Assembly: GCF_015207255.1 (NCBI RefSeq)
Contig: NZ_JADEXG010000001.1
Coordinates: forward strand, 143,979 to 207,978
Direction of reading: 5' to 3'
DNA: 64,000 nucleotides
Source of the DNA: Vasconcelosia minhoensis LEGE 07310
Lineage (GTDB): Bacteria; Cyanobacteriota; Cyanobacteriia; Phormidesmidales; Phormidesmidaceae
This document shows positions 1 through 64,000 of the stretch, piece after piece. The notes beneath the pieces were generated by a model. That model did not search any database, was not told where the DNA came from, and worked only from the letters and a program-made list of their open reading frames with translations. The translations under genes and the position numbers were made by a program. Positions within the stretch are counted from its first letter, which is position 1. The number at the start of each line of letters is the position of its first letter.

Positions 1-716
1 TATAAGATGTAGTAACGCGGTTCGTGCTGGAACGGCTGACAAAACACCTTCACCCAACCAAACTCTTTGAGGTAAACCATCAGACCTGACTTGGGAATCT
101 CTAAGGTCTTCACCTGCACGACCTGTCCCCGCACTAAGGAGACTTTGCGATTGGCAGCAATGCCGAATAGAAAGCCGACTTTCTCGTTTCTGAGAAACTT
201 CAGATTCTCCAGACTTGAATACCAACTATCGCCTGTCACCCATCTCGGCTCAAGCCCCCACTGCTTGACTTCTAGCACCATCTCGCGAAAGTAGTCGTTC
301 TTGGTTTTGCCCTCCCGTTTATCGTAGATGCGAAAGTTGACTGGGTAGGCATTGCCTGCTAGGTCGGTGTAGTACAAAGTGATCAGATTAATCCCTTTGA
401 CGCTGCGGTTGTGCTTGCCGGACCAGAAATATCCAATGAAGGCGCTCTTCTCTAGGTCTCGATAGGGCTTATCCTCAACACTATCGTCCACACTCAGGCT
501 GCCGCCGACCAGGTTCACCTCCCCTTTGACTTCGTCAAATAAGTCTGCTGCGGTGTATCGCTCCCGCAGCAAAAACCGATTGACACTATCATGACTCACC
601 GTTTCGAGGATCTCGGCTAAGCGTACACAGCTGACATACCTGGGCTCTGCCAGTAGATACAGGGTGTACAAGCTACAGTTACACTGAGCAGTAGACGCTT
701 TCGTTAGCTGACGCAT
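1..716 (-). CDS. IS701-family transposase, C-terminus beyond the window
   Basis: DDE transposase read on the minus strand from an ATG at 716; the frame is open to the window edge, so about 238 N-terminal residues are visible. The translation contains NLVGGSLSVDDSVEDKP, FIGYFWSGKHNRSVKGINL and a WVTGDSWYSS block, the arrangement around the first two catalytic acidic residues of IS701-type (DDE superfamily) transposases common in cyanobacteria. A terminal-repeat-like sequence lies 60-80 bp upstream of the start (779-793), next to the 3' end of a siderophore-binding protein gene, so the element seems to have inserted at the end of that gene. Intactness of the element cannot be judged because its other end is outside the window. 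Confidence 0.85.
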   Translation of the reverse strand, partial: MRQLTKASTAQCNCSLYTLYLLAEPRYVSCVRLAEILETVSHDSVNRFLLRERYTAADLFDEVKGEVNLVGGSLSVDDSVEDKPYRDLEKSAFIGYFWSGKHNRSVKGINLITLYYTDLAGNAYPVNFRIYDKREGKTKNDYFREMVLEVKQWGLEPRWVTGDSWYSSLENLKFLRNEKVGFLFGIAANRKVSLVRGQVVQVKTLEIPKSGLMVYLKEFGWVKVFCQPFQHEPRYYIL

Positions 717-778
717 CTTGGTTAGCTCGCTGGCCGGAGGGATACCTGCATCACCTCACAAAGTGTCCGCTTTGTCAA

Positions 779-793
779 TGCGTAAGTCCTATA
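779..793 (-). repeat. Probable end (terminal repeat) of the IS701-type element
   Basis: Read on the minus strand this is TATAGGACTTACGCA, a type of sequence often found at the ends of cyanobacterial insertion sequences. It abuts CTAG at 794-797, which fits the YTAR target reported for the IS701 family. The stop codon of the neighbouring binding-protein gene (789-791) lies inside it. The partner repeat is outside the window, so the call is inferred. Confidence 0.5.
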
Positions 794-1805
794 CTAGATA
801 TTTGAATAGGTCATCAATTACGGAATTAACTGCAATTGGCCCACAGGACATTGAATAAAGCTCCATGCCATATACTCTATCTTCCTGAACTGCCTTCAAT
901 TGTGACCAAAGTGGCTCTTCTCTGAGTTGCTTTAATGCTTCCTGTGTATCAGGACTATTAACGTTTAGAATCAACAAGATATCACCGTCTAAGTCTGGAA
1001 TATGCTCCTTACTAAGACCATGTAACTGACGATTCGATTCACTAGAAAATTGAGATTGACTTGGAGGGCGGGGTAATCCAGCATCCTTTAGTATTGAGCC
1101 AATATATGTAGATTCGGGGTAAAGATCGAAGCCAGTTGGATAAATAGCGATCGCTGAAACTTTGGTGTTCTGAAGCCGTTCACCCATTTGAGCTTTAAAC
1201 TCCTCCAGTCGAGTATAGTAAGCTTCTACAATTTTCTTTGCTGCATCTCCTTTTCCCAAAGCATCTGCATATACCGCTAACGACTCTTGCCATTCTGACC
1301 CATTTTTATCTTCAACGATGACAGTGGGTGCTATTTGTGATAAGAGGTCGTAAATTGTCTCATCAGCAGCCCAGGCATTACCTAAAATTAAGTCTGGTTT
1401 AAGAGCAAGAACCTTCTCTAAATCAACTGGATGGCCTGTATCTTCAATTCCCTCAACTGTTTCATCTGAATGCAATCTCTTCATGTAATGATGTGAAGTA
1501 CCTACAGGCTTAACCCCTAAAGCGAGCGCATGATCAAGTGAACAAGGTTCTATCGCCACTACTCGTTGTGGGTTGACTGGCACATTGGTTTTGCCCATAG
1601 CATGTTCAACGACTCGGGTTGAAGTCGGTGGTGAGTTGGATAAAGCAGGGCTGTGTCGGTTAGTTGTGCTGTCAGATATATTGCCACTACACCCTGACGC
1701 TGTAGCGAATATAAGTACACCTACTAGAAATAGATGAATAGCCTTATACATCTGCATTTTCAACAAGCTGTGTAGCGATGAAAATAAATTTTGGTTAATT
1801 GTCAT
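789..1805 (-). CDS. FecB-like ferric-siderophore-binding lipoprotein (module A)
   Basis: Periplasmic substrate-binding protein of a siderophore ABC importer (FecB/FepB type), 338 residues. A signal peptide ends in lipobox TASGC with Cys39. M17 (1757) would give a more typical short lipoprotein leader, so the start is uncertain. Family features are HAMGKTNVPVNPQRVV near residue 68, LKPDLILGN in the N-lobe, and SCGPIAVNSVIDDLFKYL at the C-terminus. It lies 71 bp downstream of an AMIN-TonB receptor in the same direction, with a hairpin between them. The last codons and the stop fall in the end of an IS701-type element, so the natural C-terminus may have been replaced; the sibling protein at 7124-8128 ends KYLLEEN instead of KYLV. 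The ligand is unknown. Confidence 0.9.
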   Translation of the reverse strand: MTINQNLFSSLHSLLKMQMYKAIHLFLVGVLIFATASGCSGNISDSTTNRHSPALSNSPPTSTRVVEHAMGKTNVPVNPQRVVAIEPCSLDHALALGVKPVGTSHHYMKRLHSDETVEGIEDTGHPVDLEKVLALKPDLILGNAWAADETIYDLLSQIAPTVIVEDKNGSEWQESLAVYADALGKGDAAKKIVEAYYTRLEEFKAQMGERLQNTKVSAIAIYPTGFDLYPESTYIGSILKDAGLPRPPSQSQFSSESNRQLHGLSKEHIPDLDGDILLILNVNSPDTQEALKQLREEPLWSQLKAVQEDRVYGMELYSMSCGPIAVNSVIDDLFKYLV

Positions 1806-1822
1806 AGATCTAATTTCAATCG

Positions 1823-1860
1823 AGAGGCTGAAAAAGAGAAAATCTTCTTTCTCAGCCTCT
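1823..1860 (-). promoter_or_regulatory. Hairpin between receptor and binding-protein genes
   Basis: AGAGGCTGA at 1823-1831 pairs with TCAGCCTCT at 1852-1860, and the inner AAAAGAGAA/TTCTTTC segments extend the stem. It sits in the 71-bp gap of a co-directional pair. No clear T-run follows in the direction of transcription, so an mRNA-processing or attenuating role that lowers downstream expression is more likely than a full terminator. Confidence 0.5.
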
Positions 1861-1876
1861 TACTCTTCATCGTGGA

Positions 1877-4540
1877 CTAAAACGTAACGCGATAGCCAAT
1901 GCTAATGGCTCTGCCTGGGGCAGCAAGAGCATTTTCTGTTCTACCTCCCCGACTTCTTACTTGATACAAAAATGGAAAATATTCGGTATCTAGCAAATTC
2001 TGAATGCCAATTTGCAGCGACCCTGGACCGATGTCAATGCTGCTAATGTAATCCAGCACAAAATAGCTATCAGTCTCTACAAGAGGGCCGCGATCGCGCC
2101 CCCCCACAAACAACGCCTGGAAGCGATTACGCCATCCGGGTAAGGTTTCATTTTCCACATAGGCGGTAATTTTGAGTGGCGAAATTGTGAATGAGTTGAG
2201 GGGTTCAAAATCACCATCATCGTCCGGATCAATGTCGCCTTCAAACCAACTGATGAGTCCACCAAGCTGCCAGATTTCACTGGGTTGCCAATCAACCGTT
2301 GCCTCAACCCCATAGATTCGCTCGGGAGCACGGATAACCTCAGTTCGACCATCGGCATCAAGCGCAAAGTTGACTCCAAGGTCAGATTGATTAAAAAAAC
2401 CGGCCAGGGAAAACTGCACAGCTTGCCAGTCTCCGCGAACCCCCAATTCGTAGTTATTAACGACCTGCGGTGCCGTGAAGCCGAGATCATTTTCCACGGA
2501 TGTAAAAGGCGGAAATTGCAAAATTCGACCAAAATCTGGCACGCCAAAACCTTGAGAAAAGCTAGCAAAGATGCCGAGTTCATTGGTCAGGTCGTAGACC
2601 GTACCAATGTTGAATACTACATCGTCCGCACTGAGGTTGCCCCCTTCTACATCAATCTGTTCTCCTTGAAACAAAATAGCGGTATAGTCATCCACGCTCA
2701 GTCCGATATTTTCGTATCGTGCTCCACCACTGAGTAGCCAACGGGGGGTGATATCCCATTGTGCTTGGGCAAAGACCCCCAAACTTTCAACCGTGTAGAG
2801 TGGAGTGAAGTTGACAACCCGATCGGCTCTAGCAACCCGAAATCCACTGGTGACAAATTCATCATCTAGGACGGTATAGGGCTGAACCACTTTATCATTG
2901 TTATAGTCAGCCCCCCAGAGCAAGTTAAAGGTTGTAGAAATAGGCGTTTCAATTTCAAGTCGTCCGCCAAAGCCCTCGAACTCTGCCTGACGTACAATAA
3001 AAGACCCTAAGCTCGATCCAGGAAAGTCGGCTGAAAAGGTATCTTCAAAAGGTGCGCCAAGTGAAGTAAAACTGTCACGATAAAATCCTTGCAGGCGAAG
3101 CTCACTGCCGAAGATATCGGCGTTGCTATAGTTGAGGTTAAGCGTCGTGAATCTCCGTGCATCTTCGCAAATGACATCAATGCACTCTAAGTCCACTGGT
3201 AAGGCGCGGGCTTTGTCGGCATCGGGATCATCTGCCACACTCGGATCGACGATAAATTCTATGGTATCGCTGCTTTCATCCAAGTGATTGACGCTGAACT
3301 GGAGGCGCTGATTTTCACCAATGTTCACGCCCAACTTGCCCAAGATGTTGATATTACGGGCGTCTTGTACGATTTGACCGTCGCCTGGGATGCGATCGCC
3401 GGCCCCATCAAAGGCATAGCCAAAACCTTCGGTTGAGAAGTTAAGCACATAGTCCACCGGCGACACATTGCCCGAAATGTTAAATCCGAGATAGTTGCCA
3501 AAGCTCTCGGCGACGAAGTCTCCCCGAGAATTGACGCGCGCTTCTACCGTTGCCGTTAATTCCTCCTCGCTAGGACGACGAGTAATGATGTTGATCACAC
3601 CCCCCGTTGCCCCTGCTCCATAAGCGGCTGAGGGTCCCCGAACGACTTCGATCTGCTCGATGGCACCCGGTGGAATACTCCTGAAATACGAAGAAAGTGC
3701 ATTGAAGTTGGTGCTTACCGGAACCCCATCAATCAAAACCTGTGGGTCTCGCCCCCGTAATCGTTCTCCGCCGCTATTGAAGTTAAAACTAGGGGGATTA
3801 AACCCAGGTACAGTCTGACCGAGAATGTCTGGCAGGTTGGTATTGAGGTTGGTTTGCTCCTCAATCTGCTCGCGGGTCACCACCGTCACACTACGCGGCA
3901 CGTCCTGAATCTCTTCCTCCGTGCGAGTCGCCGTTACCACCACCTGAATCGCATCTGCATCATCAGCGTCGGCAGCCGTTGCCACTCCCGGCACCACGCT
4001 CAGCACCAAATTTCCGGTTTCTGTGCTCACCTCAGCCTGCGGCGGCGCCTCCGCCCCCGTAATTGAGACCCTGACACCGCCATCGAGCAGATTCATGACG
4101 CTGACCAGGGCAATACCTTCTGCCGGGCCAAACTGCTCAAACATCTCCCCCTCTGGTAGGGCCAGCACCGCATTGGGAATATCCGCCGTCAGCGCATTGC
4201 CGATCACCGAGGTTTGAGGCTCCGCCAGGGGGCCAGTTGCTTCCAGGGTTAGCTCCAGCCCGTTTTCCGTTTCGCTGACCTGGACTCCCGTAATCTGGGT
4301 AAGAGCCTGGGCCAGTTCCGCAGCCGCTGCACCCGTCTGCTCCTGAGCCTGAAACTGGCCCATCCATTCCTCAACGCTGGTGGCTGGTTCAGGTTCTTCG
4401 CCAAATTGGGAAGCCTCTACTGGAACGACCTCAGGCGCAGAAATGGTGGACGTTTCTGAAGAGTCTGCTCGGGCGGCTGACGCCAGCACCACCAAAAACA
4501 TACCCGTAAGCCAAAATAGTCTTTGCAGTTGACGCATCAT
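1877..4540 (-). CDS. AMIN-domain TonB-dependent siderophore receptor (module A)
   Basis: Outer-membrane gated receptor that imports ferric siderophores with TonB energy, 887 residues. Order: signal peptide (1-25, ends SAARADS), a linker, an AMIN domain (about 82-184; this family is associated with the periplasm and peptidoglycan), a TonB-box-like IQVVVTATRTEEE (198-210), a plug (about 212-320 with LRGRDPQVLIDGVP and GATGGVINIITR), then the 22-strand barrel ending in YRVTF with the usual terminal Phe. The architecture resembles CirA/FepA/IutA-type receptors. The gene is followed by its binding protein at 789-1805. The 5' region has paired repeats and an inverted-repeat iron-box-like element. 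Substrate cannot be read from sequence. Confidence 0.93.
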   Translation of the reverse strand: MMRQLQRLFWLTGMFLVVLASAARADSSETSTISAPEVVPVEASQFGEEPEPATSVEEWMGQFQAQEQTGAAAAELAQALTQITGVQVSETENGLELTLEATGPLAEPQTSVIGNALTADIPNAVLALPEGEMFEQFGPAEGIALVSVMNLLDGGVRVSITGAEAPPQAEVSTETGNLVLSVVPGVATAADADDADAIQVVVTATRTEEEIQDVPRSVTVVTREQIEEQTNLNTNLPDILGQTVPGFNPPSFNFNSGGERLRGRDPQVLIDGVPVSTNFNALSSYFRSIPPGAIEQIEVVRGPSAAYGAGATGGVINIITRRPSEEELTATVEARVNSRGDFVAESFGNYLGFNISGNVSPVDYVLNFSTEGFGYAFDGAGDRIPGDGQIVQDARNINILGKLGVNIGENQRLQFSVNHLDESSDTIEFIVDPSVADDPDADKARALPVDLECIDVICEDARRFTTLNLNYSNADIFGSELRLQGFYRDSFTSLGAPFEDTFSADFPGSSLGSFIVRQAEFEGFGGRLEIETPISTTFNLLWGADYNNDKVVQPYTVLDDEFVTSGFRVARADRVVNFTPLYTVESLGVFAQAQWDITPRWLLSGGARYENIGLSVDDYTAILFQGEQIDVEGGNLSADDVVFNIGTVYDLTNELGIFASFSQGFGVPDFGRILQFPPFTSVENDLGFTAPQVVNNYELGVRGDWQAVQFSLAGFFNQSDLGVNFALDADGRTEVIRAPERIYGVEATVDWQPSEIWQLGGLISWFEGDIDPDDDGDFEPLNSFTISPLKITAYVENETLPGWRNRFQALFVGGRDRGPLVETDSYFVLDYISSIDIGPGSLQIGIQNLLDTEYFPFLYQVRSRGGRTENALAAPGRAISIGYRVTF

Positions 4541-4584
4541 TCACTCCCACAACACCGGATAGGACTGCACATCTAAATCGGAAT

Positions 4585-4680
4585 ACTTCTCAAGAAGTTT
4601 ACCGGAAGCAGGTGAGCGATAGAAGCTGCTCTAGAACGGTGGCGGGAGCTTTTTTGAACGATCGCCGGAGGTTTTTGGCT
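4585..4680 (-). promoter_or_regulatory. Receptor A promoter: paired 22-bp-spaced repeats and iron-box-like palindrome
   Basis: On the plus strand GCGGGAGCTTTTTT starts at 4642 and GCCGGAGGTTTTT starts at 4664, a spacing of 22 bp, the two-helical-turn geometry of AraC-family operators. Closer to the gene, ACTTCTCAAGAAGT (4585-4598) is an inverted repeat. In the sense direction a possible -10, TAAACT, lies just before it. The same layout recurs at the other receptor genes. Which protein binds is inferred. Confidence 0.6.
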
Positions 4681-4740
4681 TAGGCTGAATAACCAGCAGT
4701 ATCGGATTGGCTAAGTAGGTTGCCCTAAATCAACTTTCGA

Positions 4741-4850
4741 GACGTCATATCGAGTGGAGGGGAGCAGAATCGAGATATCTCAGTGCACTACGCAGGATTG
4801 AGATTCCTCCCTCCGGTCGGAATGACATCTTCAGAATATTTTCGACAACG
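4741..4850. repeat. Possible dispersed intergenic repeat
   Basis: The gap at 4681-4853 contains a stretch ending in TCCCTCCGGTCGGAATGACA that resembles short dispersed repeats seen between bacterial genes. I see no second copy in this window and no coding frame. Confidence 0.2.
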
Positions 4851-4904
4851 TACTTATAGCGGCAAAAATTGAACCCAATTTTCAAGCTCATCTGGCCTTG
4901 CTAA

Positions 4905-5201
4905 CTAAGCGATTATTTCCAGATCTCGAATACACGTACCAATCGAAACCCGTGACTGACGAGCAAATACGAGACCAGGGAAGCGAATGGATCTCGTCTG
5001 CCGAGACTTTGCTTCGGCCAGTAAATCATCATCCTGAGAAAAGAGAACCCGCTGTAGTTCGGTGGCACGGTTCAAAACTTCAGGATCCGAGATGCCGATG
5101 CGATCATCTTCTTGAACGGTCAGAACGACAATATTTCGCAGCCGCAGGCCGTTCGTAATTGCTCCATGAACATTTTCATCCATGTAGAATGAGATGCTCA
5201 A
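4905..5201 (-). CDS. DUF5615 PIN-like toxin, C-terminus cut by a nonsense codon
   Basis: Small PIN-like nuclease of the DUF5615 family, the usual partner of DUF433 proteins in putative toxin-antitoxin pairs. Visible features are MDENVHG (first acidic residue) and SQDDDLL (acidic pair), then VSIGTCIRDLEIIA. Translation stops at TAG (4905-4907), but the same frame continues with LARPDELENWVQFLPL and then TAA at 4854-4856. That matches the usual family tail, so 17 residues have been lost to a point nonsense mutation. The start overlaps the stop of the upstream DUF433 gene by 4 bp (ATGA), which implies translational coupling. Function may be reduced or lost. Confidence 0.8.
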   Translation of the reverse strand: MSISFYMDENVHGAITNGLRLRNIVVLTVQEDDRIGISDPEVLNRATELQRVLFSQDDDLLAEAKSRQTRSIRFPGLVFARQSRVSIGTCIRDLEIIA

Positions 5202-5527
5202 GATAAGAGCCCTTGAGATTTGAGACGAGATACAAAGGGCGAATCCTGATGTTCTTGCTCTGACTGTTTGACGTAATTTTCGCGGCGCTGAATGTCAGCG
5301 TCTAGTGTGCTGCGATGGTCCCAATAGTAGGCCAAGGCCGCATAGATCTGGCTCATACTCACGTTGCGATGATTGATTTGAATCTCTTCCGGAGTCCAGC
5401 CATAGGCTCGTTGTGCCATTACGAGTTCAACCACCTTGAGCGTCGTCCCCTCGATCACAGGTACCTGCTCCTGGGTCAGCACAACATGTGGATATTCCGT
5501 TGGCGTCAGATTTTGTGCATGAATCAT
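5198..5527 (-). CDS. DUF433 antitoxin-like protein
   Basis: About 109 residues from the ATG at 5527; an upstream in-frame ATG at 5581 would add 18 residues that do not look like the family. The core GTTLKVVELVMAQRAYGWTPEEI and NVSMSQIYAALAYYWDHR is the DUF433 domain, a short helical domain thought to bind DNA. It is coupled by a 4-bp overlap to the DUF5615 PIN-like gene, the standard order of this putative toxin-antitoxin pair. It is inserted between the AraC regulator and the receptor of module A and is probably unrelated to iron uptake. Confidence 0.75.
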   Translation of the reverse strand: MIHAQNLTPTEYPHVVLTQEQVPVIEGTTLKVVELVMAQRAYGWTPEEIQINHRNVSMSQIYAALAYYWDHRSTLDADIQRRENYVKQSEQEHQDSPFVSRLKSQGLLS

Positions 5528-5602
5528 TGTGGCTAACCCACTTGTAATATTCCTCATAGTACCAAGAGCGCTTGGCGTCAAGGTTGTCGATAACCAGCCT
5601 TT

Positions 5603-6613
5603 TTAGCTCGTCTGCCAAAAATGCGGCTGACGCTTGCGGTAAGCACTGGGGTTTATGCCGAACTTTTTGCGAAAGGCGATCGCAAAGTGGCTGCGATTGG
5701 CATATCCCACGGCTTGAGCGGCATTGGAGACTGACATCTCTCCGGCTTCGAGCAACTGGCGGGACTTTTCCATGCGGCAGTCATGCAAATAACCAAACAC
5801 GGTAGTGCCAAACACCTGGCGAAACCCGGCTTTGAGCTTGCAATCGTTGATTCCTGCTAATCGAGCCAGCTCAATTAAGGTAGGCGGATCATTGAGTCGA
5901 GAAACCAAAATCTCTTTTGCGTAATGGATGCGCTCTACATCGTCCGGTTTTAGCGGCTTGGCGGTTTGGTGCGGTTCATCGGTATCTGGAAGTTGGGCGA
6001 GCTGGAGGGTCATCAATTCCCAAATTTTGCTCTCCAGATACATCCGCTGGGTAAAGCCTTGAAATGGACACTGCAAAATCTGTTGAATAACCTGCTGCAT
6101 CGCTGAATGAGTCGTGCAGACCTGGGAGTAGTAAGTGCAATCGGATGGCTTGATGAGATGGCTGAGCGAATTTGGTAGTTCCCCAGAATAGCCCGTTATC
6201 CACTGCCCCAATAGCGTCGGGTCGATATGAATGCTGACCTCAAACTCACGACGATGGGCCGTCTTTTGATAAACTTCCCCTGGAGCCATACCGCTACCGC
6301 AAAAACCATGTTGTCCGGCCCTGATAGAGGTTAATTCTGATGCTGCTACCCCCGTCAAGACAAAGCACAGCTCTAACGGGTGCTCACGGTCTTCACTTGC
6401 GACTACTAAGTCTTCATGGGGGCGATAGTCGGCAATATCTAAAACAATGCCCTCCCGGATACGGACTGTCCGAAGATAGCCGCTGCCCAGTTCTTGGGGA
6501 TAAGCCCAGGTTAAATCTAAAGGTTGCTGGGAATTCGGAACTGAGGTCACGCTTGCTTCGTATGAGCGCTCAATAATCTCCAGGTAATCTTCTTGAGAGA
6601 AGGTAATCGCCAT
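5603..6613 (-). CDS. AraC-family regulator, PchR-like (module A)
   Basis: Transcription factor of 336 residues. The N-terminal part (about 1-215) is the sensor domain shared by the five regulators here and begins AITFSQEDYLEI. The C-terminal ~100 residues hold two helix-turn-helix motifs: LIELARLAGINDCKLKAGF and VSNAAQAVGYANRSHFAIAF, with FGTTVFGYLHDCRMEKSRQL between them. PchR/YbtA-type proteins of this family activate siderophore receptor genes when the ferric siderophore is present. It lies upstream of the module A receptor, separated by a toxin-antitoxin pair. It has the clearest promoter in the window. Confidence 0.9.
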   Translation of the reverse strand: MAITFSQEDYLEIIERSYEASVTSVPNSQQPLDLTWAYPQELGSGYLRTVRIREGIVLDIADYRPHEDLVVASEDREHPLELCFVLTGVAASELTSIRAGQHGFCGSGMAPGEVYQKTAHRREFEVSIHIDPTLLGQWITGYSGELPNSLSHLIKPSDCTYYSQVCTTHSAMQQVIQQILQCPFQGFTQRMYLESKIWELMTLQLAQLPDTDEPHQTAKPLKPDDVERIHYAKEILVSRLNDPPTLIELARLAGINDCKLKAGFRQVFGTTVFGYLHDCRMEKSRQLLEAGEMSVSNAAQAVGYANRSHFAIAFRKKFGINPSAYRKRQPHFWQTS

Positions 6614-6642
6614 GAGTCTAAGGTGGTGCAGATATGGTTAAG

Positions 6643-6671
6643 ATTATACCTTAGATGAAATTTATTCTCAA
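6643..6671 (-). promoter_or_regulatory. Sigma-70 promoter of the module A regulator
   Basis: On the minus strand TTGAGA (6666-6671) and TATAAT (6643-6648) are separated by exactly 17 bp, about 30 bp before the start codon. The -35 hexamer is part of TTGAGAA, the heptamer that recurs at the iron-module promoters, so a repressor binding there would block polymerase. Confidence 0.65.
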
Positions 6672-6747
6672 TAGGCCTACAGTTCATCCCTTCGACTCCG
6701 TTTCTCCTGCGGAGACGCTACGCAAACAGGGCAAGCCTATCCACCCT

Positions 6748-7119
6748 CTACGGTGCAGGCGGAATTCGAGCAATCCGGCGAGGACGAAGTTGGGCTGGCA
6801 GACGATAGGCAGGCACCATGCCGTCTTCGCTGTCGAGGTAGAGTTCGCTGGCGGTGAGCAAGTCGGCGGCACAGGTTGCAGGGTCTAAATCGCCGAAGAG
6901 GAAAGTGGGTTTGTGGGTGCCGACGAAGGCGATCGCGCATGGCCTCTCACAAATACACAGACAGGTCGTTGTCTCAATCGTCAGTTCATCCTTGCGCGGC
7001 CACCGCTCGTGCAGTTCCCTGAGCTGATGAAGCAAGCGGACGCCGTCCGTTTCTTGATTGGCATCCGCCTCAGAATGAGTACCGCAGGCTTCGCAGACGA
7101 CTAGAACATGCTTTGCCAT
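6748..7119 (-). CDS. DUF1636 metal-binding protein
   Basis: About 123 residues from the ATG at 7119, which has a GAGGAG ribosome site about 9 bp upstream; a longer frame from 7161 would overlap the previous gene. It carries the DUF1636 cysteine pattern: CEACGTHS near the N-terminus and CLCICERPC in the middle, reminiscent of thioredoxin-like [2Fe-2S] ferredoxins. The start is only 4 bp past the stop of the binding-protein gene at 7124, so it is the last gene of the receptor - binding protein - DUF1636 operon. Position suggests a role in handling metal or reducing ferric ligand, but biochemical function is not established. Confidence 0.8.
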   Translation of the reverse strand: MAKHVLVVCEACGTHSEADANQETDGVRLLHQLRELHERWPRKDELTIETTTCLCICERPCAIAFVGTHKPTFLFGDLDPATCAADLLTASELYLDSEDGMVPAYRLPAQLRPRRIARIPPAP

Positions 7120-7123
7120 GAAA

Positions 7124-8128
7124 TCAATTCTCCTCGAGCAAATATTTGAACAGGTCATCAATGACTAGATTGGCCGCAATTGGTCCATCGCCAATCCAAT
7201 ATTCACCGGGGACTTCGTACACTCGGTCTTGCTGTACCACCGATAGCGTTGACCACAGTGGATCTGCTTTGAGCGCTTCTTTTTCAGACTGTGCATTTTG
7301 GGCAATTTCATCGCGATGTCCAAAAGTCCAGAGAAAAAGGGCATCGCCATCCACATCCGGTATATTTTCTCGACTAATTGTGTATTGAATTTGATTGTCA
7401 AAGAGGTTTTTTGCTTCTGAGGCCGTGAAATCTTGAGATGCCGGACGAGATAAGCCTGCATCAGCGATGACTGTGCCAGGAAATGAGTCTTTGAGATAAA
7501 GATTGATCTGAGTTGGATATACCCGCACAATTGAAATCTCGGTCTCGGCGGCGCGAGTTCCCATGTGCTGCTGAAATTCTTGGGTGCGATCGTAATAATG
7601 CTCCATCACCTGCTCAGCTTTCTCCGTTAACCTGAGTGCTGCCGCGTACTGCATAAACACATCTTTCCACTGACCGCTATAGTCATATGGAATGACGACA
7701 GTGGGAGCGATATTGGACAAAAGCTTATAGTCCACGTTGGCATAGCTCCCGATAACAATGAGGTCTGGCTTGAGCTCTACAATCCGTTCGAGGTTGGGCG
7801 CATCGTATCCACCAACATTCTCAATGTCGTCAATCTCTCCTCGTAGGTAAAAATTAGCTTGAGCCGCACTATCACTGGCAATCGGTTTGACTCCCAAGCT
7901 CAATGCGTAATCTAGCCCAGCTAAATCTACAATTCTCTGAGGATTGTCAGGTACACAGGTTTTGCCCGCCGCATGGCTAACCATGTGACACGCCCCAGCC
8001 GCTTCTCCGCCTGCAATCTCTGGGGGAGTTGACTCTAATGAACGTCCCCCACAGGCGACGGATACAACCAAAGCAGTAATTGCAGCGATCGCCACTAGCC
8101 ATCTACGATACCTTTGCCTCATCTGCAA
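7124..8128 (-). CDS. FecB-like ferric-siderophore-binding lipoprotein (module B)
   Basis: 334-residue periplasmic binding protein. The leader ends in lipobox SVAC with Cys26 and is followed by HAAGKTCVPDNPQRIV, LKPDLIVIGS and a C-terminal GDGPIAANLVIDDLFKYLLEEN. It begins 35 bp after the receptor at 8164-10680 and ends 4 bp before a DUF1636 gene, so the three genes form one transcription unit. It is the closest sibling of the binding protein at 789-1805. No permease or ATPase gene follows, so it must use a transporter encoded elsewhere. Confidence 0.9.
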   Translation of the reverse strand: MQMRQRYRRWLVAIAAITALVVSVACGGRSLESTPPEIAGGEAAGACHMVSHAAGKTCVPDNPQRIVDLAGLDYALSLGVKPIASDSAAQANFYLRGEIDDIENVGGYDAPNLERIVELKPDLIVIGSYANVDYKLLSNIAPTVVIPYDYSGQWKDVFMQYAAALRLTEKAEQVMEHYYDRTQEFQQHMGTRAAETEISIVRVYPTQINLYLKDSFPGTVIADAGLSRPASQDFTASEAKNLFDNQIQYTISRENIPDVDGDALFLWTFGHRDEIAQNAQSEKEALKADPLWSTLSVVQQDRVYEVPGEYWIGDGPIAANLVIDDLFKYLLEEN

Positions 8129-8163
8129 CTCACCTTCTATGCTCCCATTTTAAATCGTGACTT

Positions 8164-10680
8164 CTAAAACTCAACAGACACCCTCCCGATAATTGTTAGG
8201 GGTGCTCCGGGCTCAATGGCCACCCGGCCAAAGTTGTTGGATTTGAAATAGCGTTCATCAAACAGATTTTGCACATTGATGGATGCCCGCCAATTATCAC
8301 GGTTGTAAAACACGGCGGCATCGGTGCGCCAATAGCCCGGCAAATCGAAGCTGTCGTCGAAGTTTCCGGCCCGCTCGCCAACATGAAATACCCCAGCCCC
8401 AAAGCCCAACCCCTGCAGGTCGCCCGCCTGAATTTCATAGGTGGACCAAAGGCTGAAGGTATTTTCCGGGACATTTTGCACCCGGCTCCCAGGTTCCAAA
8501 CCAAAAAATTCCTCGGTGAATTCAGCATCGATATAGCCGTAGGAGGCGATCACATTCCAACCGGGCAAAATTTCACCGGCCACATCTAGTTCAATGCCTC
8601 GGCTGCGCTGCTCGGCAATGGGAAGATTAAAGTCAGGATTGTTAGGATCGGTGGTCGCCAGGTTGGTTTTGGTAATGGTATAGGCGGCTAGATTGGCAAT
8701 TAAGTTGCCTTCCAAGAGTTCACCTCGTAGCCCCACCTCATACTGGGTGCCCCGTTCTGGATCTAGGAATGAGCCATCGACGGCGGTACCAAAGTTGGGC
8801 TGAAAAGAGCGAGCATAGTTGGCGTATAGTGAGAAGGACTCAATCGGGCCATAGAGTAAGCCAATGGATGGACTAAAGGCACTGGGAGACTGACTCGAAT
8901 CCTCTCTCAAGTTGTCGTCGCTGCGCTGTTCAACAAAATCTAGTCGTCCCCCCAGCAGCAGCTTTAAGTTATCGGTCAAGTCAATCTGATCCTGGACAAA
9001 AATTCCGAGGTTATCGGTGCGGGAGACGCTATCGCGCACGACGACAGTCAAATCATCCAGATCGGGACGGGGAATTTGGTTATAAACCGGGTCGAAAATA
9101 TTGATATCTGGAGTAAGCCCCGCCGGTAGTCGGCTTTGAGTTCCCCCAAAGGTCAGACGAGACAGGTCAAATCCCAACAGAAGGTTATGCTCAATGGCAC
9201 CCGTAGAAAATTGTCCCTCCACTTCCGTTTGCAAAGCATAGCTCTCGCTGACATCGTCATTGGAGCGAAAATTGCGGGTCAAGATGCCGGTATCTTCATC
9301 CAACGACAGCGGCTCAGCTCGAAAGTCAAGGCTATCGGAAGAGACGATCCGTAAAGCATTGCGAATACTCCAGCGATCGCTCAAGTTATGCTCTAGACGA
9401 TAACCCGCAGAAATTTCTTCCGTTTCCCTAAAATCTTCGGGTTCACCAAAAAAGCGACTGATAGGCGTATCCACAATGTCTCGCCCAGTGGCAATAAATC
9501 CCCGATCAAAGGGGCGTTCATCGTCGAGATAGCTGAAATCTAGAGCTAGACGAGTGTCTTCGCTAATATCCCAGGCAAGCACTGGAGCGGCAAAAAAGCG
9601 ATTGACATCCTGATCAAAATCTCGAAAGCCATCCGAGTGCTCGTAGGCCAAATTAAGTCGATAGCGCAAGTCGGTCGATTCAGTGAGCGGCCCAGACAAA
9701 TCGATCGTAGGGCGAACAAATCCATAGCTGCCCGCCTGGACATCAAACTCGTAGTTAGAGAAGGGTAAGGGCTGCTCGGTCACCAAGTTGATGATGCCTC
9801 CCGGCTCGATATTGCCGTATAGAACCGAGGCTGGCCCCTTAAGCACCTCAAAGCGCTCAACGTTGGAGGTTTCCAGGATGCCATTGGACGGATCGCGAAA
9901 GCCATCTCGAAAGAATTCAGAAACGGAGAACCCGCGAATATTCAGCTGATCGACGGTACCCGCAAAGCCGCCGTCCTGTACGACACTGCTGACGTTGCGC
10001 GTAGCATCGTCGATGCGGTTGCCCGCCTGATCCTCAAATACCTGCTGGGGCACCACCTGAATCGAGCGCGGAATCTCGAGTAGCGGCGTTTCGGTGCGAG
10101 TGGCTGTAGTTGCCTCGTTTACAACATAGTCATCTTCCTGCTCGCCTGTAACCGCAATTTGCAGCGCCTCTTCGGCAGCGGCATCCGCCATAGCATCGCC
10201 TGGCACGACCCCCAGCACTAAGCCAGTGCCCTCGGTATTGACCTCAGCCGCTGGCGGCGCGTCAGTCCCGGTAATCGAAACCTGCACCCGGCTACCGTCG
10301 AGATTGGTCAAAGAGACAAAGGCGATTCCCTCGGCAGGGTTAGCGGCCTCGAAGGTCTCACCCTCAGGCAGTGCCAGCACCGCATTGGGAATTTCGAGAA
10401 TGAGCGCGTTACCAACCGTAGAAATGTCGGGTTCGGCCAGCGAAGCCGCGGCCTCTAGCGTCAGTTGCAGACCTGTTTCTTCAGGGGCTAACCGCACGCT
10501 GGTAATCTCTACGGGGGTAATCTGTACCGGCGCTTGGGCCAGATTCAGATCGCTGGCTTGAACACTCGCTTGAGCTGGGTCAATTTCTGGCAGGGCCACA
10601 GACTGGGCTCGGACTTCAGGGGCCGAAGCGATTGAGAGCAGTCCAACCAGCAGCACCACGCTTTGCAATTTATCAGTCAT
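8164..10680 (-). CDS. AMIN-domain TonB-dependent receptor, FhuA/FoxA class (module B)
   Basis: About 838 residues from the ATG at 10680, which gives signal peptide MTDKLQSVVLLVGLLSIAS ending near VRAQS. A GTG at 10740 would extend it but lies inside the promoter palindrome, so it is rejected. An AMIN domain precedes a plug of the ferrichrome-type receptor family: RSIQVVPQQVFEDQ, LNIRGFSVSEFFRDGFRDP, ERFEVLKGPASVLYGNIEPG and GGIINLVTEQP. The barrel ends with VSVEF. It differs from the other five receptors, which are of the CirA/FepA/IutA type, so it probably takes a different siderophore. It heads an operon with the binding protein and DUF1636 gene. Confidence 0.92.
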   Translation of the reverse strand: MTDKLQSVVLLVGLLSIASAPEVRAQSVALPEIDPAQASVQASDLNLAQAPVQITPVEITSVRLAPEETGLQLTLEAAASLAEPDISTVGNALILEIPNAVLALPEGETFEAANPAEGIAFVSLTNLDGSRVQVSITGTDAPPAAEVNTEGTGLVLGVVPGDAMADAAAEEALQIAVTGEQEDDYVVNEATTATRTETPLLEIPRSIQVVPQQVFEDQAGNRIDDATRNVSSVVQDGGFAGTVDQLNIRGFSVSEFFRDGFRDPSNGILETSNVERFEVLKGPASVLYGNIEPGGIINLVTEQPLPFSNYEFDVQAGSYGFVRPTIDLSGPLTESTDLRYRLNLAYEHSDGFRDFDQDVNRFFAAPVLAWDISEDTRLALDFSYLDDERPFDRGFIATGRDIVDTPISRFFGEPEDFRETEEISAGYRLEHNLSDRWSIRNALRIVSSDSLDFRAEPLSLDEDTGILTRNFRSNDDVSESYALQTEVEGQFSTGAIEHNLLLGFDLSRLTFGGTQSRLPAGLTPDINIFDPVYNQIPRPDLDDLTVVVRDSVSRTDNLGIFVQDQIDLTDNLKLLLGGRLDFVEQRSDDNLREDSSQSPSAFSPSIGLLYGPIESFSLYANYARSFQPNFGTAVDGSFLDPERGTQYEVGLRGELLEGNLIANLAAYTITKTNLATTDPNNPDFNLPIAEQRSRGIELDVAGEILPGWNVIASYGYIDAEFTEEFFGLEPGSRVQNVPENTFSLWSTYEIQAGDLQGLGFGAGVFHVGERAGNFDDSFDLPGYWRTDAAVFYNRDNWRASINVQNLFDERYFKSNNFGRVAIEPGAPLTIIGRVSVEF

Positions 10681-10739
10681 CACACCACAGTATAGATTTC
10701 TCAAGAATGTCGATCCTGAACTTGGGACAGTTAGGAACA

Positions 10740-10824
10740 CTTCTCAAGAAGATTACTGGATAGAGGGTTCATGGCAATAGGGCTGGCGATCCGCAGCCGG
10801 AGTTTTTGCGATCGCACCCCGGAG
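10740..10824 (-). promoter_or_regulatory. Receptor B promoter: paired 22-bp-spaced repeats and palindrome
   Basis: GCCGGAGTTTTTGCG begins at 10796 and CCCGGAGTTTCGCGG at 10818, a 22-bp period. CTTCTCAAGAAG at 10740-10751 repeats the palindrome seen at receptor A; in the sense strand both read as TAA-n-CTTCTTGAGAAG, a likely -10 followed by the palindrome. A further TTTCTCAAGAA lies at 10697-10707. Confidence 0.6.
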
Positions 10825-10896
10825 TTTCGCGGCTAGCGAGGTCGTAAAAGCGAATTTGCTACGATAAGGCAGTATCTGGCAGTGCAGGACTTTCCC

Positions 10897-11601
10897 ATGG
10901 TGCAAGAACGGGCACGCTCCTCCCAAACCGCAGCGGCAGTCAATCTACCTTGCCTAGAAAGCGGCGACCATCTAACCCGGCACGAGTTTGAGCGTCGTTA
11001 TCATGCCATGCCCGATCTCAAAAAAGCGGAATTGATTGAAGGAGTTGTGTACGTGCCATCACCGCTGCGCTTTGAACCTCATGCTGAGCCCCATGGGCAT
11101 CTCATCACCTGGCTTGGGGTTTACCAGGCCATGACGCCTGGGGTACGGATCGGAGATAACCCAACCGTGCGCCTCGATTGGGACAATGAACCTCAACCCG
11201 ATGCCCTATTGCTGATCGACCCGATAGCCGGAGGGCAGACACGGTTAAGCCCCGACGGCTACATTGAAGGTGCGCCTGAACTCGTCGTTGAGATTGCCGC
11301 TAGCAGTGCCGCCATCGACCTGGGCAGCAAAATGCAAGCCTATCGCCGCAACGGCGTTTTGGAGTATGTCGTCTGGCAGGCATTCGAGAATCGGCTCAGC
11401 TGGTTTCAGCTGGTAGAAGGCGAGTATCAACAACTGATGCCTGATGCCGAAGGAATGATTCGCAGCCAGGTGTTTCCGGGGCTATGGCTAGCAGTAGAAG
11501 CACTCCTGTCCGGGGATATGAAAACCGTGCTGTCAGCTGTACAAGCGGGTTTGGGCTCTTCCGACCATGAGACTTTTGTAAAGCAGCTCAGGTCTAGATG
11601 A
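10897..11601 (+). CDS. Uma2-family endonuclease-like protein
   Basis: About 234 residues from the ATG at 10897. The PD-(D/E)XK-like core is visible: KKAELIEGVVY (first Glu), NEPQPDALLLI (the PD pair), GAPELVVEIAASS (E-x-V) and MQAYRRNGVLEYVVW. These genes are highly multiplied in cyanobacteria and their role is unsettled. It is transcribed against the surrounding iron genes, from the space upstream of the module B receptor. Confidence 0.85.
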   Translation: MVQERARSSQTAAAVNLPCLESGDHLTRHEFERRYHAMPDLKKAELIEGVVYVPSPLRFEPHAEPHGHLITWLGVYQAMTPGVRIGDNPTVRLDWDNEPQPDALLLIDPIAGGQTRLSPDGYIEGAPELVVEIAASSAAIDLGSKMQAYRRNGVLEYVVWQAFENRLSWFQLVEGEYQQLMPDAEGMIRSQVFPGLWLAVEALLSGDMKTVLSAVQAGLGSSDHETFVKQLRSR

Positions 11602-11655
11602 TGTCGCTGAAACAACGGCTAGCCGAGGTGCAGGTTTAGAAGAGACTCTATCCTG

Positions 11656-12612
11656 TCACGCTCGCCGCTGCCGCATAAACATTCCCGGATTCACCCCATA
11701 CCGGCGGCGAAAGGCGGCGGCGAAGTGACCCCGATTGGCAAAACCTACGGCATGAGCGGCGGCTGTGACGTTCATTTCACCCCTCTCTAGCAGCTGATGC
11801 GATCGCGCCATTCGCAGCTCATGCAGATAGCCAAAGACGGTCGTGTCGAACACCTGGCGAAAGCCCACTTTTAGCTTGTGGTCGTTGATGCCAACGGCGC
11901 GGGCCAACTCCATCAGCGAGGGGGGATTTAACAAGCGCTGCCGCAGAATTTTGCTGGCATAGTGGATGCGTTCAACGTCATCGGGTTTTAGCCGATGAGC
12001 GCTGGTTTGGGGAGGCTGTGAAGGACGAACTGCCTCGATCAGTAAGGCCATCAGTTCCCAGACTTTGCTTTCTAAGTACAGCCGCTGAGTCATTCCCTGA
12101 AATGGACAGGTGAGGATTTGCTGCACGGTCATCTGCATGGCTGCCGTGGGGGTACCGCTGTGCTCGTAATATTTTTCATCGGGCGATCGCATAAACGGCT
12201 TCAGGCCAACGGGTAGCTGCTCAGAAAGGCCCAGCCACTGCCGAAACACCACCGGTTCGATATGGACATTGACGCTAACGATCCGGGTGTTTCCTGGTAC
12301 AAACCAGGGCTCTCCGGGGGCCAGGCCACTGCCGCAGAGGCTGTAGCGCTGCTGGGTTTTTCCAGCTGGGTAGAACTGGTCGAAGGTGTATTCGAGCGGA
12401 TGAACGCGATCGCGGTGAGTCATTACCAGATCGTCTTTTAGGCAGCTATCAGAAACCGCCAGTTCCAGTCCCGGACGCAGCTCATTGGAATAACGATAGC
12501 CCTGCCCCAGCTGAGACGGATAGGATTCGCGCAGGCCAAGGCGGTCGCCTGGATCGGGCTGGACAGCCTGAAACAAATCCCAATAGTCAGCGTGAGCAAG
12601 GGTAAGCGTCAT
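11656..12612 (-). CDS. AraC-family regulator, PchR-like (module B)
   Basis: About 318 residues from the ATG at 12612. That start is chosen because MTLTLAHADYWDLFQ aligns with the N-termini of the sibling regulators; the frame is open further upstream to 12687. The C-terminus has the double helix-turn-helix: LMELARAVGINDHKLKVGF and VTAAAHAVGFANRGHFAAAF. Conserved YLESKVWELMALLIEA precedes the DNA-binding domain. It lies upstream of, and co-directional with, the module B receptor but is separated from it by a reverse-oriented Uma2 gene. It is likely an activator responding to the module B siderophore. Confidence 0.9.
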   Translation of the reverse strand: MTLTLAHADYWDLFQAVQPDPGDRLGLRESYPSQLGQGYRYSNELRPGLELAVSDSCLKDDLVMTHRDRVHPLEYTFDQFYPAGKTQQRYSLCGSGLAPGEPWFVPGNTRIVSVNVHIEPVVFRQWLGLSEQLPVGLKPFMRSPDEKYYEHSGTPTAAMQMTVQQILTCPFQGMTQRLYLESKVWELMALLIEAVRPSQPPQTSAHRLKPDDVERIHYASKILRQRLLNPPSLMELARAVGINDHKLKVGFRQVFDTTVFGYLHELRMARSHQLLERGEMNVTAAAHAVGFANRGHFAAAFRRRYGVNPGMFMRQRRA

Positions 12613-12688
12613 AGTTAAGTCAGGTCGCAGCTGCCTTTGAAATAGAGCTTGCAATGAGAGCTTCAGCCAGCTTACTATAGATGACACT

Positions 12689-12700
12689 TTTTCTCAATTA
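12689..12700 (-). promoter_or_regulatory. TTCTCAA iron-box-like element upstream of regulator B
   Basis: TTTTCTCAATTA lies about 80 bp before the chosen start of the AraC gene. It contains the heptamer shared with the other module promoters, with only a weak second arm. Confidence 0.35.
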
Positions 12701-12836
12701 GTTTCTACCTGCGCTGGCGACAGTGATGCTGGATGCAGATCCCCATTCTTGCTGGGCTGTAGGTTCCTGGGGCAGAAGCAATTGGGCAAATTCGTCCAGG
12801 CTATAAGTTGGGTGATCCAAATTAAGGAGTGCAGAA

Positions 12837-13886
12837 CTAATCGGGCAATTGTAATTTCACCCTCTGAGCTTCTGTCAAGTGGCATACCTGCACCACCTGA
12901 GCCACATCCATACCAGTAGCCAAGAGGTTTTGAGCTGTTTGCAAAACCTGAGCTTCAGCCTCTTCCCTGGCGCGTCGTTCTTGGTTCCTAGCCCGTCGTT
13001 CTTGGTTCTTAGCCCGTCGTTCTTGCTCTGTATCAGTCAAAAACCAATCGCCCGATGCATCACACCACCGCAACCAGTCGCCTGCCACCTCATCAAATTC
13101 CCCTTGCCATATCCCCAGGCCAATCGCCAAATCATCTAACCAAATCAGCGGGTTAGTGGGGCGTAGGGGCTGCTCCTGATATTCGCCATCAATCCAGCGA
13201 AAATAGCGCAATCGCCGGGTGTACCGGCTGTACACAATGTAGTGCGGCACCCTCAAATAGCGTTCATATACCTCAAATTTTCTAGGGGGTTTCTGCGATT
13301 CCTTGGCCTTCCCTCTCTCGGCCTCTACTAACCCAGGGGTCTCAACGTCATCTTCCCCACTGTCTGCCCGCCTCGCCTGATCGACAAACCGACCCAGGTC
13401 TTCGCCAGCGGTGCCCGCCGACAAAAACTCCACCACCACATCCGGCGATTTTCCTTCTTGCCACACCACATAGCTGCGGCGCAAATCTTCCCCATCGTAG
13501 AGCCGCGACACCCCCACCGCCAGGAACCAATCGGGTCGCTTGTGCCACTGGAGATGGCTTTCGTCGTAGTAAAGGTTGAGGTCGGAGCCGGTAAACCACT
13601 CTCGTCGAGCATATTGGCTCAGGTGCAGGGTGCGGCTGAGCAATTGGGGTTGTAAATCATGGTACTCGTCAGGCAATCCTGGCTCCTCGGGGGCTTCGCT
13701 GGGTAAGTCGTACATGGTGGGCAGGTCAGCCCGACGCGATCGCATTTCCCTAGATCGCACTTCCTCGCTTTGAGTGCGTTGTCCATTGGTCAAAGTGTCT
13801 GAGGAGGTTTGACTGACCTGAGAAAAAGACGGAGGACGACTACCCATCATGGCCTCGTTGATTGCCTGAAAGTTTATCTGCTCCAA
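12837..13886 (-). CDS. Uma2-family protein with long basic C-terminal repeat (copy 1)
   Basis: 349 residues if the TTG at 13886 is used; the ATG pair at 13850/13847 is a plausible shorter start. Nuclease-like core: KRPDWFLAVGVSRLYDGED, SPDVVVEFLS, FEVYERYLRVPHYIVYSRYT, then GIWQGEFDEVAGDWLRWCDA. The tail holds three tandem QERRA(K/R)N/E units, a charged helix. A near-identical copy lies at 15966-16973, where two of the repeat units and part of the acidic linker differ. The two genes, with their flanks, are a duplication about 1.2 kb long. Confidence 0.85.
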   Translation of the reverse strand: MEQINFQAINEAMMGSRPPSFSQVSQTSSDTLTNGQRTQSEEVRSREMRSRRADLPTMYDLPSEAPEEPGLPDEYHDLQPQLLSRTLHLSQYARREWFTGSDLNLYYDESHLQWHKRPDWFLAVGVSRLYDGEDLRRSYVVWQEGKSPDVVVEFLSAGTAGEDLGRFVDQARRADSGEDDVETPGLVEAERGKAKESQKPPRKFEVYERYLRVPHYIVYSRYTRRLRYFRWIDGEYQEQPLRPTNPLIWLDDLAIGLGIWQGEFDEVAGDWLRWCDASGDWFLTDTEQERRAKNQERRARNQERRAREEAEAQVLQTAQNLLATGMDVAQVVQVCHLTEAQRVKLQLPD

Positions 13887-13912
13887 TCCTATCGCACCTG
13901 ACTAAGCAATCC

Positions 13913-14075
13913 CTAGTAATGAGAGGAGCCTACTAGGGCAAAGCCGGGGGGCTTGCAAAAGATCAGCACGCGGGTACCGTTTTCTGGCCTGGGCTGGTTG
14001 TTGTGGATCAGCAGGAAGCGGGTCTGGTAGCGATCGTAGTCGTCGCAGATTTCCTCGCCCAAGGCTCGCAAGGGG
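13913..14075 (-). pseudogene. Truncated copy of a 67-residue hypothetical gene
   Basis: The minus strand encodes LGEEICDDYDRYQTRFLLI, HNNQPRPENGTRVLIFCKPP and GFALVGSSHY, identical in most residues to the intact gene at 15290-15493. The homology stops abruptly at about 14075, so the first ~15 codons are missing. The following bases (about 14086-14150) encode SGVDIIGSASEHQIYVAIE, probably a scrap of another nuclease-like gene. Confidence 0.7.
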
Positions 14076-14152
14076 GCGGACACTCGATGGCAACATAAAT
14101 CTGATGCTCCGAGGCAGAACCAATGATGTCTACACCAGATTGATAAGACTGT

Positions 14153-14479
14153 TCAGCGCAGAAAAATTGCTCTTAAAGCAGTACTGACGTTAGCCCAGTC
14201 CCTAGTTGAAAGTTGTCCTAAGCGGCGATTGACAATCCTTTTTTCTAAAGTTGCGATTTTATGGAGACGGACTACAGAGGGCAAGAGCAAGCCAGCTTGT
14301 GTCGAATCGAGTAGACTCACATCAAAGGATGTGGAATAGAGTTGGCTTGTGATTCTAGCAACCACGATGTCTGGATCTTCAACATCCAGTAAAACTAAAG
14401 CCGGTCGCTGCTTTTGTCGGACGCTATCAGTAAATGGAAATGCTATTAAAACGACTTCCCCAGACAAATAAGTTTCCAT
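14153..14479 (-). CDS. PemK/MazF-family toxin
   Basis: 108 residues. It starts METYLSGEVVLIAFPFTDS and continues RQKQRPALVLLD, the beta-strand opening and RP-A-LVL motif of MazF/PemK mRNA interferases. The later ITSQLYSTSFDVSLL and KIATLEKRIVNRRLGQLS match the second half of the fold. It lies 6 bp downstream of a small antitoxin-like gene in the same direction, so the two form a toxin-antitoxin operon. It is full length for the family. Confidence 0.88.
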   Translation of the reverse strand: METYLSGEVVLIAFPFTDSVRQKQRPALVLLDVEDPDIVVARITSQLYSTSFDVSLLDSTQAGLLLPSVVRLHKIATLEKRIVNRRLGQLSTRDWANVSTALRAIFLR

Positions 14480-14485
14480 GTTACG

Positions 14486-14704
14486 TTACAAGGCGTCGTA
14501 AATAGCGTCTTCAGAGCTATATCCAGCGAGAAACTGCTCAGTTGCGAGAGCTTGCCAAGCTGCCTTGTCGTCGGCCTCAGACGAGTCTTGAACGATCACG
14601 ATGACTCTAACTGACTGATGACCAGCCAGTTGAGACAGCACTGTTTTGGGTAGTTTTAGCTGTCCATCGGCGGTAACTTCCCCGGCAAATTCGTAAGCTT
14701 TCAT
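14486..14704 (-). CDS. Antitoxin partner of the PemK/MazF toxin
   Basis: 72 residues beginning MKAYEFAGEVTADGQLKLP, a pattern seen in short DNA-binding antitoxin-type proteins of cyanobacteria, followed by SVRVIVIVQD and an acidic C-terminus (SSEADDKAAWQ, YSSEDAIYDAL) suited to binding a basic toxin. It stops 6 bp before the toxin gene. The exact antitoxin class is not certain. Confidence 0.75.
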   Translation of the reverse strand: MKAYEFAGEVTADGQLKLPKTVLSQLAGHQSVRVIVIVQDSSEADDKAAWQALATEQFLAGYSSEDAIYDAL

Positions 14705-14949
14705 TGCCTCTAATTCTCCAAATGCTATTTTTCAACCATGAGTCACAGCATTTATGCTAACTTGCGATCGCTAAAATTTGATCGCCTCACACCGCGCTTG
14801 AATTTCAGGAGGTCTACTCCCTGGTTGACTGACAAAAGTTTAGCGTCCAAGCACTGAAACGCTCATCAGCTGGGGAAAGGAGCGACTGAATAAAAGAGTA
14901 GGGAGCGAGCCTTCTAAGATCTAGATACGACTCAAAATCTAGAAGTGCC

Positions 14950-15112
14950 ATGAAAAAACGCTCCCCCCTCTACTCTGCCCTGAACGCCTGGCTCGGTCAA
15001 GCCTGTCTCTGGGCGCATAAACCCCATCTGACGACCTGCGTATGGATGGTCTCAGCACTGCTCTGCATCGGAGCAGACAATCTGACCCGCTGGCTGCCCT
15101 ACCTACCCTGTC
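14950..15112 (+). pseudogene. N-terminal fragment of a transposase, cut at a HIP1 site
   Basis: The frame starts ATGAAAAAACGC and gives KKRSPLYSALNAWLGQACLW and MVSALLCIGADNLTRWLPYL, which resembles the start of cyanobacterial IS4-like transposases. After about 54 codons the sequence switches, exactly at GCGATCGC (15113-15120), into the reverse of a Uma2 gene's 5' part. The rest of the transposase is absent. Confidence 0.6.
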
Positions 15113-15262
15113 GCGATCGCGTTTCCCTAGATCGCACTTCCTCGCTTTGAGTGCGTTGTCCATTGGTCAAAGCGTCTGAGGAGGTTTGACTGATCTGAGA
15201 AAAAGACGGCGGACGACTACCCATCATGGCCTCGTTGATTGCCTGAAAGTTTATCTGCTCCA
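15113..15262 (-). pseudogene. 5' fragment of a Uma2 gene (copy 2 of the unit)
   Basis: The minus strand repeats the first ~50 codons of the Uma2 genes at 12837-13886 and 15966-16973 (NFQAINEAMMGSRPPSFSQ, NGQRTQSEEVRSRETRSR) with few changes. It then ends at the junction with the transposase fragment, so the catalytic core is missing. Confidence 0.75.
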
Positions 15263-15289
15263 ATCCTATCGCACCTGACTAAGCAATCA

Positions 15290-15493
15290 TTAGTAATGAG
15301 AGGAGCCTACTAGGGCAAAGCCAGGGGGCTTGCAAAAGATCAGCACGCGGGTACCGTTTTCTGGCCTGGGCTGGTTGTTGTGGATCAGCAGGAAGCGGGT
15401 CTGGTAACGATCGTAGTCGTCGCAGATTTCCTCGCCCAAGGCTCGAAGGTTGTCAGGTACATTAAGCACAGCATCAATCGGGAGTTTTGCCAT
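15290..15493 (-). CDS. Hypothetical 67-residue protein
   Basis: Starts MAKLPIDAVLNVPDNLRALG and ends GFALVGSSHY. I do not recognise a domain. The 3' two-thirds exist again at 13913-14075, and a shorter piece lies at 16989-17104, each downstream-flanking the 5' end of a Uma2 copy, so the gene travels with that unit. Its first codons overlap, on the other strand, the start of a Uma2 C-terminal fragment. Confidence 0.5.
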   Translation of the reverse strand: MAKLPIDAVLNVPDNLRALGEEICDDYDRYQTRFLLIHNNQPRPENGTRVLIFCKPPGFALVGSSHY

Positions 15494-15697
15494 GGTACGT
15501 CTTGATCAGAATCCTCCCATAGTTGACCAGGGTCGATTGCCCAGCGAGCAGTTGGGATTGCAGCTAGGGATTCATGGGCAGCAGCTGCGCTGGTTTACGG
15601 CTGAGGGTGTGCTGATTCCGCTACCTGAAGAGGCAGAGCAGCAGCGGGCGGAGCAAGTCCAGCAGAGCTAAAGCAGCTGGAGACCTATCTGCGATAG
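15492..15697 (+). pseudogene. C-terminal fragment of a Uma2 gene, frameshifted
   Basis: The frame from 15492 gives LPSEQLGLQLGIHGQQLRWF and LIPLPEEAEQQRAEQVQQ, the tail found on many Uma2 proteins. A change of frame then reads AELKQLETYLR and stops at 15695-15697. The nuclease-like core is absent. Confidence 0.6.
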
Positions 15698-15965
15698 CGC
15701 AAGCGCTGACTTGTCAGTTCGCAGGGCGTTGACCCCAATCAATTGCCTGAGAGTTAGACCCATTGGCATCGCTGAATGGATACTGTGAGTGTAAATAAGT
15801 TTCGAGGGTGTTTGAAGGAGCAACCTGGAGCGAATACGAAAAATTGAGGGAAAAAGACAAAAAGCATCGCAAAAATCTTGGCAGTATACTCAAGGAAATG
15901 CAGAGAGGAGAAACAAACCGCGATCGCGACTGCCGTGGGTGTAGACCAAATTAAGGAGTGCAGAA

Positions 15966-16973
15966 CTAATCGGGCAATTGTAATTTCACCCTCTGAGCTT
16001 CTGTCAAGTGGCATACCTGCACCACCTGAGCAAAATCCATACCAGCGGCTAGTAAGTTTTGAGCAGTTTGTAAAACCTGAGCCTCGGCTGCTTCCCTAGC
16101 GCGTCGTTCTTGCTCTGTATCCGTTAAAAACCATTGGCCCGATGCATCGCACCACCGTAACCAGTCGCCTGCCACCTCATCAAATTCCCCTTGCCATATC
16201 CCCAGGCCAATCGCCAAATCATCTAACCAAATCAGCGGGTTAGTGGGGCGTAGGGGCTGCTCCTGATATTCGCCATCAATCCAGCGAAAATAGCGCAATC
16301 GCCGGGTGTACCGGCTGTACACAATGTAGTGCGGCACCCTCAAATAGCGTTCGTACACCTCAAATTTTCTAGGGGGTTTCTGCGGTGCTTTGGCCACCTC
16401 TGGCTCGACCTCCCCTGGCTCAGGGGTCTCAACGTCTTCTTCTCCACTGTCTGCCCGCCTCGCCTGATCGACAAACCGACCCAGATCTTCGGCAGCGGTG
16501 CCCGCCGACAAAAACTCCACTACCACATTCGGCGATTTTCCCTCCTGCCACACCACATAGCTACGGCGCAAATCTTCCCCATCGTAGAGCCGCGACACCC
16601 CCACCGCCAGGAACCAATCGGGTCGCTTGTACCACTGGAGATGGCTTTCGTCGTAGTAAAGGTTGAGGTCGGAGCCGGTAAACCACTCTCGTCGAGCATA
16701 TTGGCTCAGGTGTAGGGTGCGGCTAAGCAATTGGGGTTGTAAATCATGGTACTCGTCAGGCAATCCTGGCTCCTCGGGGGCTTCGCTGGGTAAATCATAC
16801 ATGGTGGGCAGGTCAGCCCGACGCGATCGCGTTTCCCTAGATCGCACTTCCTCGCTTTGAGTGCGTTGTCCATTGGTCAAAGCGTCTGAGGAGGTTTGAC
16901 TGACCTGAGAAAAAGACGGCGGACGACTACCCATCATGGCCTCGTTGATTGCCTGAAAGTTTATCTGCTCCAA
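15966..16973 (-). CDS. Uma2-family protein (copy 3)
   Basis: 335 residues from a TTG at 16973, with ATG alternatives 36-39 bases further in. It is almost identical to the protein at 12837-13886 over the core (KRPDWFLAVGVSRLYDGED, VVVEFLSAGTA, ERYLRVPHYIVYSRY). It lacks two of the tail QERRA repeats and has VETPEPGEVEPEVAKAPQ in the linker. The shared block starts near 15948 (12817 in copy 1) and runs through the 5' flank to about 17100. Confidence 0.85.
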   Translation of the reverse strand: MEQINFQAINEAMMGSRPPSFSQVSQTSSDALTNGQRTQSEEVRSRETRSRRADLPTMYDLPSEAPEEPGLPDEYHDLQPQLLSRTLHLSQYARREWFTGSDLNLYYDESHLQWYKRPDWFLAVGVSRLYDGEDLRRSYVVWQEGKSPNVVVEFLSAGTAAEDLGRFVDQARRADSGEEDVETPEPGEVEPEVAKAPQKPPRKFEVYERYLRVPHYIVYSRYTRRLRYFRWIDGEYQEQPLRPTNPLIWLDDLAIGLGIWQGEFDEVAGDWLRWCDASGQWFLTDTEQERRAREAAEAQVLQTAQNLLAAGMDFAQVVQVCHLTEAQRVKLQLPD

Positions 16974-16988
16974 TCCTATCGCACCTGA

Positions 16989-17104
16989 CTAAGCAATCAT
17001 TAGTAATTGAGAGGAGCCTACTAGGGCAAAGCCGGGAGCTTGCAAAAGATCAGCAGGCGGGTACCGTTTTCTTGCCTGGGCTGGTTGTTGTGGATCAGCA
17101 CAGA
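16989..17104 (-). pseudogene. Remnant of the 67-residue hypothetical gene (third copy)
   Basis: Matches the flanks at 13913-14075 and 15290-15400, with small indels that break the frame (LIHNNQPRQENGTRLLIFCK remains). It ends abruptly at about 17104, where binding-protein gene debris begins. Confidence 0.6.
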
Positions 17105-17134
17105 AAAAGGGCTTCTCTGGGGGTGATCGCATGA

Positions 17135-17590
17135 TTACTTGTTTTCATTGACTAGCGGAAGTAGCATTTGGGGGAGTTGCTCTAGAATTAACTGATCAGT
17201 GATGGGGCCTCGGGTGACGCTACCCCAGAGATAATAATCCAGGCTGCTGGTTAACCACCGCTTGCAACTCCACTGGAAGCAGGGCTAATTGTTCAGCACT
17301 AAAGGCCGAGGAGTCAGCTGGTGCTGACAGGTGCAGATCAACCTTTAATACTCGCCGGTGGGCAGACCATTCCTGAAAGTGGCTGTGGGTGAGATTCTGC
17401 TCGCATTGGAGAAAACTATTCTGGCTATCCTCTTGATGGCTATCATCCAGGTCGATCCGCAGATTAAACCCAAACTCCAGTGTTAGGCCCGGTGCTTCCG
17501 GTAATTTTTCTTCGATCAGAACGTCCTGAAGCCAGTAGTCGCGAATTAGCAGGTTCAGCCCGTGGCGCAGGTTTATCGATCGCTGATAAG
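17135..17590 (-). pseudogene. Fossil: AraC regulator N-terminal part joined to a FecB-like C-terminus
   Basis: From 17590 down to TAG at 17220-17222 the minus strand reads LRHGLNLLIRDYWLQDVL, LTLEFGFNLRIDLDD and HRRVLKVDLHLS, which aligns with the sensor domain of the five AraC regulators here. In a different frame at 17248-17135 it reads LDYYLWGSVTRGPITDQLIL and LPLVNENK before TAA (17135-17137), the usual end of a FecB-like binding protein. The DNA-binding domain, any receptor and most of the binding protein have been deleted between them. Confidence 0.75.
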
Positions 17591-17660
17591 TAGATGAGCA
17601 AAATTATTTTCCAGATGTTGAGGCTCCCTGAGTCCTCCCATACTAGCGGAGGCTGAATTC

Positions 17661-17690
17661 AAAGCCCCCAAAATTGGGGGTTTGGGGGCC
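17661..17690. repeat. GC-rich palindromic repeat (dispersed family)
   Basis: AAAGCCCCCAAAATTGGGGG followed by TTTGGGGGCC forms a stem of CCCCC/GGGGG. Related copies lie at 54115-54160 and 58001-58078. It sits in the 200-bp gap between the araC/fecB fossil and the Uma2 gene at 17792. Confidence 0.65.
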
Positions 17691-17791
17691 TGCGCGAGCA
17701 ATCAAACTTGCTACTTGTTTTTGTAAACGATTAAGTTGACCTACTTAGCCCCGACTCTGGGAAAAGGCATGTCTCAAGTGACTGCCCATGG

Positions 17792-18400
17792 CTATAGAAA
17801 CAGTTGAGCAATAGGAATGCTGAACCCTGGCAGTAGGGGTGAGGTTAGGGTATCATCCCCAACGAGAGTGCCGACAAGTTGGAGTTGCGCCTCTATCCGG
17901 CGATAAATTTCTAGAGTTTTAAGCTGCCAGCTGACAATCCAATATTCTTGAACGCCATGGAGAGAGTAGAGCTTGAGCTTAACTTCTTTATCCCGGCGCT
18001 CGTTTAGGTCTCCTGGGGAAAGCACCTCGATGATGAGTTCAGGGGCGACAACGAGGTGCCCGGCGGCGTCGATGCCGTTAGCGAGGCGAGCATTGCTGGC
18101 CCAAACCACGTCGGGAACCACGGCATCGCTGGGGGTAAAAATAACGCCAGGAGCTTCAAAGGCTTTACCGAGCTGAGTCTGTCTAGACCAAATCGCCAGT
18201 TCCACATGGATGTTGCCCCCTGCATCCTGGTGACGAATGTGGGGCGCGCGGGCCACGTACAGGTCTCCACTGATGATTTCGTAGCGCTTCCAACCGCCCT
18301 CGTCGGGCATGGCATCGAGGTCTCGGGTAATCCAGCGGCGGGCGTCGGCAACCATCGGATTTGCGATTGGGCTAGCTTTCTCCAGTTTAGTCAATTTCAC
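17792..18400 (-). CDS. Uma2-family endonuclease-like protein
   Basis: 202 residues, typical full length. Core motifs: GWKRYEIISGDLYV (first Glu), SDAVVPDVVWAS (PD), VAPELIIEVLSPGDLNERRD (E-x-V then S-P) and KVKLKLYSLHGVQEYWIV-like DKEVKLKLYSLHGVQEYWIV. Its start overlaps the stop of the upstream binding-protein gene by 4 bp, so it may be co-transcribed with the module C iron genes. Confidence 0.88.
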   Translation of the reverse strand: MKLTKLEKASPIANPMVADARRWITRDLDAMPDEGGWKRYEIISGDLYVARAPHIRHQDAGGNIHVELAIWSRQTQLGKAFEAPGVIFTPSDAVVPDVVWASNARLANGIDAAGHLVVAPELIIEVLSPGDLNERRDKEVKLKLYSLHGVQEYWIVSWQLKTLEIYRRIEAQLQLVGTLVGDDTLTSPLLPGFSIPIAQLFL

Positions 18401-19431
18401 CGGATGAGCGGCGCTAACCGATCGAGATACAGCTCAAGAATGACATTGGCAGCTAAGGGACCTCGCATCGTAGACAGCCGGGCATCGATGAAATAGACCC
18501 GCCCGGCCCGAGTAACGGGAATTTGTTGCAGCGTAGGAATTTTACTCCATTCGCGCCGACGTGCTTGCCAGCCCTGGTCATCGCCCTGCTCCGTCTCATC
18601 ATAGGCAACCACCATAATGATGTCAGCATTTAGCTGGGGTAACACTTCAACAGAAAGTTGAGAAGAGCATTCTGGCGAATTTCCCTTTTGGCGCACCAGT
18701 TGAAACCCAAGCGCCTTCAGCAATCTGGAAAACTCGCTACAATAGTATGTTCTAATCTCACGCTTGAGGTTACCCGAGCTCAGCAACAGCACCCGAGGAT
18801 ACTTTTCTGTAACCGGGGCAAGCTGCTGTCGGACTTCGGCAATATGTGCTTCATACTCAGCCATGGTCTGCTCCAGCTGAGCGGCTCGGTCTAACACTTG
18901 AGCCACCACTCGAATGCTTTGTTGCCATCCCCCTGCTTCGTCATCGACTAATACCGTCGGCGCAATCTGAGACAGCAGTTCGTACTGGCTTTGACTGCCC
19001 TGCCAGTCCTCACCCAGGATGACATCCGGATCGAGCTGAGCCAGCGCTTCTAGAGAAGGGCTATGCCGGTCGCCCAGGTTAACCGGCTGAGTCGTGATGC
19101 GGCTCCCCAAATAGGGGATTTGCTGGCTAGGCTGATCGAATTTAGACTGCCGTAGCAGATCGCTGGTGACATCGGCGGCGCTGTATCCGGCGGGTTCTAC
19201 CCCAAGGGAGAGCATCATATCTAGAATATAGGGGCTGAGAGCGGCCACCTGGCGGGGCACCCCACAAATCTCGGTTTGGCCCTTGGCATGGGCGATCATT
19301 CGACAGTTTGCAGAAACAGGCGAAGTGGCCTCAGGCTGCATAGGAGGAGAATTACCGCTACAGCTCCAGCTGAGGAAAACGATTAGAATAAACAGCAGCA
19401 CCGATTGAAAAAAGCGCTCGGTCTTTCTCAT
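18397..19431 (-). CDS. FecB-like ferric-siderophore-binding lipoprotein (module C)
   Basis: About 344 residues from the ATG at 19431, which gives leader MRKTERFFQSVLLFILIVFL and lipobox SWSC (Cys24); a longer frame to 19533 would overlap the receptor gene. Features: AHAKGQTEICGVPRQVAAL, LDPDVILGEDWQ, LLSQIAPTVLVDDE and RGPLAANVILELYLDRL. The N-lobe carries a longer loop than in the sibling proteins. It starts 68 bp after the receptor gene and overlaps a Uma2 gene at its 3' end. Confidence 0.9.
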   Translation of the reverse strand: MRKTERFFQSVLLFILIVFLSWSCSGNSPPMQPEATSPVSANCRMIAHAKGQTEICGVPRQVAALSPYILDMMLSLGVEPAGYSAADVTSDLLRQSKFDQPSQQIPYLGSRITTQPVNLGDRHSPSLEALAQLDPDVILGEDWQGSQSQYELLSQIAPTVLVDDEAGGWQQSIRVVAQVLDRAAQLEQTMAEYEAHIAEVRQQLAPVTEKYPRVLLLSSGNLKREIRTYYCSEFSRLLKALGFQLVRQKGNSPECSSQLSVEVLPQLNADIIMVVAYDETEQGDDQGWQARRREWSKIPTLQQIPVTRAGRVYFIDARLSTMRGPLAANVILELYLDRLAPLIR

Positions 19432-19499
19432 GAGCTGATTGATCCAGTGAATTTCCGGTGAACCTGTCGTAAAACCATAGCAACCCTGGCTTGTACGCT

Positions 19500-22103
19500 T
19501 TAGAACGTTCTGCGGTAGCTGAGCGTAACCCATCTCCCCGGTGCAGCTGTATTGCTGGTTTCAGAAAAAGGCGCAAAGAATTGCGAATAGACGGGGAAAT
19601 AGTCTGTATTCAACAGGTTTTGAATGCCGAGCGACAGCTCTCCGCCACCGAGACTCACGCTGCTTAATAAATCAAGCGTAATGTAGCTGTCAATGGGGGC
19701 ATCATCGGTACCCGCCTCAAAGCCGCGATCGCGATCGCCAGAATACAGCAGCTGCAAACGATTTCGCCAGCCGGGTAAGGTTTCGTTTTCCACGTAGGCC
19801 GTAATCTTAAGCGGCGGAATCACCAGGCTATTGAGCGCCGTAAACTCTCCGTCTTCGTTTTCATCTTCCCCCTCTAACCCGGCGACAGTGCTCCCTAATC
19901 TCCAGTCATCGCCAGGTTGCCAGTCCAGGGCGGCTTCTACACCATACACCTGCTGCGGGGCTCGAATCGTTCGCAAGGGTCCACCCTCGGTTGGTTCAAA
20001 GTTCGTGCCGAGGCTAGAGTAGTTGTAAAATCCAGCCAAAGAGGCCTGCACTGAGTTCCAATTACCCCGTAGGCCAATTTCGTAGTTATCGACCTTTTGC
20101 GGCTGCGTCAGGTCGATGTCGGCTTCAACGGCGAATCCGGCAGGGGCAAACCGCAGTACCCGGCCAATATCCGGTAGTGAAAAGCCTTGGGAAAAGCTGG
20201 TAAACGCCGTTAGCGCCTCGGTAATGTCGTAGGCAAGGCCAGCATTGAAGACAAAATCTTCGGCGTTCAAGGTACCGCCTTCAACGTCATTTCCTTCGAA
20301 GGTGGTGTAGTCGTCTGCGTTTACCCTGAGATTGACATAGCGGGCTCCACTACTGAGCGCGAGGCGATCGGAAATATCCCACTGAAGCTGCGCAAAAATT
20401 CCCAAATCATTCAGGGTATAGGGGGGCACAAAATCAATCTGATCAATTTTGCGAAAGATCCGTCCACCGCTCTCGTCGAAGGCTTCAGGATCGAATATGT
20501 TAAAGCTCTGGGAGCTATTTTCTCGCACATAGTCCACTCCCCACAGCAGGCTAGCGGTCTCTTCCGGGTTGAAGGGGGTGTTGACCTGTAAGCGCCCTCC
20601 CCACTGTTGAGTATCGCCTGGCGATTGAAGAATAAAGTCAAAGAACTCGCGGGAGTCTCTGGGTAGCCCCCCTACAAACGCATAGTCGCGGAAAAAGACC
20701 TGCCCCTCCAGTTGGCTATTTAGCAAATCATCGTTGAAATATTGCAGGGTGAGATTCGTTGTCTCCAGCTGTCCGCCGTCGGGGGCACCAATGATTTGGG
20801 TGCCTTCTGGCAGCTCAATCGCCCGCGCTCTTTGTACCCCCGGAATCTCTTCAACTTCGGGATCGCTAATGTAATTGGCATCCTGCTCCTGGCGGAAATA
20901 ATTAAAGGTAAAGTTGAGCCGCTGCACCGGGTCTAGCTCGGCTCCGAGCCGGACCAATACGTTGACCTCATCGGTCTCTGCATCTCTGTATTCGCTGGGG
21001 ATGCGATCGCCATTGGCGTCGTAGTAAACTCCTCGCGATTGGTAAGAAATGCTGCCTAAAGCGCTCTCGGTATCCGTCGTTGCAGAGACTGAATAGCGCG
21101 CACGATAGCCAAACCCATCCTCCGCTAGGAAGGCGCCATTGGCAATGGCGCCACTGCCGCCGACGTCGATCGTATGCCGGATGGGGGCCTCATCCGGTTG
21201 GCGCGTAATAATGTTAATTAAGCCTCCGGTGGCCTGAGCGCCATAGATTGCATTGGGGCCTCGCACCACCTCAATCCGCTCAATTGCTTGCGGATCGATG
21301 GTGGTCAGGAAAGCGGGAATTGAGCCCAGGTTAGTGTTTTGGGGAACACCGTCAATTAAAACAGAAATGTCACGGCCCCGGAGGCTTTGGCCAAAGGTAT
21401 TGGTCCGTCCAGTGGGCGCGCTAAAGCCAGGCACCAGCTGAGATAGGATATCTCCCAAGTCTTGGTTCAGGCGCGTTTGATCCTCAATCTCTTCACGGGT
21501 AATCACCGTGACCGAGCGGGGAATATCCTGTAACTCTTCCTCCGTTCGGGTCGCCGTCACCACCACCTGAATCGCATCCTCATCGACATCAACAGCGGTT
21601 TCCACCCCGGGCGTCACGCTCAACACCAAATTTCCAGTCATCGTGCTCACCTCAACTTGCGGTGGGGCATCCGTTCCCGTAATTGAGATCCTAACCCCGC
21701 CCTCGGGCTGATTCGTCACGCTCACCAAGGCGATTCCGGCAGCGGGGCTAAATTGCTCAAACGGCTCTCCCGCCGGCAAGTCCAGCACTGCATCCGGAAT
21801 ATCTGCAACCAGGGCATTGCCCACGGTTCGGCTGCTGGGAGCGGTTAGTTCGCGGCCAGCAGTCTCTAGCACAATTTGCACTCCGGCCTCCGTCTCGTCT
21901 ACCCGGATCCCCGTAATTGAAACCTGAGCAGTTTGCGCCATCCAGTCTCGAACCGGGGTAGCGGGCGGTTCTAAAGCCTCTGAAGCCGGCTCTGTGGCCC
22001 AGCTGGTGGGACTACTCATCAGCAGACATCCTGAGAGGCAAAGCGCCAATCCACAAGACCCTTGCTTGCCCGTCAACCGACGCACTTTGGTTAATGAATT
22101 CAT
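19500..22103 (-). CDS. AMIN-domain TonB-dependent siderophore receptor (module C)
   Basis: About 867 residues from the ATG at 22103; a GTG at 22121 is the alternative. A hydrophobic leader (CGLALCLSGCLLMSSPTSWA) is followed by an AMIN domain, IQVVVTATRTEEELQDIPRS, a plug with LRGRDISVLIDGVPQNTN and GAQATGGLINIITR, and a barrel ending LSYRRTF. It is closely related in sequence to the receptors at 1877, 26350, 33419 and 37523, so these arose by duplication. It is followed by its binding protein. Confidence 0.93.
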   Translation of the reverse strand: MNSLTKVRRLTGKQGSCGLALCLSGCLLMSSPTSWATEPASEALEPPATPVRDWMAQTAQVSITGIRVDETEAGVQIVLETAGRELTAPSSRTVGNALVADIPDAVLDLPAGEPFEQFSPAAGIALVSVTNQPEGGVRISITGTDAPPQVEVSTMTGNLVLSVTPGVETAVDVDEDAIQVVVTATRTEEELQDIPRSVTVITREEIEDQTRLNQDLGDILSQLVPGFSAPTGRTNTFGQSLRGRDISVLIDGVPQNTNLGSIPAFLTTIDPQAIERIEVVRGPNAIYGAQATGGLINIITRQPDEAPIRHTIDVGGSGAIANGAFLAEDGFGYRARYSVSATTDTESALGSISYQSRGVYYDANGDRIPSEYRDAETDEVNVLVRLGAELDPVQRLNFTFNYFRQEQDANYISDPEVEEIPGVQRARAIELPEGTQIIGAPDGGQLETTNLTLQYFNDDLLNSQLEGQVFFRDYAFVGGLPRDSREFFDFILQSPGDTQQWGGRLQVNTPFNPEETASLLWGVDYVRENSSQSFNIFDPEAFDESGGRIFRKIDQIDFVPPYTLNDLGIFAQLQWDISDRLALSSGARYVNLRVNADDYTTFEGNDVEGGTLNAEDFVFNAGLAYDITEALTAFTSFSQGFSLPDIGRVLRFAPAGFAVEADIDLTQPQKVDNYEIGLRGNWNSVQASLAGFYNYSSLGTNFEPTEGGPLRTIRAPQQVYGVEAALDWQPGDDWRLGSTVAGLEGEDENEDGEFTALNSLVIPPLKITAYVENETLPGWRNRLQLLYSGDRDRGFEAGTDDAPIDSYITLDLLSSVSLGGGELSLGIQNLLNTDYFPVYSQFFAPFSETSNTAAPGRWVTLSYRRTF

Positions 22104-22159
22104 GGGTTTCTCTCCACACACCTTTTGAGATGACTCGCAACTAGCCGCTGCTAAGAACT

Positions 22160-22250
22160 ATTCTCATGAAGATATCCGGAAACGGGGCGGTATAAACGGG
22201 CGCGATCGCTCCCATGCGGATCGTTTTGCGCCCTAGCGGGATTTTTAGGA
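22160..22250 (-). promoter_or_regulatory. Receptor C promoter: paired repeats and TTCTCA element
   Basis: ATGCGGATCGTTTTGCG (from 22214) and TAGCGGGATTTTTAGG (from 22234) form a direct pair with 20-21 bp spacing. ATTCTCATGAAGAT at 22160-22173 occupies the place of the palindrome, with GATATCT as a possible -10 in the sense direction. About 45 bp of this site are duplicated at 24208-24258. Confidence 0.55.
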
Positions 22251-22315
22251 AAAAGCGGGTAGATGGATGAGCAGATGGGTCGGAAAACTCAGCCCTTCCA
22301 ACCGTTGACGTCTGT

Positions 22316-23005
22316 CTAAGAGGAGTATTGATCAGGATCAATGCCTTGGGCTTTCAGAAGCTCCGCCAGCCGGTCTGCCCGCTGGCGTTCCTGCACCGCT
22401 TTTTCGTCACCAGTCAACAGCAGGCTTCCTTGGGAGTTGCACCAGCGCAGCCAGGTGTCTTGCCGTCCTTCAAACGTTCCCTGCCAGAGGGTCAAGCCCA
22501 GATTCACCTGCTCTAGCCACGGTTCAGCCTGTTCTGTGTAGTGCAGCCCCCTTAGTTCATAAAGGTGCAGCGGTTGCTCTCCTAGCCGGGCCGCCGGATC
22601 GTAAACGACATAGTAGCCTACTCGCATTTGAGCGTAGGTCTGAAGCTTATCGGCCAGCTCATTACCCACTCGGTTCGAGACAATTTCCAGCACGATTTCT
22701 GGGGGCTTGCCAAAATTCCACATCAGGTAGCAGCGATTAGGCTTTTCCCACCAGTCTTCAGGGACCTGAACATCTAAGCTAACGAACACATCTGGCACAA
22801 TTGCAGGCTGATTCACGGTGTGATAAATCCCGACATTGGCCTCGGCGAGAAACGGCTCGGTCCGCCAGGAACTGTAGAGACTGCTGACCAGCAATCGCTG
22901 CTGCTTGGCCGAAGCAAAATTATCCACCGGCGTATCATCCTCGGTGATTAGCGCATTGGCATCTGGGAAGGTCACCTGATCGGCAACGGCTATGGGGTTA
23001 ATCAT
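22316..23005 (-). CDS. Uma2-family endonuclease-like protein
   Basis: 229 residues. Core: NQPAIVPDVFVSLDVQVP, GKPPEIVLEIVSNRVGNE and KLQTYAQMRVGYYVVYDP, then LTLWQGTFEGRQDTWLRWC. A paralogue with high identity lies at 24284-25060. The two genes, each preceded by a copy of the same operator-like block, are traces of a tandem duplication that also included an AraC gene. Confidence 0.87.
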   Translation of the reverse strand: MINPIAVADQVTFPDANALITEDDTPVDNFASAKQQRLLVSSLYSSWRTEPFLAEANVGIYHTVNQPAIVPDVFVSLDVQVPEDWWEKPNRCYLMWNFGKPPEIVLEIVSNRVGNELADKLQTYAQMRVGYYVVYDPAARLGEQPLHLYELRGLHYTEQAEPWLEQVNLGLTLWQGTFEGRQDTWLRWCNSQGSLLLTGDEKAVQERQRADRLAELLKAQGIDPDQYSS

Positions 23006-23054
23006 CAGAGACTGCCTGGACCAGAACTGCCTCCATTATAGGTCTAGCTGCTGA

Positions 23055-24050
23055 CTAGCCAGACTGCCGACCTAAAAGATAGGCTTTTGGGTTAACGCCA
23101 AACCGCTTGCGGAAGGCCACCGCAAACCGACTTTGATTGGCATAGCCCACCGACTGGGCCACCTCTTTAACGTTCAAACGGCGGCTGTTGAGCAACTCTC
23201 GCGCGGTTTCCATGCGGTGGCGGTGCAGATAGCCAAATACCGTAGTCCCAAACACTGCCTTAAACCCGACCTTGAGCTTGTAGTCATTCAGGCTCACCTG
23301 CCGCGCTAGCTCCATCAGCGAGGGCGGGTTCTCAGGGTTTTCTTCAAGAATTTTTTGGGCGGCGTAGATGCGATCAACATCATCAGGGTTGAGGGACACT
23401 GGCGTTTTTACAGGAAGCTCAGACTCTTTTAGCTGCGCTAGCTTGAGAGCAATCAGCTCTAGGCACTTGCTTTCTAAATAGATTTGTTTGGTTTTGCCCT
23501 GAAACGGGCAGTACAGAATTTGCTCCAAGGCCGACCGCATGGCGGGGGTGATGGCATTGATTTCGCTAAACCAGCCGCCTTCCCTGGCTTCAATACAGGG
23601 TCTAATCCCTTCGGGTAACTCATCTAGAGCATCGGTAACTAGCCGGGTAAGCCCATCCACAGAGTCCAGGTGCAGGTCAACCTTCAGCACCGGATCGTTG
23701 GCGTAGGTGATCCATAGACAGTCATCCGGTTCGTTACAGGTACCCCATTCGATAAAATTGTCGCCTGTGCACTTGCCGCTACGGTTCCCCGATAGATTAA
23801 ACCCCAACTCACTGCTTGTAAATCTTCCAGGTTGGGATGTTGCGGCTACGCATAGGTCATCATGCAGCTGATAGTTGAACAGACAAAGATTAATTTCTCG
23901 AAGTTGAATTTGGTGAATATAGCCCCGACCTAACCGCTGAGGAACCACCTGCTGAAGCTCGCCATAGCCCTGAGCATTTAATGACAGAGGCAGGGGATTG
24001 GTCGTTTGCCAAAGCTCGTCGTAGTCGGTGCGAGAAAGCGTGATAGCCAT
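23055..24050 (-). CDS. AraC-family regulator, PchR-like (module C)
   Basis: 331 residues beginning MAITLSRTDYDELWQ. The sensor domain contains NLCLFNYQLHDDLCVA and GFNLSGNRSGKCTGDNFIEW. The DNA-binding domain has LMELARQVSLNDYKLKVGF, FGTTVFGYLHRHRMETAREL and VKEVAQSVGYANQSRFAVAF. It lies upstream of the module C receptor with a Uma2 gene between them. Debris of a very similar regulator lies at 25118-25385. Confidence 0.9.
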   Translation of the reverse strand: MAITLSRTDYDELWQTTNPLPLSLNAQGYGELQQVVPQRLGRGYIHQIQLREINLCLFNYQLHDDLCVAATSQPGRFTSSELGFNLSGNRSGKCTGDNFIEWGTCNEPDDCLWITYANDPVLKVDLHLDSVDGLTRLVTDALDELPEGIRPCIEAREGGWFSEINAITPAMRSALEQILYCPFQGKTKQIYLESKCLELIALKLAQLKESELPVKTPVSLNPDDVDRIYAAQKILEENPENPPSLMELARQVSLNDYKLKVGFKAVFGTTVFGYLHRHRMETARELLNSRRLNVKEVAQSVGYANQSRFAVAFRKRFGVNPKAYLLGRQSG

Positions 24051-24087
24051 AGGGCAATAGTAAAAACTGGGGGCCGAAAAACTTTAA

Positions 24088-24258
24088 TGAGATCTATTCT
24101 CAACTGATTTCGGCTTTACGTCAAGGCTCTCATTAAGCCAGCCCAGCGGCAGAACCTGCCCTGAGTCAGCGAGAAAAGCGAGAGCTGGGGTCAGCCATGA
24201 GGGTAGCGCGATCGCTCCCATCCGGATCGCTTTGCGCCCTACGCGGATTTTTTGCTTA
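24088..24258 (-). promoter_or_regulatory. Operator-like region upstream of regulator C (orphan repeat pair)
   Basis: TGAGATCTATTCTCAA at 24088-24103 is the iron-box-like element. CCGGATCGCTTTGCG from 24222 and GCGGATTTTTTGC from 24243 are spaced 21 bp, and the block 24208-24258 nearly repeats the receptor C operator. No receptor gene starts here, so the pair is probably left from a tandem duplication. Confidence 0.5.
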
Positions 24259-24283
24259 AAATTTATTTGCCCGACTTCGAAAC

Positions 24284-25060
24284 CTATAGCCCTGACAGAT
24301 CGCCTGGATCGATGCCTTGAGCTTTTAGAAGCTCCGCTAGCCTTTCTGCGCGTTGGCGTTCCTGCTCTGCCCGTTGGCGTTCCTGCTCTGCCCGTTGGTG
24401 TTCCTGTTCTGCCCGCTGGTGTTCCTGCTCTGCCCGCTGGCGTTCCTGCTCTGCTTTTTCGTCCCCCGTCAGCAATATATGTCCCTGGGCATCATACCAA
24501 CGCAGCCAAGTATCCTGCCGCCCTTCAAACTCCCCTTGCCAAAGGGTTAACCCAATACCCATGGGCTCCAGCCACAGCTCCGACTGTTCAACATAGTGCC
24601 ATCCGCGCAGTTCGTAAAGGTATAGCGGTTGCTCTCCTAATTGCGTTGCCGGATCGTAGACGATGCAATAACCTGCTCGCATTTGAGCATAGGTTTGCAG
24701 CTTACTGGTTAGCTCGCCACCGACTCGGTTTGAGACAATTTCCAGCACAACTTCTGGTGGCTTGCCAAAATTCCATACCAGATAGCAACGGTTAGGCTTC
24801 TCCCACCAGTCCGCAGGGACCTGCACATCCAGACTGACAAACATATCAGGCACGATGGCGGGTTGGCTCACCGCATGATAAATGCCAACATTTGCTTCAG
24901 CCAGAAAAGTAGAACCAGTCAGAGAGCTATAGAGACTACTGACCAGCAACCGCTGCTGCTTTGCCGAAGCAAAATTGTCCACCGGCGTATCATCCTCGGT
25001 CGTGAGTAGATTAGCGTCTGGGAGTATGACCTCGTCGGTTGTGGCCAGTGGGTTGCTCAT
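24284..25060 (-). CDS. Uma2-family protein with repeated Q-R-A-E coiled-coil tail
   Basis: 258 residues. The core matches the protein at 22316-23005 (SQPAIVPDMFVSLDVQVPAD, PEVVLEIVSNRVGGELTSKL). After LTGDEKAEQERQRA the tail repeats a 7-residue EQ(E/E)(R/H)QRA unit five times before AERLAELLKAQGIDPGDLSGL. The repeat is in-frame at DNA level (21-bp units, 24360-24450), so copy number may vary by slippage. It was probably produced by the same duplication as 22316-23005. Confidence 0.87.
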   Translation of the reverse strand: MSNPLATTDEVILPDANLLTTEDDTPVDNFASAKQQRLLVSSLYSSLTGSTFLAEANVGIYHAVSQPAIVPDMFVSLDVQVPADWWEKPNRCYLVWNFGKPPEVVLEIVSNRVGGELTSKLQTYAQMRAGYCIVYDPATQLGEQPLYLYELRGWHYVEQSELWLEPMGIGLTLWQGEFEGRQDTWLRWYDAQGHILLTGDEKAEQERQRAEQEHQRAEQEHQRAEQERQRAEQERQRAERLAELLKAQGIDPGDLSGL

Positions 25061-25117
25061 AAGATTCCTACTTTTGCCCGCACTAGCTCTATTGTATGCG
25101 TTTTGTCATGCAAAATG

Positions 25118-25385
25118 AGTCTAATTCCATTCGATGTCGATGCAGATAGCCAAAGACGGTAGTGCCAAATACCTGACGAAACCCAACCTTGAGCTTGTAG
25201 TCATTCAGGCTGACCTGTCACAGTCACCCCATTCAATGAAGCTTTCTCCGGTACACTTCCCATGGCGATTGCCCGATAGATTGAAGCCAATTTCGCCGAT
25301 TACGGGAGCTAGGGCAAGTGCCTTCTCGATGAGCAACACATCTTCGTAAAACTGATACTGAAAAAGGGTAAGCTCGATGCCATGC
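25118..25385 (-). pseudogene. AraC-family regulator with large internal deletion
   Basis: The minus strand from 25385 reads GIELTLFQYQFYEDVLLIEK and IGEIGFNLSGNRHGKCTGES, matching the sensor domain of the regulator at 23055-24050. Near 25217 it jumps, in another frame, to QVSLNDYKLKVGFRQVF and GTTVFGYLHRHRME, the first helix-turn-helix. About 450 bp between them and everything after the second half are missing. Confidence 0.8.
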
Positions 25386-25405
25386 CACTACATCCGTTTA
25401 AGTTC

Positions 25406-26341
25406 TCAAAGCAGGCAATCTTCAACATCTTTGAGAATCTCCTGGGCAGCGAGCAGGCTGCGACCAGCAATCCAGACTTCACCGGGTACCTCACAGACCC
25501 GATCTTTCTGAACGGCTTCCAGCTGTGACCATATCGGATCTTGACTAATGGCGGCTTTGACGAGGCTTCCTTCAAAGTGAGGCGAATAAATTAGAAATAA
25601 GACATCGCCATCTAGACTTGATAGTTTTTCCTGTGAAAGCCGCACAGCATAAGATTGAAACAGGTCTTGGGCAGGGTTGCGACCGAATCCGATATCGTGG
25701 AGAACTGACCCAGAAAAGCTACCCGTGGTATAGGCAGCGATGCGGTTGCGGGCAGTAGCAATTACCGAAACCTCAATCTCGTCGGGAGCTTCAAGGCGCT
25801 GCTGAAGTTCGGTTACCTGGCGATCGTATTCAGCTAAAAGCTGCTCGGCTCGCTGGGGTTGACCCAGTGCCTCGGCAAATAACTGAAAATTCTCCTGCCA
25901 ATCACCCTCTCGACCACTTCCTGATGTAAGGACGGTTGGGGCGATTTGCGATAGTTGTCGATATAACTTACCAGAGCTAATTTTTGAGCCCAATATGAGA
26001 TCGGGGGTAAGCTGCAAAACTGCCTCAAGGTTAGGCTGGTTGTCTTCGCCCACGACTGTGATTTCACTCGCGACGTCGCCCAAGTAGGCAGGTGCATCGC
26101 CATAACGAATGGTACCTACAGGCTGAACATCCAAAGCGAGAGCCGCATCGAGCGCAGCTATATCTAACACTACCACGCGTTCTGGTAAGAGCGGAACTTC
26201 GGAGGTACCCATAGCATGCTCAACCGTCTGGGTTAGGACGTTTGAGGTGACGGGAGGGGCCGTAATACTGGGCTGACAGCCTGCCAACAACGTTCCTATG
26301 GCCATCCATCCAACAAGTTTTTGAGAGCTACATTTTAGCAT
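25406..26341 (-). CDS. FecB-like ferric-siderophore-binding lipoprotein (module D)
   Basis: 311 residues. Lipobox LLAGC with Cys22, HAMGTSEVPLLPERVVVLD, LTPDLILGSKISSGKLYRQL, LSQIAPTVL and C-terminal AGRSLLAAQEILKDVEDCLL. It starts 8 bp after the stop of the receptor gene at 26350, so the two are tightly coupled. Its last residues differ from the siblings (no GPIAAN), suggesting a changed pocket rim or membrane-facing surface. Confidence 0.9.
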   Translation of the reverse strand: MLKCSSQKLVGWMAIGTLLAGCQPSITAPPVTSNVLTQTVEHAMGTSEVPLLPERVVVLDIAALDAALALDVQPVGTIRYGDAPAYLGDVASEITVVGEDNQPNLEAVLQLTPDLILGSKISSGKLYRQLSQIAPTVLTSGSGREGDWQENFQLFAEALGQPQRAEQLLAEYDRQVTELQQRLEAPDEIEVSVIATARNRIAAYTTGSFSGSVLHDIGFGRNPAQDLFQSYAVRLSQEKLSSLDGDVLFLIYSPHFEGSLVKAAISQDPIWSQLEAVQKDRVCEVPGEVWIAGRSLLAAQEILKDVEDCLL

Positions 26342-26349
26342 GATAGGCC

Positions 26350-28905
26350 CTAAAAGGTGACTGAATAGCGCAGGCTCAGCGTGGTTCCTGGGGCTGCATA
26401 GCGCCGCTCTTCAGTAGCGCCGATACGCTCTTGAGAACTTACAGGTAGATACTGATTGTTGAGCAGATTTTCGATACCGAGGGTCAGTTTGCCACGGCCC
26501 AGCTGTAGGCTACTGAGAAAGTCGAGAGTCACATAGCCATCGATATCAAAACCGTCTACGTCGGCGTCGAAGGCGCGATCGCGTCCTCCCACTGCGAGTA
26601 ATTGCAGGCGATTGGTCCAACCAGGAGTCGTGTCATTTTCGACGTAAAATCCTACTTTATAGGGCTGTACCTGCACCGAGCTTAAGGCAAGAAACTCGCC
26701 GTCATCATCGACATCGTTTTCACCTTCATTCCAGCTAAAGTAGCCGCCGAGTCGCCAAACGTCACTGTGCTGCCAGTCTACAGTGGCTTCCACACCATAG
26801 TTGCGCTGAGGGGCTCTGACGAGTTCTGTCAATCCATCGGCACCGACCTGTAGGGCACTACCCAAATCTGACTCGTTGTAAAAGCCTGCCAGGCTCGCTT
26901 GCACCTGTCTAAATTCAGTGCGAATTCCAATTTCGTAACTGTTGACCTTTTGCGGTTCCAGGAAAAGATTATTATCAATGTCAAAATCAGGACCGACGGC
27001 ACCGAAAGCGGCACCTAAGCTGGGAATTGAGAAGCCTTGAGCAAAGTTGGTAAACAGTCCGATTGCGGGAATAGGGCGATAAATTACCCCCGCATTGAAT
27101 GAGATATCGTCGGCATCGCCGCTGCCACCTTCGCGCTCGCGGGGAAATCGAAAGGCGAGTTGATAATCATCCACTGAAAAGTCGAAGCTGTCGTAGCGTA
27201 GCCCCCCGCTGATTTGCCACTGTTCAGTGATATCCCAACGAGCTTGGGCAAATATCCCCAGGCTATTGAGGTCATATCGAGGGGATTGAGAAAGGCTTCG
27301 ATTTACAATATTCAACGTTTGGTCATCGTCGAAGGTGGCAGGGTCAGAAATGAGTAAGGGTCGCTCATTATCTTCCTGAGAATAATCTGCCCCCCATAGT
27401 AAACTTGCAGAATTGCCCAAGGGAGTTTCAAGCTGAACACGGGCTCCCCACTCTGAAGCATCTAAACTGGTTTGCCATAAGCGGGGAAAGAAGGCAGGAA
27501 ATGTCCCCGATCGCAGATCGGTGAACTGCTGAACAAGCTCGGTATCTCGATAATAGAGCTGGGCATCCAGTTGAGAATTGAGTAACTCAGCATGACGATA
27601 GGTGAGATTTAAGACATGGTTTGTCTGCTGGGGTTCTTCGTCGTAGTCAATTTCTCCAATTTGCAATGCCCTTGCCGTCTGTAATCCAGGAATGTCGAAG
27701 ACAATCGGATCAGAGGTAAACTCGGTTTCGACTTCCTCTTGGTAATAGCTGTAAGTGAACCCTAGTCGCTGCTGCTCGTCCAAGTCATACCCTAGCTTGG
27801 CGAGTATTCCCAGTCGATCCGTATCGGCGATGCCTGTCTCTGGGGGAATGCGATCGCCATTGGCGTCAAATTGTCCGTTGCGGATGTCGTAGGATACCGT
27901 AAGGCGGCCATCTGCGCGATCATCCGCTGCGGCTGCTCCGGCTTGAAAGTTATAGCCAAAACTATTCCCTTGAACCGAGGTCAGGCTCGTTTGCGTACCG
28001 ACGCCGACGTTATAGGCAACTCCCTCTTCGATTGGAGATCGCGTGATGATATTGATAATGCCCCCAGTCGCACCGTCGCCATAAATCGCACTCGGCCCCC
28101 GTACGACCTCAATGCGCTCGACAGCTGCCGGATCAATCACGCTCAGTTCAGTGGCAAATCCCGTATTCGGATTTTGTGGGATGCCATCAATCAAAATCAA
28201 TGCGGTGCGCCCTCTAAGGGACAGATTTCGGGTTCGGTTTTGCAATGTTGGGGGGCCGAGACCGGGTACCAGCTCTCCTAAGATGTCGGGTAGGTTGTTG
28301 GTAAACTGTGATTGTTGTTCGATCTCGTCGCGGGTAATGACGGTAACTGAACGTGGTACATCCAGGATGTCGGTTTCCGTACGGGTTGCAGTCACGACCA
28401 GTTGAATGGTGTCAGAGTCTTCTACCACAGTGGATGCGGTACCGGGCACAATGCTGAGCACCAAACTGCCATTCTCTACATTGGTTTGGACTTCCGGAGC
28501 AGCCTCGGTGCCCGTCACCGCAATCTGCACCCGATTATTGGGCAGCCCGGTCACCTGGATCAGGGCGATTCCCTCTATGGGGCTAAACTGTTCAGCAGCA
28601 GCCTCATCAGCTAAATTCAGTGTGGCGTTGGGAATTTCTACAATTAGCGCGTTGCCGGTGATTCGAGCCATCTCAGCCGGAAGCGCACCCTCAAACACCA
28701 GGATGACTTCCAAACCATTAGGAGTAGGGTGGATTTGAACATCTGTAATCGCAGCGGCTGCATCCATCTGAGCAAATTGATTGGCTATCGTCGGAGAGCG
28801 CTGAAGGTTTGAGTCTATTTCCAGGGTCTCAGCCCTCACCGGTGATGATACGGCGATCGCCATTAGGCTGAACACCCAAAAATTCCAGGCCTTCGAGATA
28901 GTCAT
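26350..28905 (-). CDS. AMIN-domain TonB-dependent siderophore receptor (module D)
   Basis: 851 residues from ATG at 28905 with signal MTISKAWNFWVFSLMAIAVS ending SPVRAET. An AMIN domain (about 50-155) is followed by IQLVVTATRTETDILDVPRS, a plug (SLRGRTALILIDGIPQNPN, GDGATGGIINIITR) and a barrel ending LRYSVTF. It has the same family and layout as the receptors of modules A, C, E and F. It is followed within 8 bp by its binding protein and preceded by regulator D, giving the cleanest araC-receptor-binding protein module in the window. Confidence 0.93.
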   Translation of the reverse strand: MTISKAWNFWVFSLMAIAVSSPVRAETLEIDSNLQRSPTIANQFAQMDAAAAITDVQIHPTPNGLEVILVFEGALPAEMARITGNALIVEIPNATLNLADEAAAEQFSPIEGIALIQVTGLPNNRVQIAVTGTEAAPEVQTNVENGSLVLSIVPGTASTVVEDSDTIQLVVTATRTETDILDVPRSVTVITRDEIEQQSQFTNNLPDILGELVPGLGPPTLQNRTRNLSLRGRTALILIDGIPQNPNTGFATELSVIDPAAVERIEVVRGPSAIYGDGATGGIINIITRSPIEEGVAYNVGVGTQTSLTSVQGNSFGYNFQAGAAAADDRADGRLTVSYDIRNGQFDANGDRIPPETGIADTDRLGILAKLGYDLDEQQRLGFTYSYYQEEVETEFTSDPIVFDIPGLQTARALQIGEIDYDEEPQQTNHVLNLTYRHAELLNSQLDAQLYYRDTELVQQFTDLRSGTFPAFFPRLWQTSLDASEWGARVQLETPLGNSASLLWGADYSQEDNERPLLISDPATFDDDQTLNIVNRSLSQSPRYDLNSLGIFAQARWDITEQWQISGGLRYDSFDFSVDDYQLAFRFPREREGGSGDADDISFNAGVIYRPIPAIGLFTNFAQGFSIPSLGAAFGAVGPDFDIDNNLFLEPQKVNSYEIGIRTEFRQVQASLAGFYNESDLGSALQVGADGLTELVRAPQRNYGVEATVDWQHSDVWRLGGYFSWNEGENDVDDDGEFLALSSVQVQPYKVGFYVENDTTPGWTNRLQLLAVGGRDRAFDADVDGFDIDGYVTLDFLSSLQLGRGKLTLGIENLLNNQYLPVSSQERIGATEERRYAAPGTTLSLRYSVTF

Positions 28906-28931
28906 ATGCCCTCACACCAATTGGGAAACAT

Positions 28932-29024
28932 TTGAGAATCGTTCTCAACATAATATCGTGGCTAGTGCAGGTTTGAAATGCGATCGCGTCTTCCAGCGGG
29001 ACTTCTTATGTCTCTTGGCGGGAC
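28932..29024 (-). promoter_or_regulatory. Receptor D promoter: perfect 22-bp repeat pair and best iron-box palindrome
   Basis: TTGAGAATCGTTCTCAA (28932-28948) is a perfect 7-3-7 inverted repeat close to the GAGAATCATTCTC form of bacterial Fur boxes. AGCGGGACTT (from 28995) and GGCGGGACTT (from 29017) are spaced exactly 22 bp and lie just upstream of a weak -35. A TATTAT -10 immediately precedes the palindrome, so repressor binding would cover the start of transcription. Confidence 0.65.
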
Positions 29025-29141
29025 TTTTTGAGATCACTGGCCGGGGCTCAGCTAATCGGATCGCGATAGCTAGAGTTAGAAACCGTTGAGGATTTGAGGA
29101 TCTGATTCAGACCTTATCTCTGAAAACTTCACCCCTGTCCG

Positions 29142-30170
29142 TCATCCATCAAAATTTCCTTGATGCAGCACATTCCTCGTTCGCGTTTGGCTCGGTGCCA
29201 TCTTGAATTTTTTCTTAAATGCCGCTACAAAAGAGCTACGACTGGCATAGCCAACGTATTGGGCCACCTCCTGCACGCTGAGATCCCCTGCCAGTAAAAG
29301 CTGCTGCGCCTGCTCCATTCGATAGCGGTGCAGATAGCCAAACACAGTGGTTCCAAATACCTGACGAAACCCCTGCTTCAGCTTTCGATCATTAATTTGT
29401 ACCTGTCGAGCCAACTCCAATAACGAAGGTGGACGAGCAATATTTCGCAGCAAGATATCTCGGGCCTGATAGATTCGATCGACATCCTGGCGCGGTAATT
29501 CTGGGGTGAAGGTAGCTTGAGGAGTTGTCAGCAACGCTTCGATTTGAAAAGCCATTAGTTCTAGCACCTTGCTCTCCAGATAAAACTGTCGAGTGATGCC
29601 CCGATAAGGGCACTGAAATATCTGTCGAATCACCCGCTGCATTGTCGGCGGCGTCATTCTGCTCAGATGCAGTCGAACGAACTTGGGCGCTTCGACCACG
29701 GATTGCAAATCTGAAGGTGGCTCAGCTACGCGGCTATGGCTTAACTGTAGAAATACCTCTGGAGCCATACGGATAATGAGCTGATGAAGGCGCTGATGAG
29801 CTGGATATTCTTCGGTTTCTGCCGTCCCTGGTAAGCAATAAAGGTAATGTCTGCCCGCCATTTCTTCTTTAACATCTCCTAATCCTGTATTGCAGACTCG
29901 ACACTTTCCTGCCAAATAAAAGTTAGCGGTCAGCGGCATGTTTTGAGCGTGCTGCTGAATTTCGTGGATCTGATTCTGGCGTTTGGTCACATCAGAAAGA
30001 ACAAGCTGTAGCCCCGGACGTAGCTCAATTTCATGCCAATACCCGTGCCCTAACGGTGGCGGCAGCTCAAAGAAGCGCTCCGAGGCATCGGCATAGTCAG
30101 CGACCGGATTGCGATCGCGGTAGCTCTGCAAAATCTCTTGAACCTGATGCCCTGTTAACGTTTTAGTCAT
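29142..30170 (-). CDS. AraC-family regulator, PchR-like (module D)
   Basis: 342 residues starting MTKTLTGHQVQEILQSYRDR. It has the family sensor domain (LGHGYWHEIELRPGLQLVLS) and the double helix-turn-helix (LLELARQVQINDRKLKQGF, VQEVAQYVGYASRSSFVAAF). FGTTVFGYLHRYRMEQAQQL is shared with the other regulators. The gene ends 236 bp before the module D receptor start, and the repeat pair lies in that gap, which supports it as the activator of that receptor. Confidence 0.9.
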   Translation of the reverse strand: MTKTLTGHQVQEILQSYRDRNPVADYADASERFFELPPPLGHGYWHEIELRPGLQLVLSDVTKRQNQIHEIQQHAQNMPLTANFYLAGKCRVCNTGLGDVKEEMAGRHYLYCLPGTAETEEYPAHQRLHQLIIRMAPEVFLQLSHSRVAEPPSDLQSVVEAPKFVRLHLSRMTPPTMQRVIRQIFQCPYRGITRQFYLESKVLELMAFQIEALLTTPQATFTPELPRQDVDRIYQARDILLRNIARPPSLLELARQVQINDRKLKQGFRQVFGTTVFGYLHRYRMEQAQQLLLAGDLSVQEVAQYVGYASRSSFVAAFKKKFKMAPSQTRTRNVLHQGNFDG

Positions 30171-30196
30171 TTATTCAGCCGTCGCCTCCAATCCTT

Positions 30197-30226
30197 CCGC
30201 TATAGCACTCACCGCTATAGCACTCA
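30197..30226. repeat. Two tandem copies of a 15-bp sequence
   Basis: CCGCTATAGCACTCA occurs twice in direct succession (30197-30211, 30212-30226), 27 bp upstream of regulator D. It could be a protein site or chance slippage. The rest of the 30171-30532 gap has one TTTCTCAATTAA (30446-30457) of the iron-box type. Confidence 0.4.
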
Positions 30227-30279
30227 AATTTTTCCGAGCAGAAATGGTGAACTATGGGTTCTGATGCTGCGATGTCTTT

Positions 30280-30369
30280 CTAGGTGACATTCTGCGCCAA
30301 CTGAGTCAGTCCTGATGGCGTCTGGATTAGCAAAATGAGAGCCCCTAGCAGTGACACAGTGACAGCCAT
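30280..30369 (-). other. Possible tiny membrane peptide or remnant (29 residues)
   Basis: The minus-strand frame from ATG at 30369 gives MAVTVSLLGALILLIQTPSG, then LTQLAQNVT and a stop at 30280. Fifteen residues are strongly hydrophobic, enough for one membrane helix. There is no ribosome site I trust and the frame continues a little upstream, so it may be debris. No homologue is recognised. Confidence 0.2.
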
Positions 30370-30532
30370 CAGATCGATCAATGACGTTCATCAAGGAAAC
30401 CGCTCCAATAGTTACGTCTCGCGGATCATACCATAATCGAGAAAGTTTCTCAATTAACTGATAGCAGCTTGAGCTCGAACTGATTGGGTGCGCCAGTAGT
30501 CACGCCGTTTGTCCATCACCGCTTATTCAGAA

Positions 30533-32302
30533 TTATTCTGTCTTTCCCATGTGTAAAAGCTGGGCAAAGCGAGACCGGGGATTGTTGAGCAAAGTGGCGC
30601 GATCGCCATATTCCACCACCTGCCCCTGCTCCAGAATCAAAATCTGATCCGCTCGCTCTACCGTTTTCAGCCGATGGGCGATGATGATTCCCGTGCGGTG
30701 CTCTAACAGCCGGTCTACTGCCCGCTCAATCAGCTGCTCCGTCAGCGGGTCGAGCCGGGAGGAGGCTTCGTCTAGCATAACCAGCCCTGGATCCTTGAGA
30801 AATACCCGCGCAAATGCGAGCAGCTGGGCCTGCCCCGCCGAGACGCCACCGCTGTCTGCCCCCAACTGCGTATCTAGTCCCTGCGGCAGTGCCTTTAGCC
30901 AGGGCATCAAGCCCAGTGCCTCTAAGGTTTCCAAAATGGAGTCATCTGAAACGTGGGGGTCAAAGAAGGTGAGATTATTGCGGACTGTTGTCTGAAAGAG
31001 CTGTACCTCCTGAGTCACCATTCCCACATGCTGCGGTAATGCCCTCAGCGGCACCTGAGCGATATCGACGCCGCCCAGACAAATGCGCCCCTGCTGAATG
31101 TCATAGAGCCGAAGCAAGAGGCGGGCCAGGGTGCTTTTGCCGCTGCCGGTGCGCCCAATCAGGCCCAGAGTCTGGCCAGCAGGCAGGTAGAAGGTGAGGT
31201 TTTGAAGCGTATACTCCCCAGCCTCCCATTCCCCTATTCTCCTGCTCCCCTGCTCTACATACCCAAACCCAACGCCCTCAAATGATACCGACAGCGCCCC
31301 TTTAGGCAAAACGGCCTGTCCCTCGGATCGAAGCTGACTCTGGTGACTCAGCAAATCCTGAACCCGTTGAAAGCTGGCGGCGGCTTGCTGAAACTGTTCG
31401 AGTTCTTCGCGAATGCGTTCGATCGGATCTTGCAGCAGGGTGGCGTAGTAGAACAGCAGATAGACCGTACCGATGGTGATGGCGTTGCGATTCCAGAGAT
31501 AGGCTCCGAGGGCAAGAGCGATCGCATTTCCCAAGGTAAATAGGCCGACGGTGCTACCCCAGAGCAGAGTGCTGGTAAAGCGAGCTTTGTGAAAGGCGGC
31601 CAGCCAGCGCCGCAGAATCTGGTAGAGCCGATTCATCACGTAGCCAACGGCACCGTTGGCGCGGATATCTTCCAGGCCACTCAGATGCTCGGCGACAAAG
31701 CCATAGAATTCGGCGCTGATTTGGCGATAGGTGCGCCAGGGGCCAACGGCTAGGGCCTGGAGTCGGGCCAAAATGCCCAGAGCCATTAAGGCAAATAGGC
31801 TCAGCCCCAGCCCCGCTCGCCAGTCTTCCAGCCACAGCATAACCAGCACGCCGACGACCAGTAGCCCATTGCCGATCACCTGCAGCACAAACTGAGAGAA
31901 AAAGCGGGAGAGCGCATCGACGTCGCCATCGACGCGCTCAATCAGCTCGCCGGGAGTGTGAGCCTTGTGAAAGGCCAGATCGAGATTCAGGCAGTGCTCT
32001 ACCAGGTCCAAGCGGAGGGCGTTGGTGGCGCTCCAGGCGACGGTTTCGCCAAAGTAGGTGGAGGCAATCGTCAGCCCTTGGCGAATAATTGCGATCGCCA
32101 TAAACCCCAAAGCAGCTCCCACCAGAATCCGCTGTGCTCCCCCGGCTACCGCCGTATCGATGAAGTAGCGCAAAATCTGGGGGTTAATTAACTGCAACCC
32201 AATCCCGCTCAGCAATGTAACAGATAGCCAGAATACCCGACCCCGCTGGGGTTTAAGGTAGGTGGCTAACAGCTGACGGTAGGAATGACTCGATCCACCC
32301 AT
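30533..32302 (-). CDS. ABC exporter, membrane and ATPase domains fused
   Basis: About 589 residues from ATG at 32302 (a TTG at 32329 is possible). Six membrane segments occupy the first ~310 residues. The ATPase has Walker A GRTGSGKST, Q-loop VTQEVQLF, signature VSAGQ (normally LSGGQ), Walker B LVMLDEAS and switch IIAHRL. It is the last gene after receptor and binding protein of module E, so export of the siderophore or recycling of the iron-free ligand is a reasonable guess; exporters of this half-transporter type act as dimers. A decayed relative of its N-terminus lies at 41797-42027. Confidence 0.9.
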   Translation of the reverse strand: MGGSSHSYRQLLATYLKPQRGRVFWLSVTLLSGIGLQLINPQILRYFIDTAVAGGAQRILVGAALGFMAIAIIRQGLTIASTYFGETVAWSATNALRLDLVEHCLNLDLAFHKAHTPGELIERVDGDVDALSRFFSQFVLQVIGNGLLVVGVLVMLWLEDWRAGLGLSLFALMALGILARLQALAVGPWRTYRQISAEFYGFVAEHLSGLEDIRANGAVGYVMNRLYQILRRWLAAFHKARFTSTLLWGSTVGLFTLGNAIALALGAYLWNRNAITIGTVYLLFYYATLLQDPIERIREELEQFQQAAASFQRVQDLLSHQSQLRSEGQAVLPKGALSVSFEGVGFGYVEQGSRRIGEWEAGEYTLQNLTFYLPAGQTLGLIGRTGSGKSTLARLLLRLYDIQQGRICLGGVDIAQVPLRALPQHVGMVTQEVQLFQTTVRNNLTFFDPHVSDDSILETLEALGLMPWLKALPQGLDTQLGADSGGVSAGQAQLLAFARVFLKDPGLVMLDEASSRLDPLTEQLIERAVDRLLEHRTGIIIAHRLKTVERADQILILEQGQVVEYGDRATLLNNPRSRFAQLLHMGKTE

Positions 32303-32367
32303 GTAATTACAGTCCCGCAGTAGCCCCAAGCCAGTAGCTTAGCGAGAATAGAGACTCTGAAGGAGTC

Positions 32368-33357
32368 CTAACCGGAGTTTTTTGGCTCACTGCCGGAAGG
32401 ATTCAATATGTATTGCTCCACATCGTCCAATATCCAGTCGGCTGCCAGGGGGCTATTGCCTGCACCCCAGTAGTGCCCCACCCGATACACCCGATTCTGC
32501 TGCACCGCTTGTAAGGTCTGCCAGAGCGGGTCAGAGCGAAGCTCCTCCAATTCGGCAGCCGCAGCGGCGGCAATCTCTGGAGTAGCTCCAAAGGTGGACA
32601 TAAAAATAATATCGCCGTCAGCCTGGGGCAGCGCTTCACGGCTGATCAGCTTGACAAAAGGGGGCTGGTCGGGAGCTCCTTCATTTTGCGAAGGCGGGCG
32701 AGCAAGTCCCAGATCTGACAGAATAGAGCCGCCGAAGCAGTTTTTCAAATACAGCCCAATCTGGCCGGATTGAGCCAGTACTCGCACCAGAGACACCTGG
32801 ATCTGCTGCCGCTCTTCACCCAGGCGAGCCTTCAAGTCCTCTATCCGCTGCTGATACTCCGCTAAAACCGCCGCTGCTTCCGCCTCCATCCCTAGAACTT
32901 CACCATGAAAGCGAAAAGGGCGCTGCCAGTCGGCGGTAGTCTGCATGTCAAATACTACGGTAGGGGCAATGACGGTCAGTTTGTCGTAGATGGTTTCGGC
33001 ATCCCAGACACTAACGATGATTAAATCGGGCTGGAGAGCAGCAACGGCTTCTAAATTGATCTGCTCACTCTGTCCCAGCCGCTGGGCTTCAGGCACCCGA
33101 TCTGAAATTTGCTGCAGCAAATTGTTGGGCACGCCGACCGGCCTGACCCCCAAAGAAAGCAAATCACCAACGGAGGTATGGTCAAGCGCAACAATCCGGG
33201 CTGGCCGAGCCGGAACACAGGTTTCTCCCATGGGATGCGGCACCACCCGGCAGTCTGCTAGGGAACCAGGCACCGTCGAGGCCGGCTGACAGGCCATAAT
33301 TCCCAGTGCCACAGCGGCAGCTAGCAGCCAGTACCCGTTCAAGCGTAACTTGATCAC
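32368..33357 (-). CDS. FecB-like ferric-siderophore-binding lipoprotein (module E)
   Basis: 329 residues. Lipobox IMAC with Cys23, HPMGETCVPARPARIVALD, LQPDLIIVSVWD, and C-terminal WGAGNSPLAADWILDDVEQY. It starts 61 bp after the receptor gene and ends 65 bp before the exporter. The last codons (PSGSEPKNSG) are also recognisable, with a stop mutation, at 42095-42130, evidence that a second copy of this gene pair once existed. Confidence 0.9.
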   Translation of the reverse strand: MIKLRLNGYWLLAAAVALGIMACQPASTVPGSLADCRVVPHPMGETCVPARPARIVALDHTSVGDLLSLGVRPVGVPNNLLQQISDRVPEAQRLGQSEQINLEAVAALQPDLIIVSVWDAETIYDKLTVIAPTVVFDMQTTADWQRPFRFHGEVLGMEAEAAAVLAEYQQRIEDLKARLGEERQQIQVSLVRVLAQSGQIGLYLKNCFGGSILSDLGLARPPSQNEGAPDQPPFVKLISREALPQADGDIIFMSTFGATPEIAAAAAAELEELRSDPLWQTLQAVQQNRVYRVGHYWGAGNSPLAADWILDDVEQYILNPSGSEPKNSG

Positions 33358-33418
33358 ACCATACCTCTTCTACATACTCTCTCGTCTACCCTTTCACTCT
33401 CCCATTCGCCTAGCCTGC

Positions 33419-35998
33419 TCAGAATGTGGCCCGATAGCCAACCGTCACCGTGCGCCCTGGTGCAGCTGTGCCAAAATTCTCGAACGGGCCATCGACTCGA
33501 AAGAGCTGGTCATACGCCGTAAAATACTGGTTATCTAGCAGATTGAGAATGCCAATTTGCAGCTCTCCTGGCCCCACCTGGATACTGCTGATGTAGTTCA
33601 GCACAGCGTAGCTAGAGATGGGAGCAGAATCAATTCCAGCCTCAAAGGCGCGATCGCGACTGCCCACATAGAGCAGCTGTAGCCGATTGCGCCAGCCCGG
33701 AGTGGTTTGATTTTCTAGATAGGCCGTGAGCTTCAGGGGCGAAATGTCAAACCCGCTAAAGGGCAGAAAGCCCTCGTCGTCATCAGCAAAGTCAGCCTCG
33801 CCTTCTGCCCAGCTCAGCGTACTGCCCAGCCGCCAGTTCCGGCCAGGCTGCCAGTCTACCGTCGCTTCTACGCCATAGACCCGCTCTGGTGCCCGCTCTA
33901 GCTCGAAGAAATTATCCCCATCGGTATCGACGAAAGCTGAGCCTAAGTTTGACTGATTGTAGAACCCGGCCAGACTCGCCTGTACGGTGTCCCACTCACC
34001 CCGTAACCCCAGCTCAAAGTTGTCCACTTTTTGCGGCTGCAAGTCTTCGATTCCTTCGTCAAAGCGAAATCCTTCCGAGGGTGCGAATAGCACGTCGGCA
34101 AAGCTCGGGACAGAGTAGCCCTGAGCAAAGCTGGCAAACAGGCCCAGCTCGTCGGTAACGCGGTACAGCCCCCCCAGGTTAAATACCACATCGTCAAACC
34201 GCTGACTGCCCCCTTGAATGTCGTCACCAAAAAGGGTCGTGTAGTCGTCAACTGAAACTGAAAAGTTTTCGTAGCGCAGCCCGCCCTGTAAAGCGACGCG
34301 ATCGCTGATGTCCCACTGAGCCTGAGCAAACAGCCCCAGACTGTCCAGCTCGTAAGGCGGCACCACGATCACCTCATCAATCTTTTGGTAAACTCGGCCC
34401 CCGCTGGCATCGAAAACATTGGGGTCAAACAGGTTACGCGTGGAGCTAGTGTGCTCTTGGGAATAATCGACTCCCCACAGTAGACTTAAGGATTCGGCCA
34501 GCGGAGAATCGACTTGCAGCCGCGTTCCCCAGTTTTCCAATTCCAGCCGTCCCTGAAAAATACCCTGATTTCGCAGTCTGCGATCGCGCGGGTCGCTCTG
34601 TACCTCATTGTCACGGTAGTAGAGCTGGCCCTGCAGCTGGCTGCCCCAGAAATTCTCGTTGGCGTAGCTTAGGCTGAACAGAGCATTTCGATCCATCTGG
34701 GGGTCAGCCCCGATAAACTCAATGCCGTCTTCAAACACTCGGGCCTGAGGCTTTTGTAAGCCTGGCATTGCTGTAATGTCTGGGTCGGAAATCGCATCGG
34801 TATCGCGGCTGGTATCGTAATAGTTGGCGCTGAGCTGCAGCCGCTCCCGCGAGTTCAGATCCCAGCCTAGTCTGCCATAGAGGTTAAAGGTTTCGCTTTC
34901 GCTGGTGCCCTGCACCGTGGGAATGCGATCGCCCTCAGCATCAAAATCAGCTCCCGTATACTCGCGAGAGAAATTAAGGGCTAGATCGGAATCCGCATCA
35001 TTTCCCGAAAAGCCCGCGCCAAAGTAGTTACCCAAGCTTTCCTCGGGCAGGCTACCCAGGGCTGCGCTCACCCCGCCCTCCACCGTGGCGCTGCGGCCAG
35101 GCTGATCGGCCTGACGAGTAATAATATTGATTACTCCGCCTGTAGCCCCCTGCCCGTAGACGGCTGACGGTCCCCGCACCACTTCAATCCGCTCGACTGC
35201 CGAAGGGGCAATGGTGCGGAGTTCTCGGCCAAAAAAGCTGCTAGCGTTAGTCGTTTGGGGGACGCCGTCGATCAGCACCAGCGGGGCTCGACCGCGAAAA
35301 GAGTTCGACGTATCGCTAAAGGCCCGTCCGCTAGGCGGGCCAAATCCCGGCACCGTAAAGGCCAGAATATCCTGCAAATCCCGGGATAGCGCTGTCTGCG
35401 CCTCAATTTCTTCCCGCGTAATCACCGTAACTGAGCGGGGGATATCGAGCGGGTCTTCTTCGGTCCGGGTGGCGGTGACGACGACGCGTAAGGGCGCGGC
35501 ATCCTCAGCCTGAACGGTGGCGGTTCCGGCGGCCAGGCCAATGCTCAGGCGACCCGCTTCACTGCTGAGGTTGACTGCTGGCGCTGCCTCAATGCCAGTG
35601 ACTGAAATGCGGACTGTGCGCTCATCTAGGGCTGTAACGCTAATGTAAGCCAGGCCCTCACCCGGGCTGACCGCTTGAAACTCGCTTCCATCCGGTAGGG
35701 CCAGTACCGCATTAGGAATTTCCAGAATCAGGGCATTGCCTTCCGTCGAAGTCGTGGGAGAAAGCGTACTCCCCGAAGCAGTTTCGATGACGAGCTGAGC
35801 TCCTGCAGCCGTTTGATCGATCCGAATCGCTGTGATTTCAGCTAGAGTGCCTTGGGCTATCTCTCTTTCCTCAATACTTTCTACAGTTTCCATTGCGCCG
35901 GGCTGAATCGTCGCTCCACTCTGAGGCTCAGCCCAGGCCGACTGAGCTAAAAGGATGGAGAAACTAGCGGCAATCCAGAGACCGCGTTGCACTTGCAT
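33419..35998 (-). CDS. AMIN-domain TonB-dependent siderophore receptor (module E)
   Basis: About 859 residues from ATG at 35998, chosen because AGGG lies 8 bp upstream and the signal MQVQRGLWIAASFSILLAQS then follows directly. ATGs at 36004 and further up to 36073 are alternatives, the last lying in the promoter. An AMIN domain precedes LRVVVTATRTEEDPLDIPRS, a plug (FRGRAPLVLIDGVPQTTN, GQGATGGVINIITR) and a barrel ending VGYRATF. The downstream order is binding protein then exporter. Confidence 0.92.
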   Translation of the reverse strand: MQVQRGLWIAASFSILLAQSAWAEPQSGATIQPGAMETVESIEEREIAQGTLAEITAIRIDQTAAGAQLVIETASGSTLSPTTSTEGNALILEIPNAVLALPDGSEFQAVSPGEGLAYISVTALDERTVRISVTGIEAAPAVNLSSEAGRLSIGLAAGTATVQAEDAAPLRVVVTATRTEEDPLDIPRSVTVITREEIEAQTALSRDLQDILAFTVPGFGPPSGRAFSDTSNSFRGRAPLVLIDGVPQTTNASSFFGRELRTIAPSAVERIEVVRGPSAVYGQGATGGVINIITRQADQPGRSATVEGGVSAALGSLPEESLGNYFGAGFSGNDADSDLALNFSREYTGADFDAEGDRIPTVQGTSESETFNLYGRLGWDLNSRERLQLSANYYDTSRDTDAISDPDITAMPGLQKPQARVFEDGIEFIGADPQMDRNALFSLSYANENFWGSQLQGQLYYRDNEVQSDPRDRRLRNQGIFQGRLELENWGTRLQVDSPLAESLSLLWGVDYSQEHTSSTRNLFDPNVFDASGGRVYQKIDEVIVVPPYELDSLGLFAQAQWDISDRVALQGGLRYENFSVSVDDYTTLFGDDIQGGSQRFDDVVFNLGGLYRVTDELGLFASFAQGYSVPSFADVLFAPSEGFRFDEGIEDLQPQKVDNFELGLRGEWDTVQASLAGFYNQSNLGSAFVDTDGDNFFELERAPERVYGVEATVDWQPGRNWRLGSTLSWAEGEADFADDDEGFLPFSGFDISPLKLTAYLENQTTPGWRNRLQLLYVGSRDRAFEAGIDSAPISSYAVLNYISSIQVGPGELQIGILNLLDNQYFTAYDQLFRVDGPFENFGTAAPGRTVTVGYRATF

Positions 35999-36057
35999 TG
36001 ACATAACCCTACACACCAAGAGAAAGAGCGAGATTGGCATATCCGTTACCGCCCAGG

Positions 36058-36149
36058 TAAGAATCTTTCTCAAGAGAATACAGAACTTTGGGGTGCCGCT
36101 AAAGTCAAAAATGTGCCTCAGCCGGAATAAGATGTGCCCGTAGCGGAAT
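36058..36149 (-). promoter_or_regulatory. Receptor E promoter: 18-bp repeats at 21-bp spacing and TTCTCAA element
   Basis: ATGTGCCTCAGCCGGAAT (36111-36128) and ATGTGCCCGTAGCGGAAT (36132-36149) are direct repeats with a 21-bp period, the longest of the operator pairs found here. TTTCTCAAGAGAA at 36067-36079 is the iron-box-like element between the repeats and the gene. Confidence 0.6.
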
Positions 36150-36165
36150 GAATGGGACCGAGTCC

Positions 36166-37161
36166 CTACCCGTGATCCCTAATCAGTTCCCGAGGGTTTA
36201 CCCCAAACCGCTGGCGAAAGGCGGCGGTGAAGTGGCTTCGACTCAGATAGCCGACAGCATGGGCCGCCTGCTGCACGTTCAGCTCTCGCTCTAGCAGTAA
36301 GAGACGAGCCTGTTCTAGCCGCTGGGCCTGGAGGCAGCCAAAGACGGTAGTCTTAAATACCTGTCGAAATCCTCGCTTTAAGGTGCAGTCGTTGAGGCCG
36401 ACCTGCCGGGCCAGCCCAATTAGGGAGGGAGGATTAACTAAGTCTTGCAGCAGGATCGCCTTTGCTTGCTGAATTCGCTCAACGTCATCGGGTCTCAAAC
36501 GGTGAGCAGATACTGTTTTTTGGGGTAGGTCTGCGTCCAAAGTCAGCGCCACCAGCTCCATCACTTTCGCTTCTAGAAACAGCCGTCGAATTGGGCCTGA
36601 GTAGGGACATTGGAGCAGCTGCTGCAAAATCACCTTCAGGACAGGGGAGGTAGTGCGGCAGCAGCTCAAATAGGTCTGATCGGGTGCTTTTAGCAGGTCT
36701 CCAATTTCCGGCAGGTGAACTGTGGCGGTCTGCCCCATCAGAGTCTGAAGCACATCTGGCTCAAGATGCAGACTCAGGGATAGATGACGGGGGTGGGGTT
36801 CATACAGCATCTGTTTGGCCGGGGCCAACCCACTGCTGTAGAGCCAGTACTGACCGGCGGTATTGGCCCGTCCCCCCATATCGTCGCCGATGTCAAAATG
36901 GAGTTCGACTGGGTGAGCGCGATCGCAACAGTCCATCACGACGGGAGTCCGATGCTCGAGGTCACTGATTTCAATATCCAACCCTGGTCGGAGCTGAATC
37001 TCACGATAGTAACCCCGACCAAACTGCTCCGGATAGGCCCAGATTTGCTCAAATTCTCCTAAATCTGTCTGCTGACTTTGCGAGTCAATATTTTGCAAGT
37101 CGATATTAGAGGGGTGTTTAACTAAAGACCAAAAATCTTCTTGGGAAATAATCGGGGGCAT
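36166..37161 (-). CDS. AraC-family regulator, PchR-like (module E)
   Basis: 331 residues starting MPPIISQEDFWSLVKH. The sensor domain includes FGRGYYREIQLRPGLDIEIS. The DNA-binding domain has LIGLARQVGLNDCTLKRGF, FKTTVFGCLQAQRLEQARLL and VQQAAHAVGYLSRSHFTAAF. It ends 168 bp before the receptor E start and is divergent from the receptor of module F, so the shared 37162-37522 region could let it control both. Confidence 0.9.
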   Translation of the reverse strand: MPPIISQEDFWSLVKHPSNIDLQNIDSQSQQTDLGEFEQIWAYPEQFGRGYYREIQLRPGLDIEISDLEHRTPVVMDCCDRAHPVELHFDIGDDMGGRANTAGQYWLYSSGLAPAKQMLYEPHPRHLSLSLHLEPDVLQTLMGQTATVHLPEIGDLLKAPDQTYLSCCRTTSPVLKVILQQLLQCPYSGPIRRLFLEAKVMELVALTLDADLPQKTVSAHRLRPDDVERIQQAKAILLQDLVNPPSLIGLARQVGLNDCTLKRGFRQVFKTTVFGCLQAQRLEQARLLLLERELNVQQAAHAVGYLSRSHFTAAFRQRFGVNPRELIRDHG

Positions 37162-37213
37162 GATGGCAATCGTAGTCCTCGACAGTCAACATTGAAGTAA
37201 ACTAGTAGGAAGT

Positions 37214-37360
37214 CTTCTCATTATTTTTCCACGAGACATTTCCTATAGATAGGCAAGGCTGGCATTCGTGGACCGTCACCAATTCTTTGGTGGGTCATCA
37301 ATATGGCCAGAAATACGGACGCAGGTTCTACTTGACAGGTTTTCTCAATAGCTATAGTAT
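37214..37360 (+). promoter_or_regulatory. Divergent promoter region between regulator E and receptor F
   Basis: For receptor F, TTGACA (37332-37337) and TAGTAT (37355-37360) are 17 bp apart, and TTTTCTCAATAG (37340-37351) lies between them, where a bound repressor would block polymerase. CTTCTCATTATT at 37214-37225 serves the regulator side. CACCAATTCTTTGGTG near 37277-37292 is a perfect 6-bp-arm inverted repeat. I see no clear 21-22 bp repeat pair here, unlike at the other receptors. Confidence 0.55.
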
Positions 37361-37522
37361 CTTATCTTAATGCCAATAGCTTTTAATAGCGAACGGCCAG
37401 AACGATCTGTAGGAGTGTAGTTCGTTCTAGCTTTTGGCGGGTGCGTTCTGTTTGACGGCTTAAATTCGTTAGTGCATATATCCTCCTGTTTTGGGCTCTC
37501 AGGCCCTTTCTGGAGGGAAGTT

Positions 37523-40180
37523 TTGCCTGTCAACATTTTCGGTATGACAAAACAGTGTGAGGAATATCGCGTGATAATTAAACAAGATTTGGTCAATTTT
37601 GCCCTTCTAGGTGGACTGGTAGGTGGACTGACCATGGCCTGTATTCAACCCGCTTGGGCCGAGGGAGCTCAGATTACGGGAATTCGCCTGAATCCCTATG
37701 AAGGCGGACTTTCATTGATTTTAGAGACGGATAGCCCCGCGCTTGACAATATTTTTCAGGCTAGCGCTGGAAATGCCTTAATTTTTGACCTTACTGCGAC
37801 TCAGTTGCAGCTGCCAGAGGGCGGTGACTTTCGTCAAGTAAACCCGGCGGAGGGCATTGCTGAAGTCACCGTCACCCCCCTCGATCCGCACAGCGTCCGG
37901 GTGCGGGTCGTCGGTACGGTAGCCGCTCCCGATAGCCAAATCGAGCAGACGCCTCAGGGAATCGTGCTGAACCTGACTCCCCAGGCCGTGGCTACTCAGC
38001 CTGAGCAAGAGATTCCCAGCGAAGATGAAGCGATTGTCGATTCGGTGCCGCCTGCACCCATGGAGAATACTGGCGAATTAGAAGAGCCAGCCGAGGACGG
38101 GGTCGCCGCTCCAGCGCCGTTGCGAATTGTGGTAACCGCAACCCGTAGTGAAGCAGAAGAATCCGACGTCACGCGATCGCTGACGGTGATCACCCGCGAA
38201 CAGATCGAACAGCAGTCAGCAGTCACCCGCAACCTGGGAGATATTCTAGGACAGCTTGTCCCCGGTCTGGCACCGGGTAACCAGAGTCTGAGCGAATTTG
38301 GTCAGTCTCTGCGGGGGCGAAATCCGCTGGTGCTGATCGACGGCGTGCCTCAGTCCACGAATCGAAACGCCTTTCGCAACATTCGGATTATTGATCCCAG
38401 CGTGGTCGAGCGGATAGAAGTTCTACGGGGACCGACCGCTCTCTATGGAGATGGGGCCACTGGTGGCATTATCAACATCATTACCCGACCGGGCGGGGAG
38501 GGAGAACCGGAGTTCAGTACTAGTGCTGGGCTGAATGGGTCTCTGAGTGAAGTTGACGCCGACAGTCTGGGGGGAATTCTTCAGGTCGGTGTCGCGGGTC
38601 GAGAAGGCGAGTTCGACTATCGCTTCAGCGGCTCCTTCGAGCGGATTGGGAGTCTATTTGACGCGGAGGGCGATCGGATTCCGCCAGATCAGCTGAGCAC
38701 CCAGGGCAGCCTGGCGGATACCAATACTCTGAATCTGTTTGGCAAGCTGGGCTGGGAATCGGAGGATCACCGGCTTCAATTTACGATTAACCACTTCAAT
38801 ACTCGCCAGGACACCGACTTCATCACCGACCCCAGCGTCAACCAATTTCCGCCGGGAGACCAGAAAGCGCGGGCACGGGCCGGACTGGAACTCGACGATC
38901 AGTCTGCCATTCGCAATACGTTTCTAAATCTGGACTACAGCCATCCCAGTCTGTTCTGGAACAGTCGCGTCCATGCTCAGCTTTACTATCGGGACTACCT
39001 GACGCGATTTTTTCCCTTTGACGGAGAACGATTTGGCCGCGTGACGCCCGAAGGCTTCAGAATTTTTCAGTCCCGGGTCGAGTCAGAAGAACTCGGCGCT
39101 CGGATAGAATTAGAAACGCCCTTGGTCGAAGACCAGCTGACGCTGCTGACTGGGCTAGACTATGCCGATGAGGACTCGGTTCAGCCGGTAACCATTTTTG
39201 ATAATCAGGCCTTCGACGCGAGTGACGGCCTGGTATTTAACCCAATTGGCGACCGCCCCTGGGTGCCGCCCCTGAATCAGAGAAACCTGGGCCTATTTGC
39301 TCAGCTCCAGTGGCAGCCGCTCGAAAAGCTGCTAGTACGTGGCGGCGTCCGGCACGAGCGGATTGGCGTCAACGTTGACACGTTTACGACCCTCGATGGC
39401 AATACGATTCCGGGCGGAGAGCTGAACTACGATGCGACCCTGTTTAACCTCGGGCTGGCCTACAATCTCACCGACCAGCTGGACGTTTTTGCTGACTTTG
39501 CCCAGGGCTTTTCAATTGCCGATGTTGGCCTGGTGCTGCGCGGTGCACCGGCCGGGTTTTCGGTCGAAACGCTCGATCCAGAAGCCCAGCAGGTGGACAG
39601 CTATGAGCTCGGTTTGCGAGGCAGCTGGGACAGCGTACAGGCTTCGCTGGCCGGGTTTTACAACGAGTCGAACTTAGGCACGACCTTTGACCGAGAAACC
39701 CTGGAGATTGTGCGTGCCCCTGAGCGGGTGTATGGGGTTGAGGCTGCCGTCGATGCGCAGCTCTCAGAGGTCTGGCAGATTGGCTCTACCCTCAGCTTCG
39801 TCGAAGGCGACAACGACGTGGACGATGACGGCGAGTTCCGACCGCTGACGGGCTTTCGCATTCCTCCGATTAAGTGGACCGCCTATGTTGAGAATGAAAC
39901 CCTGCCCGGCTGGCGCAATCGGCTACAGCTGCTCTATTCTGGCGGTCGCGATCGCGCTTTTAACGAAGGCGTGGACTTCAGAGACGTAGACGATTATGTC
40001 GTGCTAGACCTGATCAGCAGCGTTGCCCTGGGCGATGGCACCCTCCAATTAGGGATTCAGAATCTGCTGAATAATCAATACTTCACCGCGCCCTCCCAGC
40101 TGCTGCGGCTGCGCACTAACGACTCCTTTACTGCTGCCTCGGGCAGAACCTTTTTCCTGCGCTACGGAATTGACTTTTAA
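37523..40180 (+). CDS. AMIN-domain TonB-dependent siderophore receptor (module F)
   Basis: About 885 residues from TTG at 37523, chosen for the GGAGGG ribosome site 6 bp upstream; ATG at 37544 is the main alternative. The leader (FALLGGLVGGLTMACIQPAW) ends near AWAEGA. An AMIN domain, an acidic linker (about 40 residues), LRIVVTATRSEAEESDVTRS, plug (LRGRNPLVLIDGVPQSTN, GDGATGGIINIITR) and barrel ending LRYGIDF follow. It is the only plus-strand receptor. It converges on, and overlaps by 4 bp, the binding-protein gene at 40177. Confidence 0.92.
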   Translation: MPVNIFGMTKQCEEYRVIIKQDLVNFALLGGLVGGLTMACIQPAWAEGAQITGIRLNPYEGGLSLILETDSPALDNIFQASAGNALIFDLTATQLQLPEGGDFRQVNPAEGIAEVTVTPLDPHSVRVRVVGTVAAPDSQIEQTPQGIVLNLTPQAVATQPEQEIPSEDEAIVDSVPPAPMENTGELEEPAEDGVAAPAPLRIVVTATRSEAEESDVTRSLTVITREQIEQQSAVTRNLGDILGQLVPGLAPGNQSLSEFGQSLRGRNPLVLIDGVPQSTNRNAFRNIRIIDPSVVERIEVLRGPTALYGDGATGGIINIITRPGGEGEPEFSTSAGLNGSLSEVDADSLGGILQVGVAGREGEFDYRFSGSFERIGSLFDAEGDRIPPDQLSTQGSLADTNTLNLFGKLGWESEDHRLQFTINHFNTRQDTDFITDPSVNQFPPGDQKARARAGLELDDQSAIRNTFLNLDYSHPSLFWNSRVHAQLYYRDYLTRFFPFDGERFGRVTPEGFRIFQSRVESEELGARIELETPLVEDQLTLLTGLDYADEDSVQPVTIFDNQAFDASDGLVFNPIGDRPWVPPLNQRNLGLFAQLQWQPLEKLLVRGGVRHERIGVNVDTFTTLDGNTIPGGELNYDATLFNLGLAYNLTDQLDVFADFAQGFSIADVGLVLRGAPAGFSVETLDPEAQQVDSYELGLRGSWDSVQASLAGFYNESNLGTTFDRETLEIVRAPERVYGVEAAVDAQLSEVWQIGSTLSFVEGDNDVDDDGEFRPLTGFRIPPIKWTAYVENETLPGWRNRLQLLYSGGRDRAFNEGVDFRDVDDYVVLDLISSVALGDGTLQLGIQNLLNNQYFTAPSQLLRLRTNDSFTAASGRTFFLRYGIDF

Positions 40181-41175
40181 GTTTGGGTCAAGAAAATTCG
40201 ATAGAGGTCGTCCAGCATCTGATTAGCCGCCAACACACCGCCCGCGGTGTTCCAATACACGTCATTGACTTCATAGGTATTGTTAGCCTGGACCACGTCT
40301 AAGCTCTGCCAGAGGGGATGGCTGGTCCAGGCCTGCTCTGTCTGACTGGCTTCTCCTTCACCCTGGTCAAAGGTCATATAGAACAGCACGTCGCCGTCCA
40401 TGAGAGCAATCTGTTCATAGCTCACTTCATCGGCAAATTCGTTCTTTTGCTGAGCCGGCGGCCGGCGAAAGCCAATCTGTTTGAGGATGCGACCGGCAAA
40501 GTTATCTTCGTAGTAAATCCGAGCTGTCCCAGGCAAAAATCTGACCAGAGAGATTTCCTGCTGTAGGCGATCGCCCATCTTTTCCTGAAAGTCTTCAATC
40601 CGCCGATCCCAGTCAGCCATAATCTGGTCGGCCTCGGCCTGCCGGTTCAATGCCTGGCCATACAAACGCAAATTTTCCTGCCAGTCTGCCCCCAGGGTTT
40701 CGCTAAAGACGGTCGGCGCGATCGCGGATAGCTGTCCATAGATCTGAGCGTGGCGAACTTTACTACCCAAAATCAAATCGGGCTTGAGCGCCGCAATTCT
40801 CTCTAGGTTAGGCTGTAGCTCAGCTCCGACAACCGCAACGTCTCGCATCTCCCCTTGAATATAGGCGTAGTAAGGGTCGCCCAGCCAGGACTCAACCGCG
40901 CCGACAGGCTGTAGGCCTAGCGCTAGGAGGTGATCCGTCGCCTCGTTTGTCAGTACGACAACGCGCTGGGGCGTTCCCTCAATGGCGGTTACTCCCATAG
41001 CGTGGTCGATCTTGTGAACCGTTGGGCCTGGCTCAACCTGGGCAATAGGCTGAGACTGCTGGGCTTGAGTACATCCCCCTAGGCCCACTAGGGATAGACC
41101 CATCAACACAACCGCGGAGACGGCTGTTCTTGAACGGAAGGCACTTTGCGACAAAATCAGGCGTAAGTTCAACAA
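40177..41175 (-). CDS. FecB-like ferric-siderophore-binding lipoprotein (module F)
   Basis: 332 residues. Lipobox GLGGC with Cys35, HAMGVTAIEGTPQRVVVLT, LKPDLILGSKVRHAQIYGQL, LSAIAPTVF and C-terminal WNTAGGVLAANQMLDDLYRI. It runs towards the module F receptor and their stop codons overlap, so the two cannot share a transcript, unlike in modules A-E. The arrangement suggests inversion of the receptor (or of this gene). Confidence 0.9.
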   Translation of the reverse strand: MLNLRLILSQSAFRSRTAVSAVVLMGLSLVGLGGCTQAQQSQPIAQVEPGPTVHKIDHAMGVTAIEGTPQRVVVLTNEATDHLLALGLQPVGAVESWLGDPYYAYIQGEMRDVAVVGAELQPNLERIAALKPDLILGSKVRHAQIYGQLSAIAPTVFSETLGADWQENLRLYGQALNRQAEADQIMADWDRRIEDFQEKMGDRLQQEISLVRFLPGTARIYYEDNFAGRILKQIGFRRPPAQQKNEFADEVSYEQIALMDGDVLFYMTFDQGEGEASQTEQAWTSHPLWQSLDVVQANNTYEVNDVYWNTAGGVLAANQMLDDLYRIFLTQT

Positions 41176-41288
41176 TGCGGCTCCTGTAATTCGGCTTATA
41201 GGGCTATCCAGATTACAGCCTGGCTCCCATATAGCGGCTATTACAGATATATTGCCACGATTATTGTCAGGAAGAGCGTCTAACCTGT

Positions 41289-41325
41289 CAGATACGGGCC
41301 ATCAGATACGGGCCATCAGATACGG
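41289..41325. repeat. Short tandem repeat, 14-bp unit
   Basis: CAGATACGGGCCAT is repeated 2.6 times in direct succession. A weak minus-strand frame (41288-41482, 64 residues, with a hydrophobic GLIYWLTLLCFL) ends in it, but I do not recognise the product and would not call it a gene. Confidence 0.4.
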
Positions 41326-41642
41326 AAAGAGCACAATAAACCTGGTAGCCCTGCGACTTTAACTCAACTTTATCTGCCAAGAAGCAGAGCAAAGTAAGCC
41401 AGTAAATCAGCCCGAGTGTTGAATAGGACCTAAGGGACTTAATCATGCCCCCCTCAGCGGTAGGGGTTTGAAAAGTTTGCAACTGCCAAAGCTGTTATCT
41501 GACCAGGGCTAGCGCATCTGAGAAAGCTAGAAGGCAATTCTCTGATGTACGCCCCCTGAAGGTCGGCACATTGATGGGATCTTGTCCTGTATCCCACTGG
41601 TGCGGTCAACCGCTAGCACCTAAGTACGTGGACCTAATTAAA

Positions 41643-41760
41643 CTCCTGATGACCAGCTTTGCCCTCATCCCCCTGCCCCTTCTCCCCGGGTGAGAAGGGG
41701 AGCCGGACTCAAAGCCCCTCGCCCCGTGGGAGAGGGGTTTGGGGTGAGGGTGAGGCCAAA
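41643..41760. repeat. GC-rich dispersed intergenic repeat with internal palindromes
   Basis: CTTCTCCCCGGGTGAGAAGG is a strong palindrome, followed by AGCCCCTCGCCCCGTGGGAG and AGGGGTTTGGGG. This type of low-complexity palindromic sequence is scattered between genes in many cyanobacteria. The rest of 41176-41796 shows no gene I can support. Confidence 0.5.
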
Positions 41761-41796
41761 GCATAGCAGGTCTTACAAATAATTGGGCTAGCCTAC

Positions 41797-42135
41797 TTAA
41801 AGCGCCAAAATCGCCATCCAAGCAATGGCGGTTTTGGCGATGACGGCATAGTCCATTTCAAAGCTAAAGTTCACGCTTTCGCTAAAATCCCCAACAGGGC
41901 ACCGGATGAAATAGCGAAAAATTTGAGGATTTAGAAGCAGCATCACGGCCAGCCACAGCACCCGGCCGCCCTGGGGTTTGAGATAGGTGGCTAACACCTG
42001 GCGATAGGACTGGCTAGGGCGACTCATGCCGGAGGTTCCTGGGGAATCGTTCCTGGGGAATCAGCCAACAGCTTAGCGAGAACAAGACCAGAGCGGGCCT
42101 CCTAACCGGAGCTTTTTGGCTCCTAGCCGGAAGAA
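41797..42135 (-). pseudogene. Fossil of ABC exporter N-terminus and binding-protein C-terminus
   Basis: From 42027 the minus strand reads SYRQVLATYLKPQGGRVLWL and NPQIFRYFI, matching the start of the exporter at 30533-32302 with a small deletion in the first membrane helix, then breaks off. Just upstream (42095-42130) the sequence NSSG-stop-EPKSSG-stop matches the last codons of the module E binding protein (PSGSEPKNSG). The spacing between the two pieces equals that at 32302-32368, so this is a decayed second copy of that gene junction. Confidence 0.8.
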
Positions 42136-42255
42136 TTGAGTGATGCGGAGCTTTGGGTTTTAACGACGACGATGCTCGGAGCGAGTTTGGCGGTTATCAG
42201 CAGTACGGTAGTGAACCGGCGCTGCCAATGCTGCTAGCTGGAGACGGTCGCTGGC

Positions 42256-42687
42256 CTAATCAGGCTTTCCCGCCGCGATCGCTGATTCCAGCGCCTCAAT
42301 TCCGGCCTGGGCGACTTCGACATCCTGCTGGCCGGTGCCTGAGCCGACGCCGATGGCCCCGACGACCTGACCGTCGATCGTAATCGGCAGGCCGCCCTTG
42401 AGGTTGGTGAGCTGACCGCCCGTGGCAAACGCCAGCCTGGCTTCAACGTCGGCAGGCACCCCGCCGGTGGGGACTCGACTCGATGCCGCCGTGACCGCCT
42501 TTTGGGTGGCCGAGAGCTGACTCAGCACCTTGGCGCCATCCATGCGAACGTAGGCCAGCAGATTGCCGCCGCGATCGACAATGGCAATGCACTGGGGCAC
42601 GTTCATCGCCTCGGCTTTCGCGATCGCGCCCTGCAGCACCGTCATCGCCGCCTGGTGGGTGAGTTCCTGGGTTTGTCGTAAATACAT
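42256..42687 (-). CDS. GlcG/HbpS (DUF336) family protein
   Basis: 143 residues, full length. Motifs: CIAIVDRGGNLLAYVRMDGA, FATGGQLTNLKGGLPITIDG and VVGAIGVGSGTGQQDVEVAQ. Members include the haem/iron-binding HbpS, and others are linked to catabolic operons without a known reaction. It is the third gene, 36 bp after the ring-opening amidohydrolase, of the GntR - amidohydrolase - GlcG unit, so a role in that pathway (small-molecule binding) is more likely than haem sensing. The 5' part of the upstream iron island ends just past it. Confidence 0.85.
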   Translation of the reverse strand: MYLRQTQELTHQAAMTVLQGAIAKAEAMNVPQCIAIVDRGGNLLAYVRMDGAKVLSQLSATQKAVTAASSRVPTGGVPADVEARLAFATGGQLTNLKGGLPITIDGQVVGAIGVGSGTGQQDVEVAQAGIEALESAIAAGKPD

Positions 42688-42723
42688 CGGGGCCTCTAAT
42701 ACTCTTCTGGTACTCTTCTGGCG

Positions 42724-43833
42724 CTATTCTGCTGATACAATCGCCGCGACTAGGTTACTCCCCGGCGTGCCCTGGTGCTCATTACCCGCCGAGGCCAGAA
42801 TCATCGGGTCGCCCGTAATCGAAGCGACGACGGCATTGGCGACGGCCTTGGCCATAATTCCGGCATAGCCCGAGAGAAAGTCGCTGTGGATGGTGTGGCG
42901 GCGATCGCGAACGGCGGTGACGGCATCGGCCCCGCAGTTGACGAACATCTGAACAATACGCGACTGCTGGTCGGCGAGGGGCTGGCTGAGGCCAGCGGAG
43001 TTCAACGCTGCATAAACGCCGTCCGTAGCCAGCTGATCGGCCATGATGCCGTGACCGACGCGGTAGGGACTGACCGACTGGTCTGAGTTACCCATGACTA
43101 AAATCCGGCAGGCCGACTGCTCGCCCCCGGCGGAAACCGAACCGCGCTGGGTATAGAGGTTGCGATCGCGATTGATCACCCCTTCCGTCAGCTTGGCCTC
43201 GGGGATTTCTTCTAAAGCCAAGGCAATGCCCAAAGCGCTGGCCCCCTTAGCCATCGAGCTGGCCTGACCTAGATTTTGGCTCACCACTGATACTCCCCGC
43301 TGGGCTGCTGCGGCGAGCCGGGCCGGGGTCATCGCCGGGCATTTGACCTCGACGCAGTGGACGTCTTCGAGTTCGGTAATGCCCGCATCTGCGATCGCGC
43401 CCTGCACGGCGTTAGCGACCAGCTTCACCTGGCTGAGAGTACCGTATTCCTCTGGCTGTAGTACCCGCGTATTGGCTGTTCCCACTGTCAGTCGTTTACC
43501 GGCGGGCCGGGCCGGAGCGGCGACGGTCCGTCGGGTAAAGACCGTATAGTGGGGACTCATTAGCCCGCCACAGAGGCCGATCATCATCATCGGAATGCGG
43601 TCAAAGACGGCCTGGGGTGAAATGTCGAGATAGTCTGCAAGCAATAGCTGTAGACAGAGTGAGGCATAGCCGCGAGCATAGCCGGTGCCCTCCGTCTGGG
43701 CGATGATGCCGACGATGGTTTCCGCCTGAATCTGGCCTGACTCCAGCCGCGCTTTCAGCTCGCTGACGTCCTCCGGCGCGCTCATCGGCAGCCGAAATAC
43801 GCCTACGTCCACCCAGTTCTGGTCTGTCATCAA
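42724..43833 (-). CDS. Ring-opening amidohydrolase, cyanuric acid hydrolase/barbiturase family, divergent
   Basis: 369 residues, three-repeat fold of the AtzD/TrzD/barbiturase family, which opens cyclic ureides such as cyanuric acid or barbiturate. Recognisable blocks: FRLPMSAPEDVSEL, GLMSPHYTVFTRR, VEVKCPAMTP, KGASALGIALALEEIP, GSVSAGGEQSACR and GNEHQGTPGSN. Compared with AtzD from memory, the central Lys-Ser pair is kept (VKCP and SVSAG). The first-repeat lysine is Gln (IIAQTEGTG for GKTEGNG) and the third is Asn (FVNCGAD for FAKAEAS), and the substrate arginines near SRGAS are changed (AKGAS). A different ring substrate is likely. It lies in one unit with GntR and GlcG genes. Confidence 0.88.
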   Translation of the reverse strand: MMTDQNWVDVGVFRLPMSAPEDVSELKARLESGQIQAETIVGIIAQTEGTGYARGYASLCLQLLLADYLDISPQAVFDRIPMMMIGLCGGLMSPHYTVFTRRTVAAPARPAGKRLTVGTANTRVLQPEEYGTLSQVKLVANAVQGAIADAGITELEDVHCVEVKCPAMTPARLAAAAQRGVSVVSQNLGQASSMAKGASALGIALALEEIPEAKLTEGVINRDRNLYTQRGSVSAGGEQSACRILVMGNSDQSVSPYRVGHGIMADQLATDGVYAALNSAGLSQPLADQQSRIVQMFVNCGADAVTAVRDRRHTIHSDFLSGYAGIMAKAVANAVVASITGDPMILASAGNEHQGTPGSNLVAAIVSAE

Positions 43834-43856
43834 TCTCGTCTCCTAGAGTACTGGCT

Positions 43857-44537
43857 TCAGGCGGTGAGCACGCTGCGCGCTGCCGCCAGGGTGGAATGGA
43901 TATGGTCTAGAGAAAGCGCGATCGCCCTTTCCACATCCTGGGCTTGGAAGGTCGCTAAAATCTGCCGATGTTCCCGCTCCGAGGCGTCCCGCTGGGCCAT
44001 ACTTTCCGAGAAAGACAGATTGATATAGATAGTGGCGATATCCGACAGACGCTCTAGCACGCTCTGGAGGTGCTGATTGGGTTTGGCCCCGTAGAGCTGG
44101 GTGTGGAAGTCGCGGTTTAGGGCAATCCAGCGGGTCTGATCGGTCTCGGCTTCCATCTGGTCGAGTACGGCGGCGGCCCGCTCAATCTGCGGCGGCGTGA
44201 TGTGGCTCAGACCTCGGCAAATGCTGGCGGGCAGCAGGGCGGCGCGGACTTCGAAAATGTCTTCCAGCTCGGCTAAAGTCGGCACGTGAACCACGGCTCC
44301 GCGAAAGGCGTCGAGGTCAATCAGCCCCTGACTGTTGAGCTCCCACAGCGCCTCGCGGATGGGCGTAACGCTGACCTTCAGCGCTTCTGCCAGTTCGGCC
44401 TGGACTAAGCGAGTTCCCGGCGGCAGCTCTCCCGAGAGAATCGCCCGGCGCAGGTAGTCCATCACGTTAGCCTGGGTGGTGCGAGAGAGGCCCTTAGCTC
44501 CCGACAGCGCCCCCGACAGCGTCGATTTGGCAGTCAC
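43857..44537 (-). CDS. GntR-family regulator, FCD/FadR type
   Basis: 226 residues. The winged helix occupies ~25-90 (AILSGELPPGTRLVQAELAE, VSVTPIREALWELNSQGLI), followed by an all-helical FCD ligand domain (FEVRAALLPA, NRDFHTQLYG, ASEREHRQIL, DHIHSTL) with the histidines that hold a metal in this group. It lies 23 bp before the amidohydrolase gene and so probably controls its own unit in response to the substrate or product. AT-rich ATATATCATATAT and GTAGCCTGAGCTAC in the 133 bp upstream are candidate operators. Confidence 0.88.
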   Translation of the reverse strand: MTAKSTLSGALSGAKGLSRTTQANVMDYLRRAILSGELPPGTRLVQAELAEALKVSVTPIREALWELNSQGLIDLDAFRGAVVHVPTLAELEDIFEVRAALLPASICRGLSHITPPQIERAAAVLDQMEAETDQTRWIALNRDFHTQLYGAKPNQHLQSVLERLSDIATIYINLSFSESMAQRDASEREHRQILATFQAQDVERAIALSLDHIHSTLAAARSVLTA

Positions 44538-44670
44538 ACAATCTCCTTAGTTTCAAGTCCCAAATCTAAAATCACGGTTTTAGAATCGAAATTTTGTAGC
44601 CTGAGCTACAGCAGCTGACTCAAATGACAACTTTCATATATCATATATGTTGCTGAAAACACAAGGAGGT

Positions 44671-45237
44671 TCAGTCTGTTAGCGGAATTCCCTTCTGGCA
44701 CTGGGGGCAGTCTGCGGGCGAGATCGCGTCCATGCCCTCTAGGGTGATTAGAACTTCTACCGGGCAGGCCAGATCGACTTCAAACAGTCCCTTCGTCGCG
44801 ATTAAGCCTACGCCGACCGGCTCGGCCTGGGCCTGGCGAACAATCTGAATCAGCTGTTTGGCCGTGCCGCCGGTGGTGGTAACGTCATCGACAATTAAAA
44901 CCCGCGCTTGGGGAGGAAATGAAAAGCCATCAATCAGCTGATAGTGATGATCGATTTGACGCGCGATCGCGACTTTTGCCTTCAGCCGTTTGGCGACTTC
45001 AAAGGTCAGAATGCTGCCCGCCTCATTGGCCCCCAGAACATAGTCAATATCGGCGGAAAATCGGCTGGCCAAAGCGTCAAATAAAAACTGTGATTCTAAC
45101 GGACTTTGGAATAGCTTAACACACCGGAAGAAGCGACTGCTGTGTAGGCCGCTGGCGAGCTGAAAATGGCCTGTTTGCAGAGCTCCCGTCGTCTCTGAGA
45201 GCTGCTTAAACTGAGTTTCTAAGCTGGATTTTGTCAT
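44671..45237 (-). CDS. pyrE: Orotate phosphoribosyltransferase
   Basis: 188 residues. It transfers phosphoribosyl from PRPP to orotate, giving OMP in de novo pyrimidine synthesis. The PRPP loop is VLIVDDVTTTGGTA (residues ~117-130), preceded by LGANEAGSILTFEVAKRL and the catalytic-loop KVAIARQIDHHYQ. The tail CPQCQKGIPL is typical of the cyanobacterial enzyme. It lies next to genes for handling pyrimidine-like rings, which may be more than coincidence. It is divergent from the binding protein at 45511. Confidence 0.9.
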   Translation of the reverse strand: MTKSSLETQFKQLSETTGALQTGHFQLASGLHSSRFFRCVKLFQSPLESQFLFDALASRFSADIDYVLGANEAGSILTFEVAKRLKAKVAIARQIDHHYQLIDGFSFPPQARVLIVDDVTTTGGTAKQLIQIVRQAQAEPVGVGLIATKGLFEVDLACPVEVLITLEGMDAISPADCPQCQKGIPLTD

Positions 45238-45389
45238 AGCCGTTGATTCGTGCGAGCTGCTGTTTTCGCCTCTATCATACCCGAGCTATGCGCTCGAAAA
45301 AATAGCGTTTGAGCCAGACCTGATTGGCGTCACGGATATCATTGGCAGGCTGAGTAAAGCTTAACTTAACTAAATTGGAGAGGTTGCTA

Positions 45390-45428
45390 TTTAGTATCGA
45401 CAGGAAATGTTTTAGTATCTTAAAATAC
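45390..45428 (+). promoter_or_regulatory. NtcA-type box and 21-bp-spaced direct repeat upstream of the binding protein
   Basis: GTA-TCTTAAAA-TAC at 45415-45428 is a perfect GTA-N8-TAC, the site of the global nitrogen regulator NtcA. TTTAGTATC occurs at 45390-45398 and again at 45411-45419, a 21-bp direct repeat that overlaps it. The nearest TA-N3-T hexamers (TATTTT 45441, TAGAAT 45467) are not at the canonical ~22-bp distance, so the function is inferred. Confidence 0.5.
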
Positions 45429-45510
45429 AGCTTTTAGCGCTATTTTATTTCAAGATCAGACGCCGATAGAATTCAGGAATCAGGTTCCTGCAAAAGAAAC
45501 ACAAAAAATT

Positions 45511-46644
45511 ATGAGAAAATCTTTTTCAAAGCCGCTAGGACTAGGCGCGATCGCGCTTTCGGCTCTCCTATTCGTCACAGCTTGCCAGAGCCCGCCAGAC
45601 TCTGCCACGGCTGAAGATGCCCAGTCCGAAGCGACAACAGAAGTCGCGGCTGACGCTGAGCCGCAGTCCCTAACGCCGGTCAAGTTTACCCTCTCCTGGC
45701 TGCTGCAGGGGGTCGATGCGCCCATGACCCTGGCGATGGAGCGGGGCTACTTTGCCGAAGAGGGGATAGATTTACAATTCGAGCGGGGCTATGGCTCCGC
45801 CGATACCGCCAGTAAAATCGCTGCCGGCCAGTATGACATGGGCTTTGGCGATATGTATTCGATGATTGAGTTTAATCAGCAAAACCCCGACCAAAAGCTG
45901 GTTGCAGTTGCGGTTCCCTATAACAAAGCTCCCTTCGTGCTGGTGGCGCTGGAGGAAAGCGGCATCGACTCGATTGAAGACATGGCGGGTAAGAAGCTGG
46001 GCGCCCCCGCCGGTGATGCGCCCCGCCGCCTTTGGCCGGTGCTGGCGGAAGAGGTCGGCGTGGAGGCCGACTCGGTGGAATGGGTGACGATGGAGCCGAA
46101 GCTACGGGAAACCTTTTTGCTCCAGGGTGAGGTCGATGCGATCAGCGGCTTCATTTACTCGATGATGCCGTCCCTAGTGAAGGGAGGTAAATCCGAAGAC
46201 GACCTGAATATCTTCTACTACACCGACAACGGCCTCAACTTTTATGGCAATGTTGTGCTGGTCAAAGAATCTTTTCTGGAAGAAAACCCCGAACTGGTCG
46301 AAGGCTTTATCACAGCCTACATCAAAGGGCTTCAGGATACGCTGAAGGACCCGGAGGCCGGACTAGATAGCGTCATGGCGGTGGGCGACGACCTGATGGA
46401 GCGCGATGCTGAAAAGCTACGCCTCCAGATTGCCTTGAACAACCTGATCGTCAGCGCAGAAGTCGAAGCAAACGGCATTGGCGCGGTTGACTCAGAGCGG
46501 CTGAAGGAGAGCATCGCCCAAACGGTGGAGGGCTTCGACCTAGAGACGACGCCGGCTGTGGAAGAGGTCTTTGACGGCAGCTACCTGCCACCGTTAGAAG
46601 AGCGGCAGCTGCCGCCCGAATCGGAACGCCAGTCTTTGGAATAA
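45511..46644 (+). CDS. ABC substrate-binding lipoprotein, NMT1/THI5 type
   Basis: 377 residues. Lipobox VTAC (about Cys25) then an acidic linker and the NMT1/THI5 fold: FTLSWLLQGVDAPMTLAMER, GYFAEEGIDLQF, GYGSADTASKIAAGQYDMGF and FGNVVLVKESFL-like FYGNVVLVKESFLEENPELV. Relatives bind hydroxymethylpyrimidine, riboflavin, nitrate, sulphonates or other nitrogenous compounds. With the adjacent ring-opening amidohydrolase and the NtcA box, a nitrogen heterocycle is the best guess. No permease or ATPase gene follows (the next gene is reversed), so partners are elsewhere. Confidence 0.88.
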   Translation: MRKSFSKPLGLGAIALSALLFVTACQSPPDSATAEDAQSEATTEVAADAEPQSLTPVKFTLSWLLQGVDAPMTLAMERGYFAEEGIDLQFERGYGSADTASKIAAGQYDMGFGDMYSMIEFNQQNPDQKLVAVAVPYNKAPFVLVALEESGIDSIEDMAGKKLGAPAGDAPRRLWPVLAEEVGVEADSVEWVTMEPKLRETFLLQGEVDAISGFIYSMMPSLVKGGKSEDDLNIFYYTDNGLNFYGNVVLVKESFLEENPELVEGFITAYIKGLQDTLKDPEAGLDSVMAVGDDLMERDAEKLRLQIALNNLIVSAEVEANGIGAVDSERLKESIAQTVEGFDLETTPAVEEVFDGSYLPPLEERQLPPESERQSLE

Positions 46645-46704
46645 GCATAGATTTAGGTTTCTCGCTCAATGACTTTCATCTCAACAGCTTAGATTCTCAA
46701 TAAC

Positions 46705-47346
46705 TTAGATCAAAATTAGCCCTTGGCGCATAGCTGAGGTAACGGCTTCGGTGCGGCTGTTGACGTTGAGCTTGGAGAAAATGGAGCTGATGTGAAACTT
46801 GACCGTGTGTTCAGAGATGCAGAGCTGGGCCGCGATCGCGCGATTCCCCAAGCCCGTTGCCAGCAGCTGTAGCACCTCTAGCTCCCGAGACGTCAGCGGG
46901 GCGTCTGCCATTGCGCGATTTGGCGGATTGTTAGGGAAGTGATCTGAGGAGGATATCGGGTTCGGCAGTGGATTTAATATATCGGGATGCAGCACGACTA
47001 GGCCCGCTGCGATCGCGCTCACCGTCGCAATCAGCTCTTCTGCTGCCACTTCCTGAGGCAGCACGCCGCGAATGCCGAGTTCCAGCAGCTGGCCGATCGA
47101 AAGGCTTGAGTCGGCGTCTAGCAATACCGCGATCGCGACATCCCCGCTCAGCGCCATTTGCTCCCAGTCGGCCTCCGACAGCAGGGCCGACTCCATCAGA
47201 ATGACATCTGGCGGCTGCGGAGAAACCGTCAGCCCGGCGACCTCGGTGCTACAGCCGACCATCTGAATGATGGGCTCGCGGCTTAGCATTGCCGAGAGTC
47301 CTGCTTGCACTACTGCCCCCTTCGCGAGGATGAACAGTCGAATCAT
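46705..47346 (-). CDS. NarL/LuxR-type regulator with a degenerate receiver domain
   Basis: 213 residues from ATG at 47346, preceded by AGGAGG at the right spacing. The C-terminal LuxR helix-turn-helix is intact: [20 protein letters not shown] and [20 protein letters not shown]. The N-terminal receiver lacks the usual acidic pair (LFILAKGA), has Glu in place of the phosphorylated Asp (VILMES, normally LMDL) and PQE instead of the lysine motif (GIRGVLPQE). It is therefore probably not controlled by phosphorylation. It lies 27 bp after the HtrA-like gene, on the same strand. Confidence 0.85.
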
Positions 47347-47373
47347 TATCGCCTCCTCTCCGGGCAAAGCGGG

Positions 47374-48264
47374 CTAGCGTTCTCCAATGGTCAGGGAGAG
47401 TTCCAACAGCTGGCCGCCGCGAATTAATCGGGCCGTCACGGGCTGGCCGACCCGGTCTGGGGCGAGCTGCGATCGCAGGTCTCGAACCGTTTCGATCGGT
47501 TCTCCTACCAGCGTGACTAGAATATCGCCCATCAGCACGCCCGCGCCGTCGGCGGGGCCGTCGGTCTCCAGGCTAACGATCAAAATGCCGCCGGCCTGAC
47601 TCAAATCAAGGGACTGTTTGAGACTGTTGGGCAGCTCTACCGGCTGGAGACCAATCCCCAAGTAGCCCTGAGCCACGCGCCCTCGCTGAAGCAGCTGGTC
47701 CACCACGCGGTTGACTGTAGTGGTTGGAATCGTCACCGCAAAACGTCCGCGAGAGTAGGTGGTGTTAATCCCCAGTAGGTGACCCTGGCTATCGAGCAGC
47801 GGGCTTCCGGTAAATCCTGGAAAGGGCGTAATATCAGGTCGCAATAGCCGATCGATATGGCCGCCGGTCCAACTTTGCCAGGCCGTCCCTAACTCAGCTA
47901 GGATGCCAGCGCTGGCGCGGATGCGATCGCCCTCGGAGCGGCCTAATGCTAAAACCAGGTGTCCCGTCCGCAGCGTCTCCAAGTCTCCCAGCTGAGCCGT
48001 CGGCAGTTCCAAATTCTCGACTTGGAGCACGGCAATATCGGTGCCCGCGTCCTGTCCGATGATCTTAGCCGCGATCGCGTCACCCGCCATCAGCGTCACC
48101 TCATCCTGCTGACGGCGAACGGCATCAACGGTCGTGACGATGACGCCGGGACGCCAGTGAACGCCGCTGAGCACCGAGCGCTGAGCCTGGATGTTGACGA
48201 CGGCAGGGGCCGCCTGGGCAATGAGGTCTGCAAGCTGATCTGAAAATTCCGATAGAGCAGTCAT
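47374..48264 (-). CDS. HtrA/DegP-like protein with PDZ domain, predicted protease-dead
   Basis: 296 residues with no signal peptide. It has the trypsin-like fold of HtrA and one PDZ domain (about 200-292: GYLGIGLQPVELPNSLKQSL, GDILVTLVGEPIETV). The His position (normally TNNHVV) reads VTTVDAV, the Asp is kept (DAGTDIAVLQV), and the catalytic GNSGGPL reads GFTGSPL, with Thr for Ser. Protease activity is unlikely, so it may be a binding scaffold. Gene order with the degenerate receiver regulator downstream suggests a joint, phosphorylation-independent signalling unit. Confidence 0.82.
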   Translation of the reverse strand: MTALSEFSDQLADLIAQAAPAVVNIQAQRSVLSGVHWRPGVIVTTVDAVRRQQDEVTLMAGDAIAAKIIGQDAGTDIAVLQVENLELPTAQLGDLETLRTGHLVLALGRSEGDRIRASAGILAELGTAWQSWTGGHIDRLLRPDITPFPGFTGSPLLDSQGHLLGINTTYSRGRFAVTIPTTTVNRVVDQLLQRGRVAQGYLGIGLQPVELPNSLKQSLDLSQAGGILIVSLETDGPADGAGVLMGDILVTLVGEPIETVRDLRSQLAPDRVGQPVTARLIRGGQLLELSLTIGER

Positions 48265-48446
48265 AGCGGGGTTCCAATGGGATACGTCCAGGATGCCGGA
48301 AACCTTTGCCTAACGGCATCAGATAAACGGGTAGCGGTATTCCTAGAAGAATGGTTAGGGAGGCTAGACTCCTCAGGAATGTCTAAAGCCTGTTGAACCA
48401 AAGCCGTAGGTTAAAATAAATCTGTCCTGGACGGTGACACAGGCCC

Positions 48447-49168
48447 ATGACCCTCGCTTCTTCCCAGCCGCTTACCCTACCGGATCACAATCAGCTACCC
48501 GAGTCGGACGGGACCTTTGTGAAAAATTTTCAGGAACATCCCGAAAGCATTGTGCTGACTGACTCAATCCGACCCATTCTGAATGCGCTGCACAATACTG
48601 CATTGGTCAGGACAGCGGCATCTACTGGCGGCTGACGGACCCCCCCGAGCATGGGGCAGAGGCTCCCGACTGGTTTTATGTGCCCAACGTACCGCCGCTG
48701 CTGAATGGCAAAATGCGCCGCTCCTACGTGCTGTGGAAGGAGTTTGTCGCGCCCCTGATTGCTATTGAGTTTGTCTCTGGGAACGGAGATGAGGAGCGCG
48801 ATCGCACCCCACCCGCTGAGGACAATAAACCCGGAAAGTTTTGGGTATACGAGCAGGCGCTTCGGATTCCCTTCTATGCCATCTATGAGGTGGAAAAGCC
48901 TGCCGTCGAGCTATACGAGCTGAAGGCAAACCGCTATCAGCGCTGCGAGCCCAACCAGCGAGGCCACTATCCGATTCCGCCCATGGGTGTAGAACTGGGT
49001 ATCTGGCAGGGACGCTATGGCAATCAGCTCCTGCCGTGGCTGCGCTGGTGGGATAGCCAGGCCAACCTATTGCTGACGGGCGATGAGCGAGCTGAGCAAG
49101 AAAAGCAGCGGGCCGAGCGGCTGGCTACAAAACTGCGGGAGCTGGGGATTGACCCGGACGAGGTCTGA
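48447..49168 (+). pseudogene. Uma2-family gene with a frameshift
   Basis: The N-terminal part starts at 48447 (QLPESDGTFVKNFQEHPESI, PILNAL) and shifts frame between about 48585 and 48600 to GQDSGIYWRLTDPPEHGAEA, PDWFYVPNVPP, IAIEFVSGNGDEERDRTP, FWVYEQALRIPFYAIYEVEK and a tail ending LRELGIDPDEV. Full-length relatives read both parts in one frame, so a one-base change has split the gene. The ATG at 48680 could still give a C-terminal product. Confidence 0.8.
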
Positions 49169-49335
49169 AAAAATCCTGACCGTCTCCTATTCGTCGTAAT
49201 TAGGATACTGGGCTGGCGCTTTGCCCCGAGCTTCGATAATTTCCCTAGCGGCTGGCGAGCAAACATACCCTTAGGAAGCCAACTTGTTCATAGGCCTTCG
49301 GACATTGGCATTCTTGCAGCTTACTGACTTTTCCT

Positions 49336-50250
49336 ATGACCGACCACGACCGCCTCTTCAAAGAACTGCTCGCCACCTTCTTTGTCGAGTTCCTTGAGCT
49401 GTTTCTCCCCCAGGTCGCTAACGCCATCGACCGCGACTCCATTGCCTTTCAGCCCCAAGAGTACTTTGCCGACCTGACCACAGGCGAAACCAAAATCATC
49501 GACCTGCTCGCCGCCGTTCGCTTAGCCGGTCAGGACGTGGGCTTCCTCATCCATGTCGAGGCCCAGGCGTCATCCCAGTCAGACTTCGCCCAGCGCATGT
49601 TTTTCTACTTCGCTCGGCTGCATCAGAAGTTCCGACAGCGTATCTATCCAGTGGTCGTCTTTTCCTTTGACCAGCCCTATCGGCCAGAGCCCCGTTAGTA
49701 CAGCGTCGCGTTTGACGACCTGAAAGTCGTCGAGTTTAACTTTCGCGCCATTCAGCTCAACCGGCTCAGCTGGCGGGACTTCTTGCAGCAGCGCAACCCC
49801 ATCGCCGCTGCCCTGATGGCAAAGATGCAGATTGCCCCTGAGGAGCGCCCGAGGGTGAAGGTAGAGTGCCTGCGGCTGCTAGCGACTCTACGGCTGGACC
49901 CAGCTCGGACGCAGCTGATTTCGGGCTTTGTCGATACCTATCTGCGGCTGAGCCAGCCCGAGGAGCGGGTATTCCAAGAGGAGATAGGTAGAATAGAGCC
50001 AGCTGAGTGGGAGGGGATTATGGAAATTGTGACCAGCTGGATGGAGCAGGGCATTGAGCAGGGTAGTCAGCGGGAAGCGCGATCGCTGATCCTCCGTCTG
50101 CTCACCCGCAAAGTGGGCGAAATTCCAGAAGCGGCGCGATCGCAAATTCAGCAGCTCTCGACTGCTCAATTTGAAGCGTTGGGAGAAGCACTGCTAGATT
50201 TTTCGAGGCAGTCCGATTTGGAGACTTGGCTGATAGAGCATGCACCGTAA
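49336..50250 (+). pseudogene. Rpn-family (PD-(D/E)XK) nuclease gene interrupted by TAG
   Basis: Starts MTDHDRLFKELLATFFVEFL; the core GQDVGFLIHVEAQASSQSDF and YFARLHQKFRQRIYPVVVF is typical of the recombination-promoting nuclease family. TAG at 49696-49698 stops it, but the same frame continues YSVAFDDLKVVEFNFRAIQL, LSWRDFLQQRNPIAAALMAK and a C-terminal region with SWMEQGIEQGSQREARSLIL through 50250. One nonsense codon therefore splits a 304-codon gene. A restart at the ATG near 49783 would lack the catalytic core. Confidence 0.85.
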
Positions 50251-50400
50251 GTAAGGCGCGATCGCATTTGCCCCATAAACTGTACTAGGGGAAGGTGCAA
50301 GGGCTAAATCAAAGGCTTTTTCCAAGGTTGAAGTCATGACTGCTGAGGAATTAAGAAGACTGACCTACAATCAAGACAGATGGCTAGGAGGATGTCCGCT

Positions 50401-50682
50401 GTGACCGTTAAACTTGACCTCAGCACCGAAATGGAAGCCCGGCTGATCGTCCAGGCGGCAGCAAAAGGAGTGTCGGTAGAGCAGTACCTGCATTCTTTAA
50501 TCGAAACTGACTTACTAGCTGAGACAGAGCAGCCTGTTGACCTAATAGAAGCTAATGAGGAATGGGTCAACCTGCTAGAGACGTTTTGCAATAATCCGGC
50601 TCTGGCGAATGTGCCGCCTTTGTCAGACGAAGCCATTAGCCGCGAAAGTATTTATCGCGAACGGGAAGATAGCCAGCTGTGA
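50401..50682 (+). CDS. Antitoxin partner of the PIN-domain protein
   Basis: About 93 residues from GTG at 50401, chosen because AGGAGG (50386-50391) is nine bases upstream. ATGs at 50380 and 50392 are alternatives but clash with that site. TVKLDLSTEMEARLIVQAAA and GVSVEQYLHSLIE resemble a ribbon-helix-helix module, followed by an acidic tail. The stop (50680-50682) overlaps the GTG start of the PIN gene at 50679, so the pair is translationally coupled. Confidence 0.75.
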   Translation: MTVKLDLSTEMEARLIVQAAAKGVSVEQYLHSLIETDLLAETEQPVDLIEANEEWVNLLETFCNNPALANVPPLSDEAISRESIYREREDSQL

Positions 50683-51170
50683 GCTATTTGGTCGATACCA
50701 ATTTTCTGCTCCGCTTGGTTCAGAGCACCAGCTCTCTACAGCCCTATGCTCGCAATACCTACTCATCACTACAGTCGCAAGGTGAGGTACTGATGATTGT
50801 GCCGCAGAACCTGTATGAGTTCTGGGTGGTTGCGACAAGACCCGTAAATGTCAACGGGCTAGGGCTATCCACTGAGCTTGCGTCTGAAGTACTGACTCAG
50901 GCCAAGCAGCTATTTGTGCTCCAGCCCGATGTTCCAGAAATTTTGACAATATGGGAGCAACTTGTTACGACTTACCGTGTGATGGGCAAACAAGCGCACG
51001 ATGCTCGATTAGTTGCCGCTATGGTCGCTCACCAAATCACCCATTTGCTTACGTTTAACACTGCTGATTTCAAACGGTTTGCAGAAATTACTGCGATTGA
51101 ACCACGTAGTATTGCTACAGCCTCCTCAGAGTTTAGAGATGAAAAGGACTTTGATCCCAAGCTGCTATAA
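50679..51170 (+). CDS. VapC-like PIN-domain toxin
   Basis: 163 residues from GTG at 50679. PIN-domain acidic residues are visible: YLVDTNFLLRL (first Asp), NLYEFWVVATRP (Glu), AHDARLVAAMVAH (Asp) and LTFNTADFKRF (Asp). Such proteins are ribonucleases held inactive by a cognate antitoxin, here the gene that overlaps its start by 4 bp. It appears full length. Confidence 0.85.
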   Translation: MSYLVDTNFLLRLVQSTSSLQPYARNTYSSLQSQGEVLMIVPQNLYEFWVVATRPVNVNGLGLSTELASEVLTQAKQLFVLQPDVPEILTIWEQLVTTYRVMGKQAHDARLVAAMVAHQITHLLTFNTADFKRFAEITAIEPRSIATASSEFRDEKDFDPKLL

Positions 51171-51196
51171 AATAATGGAAGACCCTTATCCTTGCC

Positions 51197-51598
51197 ATGG
51201 CTGAAGCAATCACCTTACAGCTCCCTGAGCGTCTATACCAGCGATTACTCAGTACCGCTGAGGCGACTCAGCAATCGCTGGAAGCGGTCGTTTTGCGGGC
51301 CTTGACGGTAGGTAGCCCCCCCGACTGGACGGATGTTCCGGAAGAGTATCAATCAAGTCTGGCTGCCTTGGATCGATTGGCAGATGCAGCGCTGTGGAAA
51401 ATTGCTTAAGCTCGAAAAACATCCGCTGATATGCTCCGTTATGATCGCCTCTTAGATCGTCATCGCGAGGATGCTTTGACAGCGGCTGAACAGCTAGAAC
51501 TGCTCAACCTGCGTAAAGAATCTGAGCAGTTCATGCTACGCAAAGCCCACGCAGCTTCAATTTTGAAGTGGCGAGGTCATCAGGTCTCCGCTGTTTAA
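51197..51598 (+). pseudogene. Antitoxin-like gene split by an in-frame TAA
   Basis: The first 70 codons read AEAITLQLPERLYQRLLSTA, SLEAVVLRALTVGSPPDW and LADAALWKIA, then TAA at 51407-51409. The same frame continues ARKTSADMLRYDRLLDRHRE, LTAAEQLELLNLRKESEQFM and LRKAHAASILKWRGHQV to TAA at 51596-51598. Related cyanobacterial proteins contain both parts in one chain, as I recall them. The downstream half also has its own ATG (51431) and could be a 55-residue peptide. Confidence 0.75.
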
Positions 51599-51604
51599 GC
51601 GTCC

Positions 51605-51720
51605 ATGTCGTCTTACATACCAGCTAGCCTACGTGAACAAGTTGAGCAAGCTGATCGTGGGTACTGCTGCTACTGCCAGACTCAGGAAGCGAATAGTGGC
51701 ATCCCACTATCCATGTCTTC
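51605..51720 (+). pseudogene. 5' fragment of an HNH endonuclease gene
   Basis: The frame reads MSSYIPASLREQVEQADRGY, CCYCQTQEANSGIPLS, the N-terminal zinc-binding CCYC and partner motif of HNH nucleases found beside such antitoxin-like genes. The DH catalytic part and the rest are missing. After about 40 codons the sequence is unrelated, and a 205-bp MITE-like element follows at 51766. Confidence 0.75.
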
Positions 51721-51765
51721 TCAGCCTCTTGAATGCCTGAAAATGAAAGACTTTGAGCTAAGTGA

Positions 51766-51970
51766 CTTATGGTTCGCTCAAAATAATTTGAGATTCAGAA
51801 ATACCACGAAAGCAATGGCTTTCCGGTCTATTGACAAATGTTCTAACCCATGAGTCTTCTCTTGCCATATGGCGTCTCAGGAAGTCATGAGGAAAATGTA
51901 ATCAACTTTACGCTACATGTGGCGTTTTCAGAATTTAGCGAACCACTAAAATAAATAAGCGAACCATGAG
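51766..51970. mobile_element. 205-bp MITE-like element, copy 1
   Basis: Ends are CTTATGGTTCGCT (51766-51778) and AGCGAACCATGAG (51958-51970), 13-bp inverted repeats with one mismatch. A second AGCGAACCA lies at about 51937. A copy of exactly the same length lies at 63513-63717, differing at very few positions. It carries no transposase. No target duplication is clear. A coding frame from the HNH remnant runs into it by chance. Confidence 0.75.
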
Positions 51971-52026
51971 ATAAGAGCGTTCTCGTATAGTAGCGAGTTT
52001 CATCGGGCTCTAAGTTATCTTGCAAG

Positions 52027-52036
52027 AGCACGATAC
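52027..52036. repeat. Target-site duplication of the ISAs1 element (left)
   Basis: AGCACGATAC here and again at 53382-53391 directly flank the element ends, a 10-bp duplication as expected for ISAs1-family insertion. Confidence 0.85.
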
Positions 52037-53381
52037 CAGGGTAAGCGCAAGAAAATTCAGGTACCAGAAGTGTTAATGGGCAAAGCTTTTGCAGCTTCTA
52101 AGACTTTGAGCATATAGGCGGGGCTCATACTTGCTCGACGGGCTTTTTGGCGCGTACTTCGCTTATAAGTAACTTCTTGATTCAGCAGATTGAGACTCCA
52201 GCGCCTCAACAGCGACATATTCTCAGGCGCATGGCCCGTACGAATGCGGCTGGCATCTTCGCCAAAGGTGACATCAAGTACCCAGTGCAGCTGATTCTCA
52301 ATCGACCAGTGCTGCCGGATGGCCCGGCCCACCTGAGCGGCCTGAGGCGGCAGAGACGTCAGGTAAAACATCGTCTCTCGGGTAGTCTTATTCCACAGCT
52401 GACGCGTCCGCGTGACCTTGACTATCGATTGCAGGCCAGCCCACTGTGACTGCTTGTACAAGCGTCCCATCTGCTCTATCCCAACCGCCCAGACTTGCCG
52501 CTTCTCGGTGCGGTGATGGCCTGACTCAACGCTGGCGTCAAAGCTGTGCTCGATGCCTTCAAAGCCGCTGGCATCAGCCGCTGCAAACCACTGCTCAACT
52601 TGCCCAAACAGGGTCGGATGATTGGCCTTGAGCGCTAGCACATAGTCTGCCCCCTGGGCCTGAATCTGACGAGAAATCTCATGCTGAGTCCCCATCGCAT
52701 CAATCGTGATGATGCATCCAGCGATGTCAAGTAGCTCTAGCAACGCCGGGATAGCCGTGATCTCGTTGCTCTTGCTATCGACCTTGACTTGGCCTAGAAA
52801 CAACCGATGCTCACTCGCCCAGGCACTGACCACCTGCAAAGCACTCTGCTCAGCGTTGCGGTCATACGACCCGTTGAGGGCTTTGCCATCGATGGGCACC
52901 ACTTGCGCACCGAGTTCAGTTACCAAAGTGCTCAACCAGCCCCTAAAGCTAAGCTCCATCGCCTTGGGCGAGATTCGCTCAAACAGCCGTCGATAGGTGT
53001 CAGCGCGGGGAATGCCGAAGGGCAATGGCAAGAAACTTGTCAACCACTGCTGGTGACTTTCGCCATAGACTTCAATGTCGTCCCAGCCCTGCGCCCCGCC
53101 AATGGTCGCCAATAGCCCAATCATCACGATACTGATGAACGGATGCAGCACTCCTTGCTTTCCGCGCGGGTCTTCTAGGTCATCGAAGTGGGTCATCAAC
53201 GCTTGCTCTACCTGCTCGCAATCCGTTGCAGTCTCTAGCGTCGGCGTTGGGCTAGTAGGCGCAAGCAAATTGGCCTCGGCACCGAATCCTTTTGCCATGG
53301 TAGTCCCTGGTAGAGTATGAATTTCACTAGCTATGAATTTCACTAGCATAGTATGGCAAACTTTTTCTTGCGCTTGCCCTG
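52037..53381 (-). mobile_element. Complete ISAs1-family insertion sequence, 1345 bp
   Basis: Left end CAGGGTAAGCGCAAGAAAA (52037-52055) and right end TTTTTCTTGCGCTTGCCCTG (53362-53381) are near-perfect inverted repeats (one mismatch over 19), enclosing one transposase gene and flanked by 10-bp duplications. The intact duplication indicates a fairly recent insertion. Confidence 0.9.
52057..53298 (-). CDS. ISAs1-family transposase
   Basis: About 413 residues from ATG at 53298, which has CAGGGA five bases upstream; ATG at 53349 is the longer alternative. Motifs: LEDPRGKQGVLHPFISIVMI, VVPIDGKALNGSYDR (first Asp), CIITIDAMGTQHEISRQI (second Asp) and QHWSIENQLHWVLDVTFGED (Glu region), typical of the ISAs1/H-repeat DDE group. 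It is full length and likely active. Confidence 0.93.
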   Translation of the reverse strand: MAKGFGAEANLLAPTSPTPTLETATDCEQVEQALMTHFDDLEDPRGKQGVLHPFISIVMIGLLATIGGAQGWDDIEVYGESHQQWLTSFLPLPFGIPRADTYRRLFERISPKAMELSFRGWLSTLVTELGAQVVPIDGKALNGSYDRNAEQSALQVVSAWASEHRLFLGQVKVDSKSNEITAIPALLELLDIAGCIITIDAMGTQHEISRQIQAQGADYVLALKANHPTLFGQVEQWFAAADASGFEGIEHSFDASVESGHHRTEKRQVWAVGIEQMGRLYKQSQWAGLQSIVKVTRTRQLWNKTTRETMFYLTSLPPQAAQVGRAIRQHWSIENQLHWVLDVTFGEDASRIRTGHAPENMSLLRRWSLNLLNQEVTYKRSTRQKARRASMSPAYMLKVLEAAKALPINTSGT

Positions 53382-53391
53382 AGCACGATAC
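53382..53391. repeat. Target-site duplication of the ISAs1 element (right)
   Basis: AGCACGATAC, identical to 52027-52036. Confidence 0.85.
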
Positions 53392-53393
53392 AG

Positions 53394-53422
53394 GGCTCTG
53401 GGCTTCGCCGCAGAGCTTTTTT
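53394..53422 (+). terminator. Rho-independent terminator
   Basis: GCTCTGGGCTTCGCCGCAGAGC followed by TTTTTTT forms a stem of GCTCTG/CAGAGC and GGC/GCC. Before the ISAs1 insertion it would have directly followed the HNH/antitoxin region on the plus strand. Confidence 0.7.
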
Positions 53423-53512
53423 TATGGCCGCACCATCATGTGCTCATTGTTACATCCCTCCTGAGGAAGCCTTTCCCGCTTTAAGTTGATACCCGGAACC
53501 TTTTTCATTACA

Positions 53513-54103
53513 TCACTCAATCTTAGCCCCACAGTTCGAGCAAAACCGAGCCCCCTCAGGCAACGTTTCGCCGCAGCTGGCGCAGAACTGATACGACCGG
53601 TTGGAAATCGTCCCGGCACTGACAGGTTCAGCCGATACTTTATCTGACTGAGACTGAAGCGACTCAAAATTAGAAATCTCAGTCTGGATTAGCTCAGCCG
53701 AATTTTCGCCGTCGGTGTCGATGAACTGCTCAATAAATTCAAACGTTCGCTTTGGCACCTGGTTTTGCTTCCAGAAGCCCACAGCCGCCGTAGCCATAAA
53801 TGGCCAGAGGAAAAATATGCCAACTGTCGTCGCGATCGCTTTGTCAATATTCTCAGACCATTTTCCAGTACCAATCTCGACAAATAGGTCGCTATTCTCC
53901 TGCCGCAGCACGATATTCAGCGCTGAAGCCATCCCGGTCGCGTTGCGCCAAAGCTGCTCTTGGCGAGCCTGGATCAGCTTTCCCCCGCCGTGGACGTTCT
54001 GACTCTGAACGGTAAAGTTCTGTGACTGTAGCCAGTCTTTAACAGCCTGCACGAGGCTGTCTAAGTTGAGATTGGAAGCCTGATATTTTTTTGTTTCACT
54101 CAT
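53513..54103 (-). CDS. Zinc-ribbon protein with one membrane segment
   Basis: 196 residues. The N-terminal ~120 residues (LDSLVQAVKDWLQSQNFTVQ, GKLIQARQEQLWRNATGMAS) form an uncharacterised alpha/beta domain. IATTVGIFFLWPFMATAAVG (about 92-111) is a possible membrane helix. The C-terminus is a zinc ribbon, FCASCGETLPEGARFCSNCG. It is divergent from the dynamin-like gene at 54830, with 726 bp between them, and the function is unknown. A link to the GTPases is not shown. Confidence 0.8.
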   Translation of the reverse strand: MSETKKYQASNLNLDSLVQAVKDWLQSQNFTVQSQNVHGGGKLIQARQEQLWRNATGMASALNIVLRQENSDLFVEIGTGKWSENIDKAIATTVGIFFLWPFMATAAVGFWKQNQVPKRTFEFIEQFIDTDGENSAELIQTEISNFESLQSQSDKVSAEPVSAGTISNRSYQFCASCGETLPEGARFCSNCGAKIE

Positions 54104-54114
54104 CGTTTATCTAT

Positions 54115-54160
54115 CTCAGAACCCCCTAGAATTGGGGGTCAGGGGGGCGTACTTGAGCAG
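54115..54160. repeat. GC-rich palindromic repeat (dispersed family)
   Basis: CCCCCTAGAATTGGGGG and GGGGGGC forms, related to the copies at 17661-17690 and 58001-58078. The remaining 54161-54829 is AT-rich upstream DNA of the GTPase gene in which I find no gene. Confidence 0.6.
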
Positions 54161-54829
54161 GGTCATTTCATTCTAGATATGGCTAGATCTGGGTAACGGG
54201 TTCTCCGGCTTTCAGCTATTGGAAGCCTACAACCTTAGAAGCCTGAAGCAACGTATCCTCGTCAATACGCCAAAGTCGTAATTTAGAATAAAACAGCCCT
54301 GCGTACTTGAGTATCTATTTTCATTAAATATCATTCCAAATTAGATAGTTTCAGCTAATCCAAACAACCAACCAATAAAGGCACTTCACAACTCCTTCAT
54401 AAAATTCGTCATCAATCTCTGACTTAACTTTTAAAGTCAGCTAGCTCACTCATCGTCACTGCTTTAACTCAGAACATGACGGCGAAATCTGCGATCGCGC
54501 TATACCACTCCCTAGCGGCCTTCTGTAGGCCAATCGACGGCTGAAGGAATAAGCTTGTCTCTGGCCTAGCCAAACCTGCTCATTTCAGCCATTTCTAACC
54601 CCTCCGAATCTTTGTAAGGCCACACCATACTATTAGCAGGTTAATAAGAAATTAAATCTAAAAATACTGTTAACTTCGCTAAAAATCAACAGCTTTGTCC
54701 TAAAATTATCAGATTATAATGCCTCTATGGCCTGCTTTGGTTAAGTAATATTACAGTTCCGATTTTGTCTAATCCACATTACATGAACGTTCGTATAACC
54801 TGACTTATAACTTAATAGAGGACTTGAAA

Positions 54830-56962
54830 GTGAAAGATTTAACCCAAACCGTCAATCAGCAGCCTGCTACAGACGTTTTAGAGAACCAAGAGCCAATTGA
54901 CTCAGAAATTACAGAAAGCTCAGCTGCGCTTGAGCATAATCTTCCGTTTGCGCCCACCTTTATTGACTATAAACGCGTTTTAATCGCGTTGGTCAGCGAC
55001 CTTAAACGGTTAAGAAATTTTTCTAAAAAGCTCAGTCTCGATAAGTCAATCGAGCTGATCGACGACGTTTTAAGACGGCTTGAAGCCGACTCTTTTTCAA
55101 TCGCGGTAGTAGGAGAGTTTAAGCGCGGTAAAAGCACCTTTATCAACGCGTTGCTAGGTCAAGATATTCTGCCCTCCGATATTCTGCCCTGTTCCGCCAC
55201 CTTGAATCGGGTGACCTATGGTCTGAAGCCCTTAGTAAAAGTTAATTTCAAAGATGGCCGAGAGGATGAGGTGCAGATCGACCAGCTAGCGAATTACGTT
55301 ACCAAGCTGACGCCAGAATCTGAGTCCACCGCCGCCGATGTGAAAGAGGCGACCGTCTACTACCCGGTTCACTACTGTCAAAACAATGTCGACATCATCG
55401 ATACACCAGGTCTAAACGACGACCAGAGCATGACGGACGTCACCCTCTCCGTTTTGCCTCAGGTCGATGCGGCTATCCTCGTGATTTTGGCTCAGTCCCC
55501 CCTTTCCGAATATGAACGAGATTTTCTAGAAAATAAGCTGCTAACCAGTGACCTCGGTCGGATTATCTTCGTCGTCACCGCAATTGACCGCTCCAATACA
55601 CCGGAGGATGGCGAAAAGATTGTCAGGCACGTCGAGGAGCGGATCAAGGAATACGTCCTCAAGCGAGCTCAGGAGCAGTTTGGTGAAGACTCCGAAGAGT
55701 TTAAGCTCTATATCAAAAAGATTGGCAAACCGAGGGTATTTGGCCTATCCGCCTACCAGGCTCTGACAGCTAAACAAACCAACGATATCGCCCTGCTCGC
55801 TCAAAGCCGCTTTGCTGAGTTTGAAACCGCTTTAGAGCAGTTTCTGACGCAAGACCGAGGGGCAATCTTTCTGCAGGTACCGGTCAATCGCGCGATCGCG
55901 TCAGCCGCAGAAATTATCAAAACCATCAGCATCCGAGAAAACGCGCTGGAAATGAAGTTGGAAGAATTTAGCAAAGCTTATGAGGCCTCCGTAGCGGATA
56001 TTTCAGAACTGCGCCAGCGGAAACAGCAGGAAATGCACCGAATTGATGCTGCTGCACAGGGTATAAAGCAACGCGTACAGCCGCTCATCAGCCAGCTTGA
56101 ATATGACCTGAAACGAACTGCTGAGCAGACCATTGATGGCATGGTCATTACACCCAAGGACCTAAACAATAAGAAAGCGCTGAGTGAAAAGCTGGCTCGG
56201 ACGATTTCGGATCAGGTTCAGGCTGCAAGTCAAAAATTAGCGGATAAGATTCAGTCTGATATTCAACAAGGTTTAGCGGCGGAAGTCGACCGTCTGCGAG
56301 ATTTCACGACCTCTGTCGATCAGGTCCTTAGTCGGATTGAGATGCAGTTCATTCAGATAGAAGCAGAGACCGCTCGGAAAAGGAGCGCAGCCGGTGAAGG
56401 CGTGACCGCTGCGGTATCTTTAATGACAGGTTTTGGCGGTCTCTGGTCAGGGTACCGCGAAGGGGGTATCAAGGGAGCTGCTATTGGTACAGCTGCCAGT
56501 ATAGGGACATACTTTGGCGCGGGCATGCTGATTGCAGCGCTTGGGTTGCCCTTAACTTGGCCTGCTTTAATTGCTGTTGGCATCACCTCTATTTTTACTG
56601 GAAAGTGGTCAGCCAGGCTCATTTCTGGCAAAGACCGAGTGGACCATTTCAAGACAGACTATAAAGCCAAAGTGCTAGAAGAGATTGAAAAGCAGCTTAG
56701 AGATAATCGAGTTGAGCACAAAGTTGATGATTACATTTCTACTTCTTTCACAGCGCTCAAACAAAAACTGCACCAGGAGGTCGAGTCGTTGTTAGACAAT
56801 ACCCAACAGACGCTGGCTGAGCTGCGCGGCAAGCGAGAGCGAGACGAAACGCTGACCGAAGCTGAGCGCAAAGAGCTCGGTGAAATGCATACAGAAACTC
56901 AAAAGATCTTGGGCAACGCCCAGCGGCTATCCAATCAGCTGGTTGAAATTATGAGTGTGTAA
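54830..56962 (+). CDS. Dynamin-like GTPase with membrane hairpin
   Basis: About 710 residues from GTG at 54830, with AGAGGA eight bases upstream; TTG at 54824 is too close to it. Numbering from 54824: P-loop GEFKRGKST (97-105), switch CSAT (123-126), DTPGL (193-197) and TAID (252-255). A long helical stalk follows, then a glycine-rich hydrophobic stretch (about 525-595: LIAALGLPLTWPALIAVGIT) that can enter membranes, and a coiled C-terminus. Bacterial dynamins remodel or repair membranes. Its stop overlaps the start of an M48 protease gene by one base, so the two are co-translated. A paralogue lacking the hydrophobic part lies at 61116. Confidence 0.9.
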   Translation: MKDLTQTVNQQPATDVLENQEPIDSEITESSAALEHNLPFAPTFIDYKRVLIALVSDLKRLRNFSKKLSLDKSIELIDDVLRRLEADSFSIAVVGEFKRGKSTFINALLGQDILPSDILPCSATLNRVTYGLKPLVKVNFKDGREDEVQIDQLANYVTKLTPESESTAADVKEATVYYPVHYCQNNVDIIDTPGLNDDQSMTDVTLSVLPQVDAAILVILAQSPLSEYERDFLENKLLTSDLGRIIFVVTAIDRSNTPEDGEKIVRHVEERIKEYVLKRAQEQFGEDSEEFKLYIKKIGKPRVFGLSAYQALTAKQTNDIALLAQSRFAEFETALEQFLTQDRGAIFLQVPVNRAIASAAEIIKTISIRENALEMKLEEFSKAYEASVADISELRQRKQQEMHRIDAAAQGIKQRVQPLISQLEYDLKRTAEQTIDGMVITPKDLNNKKALSEKLARTISDQVQAASQKLADKIQSDIQQGLAAEVDRLRDFTTSVDQVLSRIEMQFIQIEAETARKRSAAGEGVTAAVSLMTGFGGLWSGYREGGIKGAAIGTAASIGTYFGAGMLIAALGLPLTWPALIAVGITSIFTGKWSARLISGKDRVDHFKTDYKAKVLEEIEKQLRDNRVEHKVDDYISTSFTALKQKLHQEVESLLDNTQQTLAELRGKRERDETLTEAERKELGEMHTETQKILGNAQRLSNQLVEIMSV

Positions 56963-57939
56963 TGATGTCTGTAACTAATCCTACAACCGCGATCGACTTA
57001 AGCTTTGCCAACTATGTAGACTCGCGCGATCGCGAGCTATCGGCTCACCTGGTTGGCGGCATTCCCGACTATGCGTTTTCGCTGGATCAGCAGCTGCGCC
57101 AACAGTTGGCCGCAATGGGGCCGGTCAGAGCGATCTCGCAGTCGCTGGTAGCAATGATCGTACCTCTCCAGAAGCAGCTTCAGCAGATGAATGGGGTAGC
57201 AGTGGGGCCGCAGCAGTATCCTGAAATCTATGCGCTGGGTGAAGACTGCGCCCGTCAGCTGGGCATCGGCGTTCCTCAAATTTTTGTCTACTACTCGCCG
57301 ATGCTGAATGCCTACACGATCGCCACTGATGATGTGGCTCCAATGGTCGTCCTCTCCAGCGCGCTGGTCGAGGCGTTTGAACCGCTGGAGCTGAAGTTCG
57401 TGATCGGTCACGAATGCGGCCATATTCACAATCTCCATTCGGTTTACAACACCGCCGTGGAGCTGATGACTAATTCTCTGGCAACCGTTGCTTTCCAGGC
57501 GGTCCCAGCCTTGGGAGCGCTCAGATTCGTACTTCAGGGCGGGCTGTTGCTATTTATGATGCGCTGGAGCCGATGTGCAGAAGTAACCTGCGATCGCGCG
57601 GGCCTGATCTGCTGCGGCGACCTGACTAAGGCTCAAGTGGCCTTGGCTAAGTTGGCAACGGGAGGCGTAGAGCCTCTGAAAGGGATTAATATTCAGGAGT
57701 ACCTGAAGCAAATCCGTCAGGTGCAGTCTACGCCCGTTCGCCTGCTTGAGCTCACCCGGAGTCATCCGCTCACGCATAAGCGGATTGAAGCCATCCGTCT
57801 GTTTGCCGACTGCGACGTACTGCCTTCATGGCGACCCGAGATGCGCTCTACGAGTCCGGTTCGAAGCAAAGCAGAAATTGACGAGCAGTGCGAGCAGTTT
57901 ATTCGCGTGATGGCTCAGGGCTATCAGGCTTCCGCTTGA
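56962..57939 (+). CDS. M48-family zinc metalloprotease
   Basis: 325 residues; an ATG at 56965 is an alternative start. Zinc site HECGH (H150, E151, H154) and third ligand E207 in CAEVTCDRAG, followed by RSHPLTHKRIEAI. A hydrophobic segment (about 172-200) separates the two zinc motifs. M48 enzymes (HtpX, Ste24, OMA1) clip membrane proteins or misfolded proteins. It overlaps the dynamin-like gene by one base and is followed by a second dynamin-like gene, so a substrate or partner among these GTPases is plausible but unproven. Confidence 0.92.
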   Translation: MMSVTNPTTAIDLSFANYVDSRDRELSAHLVGGIPDYAFSLDQQLRQQLAAMGPVRAISQSLVAMIVPLQKQLQQMNGVAVGPQQYPEIYALGEDCARQLGIGVPQIFVYYSPMLNAYTIATDDVAPMVVLSSALVEAFEPLELKFVIGHECGHIHNLHSVYNTAVELMTNSLATVAFQAVPALGALRFVLQGGLLLFMMRWSRCAEVTCDRAGLICCGDLTKAQVALAKLATGGVEPLKGINIQEYLKQIRQVQSTPVRLLELTRSHPLTHKRIEAIRLFADCDVLPSWRPEMRSTSPVRSKAEIDEQCEQFIRVMAQGYQASA

Positions 57940-58000
57940 TTTTCAATAGATAAGGCCAATTTCTTTTGAGAGAGATTCAATATTGTTAAACCTTCTTATG

Positions 58001-58078
58001 CGCCCCCCTGCCCCCCAACTTTGGGAGGTTCTGAGCTCAAAGCCTCCCAGAATTGGGAGGTTTGGGGGGCGTGCAGAG
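58001..58078. repeat. Long imperfect inverted repeat between protease and second GTPase gene
   Basis: Two GC-rich arms (CGCCCCCCTGCCCCCCAAC and GGGAGGTTTGGGGGGCG) are centred on GAGCTC near 58035, and each arm holds its own smaller palindrome. It can form a cruciform or strong RNA hairpin in the 175-bp gap and so uncouple the second dynamin gene from the first pair. It belongs to the family at 17661 and 54115. Confidence 0.7.
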
Positions 58079-58114
58079 TTGTAAGCTATTTGAACTGCAT
58101 TTACCCGTCGCCCT

Positions 58115-59926
58115 ATGGAAACTTCTGCAAAAGTCGTTCTATACGATCTCTCATTGCTGCGCCAACAGTTTCTTGAAACCCTCGACCACTTTTCGAGTCT
58201 GGTCCAGGCTGAGAAAATTCGCGACGCGTTAGGAAATCAGCTGCTCCGGCAGCTCCGGGGGCAGGCTAATCAGATTCAAGAGCGGCTTAGCTCTAATTTT
58301 TCGCTAGTCGTGATTGGCGATTTCAAACGCGGCAAGTCTACGCTGATCAACGCGCTGCTGGGTCAGCCGATTGTGACGACCAACGTCACGCCAGAGACGA
58401 TTACGATCAATCAGATTCAGTACGGCCCTGAAGACAAGATCGTGATTTGCCTGGCAGACGGGGGACAGGTCAGCCTCGAACCGGAAGAGCTCTCAGCAGA
58501 GAAGCTCGCGCCCCTAATCGAGCAGCTGTCCGAGGTGAGCCATCTGCGGATTGAGGCCCCGATTGAGTGGCTGCAGGGCCTATGCCTTGTGGACACGCCA
58601 GGGACCGGAGATATTTTCAAGCAGTTCGATCGCCAGGTTCACGACTATCTCACCAAGGCCGACGCGGTTCTATTTGTCGTCTCAACCCTATCGCCGCTGT
58701 CGAGTTCTGAGCAAGATTTTCTGCGAGCATCCCTGCTACCTCAGGATTTTCCCAAGGTCTTTTTTCTAGCCAACATGATGGATTTTGCTCGGAGCGATCG
58801 CGAAGCTGAGCGATCGCTTACTGCCATTCAGGCGAAGGTCAGTCATCTGTTTCCCAACGCTCGTACCTTTGGCTTAAGTGCCCTCGATGAGTTTTGCTGC
58901 CTGCGATCGCTGCCCCGGCCCAATCCGGACCGCGCCTCAGCGCTAGAGGCGCAGTTTAAGGCATTTCGCGACGGCCTAGAGGATTCGATTCTCCTAAACC
59001 GCGATCTAATCCAGCTGGATCGGGCGGGCGATCGCCTGGAGCAGATGCTGACGGCCTTTGAAGCGCATATTAGGCTCCTACAAAAAGCGTTGCAGACGGA
59101 TCAGCTGCGGCTTTCTCAGGCAATTGCCCAGTACGAAAATCAATCCTCAGAGCTGTATGACCAAATCGGCCAGCACCAGCAGGCGATGAGTATGGAAATT
59201 AGTCAGATCAGCCAGCAAGCCTGCTCCTGGATGAAGGAGTTCGTGACTCGTCTGGAAACTGAAGCGATCGCCGCCATCCCAAGCTTCAAGCCGGATGACC
59301 TGCAGCGCCATTACCACTTCTTTCTGACTGATTCAATCCGTAACGCCATTAACCAGTGCCTGAACACGCATCGCCCAACTTTCCTGGAAAGTGCTGACCG
59401 AGCCAAAAAAGCCATTGTCCAAGATTTACAGCTCACCGACATCGGCCAATCAGGAGCAGAGGTAGCCCAGGCCACGTTTGGCGATCTGCCCTGGACTAAT
59501 CTCGATACCTTTCAGCTGATTATGGACTATACGCCGCTTAAGCTTTTCGCTGATCTCTTTTCTCACCAGGCTAGGGACTCTGGAAGCACCCAGCAGGCTA
59601 CTGCTTTTCAAAAAAGACTTGAAGCCGCCCTACCAGAGCTAAGAGCTTCGACGATTCAGGAAGTGCGATCGCTCTATAGCAACATCGCCAACCAGCTTGA
59701 AAAGCAAGTAGAAAGCATCTATCAGCAAGAGATAGATGCCTCACTCTCAGCCCTGCGCCAAGCGCAAGAGCTATCGACCCAAGGGGAGAAAAAGAGAGCT
59801 AGTACAGATGAAGGGTTAAAGAACGCTTTATTGTTGCTGGGAGACACCCGCTCGTTTTTGAAATCGTTCAAGCAGAAGCTTTGGTCTGAGGACAGGCTTG
59901 AGGAGGTGAGCAGCCAGTGTCGATAA
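58115..59926 (+). CDS. Dynamin-like GTPase
   Basis: 603 residues. P-loop GDFKRGKST (68-76), switch Thr in NVTPETITIN, DTPGT (160-164) and NMMD (220-223). The helical middle (KALQTDQLRLSQAIAQYENQ) and stalk follow; I see no long hydrophobic stretch, so it is probably peripheral. It is of a different subclass from the two paralogues at 54830 and 61116, and bacterial dynamins often occur as unlike pairs that assemble together. Its stop is 4 bp from the left end of an IS630 element, so the natural C-terminus may be altered. Confidence 0.88.
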   Translation: METSAKVVLYDLSLLRQQFLETLDHFSSLVQAEKIRDALGNQLLRQLRGQANQIQERLSSNFSLVVIGDFKRGKSTLINALLGQPIVTTNVTPETITINQIQYGPEDKIVICLADGGQVSLEPEELSAEKLAPLIEQLSEVSHLRIEAPIEWLQGLCLVDTPGTGDIFKQFDRQVHDYLTKADAVLFVVSTLSPLSSSEQDFLRASLLPQDFPKVFFLANMMDFARSDREAERSLTAIQAKVSHLFPNARTFGLSALDEFCCLRSLPRPNPDRASALEAQFKAFRDGLEDSILLNRDLIQLDRAGDRLEQMLTAFEAHIRLLQKALQTDQLRLSQAIAQYENQSSELYDQIGQHQQAMSMEISQISQQACSWMKEFVTRLETEAIAAIPSFKPDDLQRHYHFFLTDSIRNAINQCLNTHRPTFLESADRAKKAIVQDLQLTDIGQSGAEVAQATFGDLPWTNLDTFQLIMDYTPLKLFADLFSHQARDSGSTQQATAFQKRLEAALPELRASTIQEVRSLYSNIANQLEKQVESIYQQEIDASLSALRQAQELSTQGEKKRASTDEGLKNALLLLGDTRSFLKSFKQKLWSEDRLEEVSSQCR

Positions 59927-59938
59927 TCATGTAAGTAG

Positions 59939-60600
59939 CTAGGCGTAATCAAGTATAAAACGGTCTAGGCTGTAACCGCCCTTTACGCTGCGGTCCATCA
60001 TGCCATCGACGATAGCCTCAGCGAGCTCATCTTCATACTCGAACATGCGGCCTGCCAGCTCATGGGTTTTAAGCTGATGCCACTGACCTTCAATCGGATT
60101 GAGCTCAGAGCAGTAAGGCGGCAGGAATAGCACGAACAGCCCTTGAGCTCGCCACCTCAGCCAAGCCTGCTGAACGACTTTGCTCTTATGGACGGGGCAG
60201 TTGTCTTGCACAATAAAGGTCAGCCGCCCAGTTTCGGCAAAGGTCTTGGCCGCTTTGGACGCTAGCCAGCCCATCACCACCAAGTAGCGCTCGGCGTCAA
60301 AGCCGCCCACCGCTAAGGCATACTCGAAGCACTCATCCGGTTCCCATACTCCCAAGATGCTCACTCGCTGGCCCCGGCGCGAGGTTTGCTCAAAGCGCTT
60401 CTGCTGCCCCACCCGACTGTAGCTGTAGCTCTCAGGCGTCCATTGACAGCAGCCGGTCTCATCGAGATGCTTAAGCACAATCTGGCCAGCCGCGGCTAGG
60501 GCTTCTAGCTCAATCAGCTGCGCCGCGGCTAGGGCTTTGACCTCGGCGTTTTGACGCTGGCGATGACTTTGTCGGGTGCGCTTCCAGCGATAGCCTTTTT
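59939..60600 (-). CDS. IS630 transposase, catalytic part (reached by frameshift)
   Basis: In the frame that follows the A9 run at 60596-60604 the minus strand reads [20 protein letters not shown], then [40 protein letters not shown], the Asp block [19 protein letters not shown] and the final acidic residue in [15 protein letters not shown]. This is the DDE catalytic region of IS630 transposases. A GTG at 60478 could start it alone, but the family normally makes a fusion by slippage. Confidence 0.85.
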
Positions 60601-60999
60601 TTTTAGCAGCTTACGAATCCGGTCTGCGCTGAGCTTAACCTGCCGCTCCTGCCATAGCTTAGCCGCGAGCTGCTTACTGTTATAGGGACGCGCTTCTTCG
60701 TTCAGGCATTGCTCTAGATACGCTAGGTCTGACGGGCTCCAGGTCGGCTTTTTGCCTCGCCCTGGCTTTTCCCACAGCCCATAGAGTCCGACCTGTATCC
60801 ACTGCTTAATCGCCGCACGGACCGTATGCTCGTGGCAGTTCATGATCTCGGCGATGGCCGGGGCGCTCCAGCCGTCGCCGTTGAGCAATAGCACGTGAGC
60901 CCGGTCGCGCACTCGGTAGGGCACGCTGCTAGCTTTTCGTAGCTCGCTTAAGGTGGCTGCCTCAGGGGCACTCAGGGTAACTCGCAGGGGGGCTGGCAT
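60529..60999 (-). CDS. IS630 transposase, N-terminal DNA-binding part
   Basis: 156 residues with a helix-turn-helix ([40 protein letters not shown]) and a second one up to [17 protein letters not shown]. The AAAAAAAAAG run (A9, 60596-60604) at LLKKK is the likely slip site to the catalytic frame, so the unslipped product is this short protein. Confidence 0.85.
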
Positions 61000-61115
61000 G
61001 GCTCGTCGACGCTATATAGGACTATCCCTAACTTACAGAATATTAGGCTACTCTACTTAGATGGCATTATTCCTGAATTTTGTAATTTGAAGACCTCCGA
61101 AAAATTGCTCTTTAC

Positions 61116-62984
61116 TTACCAACCTATAACTTGTAGAAGTTGCTCAGACAGCTCTCGAGCGGTACACTGAATCCTTTGGGTTTCAGTGCTTATTTCATCA
61201 AGTTTTTGACGCTCGATCTCAATCGCGATCGCATCTCGTTCACGCCGAAGCTGAAACTCTGCCAGACTGCTTTGAGGTTCGTTTCTCATCAGCTCAATTT
61301 CCTGATGACGCTTGGCCTTGATTGCATCAAGATTGCCATAGACATAGCTAGCAAGTTTTTGACGGAGCTGAGAGTTTAGCCGTAGCTGCTTTTCAATTTC
61401 CTCCTCAATGGCTTTTTGATAGCCTGATTTAAAGTTTTTTCCTAACTCACCATCCATAAAGTTAGAAGTTAGCCAGCCATCAATACCGCTTTTGGCACTG
61501 TAGCCAACTCGCCAAGCTACTCGTCCTTGAGTAATAGCAGCCTTAAGCAGGCGAGAAATATGAATGAGCTGAATGCCTGTGCCGTTTAGGAGCTGAGAAA
61601 TTTCATTACCTAAAGCCGAGTCGCGATCGCCGTCTTCCATTAGCCCTTTACGAATTTCGCTTTGGATTCTGCCTGCAAGTATTCGGCTGGCTCTTTCTAT
61701 GTCATCAGTAACTTTTTGGTCTAACTTGCTCATACTTACTGACAGCTGTGAGTCAGCAAAGTCAGCGTCCGCAATCGGACACGATAAAATTGCCTGCACA
61801 GCAGCTTGCTTAAGTGCGCTATCTAACTGATCCAATAAAGGACGAATGCGTTGCTTAACCCCTTCAAAAGTACTATTGGCGCGCTGTTTTTGCGCTTGCT
61901 TTCCTTGCTGTAGATTCGTAATCTCAGCAGCAGCCGTTTCATAGGCTATATTGACTGCTTCCTGCCTTCTTTGCAGAGCAGACTGCTGAGCACTGATTGT
62001 TTCGATAATTTCCCCCGTCGAAGAAATAATCCGGTTAATAGGCACCTGCAAGCTAATGGTTCCACGCTCTTGCAGTAAGAACCTCTCTAAAGCGGCTTCA
62101 AATTCAGAAAACCGACTCCGAGCAAGAAGATCAGTATCATGATTTGATTTAGCCTGCAAAGCTTGATAGGCTGAAAGACCGAAAACTTTGAGCGTACCGA
62201 CCTTTTTTAGGTAGTCCTTATACTGCTGCGAATCCTTCCCAAACTGTTGTTCGCATCGCTGTAAAACATGAGTCTCAATACGCTCTCTGACAAGCTGAAC
62301 AATTCGGTCGGCATCTTCCGAAGAATTTAGAAGATCGATACCCGTAACCACAAAGATGACGCGACCCAGATCGGTGGTTAACAGCTTGTCTTCAAGAAAG
62401 GCCCGTTCAACCTCAGAGAAAGGTGACTGGGCGAGAATGACCATAATCGCGGCGTCAACCTGGGGCAGAACCGAGAGCGTCACCTTTGTCATGCTTTCTT
62501 CATCGCTTAGCCCCGGCGTATCAATTAGATCAATGTTATTTTGACAGAAATGGATTGGGTAGTAGACTACAGCTTCCTTAACTGAAGCAGCTGTCACCTC
62601 CGACTCCGCCGTTAGCTTGGTAACGTAGTCTGCAAGCTGCTCAATCGCGACCTCTTCCTCTCTAGCGTCGTTAAACCGAACTTTTACTAGGGGTCTTAGT
62701 CCGTAGGAAACGCGGTTTATGGTTGCAGAGCAAGGTAAAATGTCTGAGGGCAAAATTTCCTGGCCCAGTAGCGCATTAATAAAGGTACTCTTGCCGCGCT
62801 TGAACTCTCCAACCACCGCAACGGAAAAGGAATCCGTTTGAATTCGTCTTAGCACCTCACTCAGCAGCTGGAACGAATTTTCGAGGCCGAGCTTCTCAGC
62901 AAAATATTGCAGACGCTTTAGGTCGCTTGCGATCGCGAATAGGGTTCGCTTGTAGTCAATAAACGAGGCAGGAGTTTGAGTCAT
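61116..62984 (-). CDS. Dynamin-like GTPase lacking the membrane segment
   Basis: About 622 residues from ATG at 62984 (MTQTPASFIDYKRTLFAIAS); a longer frame to 63074 has no conserved N-terminus. P-loop GEFKRGKST (59-67), CSAT, DTPGL and TGID. It is highly similar to the protein at 54830 through the GTPase, stalk (VSMSKLDQKVTDDIERASRI) and C-terminal coil (LDEISTETQRIQCTARELSE). The ~60-residue hydrophobic glycine-rich hairpin of the paralogue is absent and replaced by GYSAKSGIDGWLTSNFMDGE. It therefore looks like a soluble partner. It is convergent with dynamin 2 across the IS630. Confidence 0.88.
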   Translation of the reverse strand: MTQTPASFIDYKRTLFAIASDLKRLQYFAEKLGLENSFQLLSEVLRRIQTDSFSVAVVGEFKRGKSTFINALLGQEILPSDILPCSATINRVSYGLRPLVKVRFNDAREEEVAIEQLADYVTKLTAESEVTAASVKEAVVYYPIHFCQNNIDLIDTPGLSDEESMTKVTLSVLPQVDAAIMVILAQSPFSEVERAFLEDKLLTTDLGRVIFVVTGIDLLNSSEDADRIVQLVRERIETHVLQRCEQQFGKDSQQYKDYLKKVGTLKVFGLSAYQALQAKSNHDTDLLARSRFSEFEAALERFLLQERGTISLQVPINRIISSTGEIIETISAQQSALQRRQEAVNIAYETAAAEITNLQQGKQAQKQRANSTFEGVKQRIRPLLDQLDSALKQAAVQAILSCPIADADFADSQLSVSMSKLDQKVTDDIERASRILAGRIQSEIRKGLMEDGDRDSALGNEISQLLNGTGIQLIHISRLLKAAITQGRVAWRVGYSAKSGIDGWLTSNFMDGELGKNFKSGYQKAIEEEIEKQLRLNSQLRQKLASYVYGNLDAIKAKRHQEIELMRNEPQSSLAEFQLRRERDAIAIEIERQKLDEISTETQRIQCTARELSEQLLQVIGW

Positions 62985-63118
62985 GACAGCTTCAACGGCT
63001 AGAACTTTTGCGGCTTTTACTAACTGTGCACAGACAATCGAACGATTTAAGTTGTCATTTACTATACACCCCATCCCCCAGGCCGGTCATGTCTCGGGCG
63101 GCAAAACAAAGTGACACA

Positions 63119-63155
63119 GCCCCTAGCCTGTGGAACTACGGCGAGGGGCCTTTTT
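63119..63155 (+). terminator. Rho-independent terminator-like hairpin
   Basis: GCCCCTAGCC (63119-63128) pairs with GGCGAGGGGC (63140-63149) with one mismatch, followed by TTTTT. It lies in the upstream region of the GTPase gene at 61116 in the opposite orientation. The gap 63075-63425 otherwise has no gene I trust. Confidence 0.55.
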
Positions 63156-63425
63156 CCCTATCCAGGCCAGCCCAGCCCGAAGCAATTTTCGTATTCCATA
63201 TAGAATTTGGAAACTGGCTTCAAAAACTGGCTTCAACGAAATAGGAGGGCTTTTAGCCAGGCCGCGATCGCAAGTTCCTCCGAGACCGCGATTCTCTGCA
63301 GGAGAGGCTCTGCCAACGCGCTATCCGTGCCGATGTTTCATAATGAGTACATCACCACCGCCACACAGCAGTGAAGTCCCGGAGGCGGAGCGGGCTGATT
63401 CACACCGGCGCGCTTTTTTCCTCGT

Positions 63426-63467
63426 TTTCTTATGTAACGCCCGGCTCTTGTCCTGTTACATAAGAAA
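63426..63467. repeat. Perfect 13-bp inverted repeat
   Basis: TTTCTTATGTAAC (63426-63438) and GTTACATAAGAAA (63455-63467) are exact reverse complements with a 16-base loop. It could be a protein-binding site, an element end or an RNA hairpin; no gene start lies nearby. Confidence 0.6.
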
Positions 63468-63512
63468 TTGTATCAAGCAGGTTCCACCCAAATTTCGCCA
63501 TAGAGGCCCTCT

Positions 63513-63717
63513 CTTATGGTTCGCTCAAAATAATTTGAGATTCAGAAATACCACGAAAGCAATGGCTTTCCGGTCTATTGACAAATGTTCTAACCCATGA
63601 GTCTTCTCTTGCCATATGGCGTCTCAGGAAGTCATGAGGAAAATGTAATCAGCTTTACGCTACATGTGGCGTTTTCAGAATTTAGCGAACCACTAAAATA
63701 AATAAGCGAACCATGAG
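63513..63717. mobile_element. 205-bp MITE-like element, copy 2
   Basis: Same length, ends (CTTATGGTTCGCT / AGCGAACCATGAG) and interior as 51766-51970, with an A/G difference in AATCA(A/G)CTTTACGC. Immediately outside the right end both copies read ATA. Confidence 0.75.
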
Positions 63718-63886
63718 ATACACTTTGCCCCAATTGGGAATAAGTTTAGTGGGTTTCAGCTGCTCAGACTCGCTAGCCTGATTTGACTATGATTTGAGGC
63801 GAACGACAAATCAAGGGTTTCGGATATCCGTAGTTTGGAACTTGGAATTGCTGCTCTGTAACGGCCAGATATCGTTTAAACCGCGT

Positions 63887-64000
63887 CTAGGAAGAGACCC
63901 GGAGTTTTTCGACAACAGGGTCGAGCTGAGTCGAGACCCAAAGGCGTTGAGAAAGAGCAATCGGGTCGTCGTTGAGTCTGTGTTGAAATAGTTCAACTTG
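63887..64000 (-). CDS. Possible partial protein, N-terminus beyond the window
   Basis: The minus-strand frame open at the window edge reads QVELFQHRLNDDPIALSQRL and WVSTQLDPVVEKLRVSS to TAG at 63887-63889. The composition looks protein-like but I do not recognise a family, and another frame is also open over this stretch. Confidence 0.25.
   Translation of the reverse strand, partial: QVELFQHRLNDDPIALSQRLWVSTQLDPVVEKLRVSS

Follow-up and report, generated by a model that had tools for sequence, protein, structure and literature searches.

In mitochondria the M48 protease OMA1 cleaves OPA1, a membrane dynamin, and regulation of bacterial dynamins is, to our knowledge, largely open. The 64,000-nucleotide stretch of Vasconcelosia minhoensis LEGE 07310 DNA analysed here (the window) carries a dynamin gene followed by an M48 metalloprotease gene, which raises the question of whether they form an OPA1/OMA1-like pair, as the initial annotation proposed, or part of a different machine. 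Both family assignments held (Pfam Dynamin_N, 4.6e-31, for the dynamin DLP-A; Peptidase_M48, 1e-23, for the protease), and direct reading confirmed that the genes share one base (TAA at 56960-56962, ATG at 56962-56964); a second in-frame ATG of the M48 gene lies at 56965. The longest program-called ORF of DLP-A begins at TTG 54824; AGAGGA (54817-54822) precedes the GTG start at 54830 by 7 bases. Rfam gave no match near these genes, and promoter- and terminator-like sites around them were about as numerous as in shuffled sequence. Features of the locus are listed in Table 1. Two of its dynamins, DLP-B and DLP-C, were absent from the initial annotation.

Table 1. Features of the dynamin-M48 locus, in window coordinates.
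Feature	Position	Strand	Basis
Zinc-ribbon protein (196 aa) that may correspond to the zinc-ribbon proteins of other cassettes	53513..54103	-	Zn_Ribbon_1 1.1e-8
DLP-A, dynamin GTPase resembling BDLP1; 710 aa from a GTG start	54830..56962	+	Pfam, AlphaFold2 model, Foldseek
Predicted membrane hairpin of DLP-A, a hydrophobic stretch at residues 516-601	56375..56632	+	hydropathy; low model confidence
M48 metalloprotease, 325 aa	56962..57939	+	Pfam; AlphaFold2 model pLDDT 87.9
M48 N-terminal segment (residues 1-42), candidate dynamin-docking region	56962..57087	+	residue conservation
HECGH zinc-binding/catalytic motif, M48 residues 150-154	57409..57423	+	sequence reading, alignments
Glu207, third zinc ligand of M48	57580..57582	+	sequence reading, alignments
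DLP-B, second dynamin GTPase, 603 aa	58115..59926	+	ORF, Pfam
Insertion sequence with two ORFs, separating DLP-B from DLP-C; IS630-like family presumed from the sequence	59939..60999	-	ORFs and sequence
DLP-C, third dynamin, 652 aa; apart from the cassette and inverted	61116..63074	-	ORF, Pfam, tree

DLP-A is of the BDLP1/mitofusin kind rather than the OPA1 kind. The bacterial dynamin helical domain was matched (Dynamin-like_hel_bact, PF21808, 2e-8), and the AlphaFold2 model (pLDDT 76.7 overall, mostly below 60 in the hydrophobic stretch) had BDLP 2j69 as its top Foldseek match (E 1.7e-23, TM 0.65). Among the best 50 matches, BDLP, IniA, Cj-DLP and mitofusins ranked first, and Mgm1 first appeared at rank 37. 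The membrane hairpin claimed earlier corresponds to the hydrophobic stretch, whose 19-residue hydropathy mean peaks at 2.02 at residue 567; the hairpin itself is a prediction. Of 36 aligned rows, 35 had means of at least 1.6 over this stretch, and only the window's DLP-C did not. A hydrophobic N-terminal anchor was not found in the first 44 residues of DLP-A (top windows start at 567, 204, 345 and 520). An OPA1/Mgm1-type assignment was rejected on these grounds of fold rank and missing anchor.

Helical domain, BDLP fold and hydrophobic paddle occurred together only in DLP-A. DLP-B and DLP-C are also dynamins by Pfam (Dynamin_N 6e-21 and 1.6e-30), neither matching PF21808 nor containing a strongly hydrophobic stretch (top 19-residue mean of DLP-B, 1.08). 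The P-loop was invariant in the alignment containing DLP-A (36 rows) and in that of DLP-B (29 rows); DTPG was invariant in the former, and its T only nearly so in the latter. In a quick tree DLP-C grouped with DLP-U, the upstream dynamin of related loci (support 0.937). Two known dynamin systems come close. BDLP1 of Nostoc punctiforme (2j68/2j69) agrees with DLP-A in GTPase, helical domain and overall fold, and its locus likewise has dynamin genes side by side; however, the accessible part of its description mentions a neighbour with a DnaJ-like domain and no M48 partner (PMC6104087). Campylobacter Cj-DLP1 and Cj-DLP2 (5owv/5oxf) are two unlike dynamins encoded together, whose heterotypic assembly is a model for DLP-A plus DLP-B; in the same source, as far as available, their operon putatively includes an HcpA-like beta-lactamase, with no M48 or zinc ribbon described (PMC6104087).

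The protease has the M48 fold, HECGH and Glu207. By sequence profile it is nearer HtpX (6.4e-12) and Ste24 (1.1e-6) than BepA (0.35 or weaker), and no OMA1 chain was present among its profile matches. All eight NCBIfam matches were HtpX models, the best reaching 44.4 bits against an equivalog cut-off of 245 and the other seven also falling far below. The window protein thus shares fold and zinc site with HtpX, Ste24 and BepA but differs in being far under the HtpX equivalog cut-offs, in an extra conserved N-terminal segment and in its linkage to dynamins. The active site was intact in all 120 listed relatives (ranked by similarity) and H268 in 119 of them. A count of 81 of 81 for HECGH was rejected as unbiased proof of catalysis, because the motif itself had served as a search pattern.

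Linkage between the two gene families extended well beyond this strain. A dynamin ORF adjoined the M48 gene in 78 of 80 M48-selected loci, and the other two (L060 and L083) end at a contig edge right after it. Forty-one loci were of the window's kind, usually in the order (DLP-U)-DLP-A-M48-DLP-B and in many cases accompanied by a zinc-ribbon protein. The remaining 39 came mostly from Myxococcota and contained as a rule M48 and one dynamin, the Myxococcota M48 being of the active type. Within the window's kind, DLP-A lay upstream of M48 in 39 of 41 loci (32 of these with a gap between -70 and 40 nt), and DLP-B downstream in 37 of 41, starting no more than 40 nt past the M48 stop in 36 of the 37. 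DLP-U and/or a zinc ribbon were present in 38 of these 41 catalytic loci (L022, L024 and L041 had neither). The zinc-ribbon-like share of non-cassette ORFs was 12/20 inside the cassette, 20/66 adjoining it, then 11/48 and 5/39, and 1/37 at four or more genes away. In addition, evolutionary distances of M48, DLP-A and DLP-B correlated at 0.865-0.925 over 21 loci, the largest permuted value being 0.355.

The linkage is a gene cassette, patchy in distribution and recurring in several phyla. The initial annotation had offered conservation across cyanobacteria as a check; M48 and DLP-B each occurred in one of 292 sampled cyanobacterial genomes, that of the window. The pairing confined to this strain, which it had named as a refutation, proved false, since the linkage recurs in several phyla, some of them distant, and a dynamin-like domain is fused to the protease in a further M48 lineage. 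Nor does every M48 adjoin a dynamin, as three other M48 genes of the window genome (in 3.3-3.7 kb stretches, L002-L004) do not. Among 20 dynamin loci (L120-L139), chosen from the top matches across 42 genomes, M48 was present in one, L125; L120 (G087) had two DLP-A-like dynamins without M48 or DLP-B.

A natural variant is informative about what the protease does. In a Bacillota clade, H150, E151, H154 and E207 were jointly kept in none of 120 listed relatives; E151 itself was kept in all 120, and some members may therefore have a different metal site. Altered-type sequences made up 192 clusters, and M48 relatives numbered 2030. The 15 altered proteins in the tree formed one clade (support 100/100), and the Bacillota branch also took in rows from Coriobacteriaceae and Fibrobacterota. 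All six altered loci that were read retained the order DLP-A, M48-like protein, DLP-B, and each of their complete dynamins had both P-loop and DTPG. Because the protein is kept there without a canonical zinc site, cleavage cannot be its sole role in this clade, and its retention between the dynamins makes it a likely structural part of a dynamin complex. Neither DLP-U nor a zinc ribbon was found in any of the six, of which only four had enough upstream DNA. Fisher's test of 0/6 against the 38/41 catalytic loci gave 7.8e-6, but the change of the zinc site was one evolutionary event, so that its coincidence with the missing genes is not independent evidence.

Patchiness also fits a defence module against phages or other elements, with dynamins that would seal membranes or disrupt them and a protease serving as trigger or effector. 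Besides the single cyanobacterial genome, an altered M48 query found 1/200 (the centre only) and 6/394 (the centre plus five) in two Bacillota samples, and the Coriobacteriaceae and Fibrobacterota rows point the same way. LeoA and LeoBC profiles matched all three window dynamins (best 2.9e-25), and one copy, L140, the only phage record of DLP-B, adjoins an ORF that we take to be integrase-like. Dynamin DynA of B. subtilis has been linked with phage resistance, according to excerpts of PMC8844932. Against this, PADLOC run on 112 neighbouring proteins gave no family matched by more than two members, scans of viral_contigs with DLP-B, the L140 protein and a further query, A1, yielded zero relatives, and DLP-B was absent from plasmids at 1e-20. 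M48 relatives occurred in nine plasmid records, with no dynamin by profile in the Thermus, Tsukamurella and Bernardetia neighbourhoods. We consider a defence role quite unlikely.

We propose instead, with about even confidence, that DLP-A and DLP-B form a heteromeric membrane-remodelling complex with M48 as an integral subunit, and that M48 cuts a partner where its zinc site is intact, partner cutting probably being a second, separable function. Observed features on which this builds are gene order, common strand, tight spacing, the 78/80 linkage and the mirrored divergence of M48, DLP-A and DLP-B, together with the fusion in another lineage, the intact window active site and the altered M48 kept between the dynamins. 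The three proteins would form a physical complex at the cytoplasmic membrane face, acting upon membrane stress or repair, and cutting by active M48 would reset or disassemble it. The DLP-U/zinc-ribbon part is the preferred candidate substrate, because the changed-site clade also lacks those genes where this could be checked; DLP-A would be the alternative. Counting against the proposal are the three catalytic loci with neither DLP-U nor zinc ribbon, the L120 dynamins that lack M48 and DLP-B, and the Myxococcota loci, in which an active-type M48 accompanies a single dynamin.

Docking to the dynamins may occur through the N-terminal ~40 residues of M48. Catalytic and altered sets alike conserve F15, Y18, R22 and H29, positions that were unaligned in four M48s without a dynamin neighbour. 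In Myxococcota rows F15 was kept in 11/11 and H29, N6 and P7 in 0/11 each, and the loss of these three counts against a universal docking segment.

The fused lineage bears on two further explanations. P0005 combines an M48 profile (2.7e-38) with dynamin profiles (1.7e-17 and 2.9e-15); its relative P0001, itself without a dynamin-profile match and with a ribbon below cut-off, adjoins two further dynamins. An HtpX-like protease for membrane quality control, sharing a membrane-stress operon and its expression with the dynamins but making no contact with them, would agree with the HtpX/Ste24 kinship, but fusion and the altered copies retained between DLP-A and DLP-B argue against it, as do mirrored distances, though co-moving genes would mirror one another anyway; we regard it as very unlikely. 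A switch of the OMA1/OPA1 type, with M48 directly cutting DLP-A to turn remodelling on or off, draws on the one-base overlap, conserved linkage, intact active site and fusion. However, the altered clade retains both dynamins without a canonical protease and DLP-A is not Mgm1/OPA1-like, making such a switch unlikely. The earlier idea of an OPA1/OMA1-like pair is thus partly supported, by the recurrent linkage and by the fusion in another lineage. It falls short in that loci of the window's kind usually contain two or three dynamins, and often a zinc ribbon, besides M48; moreover, the dynamin is BDLP1/mitofusin-like, the protease is HtpX/Ste24-like and the zinc site is altered in one clade.

Somewhat more tentatively, the cassette may represent a distinct class of dynamin machine, with a DLP-A/M48/DLP-B core whose N-terminally docked M48 cuts DLP-U/zinc ribbon and is a pure scaffold in the Bacillota clade, and which arose independently of OMA1/OPA1. 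If so, M48 protease-dynamin coupling evolved in bacteria apart from the mitochondrial system. Comparison of active and naturally altered M48s inside dynamin operons could separate scaffolding from proteolysis.

YdjG presumably carries a zinc ribbon. Its operon in B. subtilis, pspA-ydjGHI, is likewise a multi-protein membrane surveillance operon but contains SPFH and PspA proteins, not dynamins and M48; the available part of that paper discusses dynamin links without using "zinc ribbon" (PMC8581546). Two comparative papers on phage-shock proteins, in the portions accessible, had no use of "dynamin". Work on E. coli RdcA/DgcE involves a dynamin-like GTPase and considers HtpX as a candidate for the turnover of DgcE; an htpX knockout left this turnover unaltered, and the excerpted text draws no dynamin-HtpX link (PMC6510439). 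A description of a dynamin-M48 cassette was not found in the open-licence PMC papers searched, as far as their text was available. Near the window cassette, the zinc-ribbon protein encoded at 53513..54103 matched the zinc-ribbon ORFs of cassettes weakly (2.2e-5 at best).

The initial annotation had asked whether DLP-A and the M48 protein of the window are an OPA1/OMA1-like pair encoded by genes that overlap by one base. Pfam and fold data bore out both identities, the dynamin being of the BDLP type and the protease of family M48, and direct reading of the DLP-A stop codon and the M48 gene start showed the overlap to be real. The pair is part of a larger cassette; insertion sequences lie next to this cassette and interrupt it.

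Features in and around the dynamin-M48 cassette of the window
Feature	Position	Strand	Remark
Run of six TonB-receptor-like and six iron-siderophore-binding-like ORFs	789-41175		by eye; with AraC-like regulators
Transposase-like ORF	52057-53349		by eye; upstream of the cassette
Zinc-ribbon protein	53513-54103	opposite to DLP-A/M48	
G/C-rich palindromic stretch	54120-54150		by eye; upstream of DLP-A
DLP-A stop codon	56960-56962	+	
M48 gene	56962-57939	+	
G/C-rich palindromic stretch	57990-58080		by eye; M48/DLP-B gap; similar to 54120-54150
DLP-B, second dynamin near the pair	58115-59926	same as DLP-A/M48	
Insertion sequence	59939-60999		between DLP-C and the rest of the cassette
DLP-C, third dynamin	61116-63074	opposite to DLP-A/M48	

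When genome contigs were searched with the M48 protein, 80 of 107 relatives were kept for locus reading, and a dynamin ORF adjoined the M48 gene in 78 of these loci; in the other two (L060 and L083) the contig ends just past the M48 gene. Forty-one loci (L011-L049, L055 and L079) were of the window's kind and, judged by record labels and tree, came from Cyanobacteria, Chloroflexi, Bacillota, Pseudomonadota, one Coriobacteriaceae and one Fibrobacterota. DLP-A lay upstream of M48 in 39 of them, with a gap of -70 to 40 nt in 32/39, and DLP-B lay downstream in 37, starting no more than 40 nt beyond the M48 stop in 36 of the 37; overlap lengths are approximate because gene starts were taken as longest-ORF starts. 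Among the exceptions, the stretches of L020, L024 and L047 stop shortly past M48, and L041 has a partial DLP-B only. A further DLP-A-like dynamin, DLP-U, was present in 32/41 loci, usually upstream. The cassette of L023, on a MAG contig, sits on a long branch beside another proteobacterial MAG, and its Klebsiella pneumoniae label is probably wrong. Nearly all of the other 39 loci were labelled Myxococcota or kin. Here M48 was followed by one dynamin in 36 loci and by two in L052; the truncated L060 and L083 showed none in the stretch available. In L052 (7115-10072), a TPR-dynamin protein adjoins the M48-dynamin pair.

No dynamin was found in the stretches (L002-L004) around three other M48 genes of the V. 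minhoensis genome. DLP-A relatives (E 1e-15) occurred in 42 of 292 cyanobacterial genomes, and M48 was present at one of the 20 such loci fetched (L125). L120 (genome G087), with two DLP-A-like dynamins and neither M48 nor DLP-B, is a counterexample to strict dynamin-M48 coupling. At E 1e-60, M48 and DLP-B were each detected in one of the 292 genomes, in both cases V. minhoensis itself, and six more cyanobacterial cassette loci were found in a second collection outside this sample; the cassette is therefore rare and patchy. The pairing is not confined to this strain, as the linkage occurs in several phyla. Over the 21 loci represented in all three alignments, pairwise distances were correlated (M48-A 0.865, M48-B 0.925, A-B 0.888; largest permuted value 0.355). 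Such mirrored distances would also be expected from joint transfer alone.

A zinc-ribbon-like ORF with a CxxC motif occurred somewhere in the stretch in 31/41 loci of the window's kind. Such ORFs made up 12/20 of the non-cassette ORFs inside the cassette, 20/66 of immediate neighbours, 11/48 at two genes, 5/39 at three genes and 1/37 beyond. Zn_Ribbon_1 was matched by 29 of the 112 neighbouring proteins scanned (169 were listed), and in L012 and L013 the ribbon forms the C-terminal part of DLP-U, the L013 match being below cut-off. A conserved histidine-kinase-like membrane protein, a possible regulator, was seen upstream, near the cassette, in six loci (L026, L027, L028, L029, L037 and L043); HATPase_c was found in 4/112 scanned neighbours.

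The M48 active site (H150, E151, H154 and E207) was intact in 81/81 relatives of the first set, a figure biased because HECGH served as the search pattern, and also in all 120 listed of at least 2030 relatives. L140 (MT836781.1), a record from human faeces that is flagged UNVERIFIED and bears the label Bacteriophage sp., carried a DLP-A - M48-like - DLP-B array with changed zinc ligands. What we take to be integrase-like, HTH and MazF-like ORFs (5807-8678) adjoin this altered cassette, which an integrating element may carry as cargo. With its M48-like protein as query, 192 clusters were obtained, and none of the 120 listed combined H150, E151, H154 and E207: position 150 was C in 118, position 207 was D and E151 was kept in all 120, and position 154 was R in 60 proteins and H in 59. 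Metal binding might persist through the Cys-His-Asp set that roughly half of the altered proteins carry. These relatives (P0126-P0245) form a large family, some of whose members bear the names Ruminococcus or Oscillospiraceae; no precomputed Pfam domain was attached to the closest 57 listed (P0126-P0182).

In the tree, 15 altered rows (six loci and nine of the 120 listed proteins) formed a single clade (100/100) within the Bacillota branch. A 394-genome sample of one order gave six matches, the catalytic centre genome and five new ones. Gene order was A - M48-like - B in all six altered loci (five new neighbourhoods and L140), where residue 150 was C or S and residue 207 D, N or C. P-loop and DTPG motifs were present in every complete dynamin, the DLP-A copy of L177 being truncated by the contig end. 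DLP-U and zinc ribbon were found in 0/6 altered loci, with more than 6 kb upstream in L174, L175, L176 and L178 only, whereas one or both occurred in 38/41 catalytic loci (neither in L022, L024 and L041). This association with the altered site (Fisher 7.8e-6, all six altered loci) represents one evolutionary event.

In the catalytic and the altered sets alike (120 each), conservation reached at least 95% at residues including N6, P7, F15, Y18, R22, H29, Y37, D42, C96, N157, W290 and C310. Four M48s that have no dynamin next to them did not align at positions 15, 18, 22 and 29 but share D42. Among Myxococcota-group sequences (11 rows), F15 occurred in 11, R22 in nine, Y18 in three, and N6, P7, H29, W290 and C310 in none. 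From these comparisons, with few outgroup sequences, we infer that the M48 N-terminal segment is a candidate docking region in the window's kind.

Heterotypic assembly has been shown for the paired bacterial dynamins Cj-DLP1/2 (PMC6104087). The simplest reading of the cassette would be a putative DLP-A/DLP-B complex, anchored via the predicted DLP-A hairpin; the M48 protein would be a subunit of it and, when active, might cut a partner. Membrane stress or repair as the occasion is a guess by analogy with DynA-type dynamins (PMC8581546). The cassette parts are of known kinds, and no description of a dynamin-M48 operon was found in the open-licence literature searched; the combination of parts and the altered clade appear new.

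A separate M48-dynamin lineage consists of fusion proteins. P0001, a 990-aa protein of L125 (Cyanobacteria bacterium RYN_339), is followed by two dynamins, the first overlapping it by 4 nt. It matched M48 (4.2e-16) and, below cut-off, a double zinc ribbon (0.078); its C-terminus alone gave no match to our dynamin profiles. Its relatives P0002 and P0003 matched these weakly (2.4e-5 and 1.3e-5), and P0005 clearly (1.7e-17 and 2.9e-15; M48 2.7e-38). The four fusion C-termini combined were aligned by hhalign to DLP-A and DLP-B with 94.9% and 94.4% probability. By eye, the P-loop is degenerate in P0001 and intact in P0005, which has no evident ribbon. In the tree, the root of which is uncertain, fusion M48s clustered with M48s lacking a dynamin neighbour and away from cassette M48s, which suggests that their association with dynamin arose independently of the cassette.
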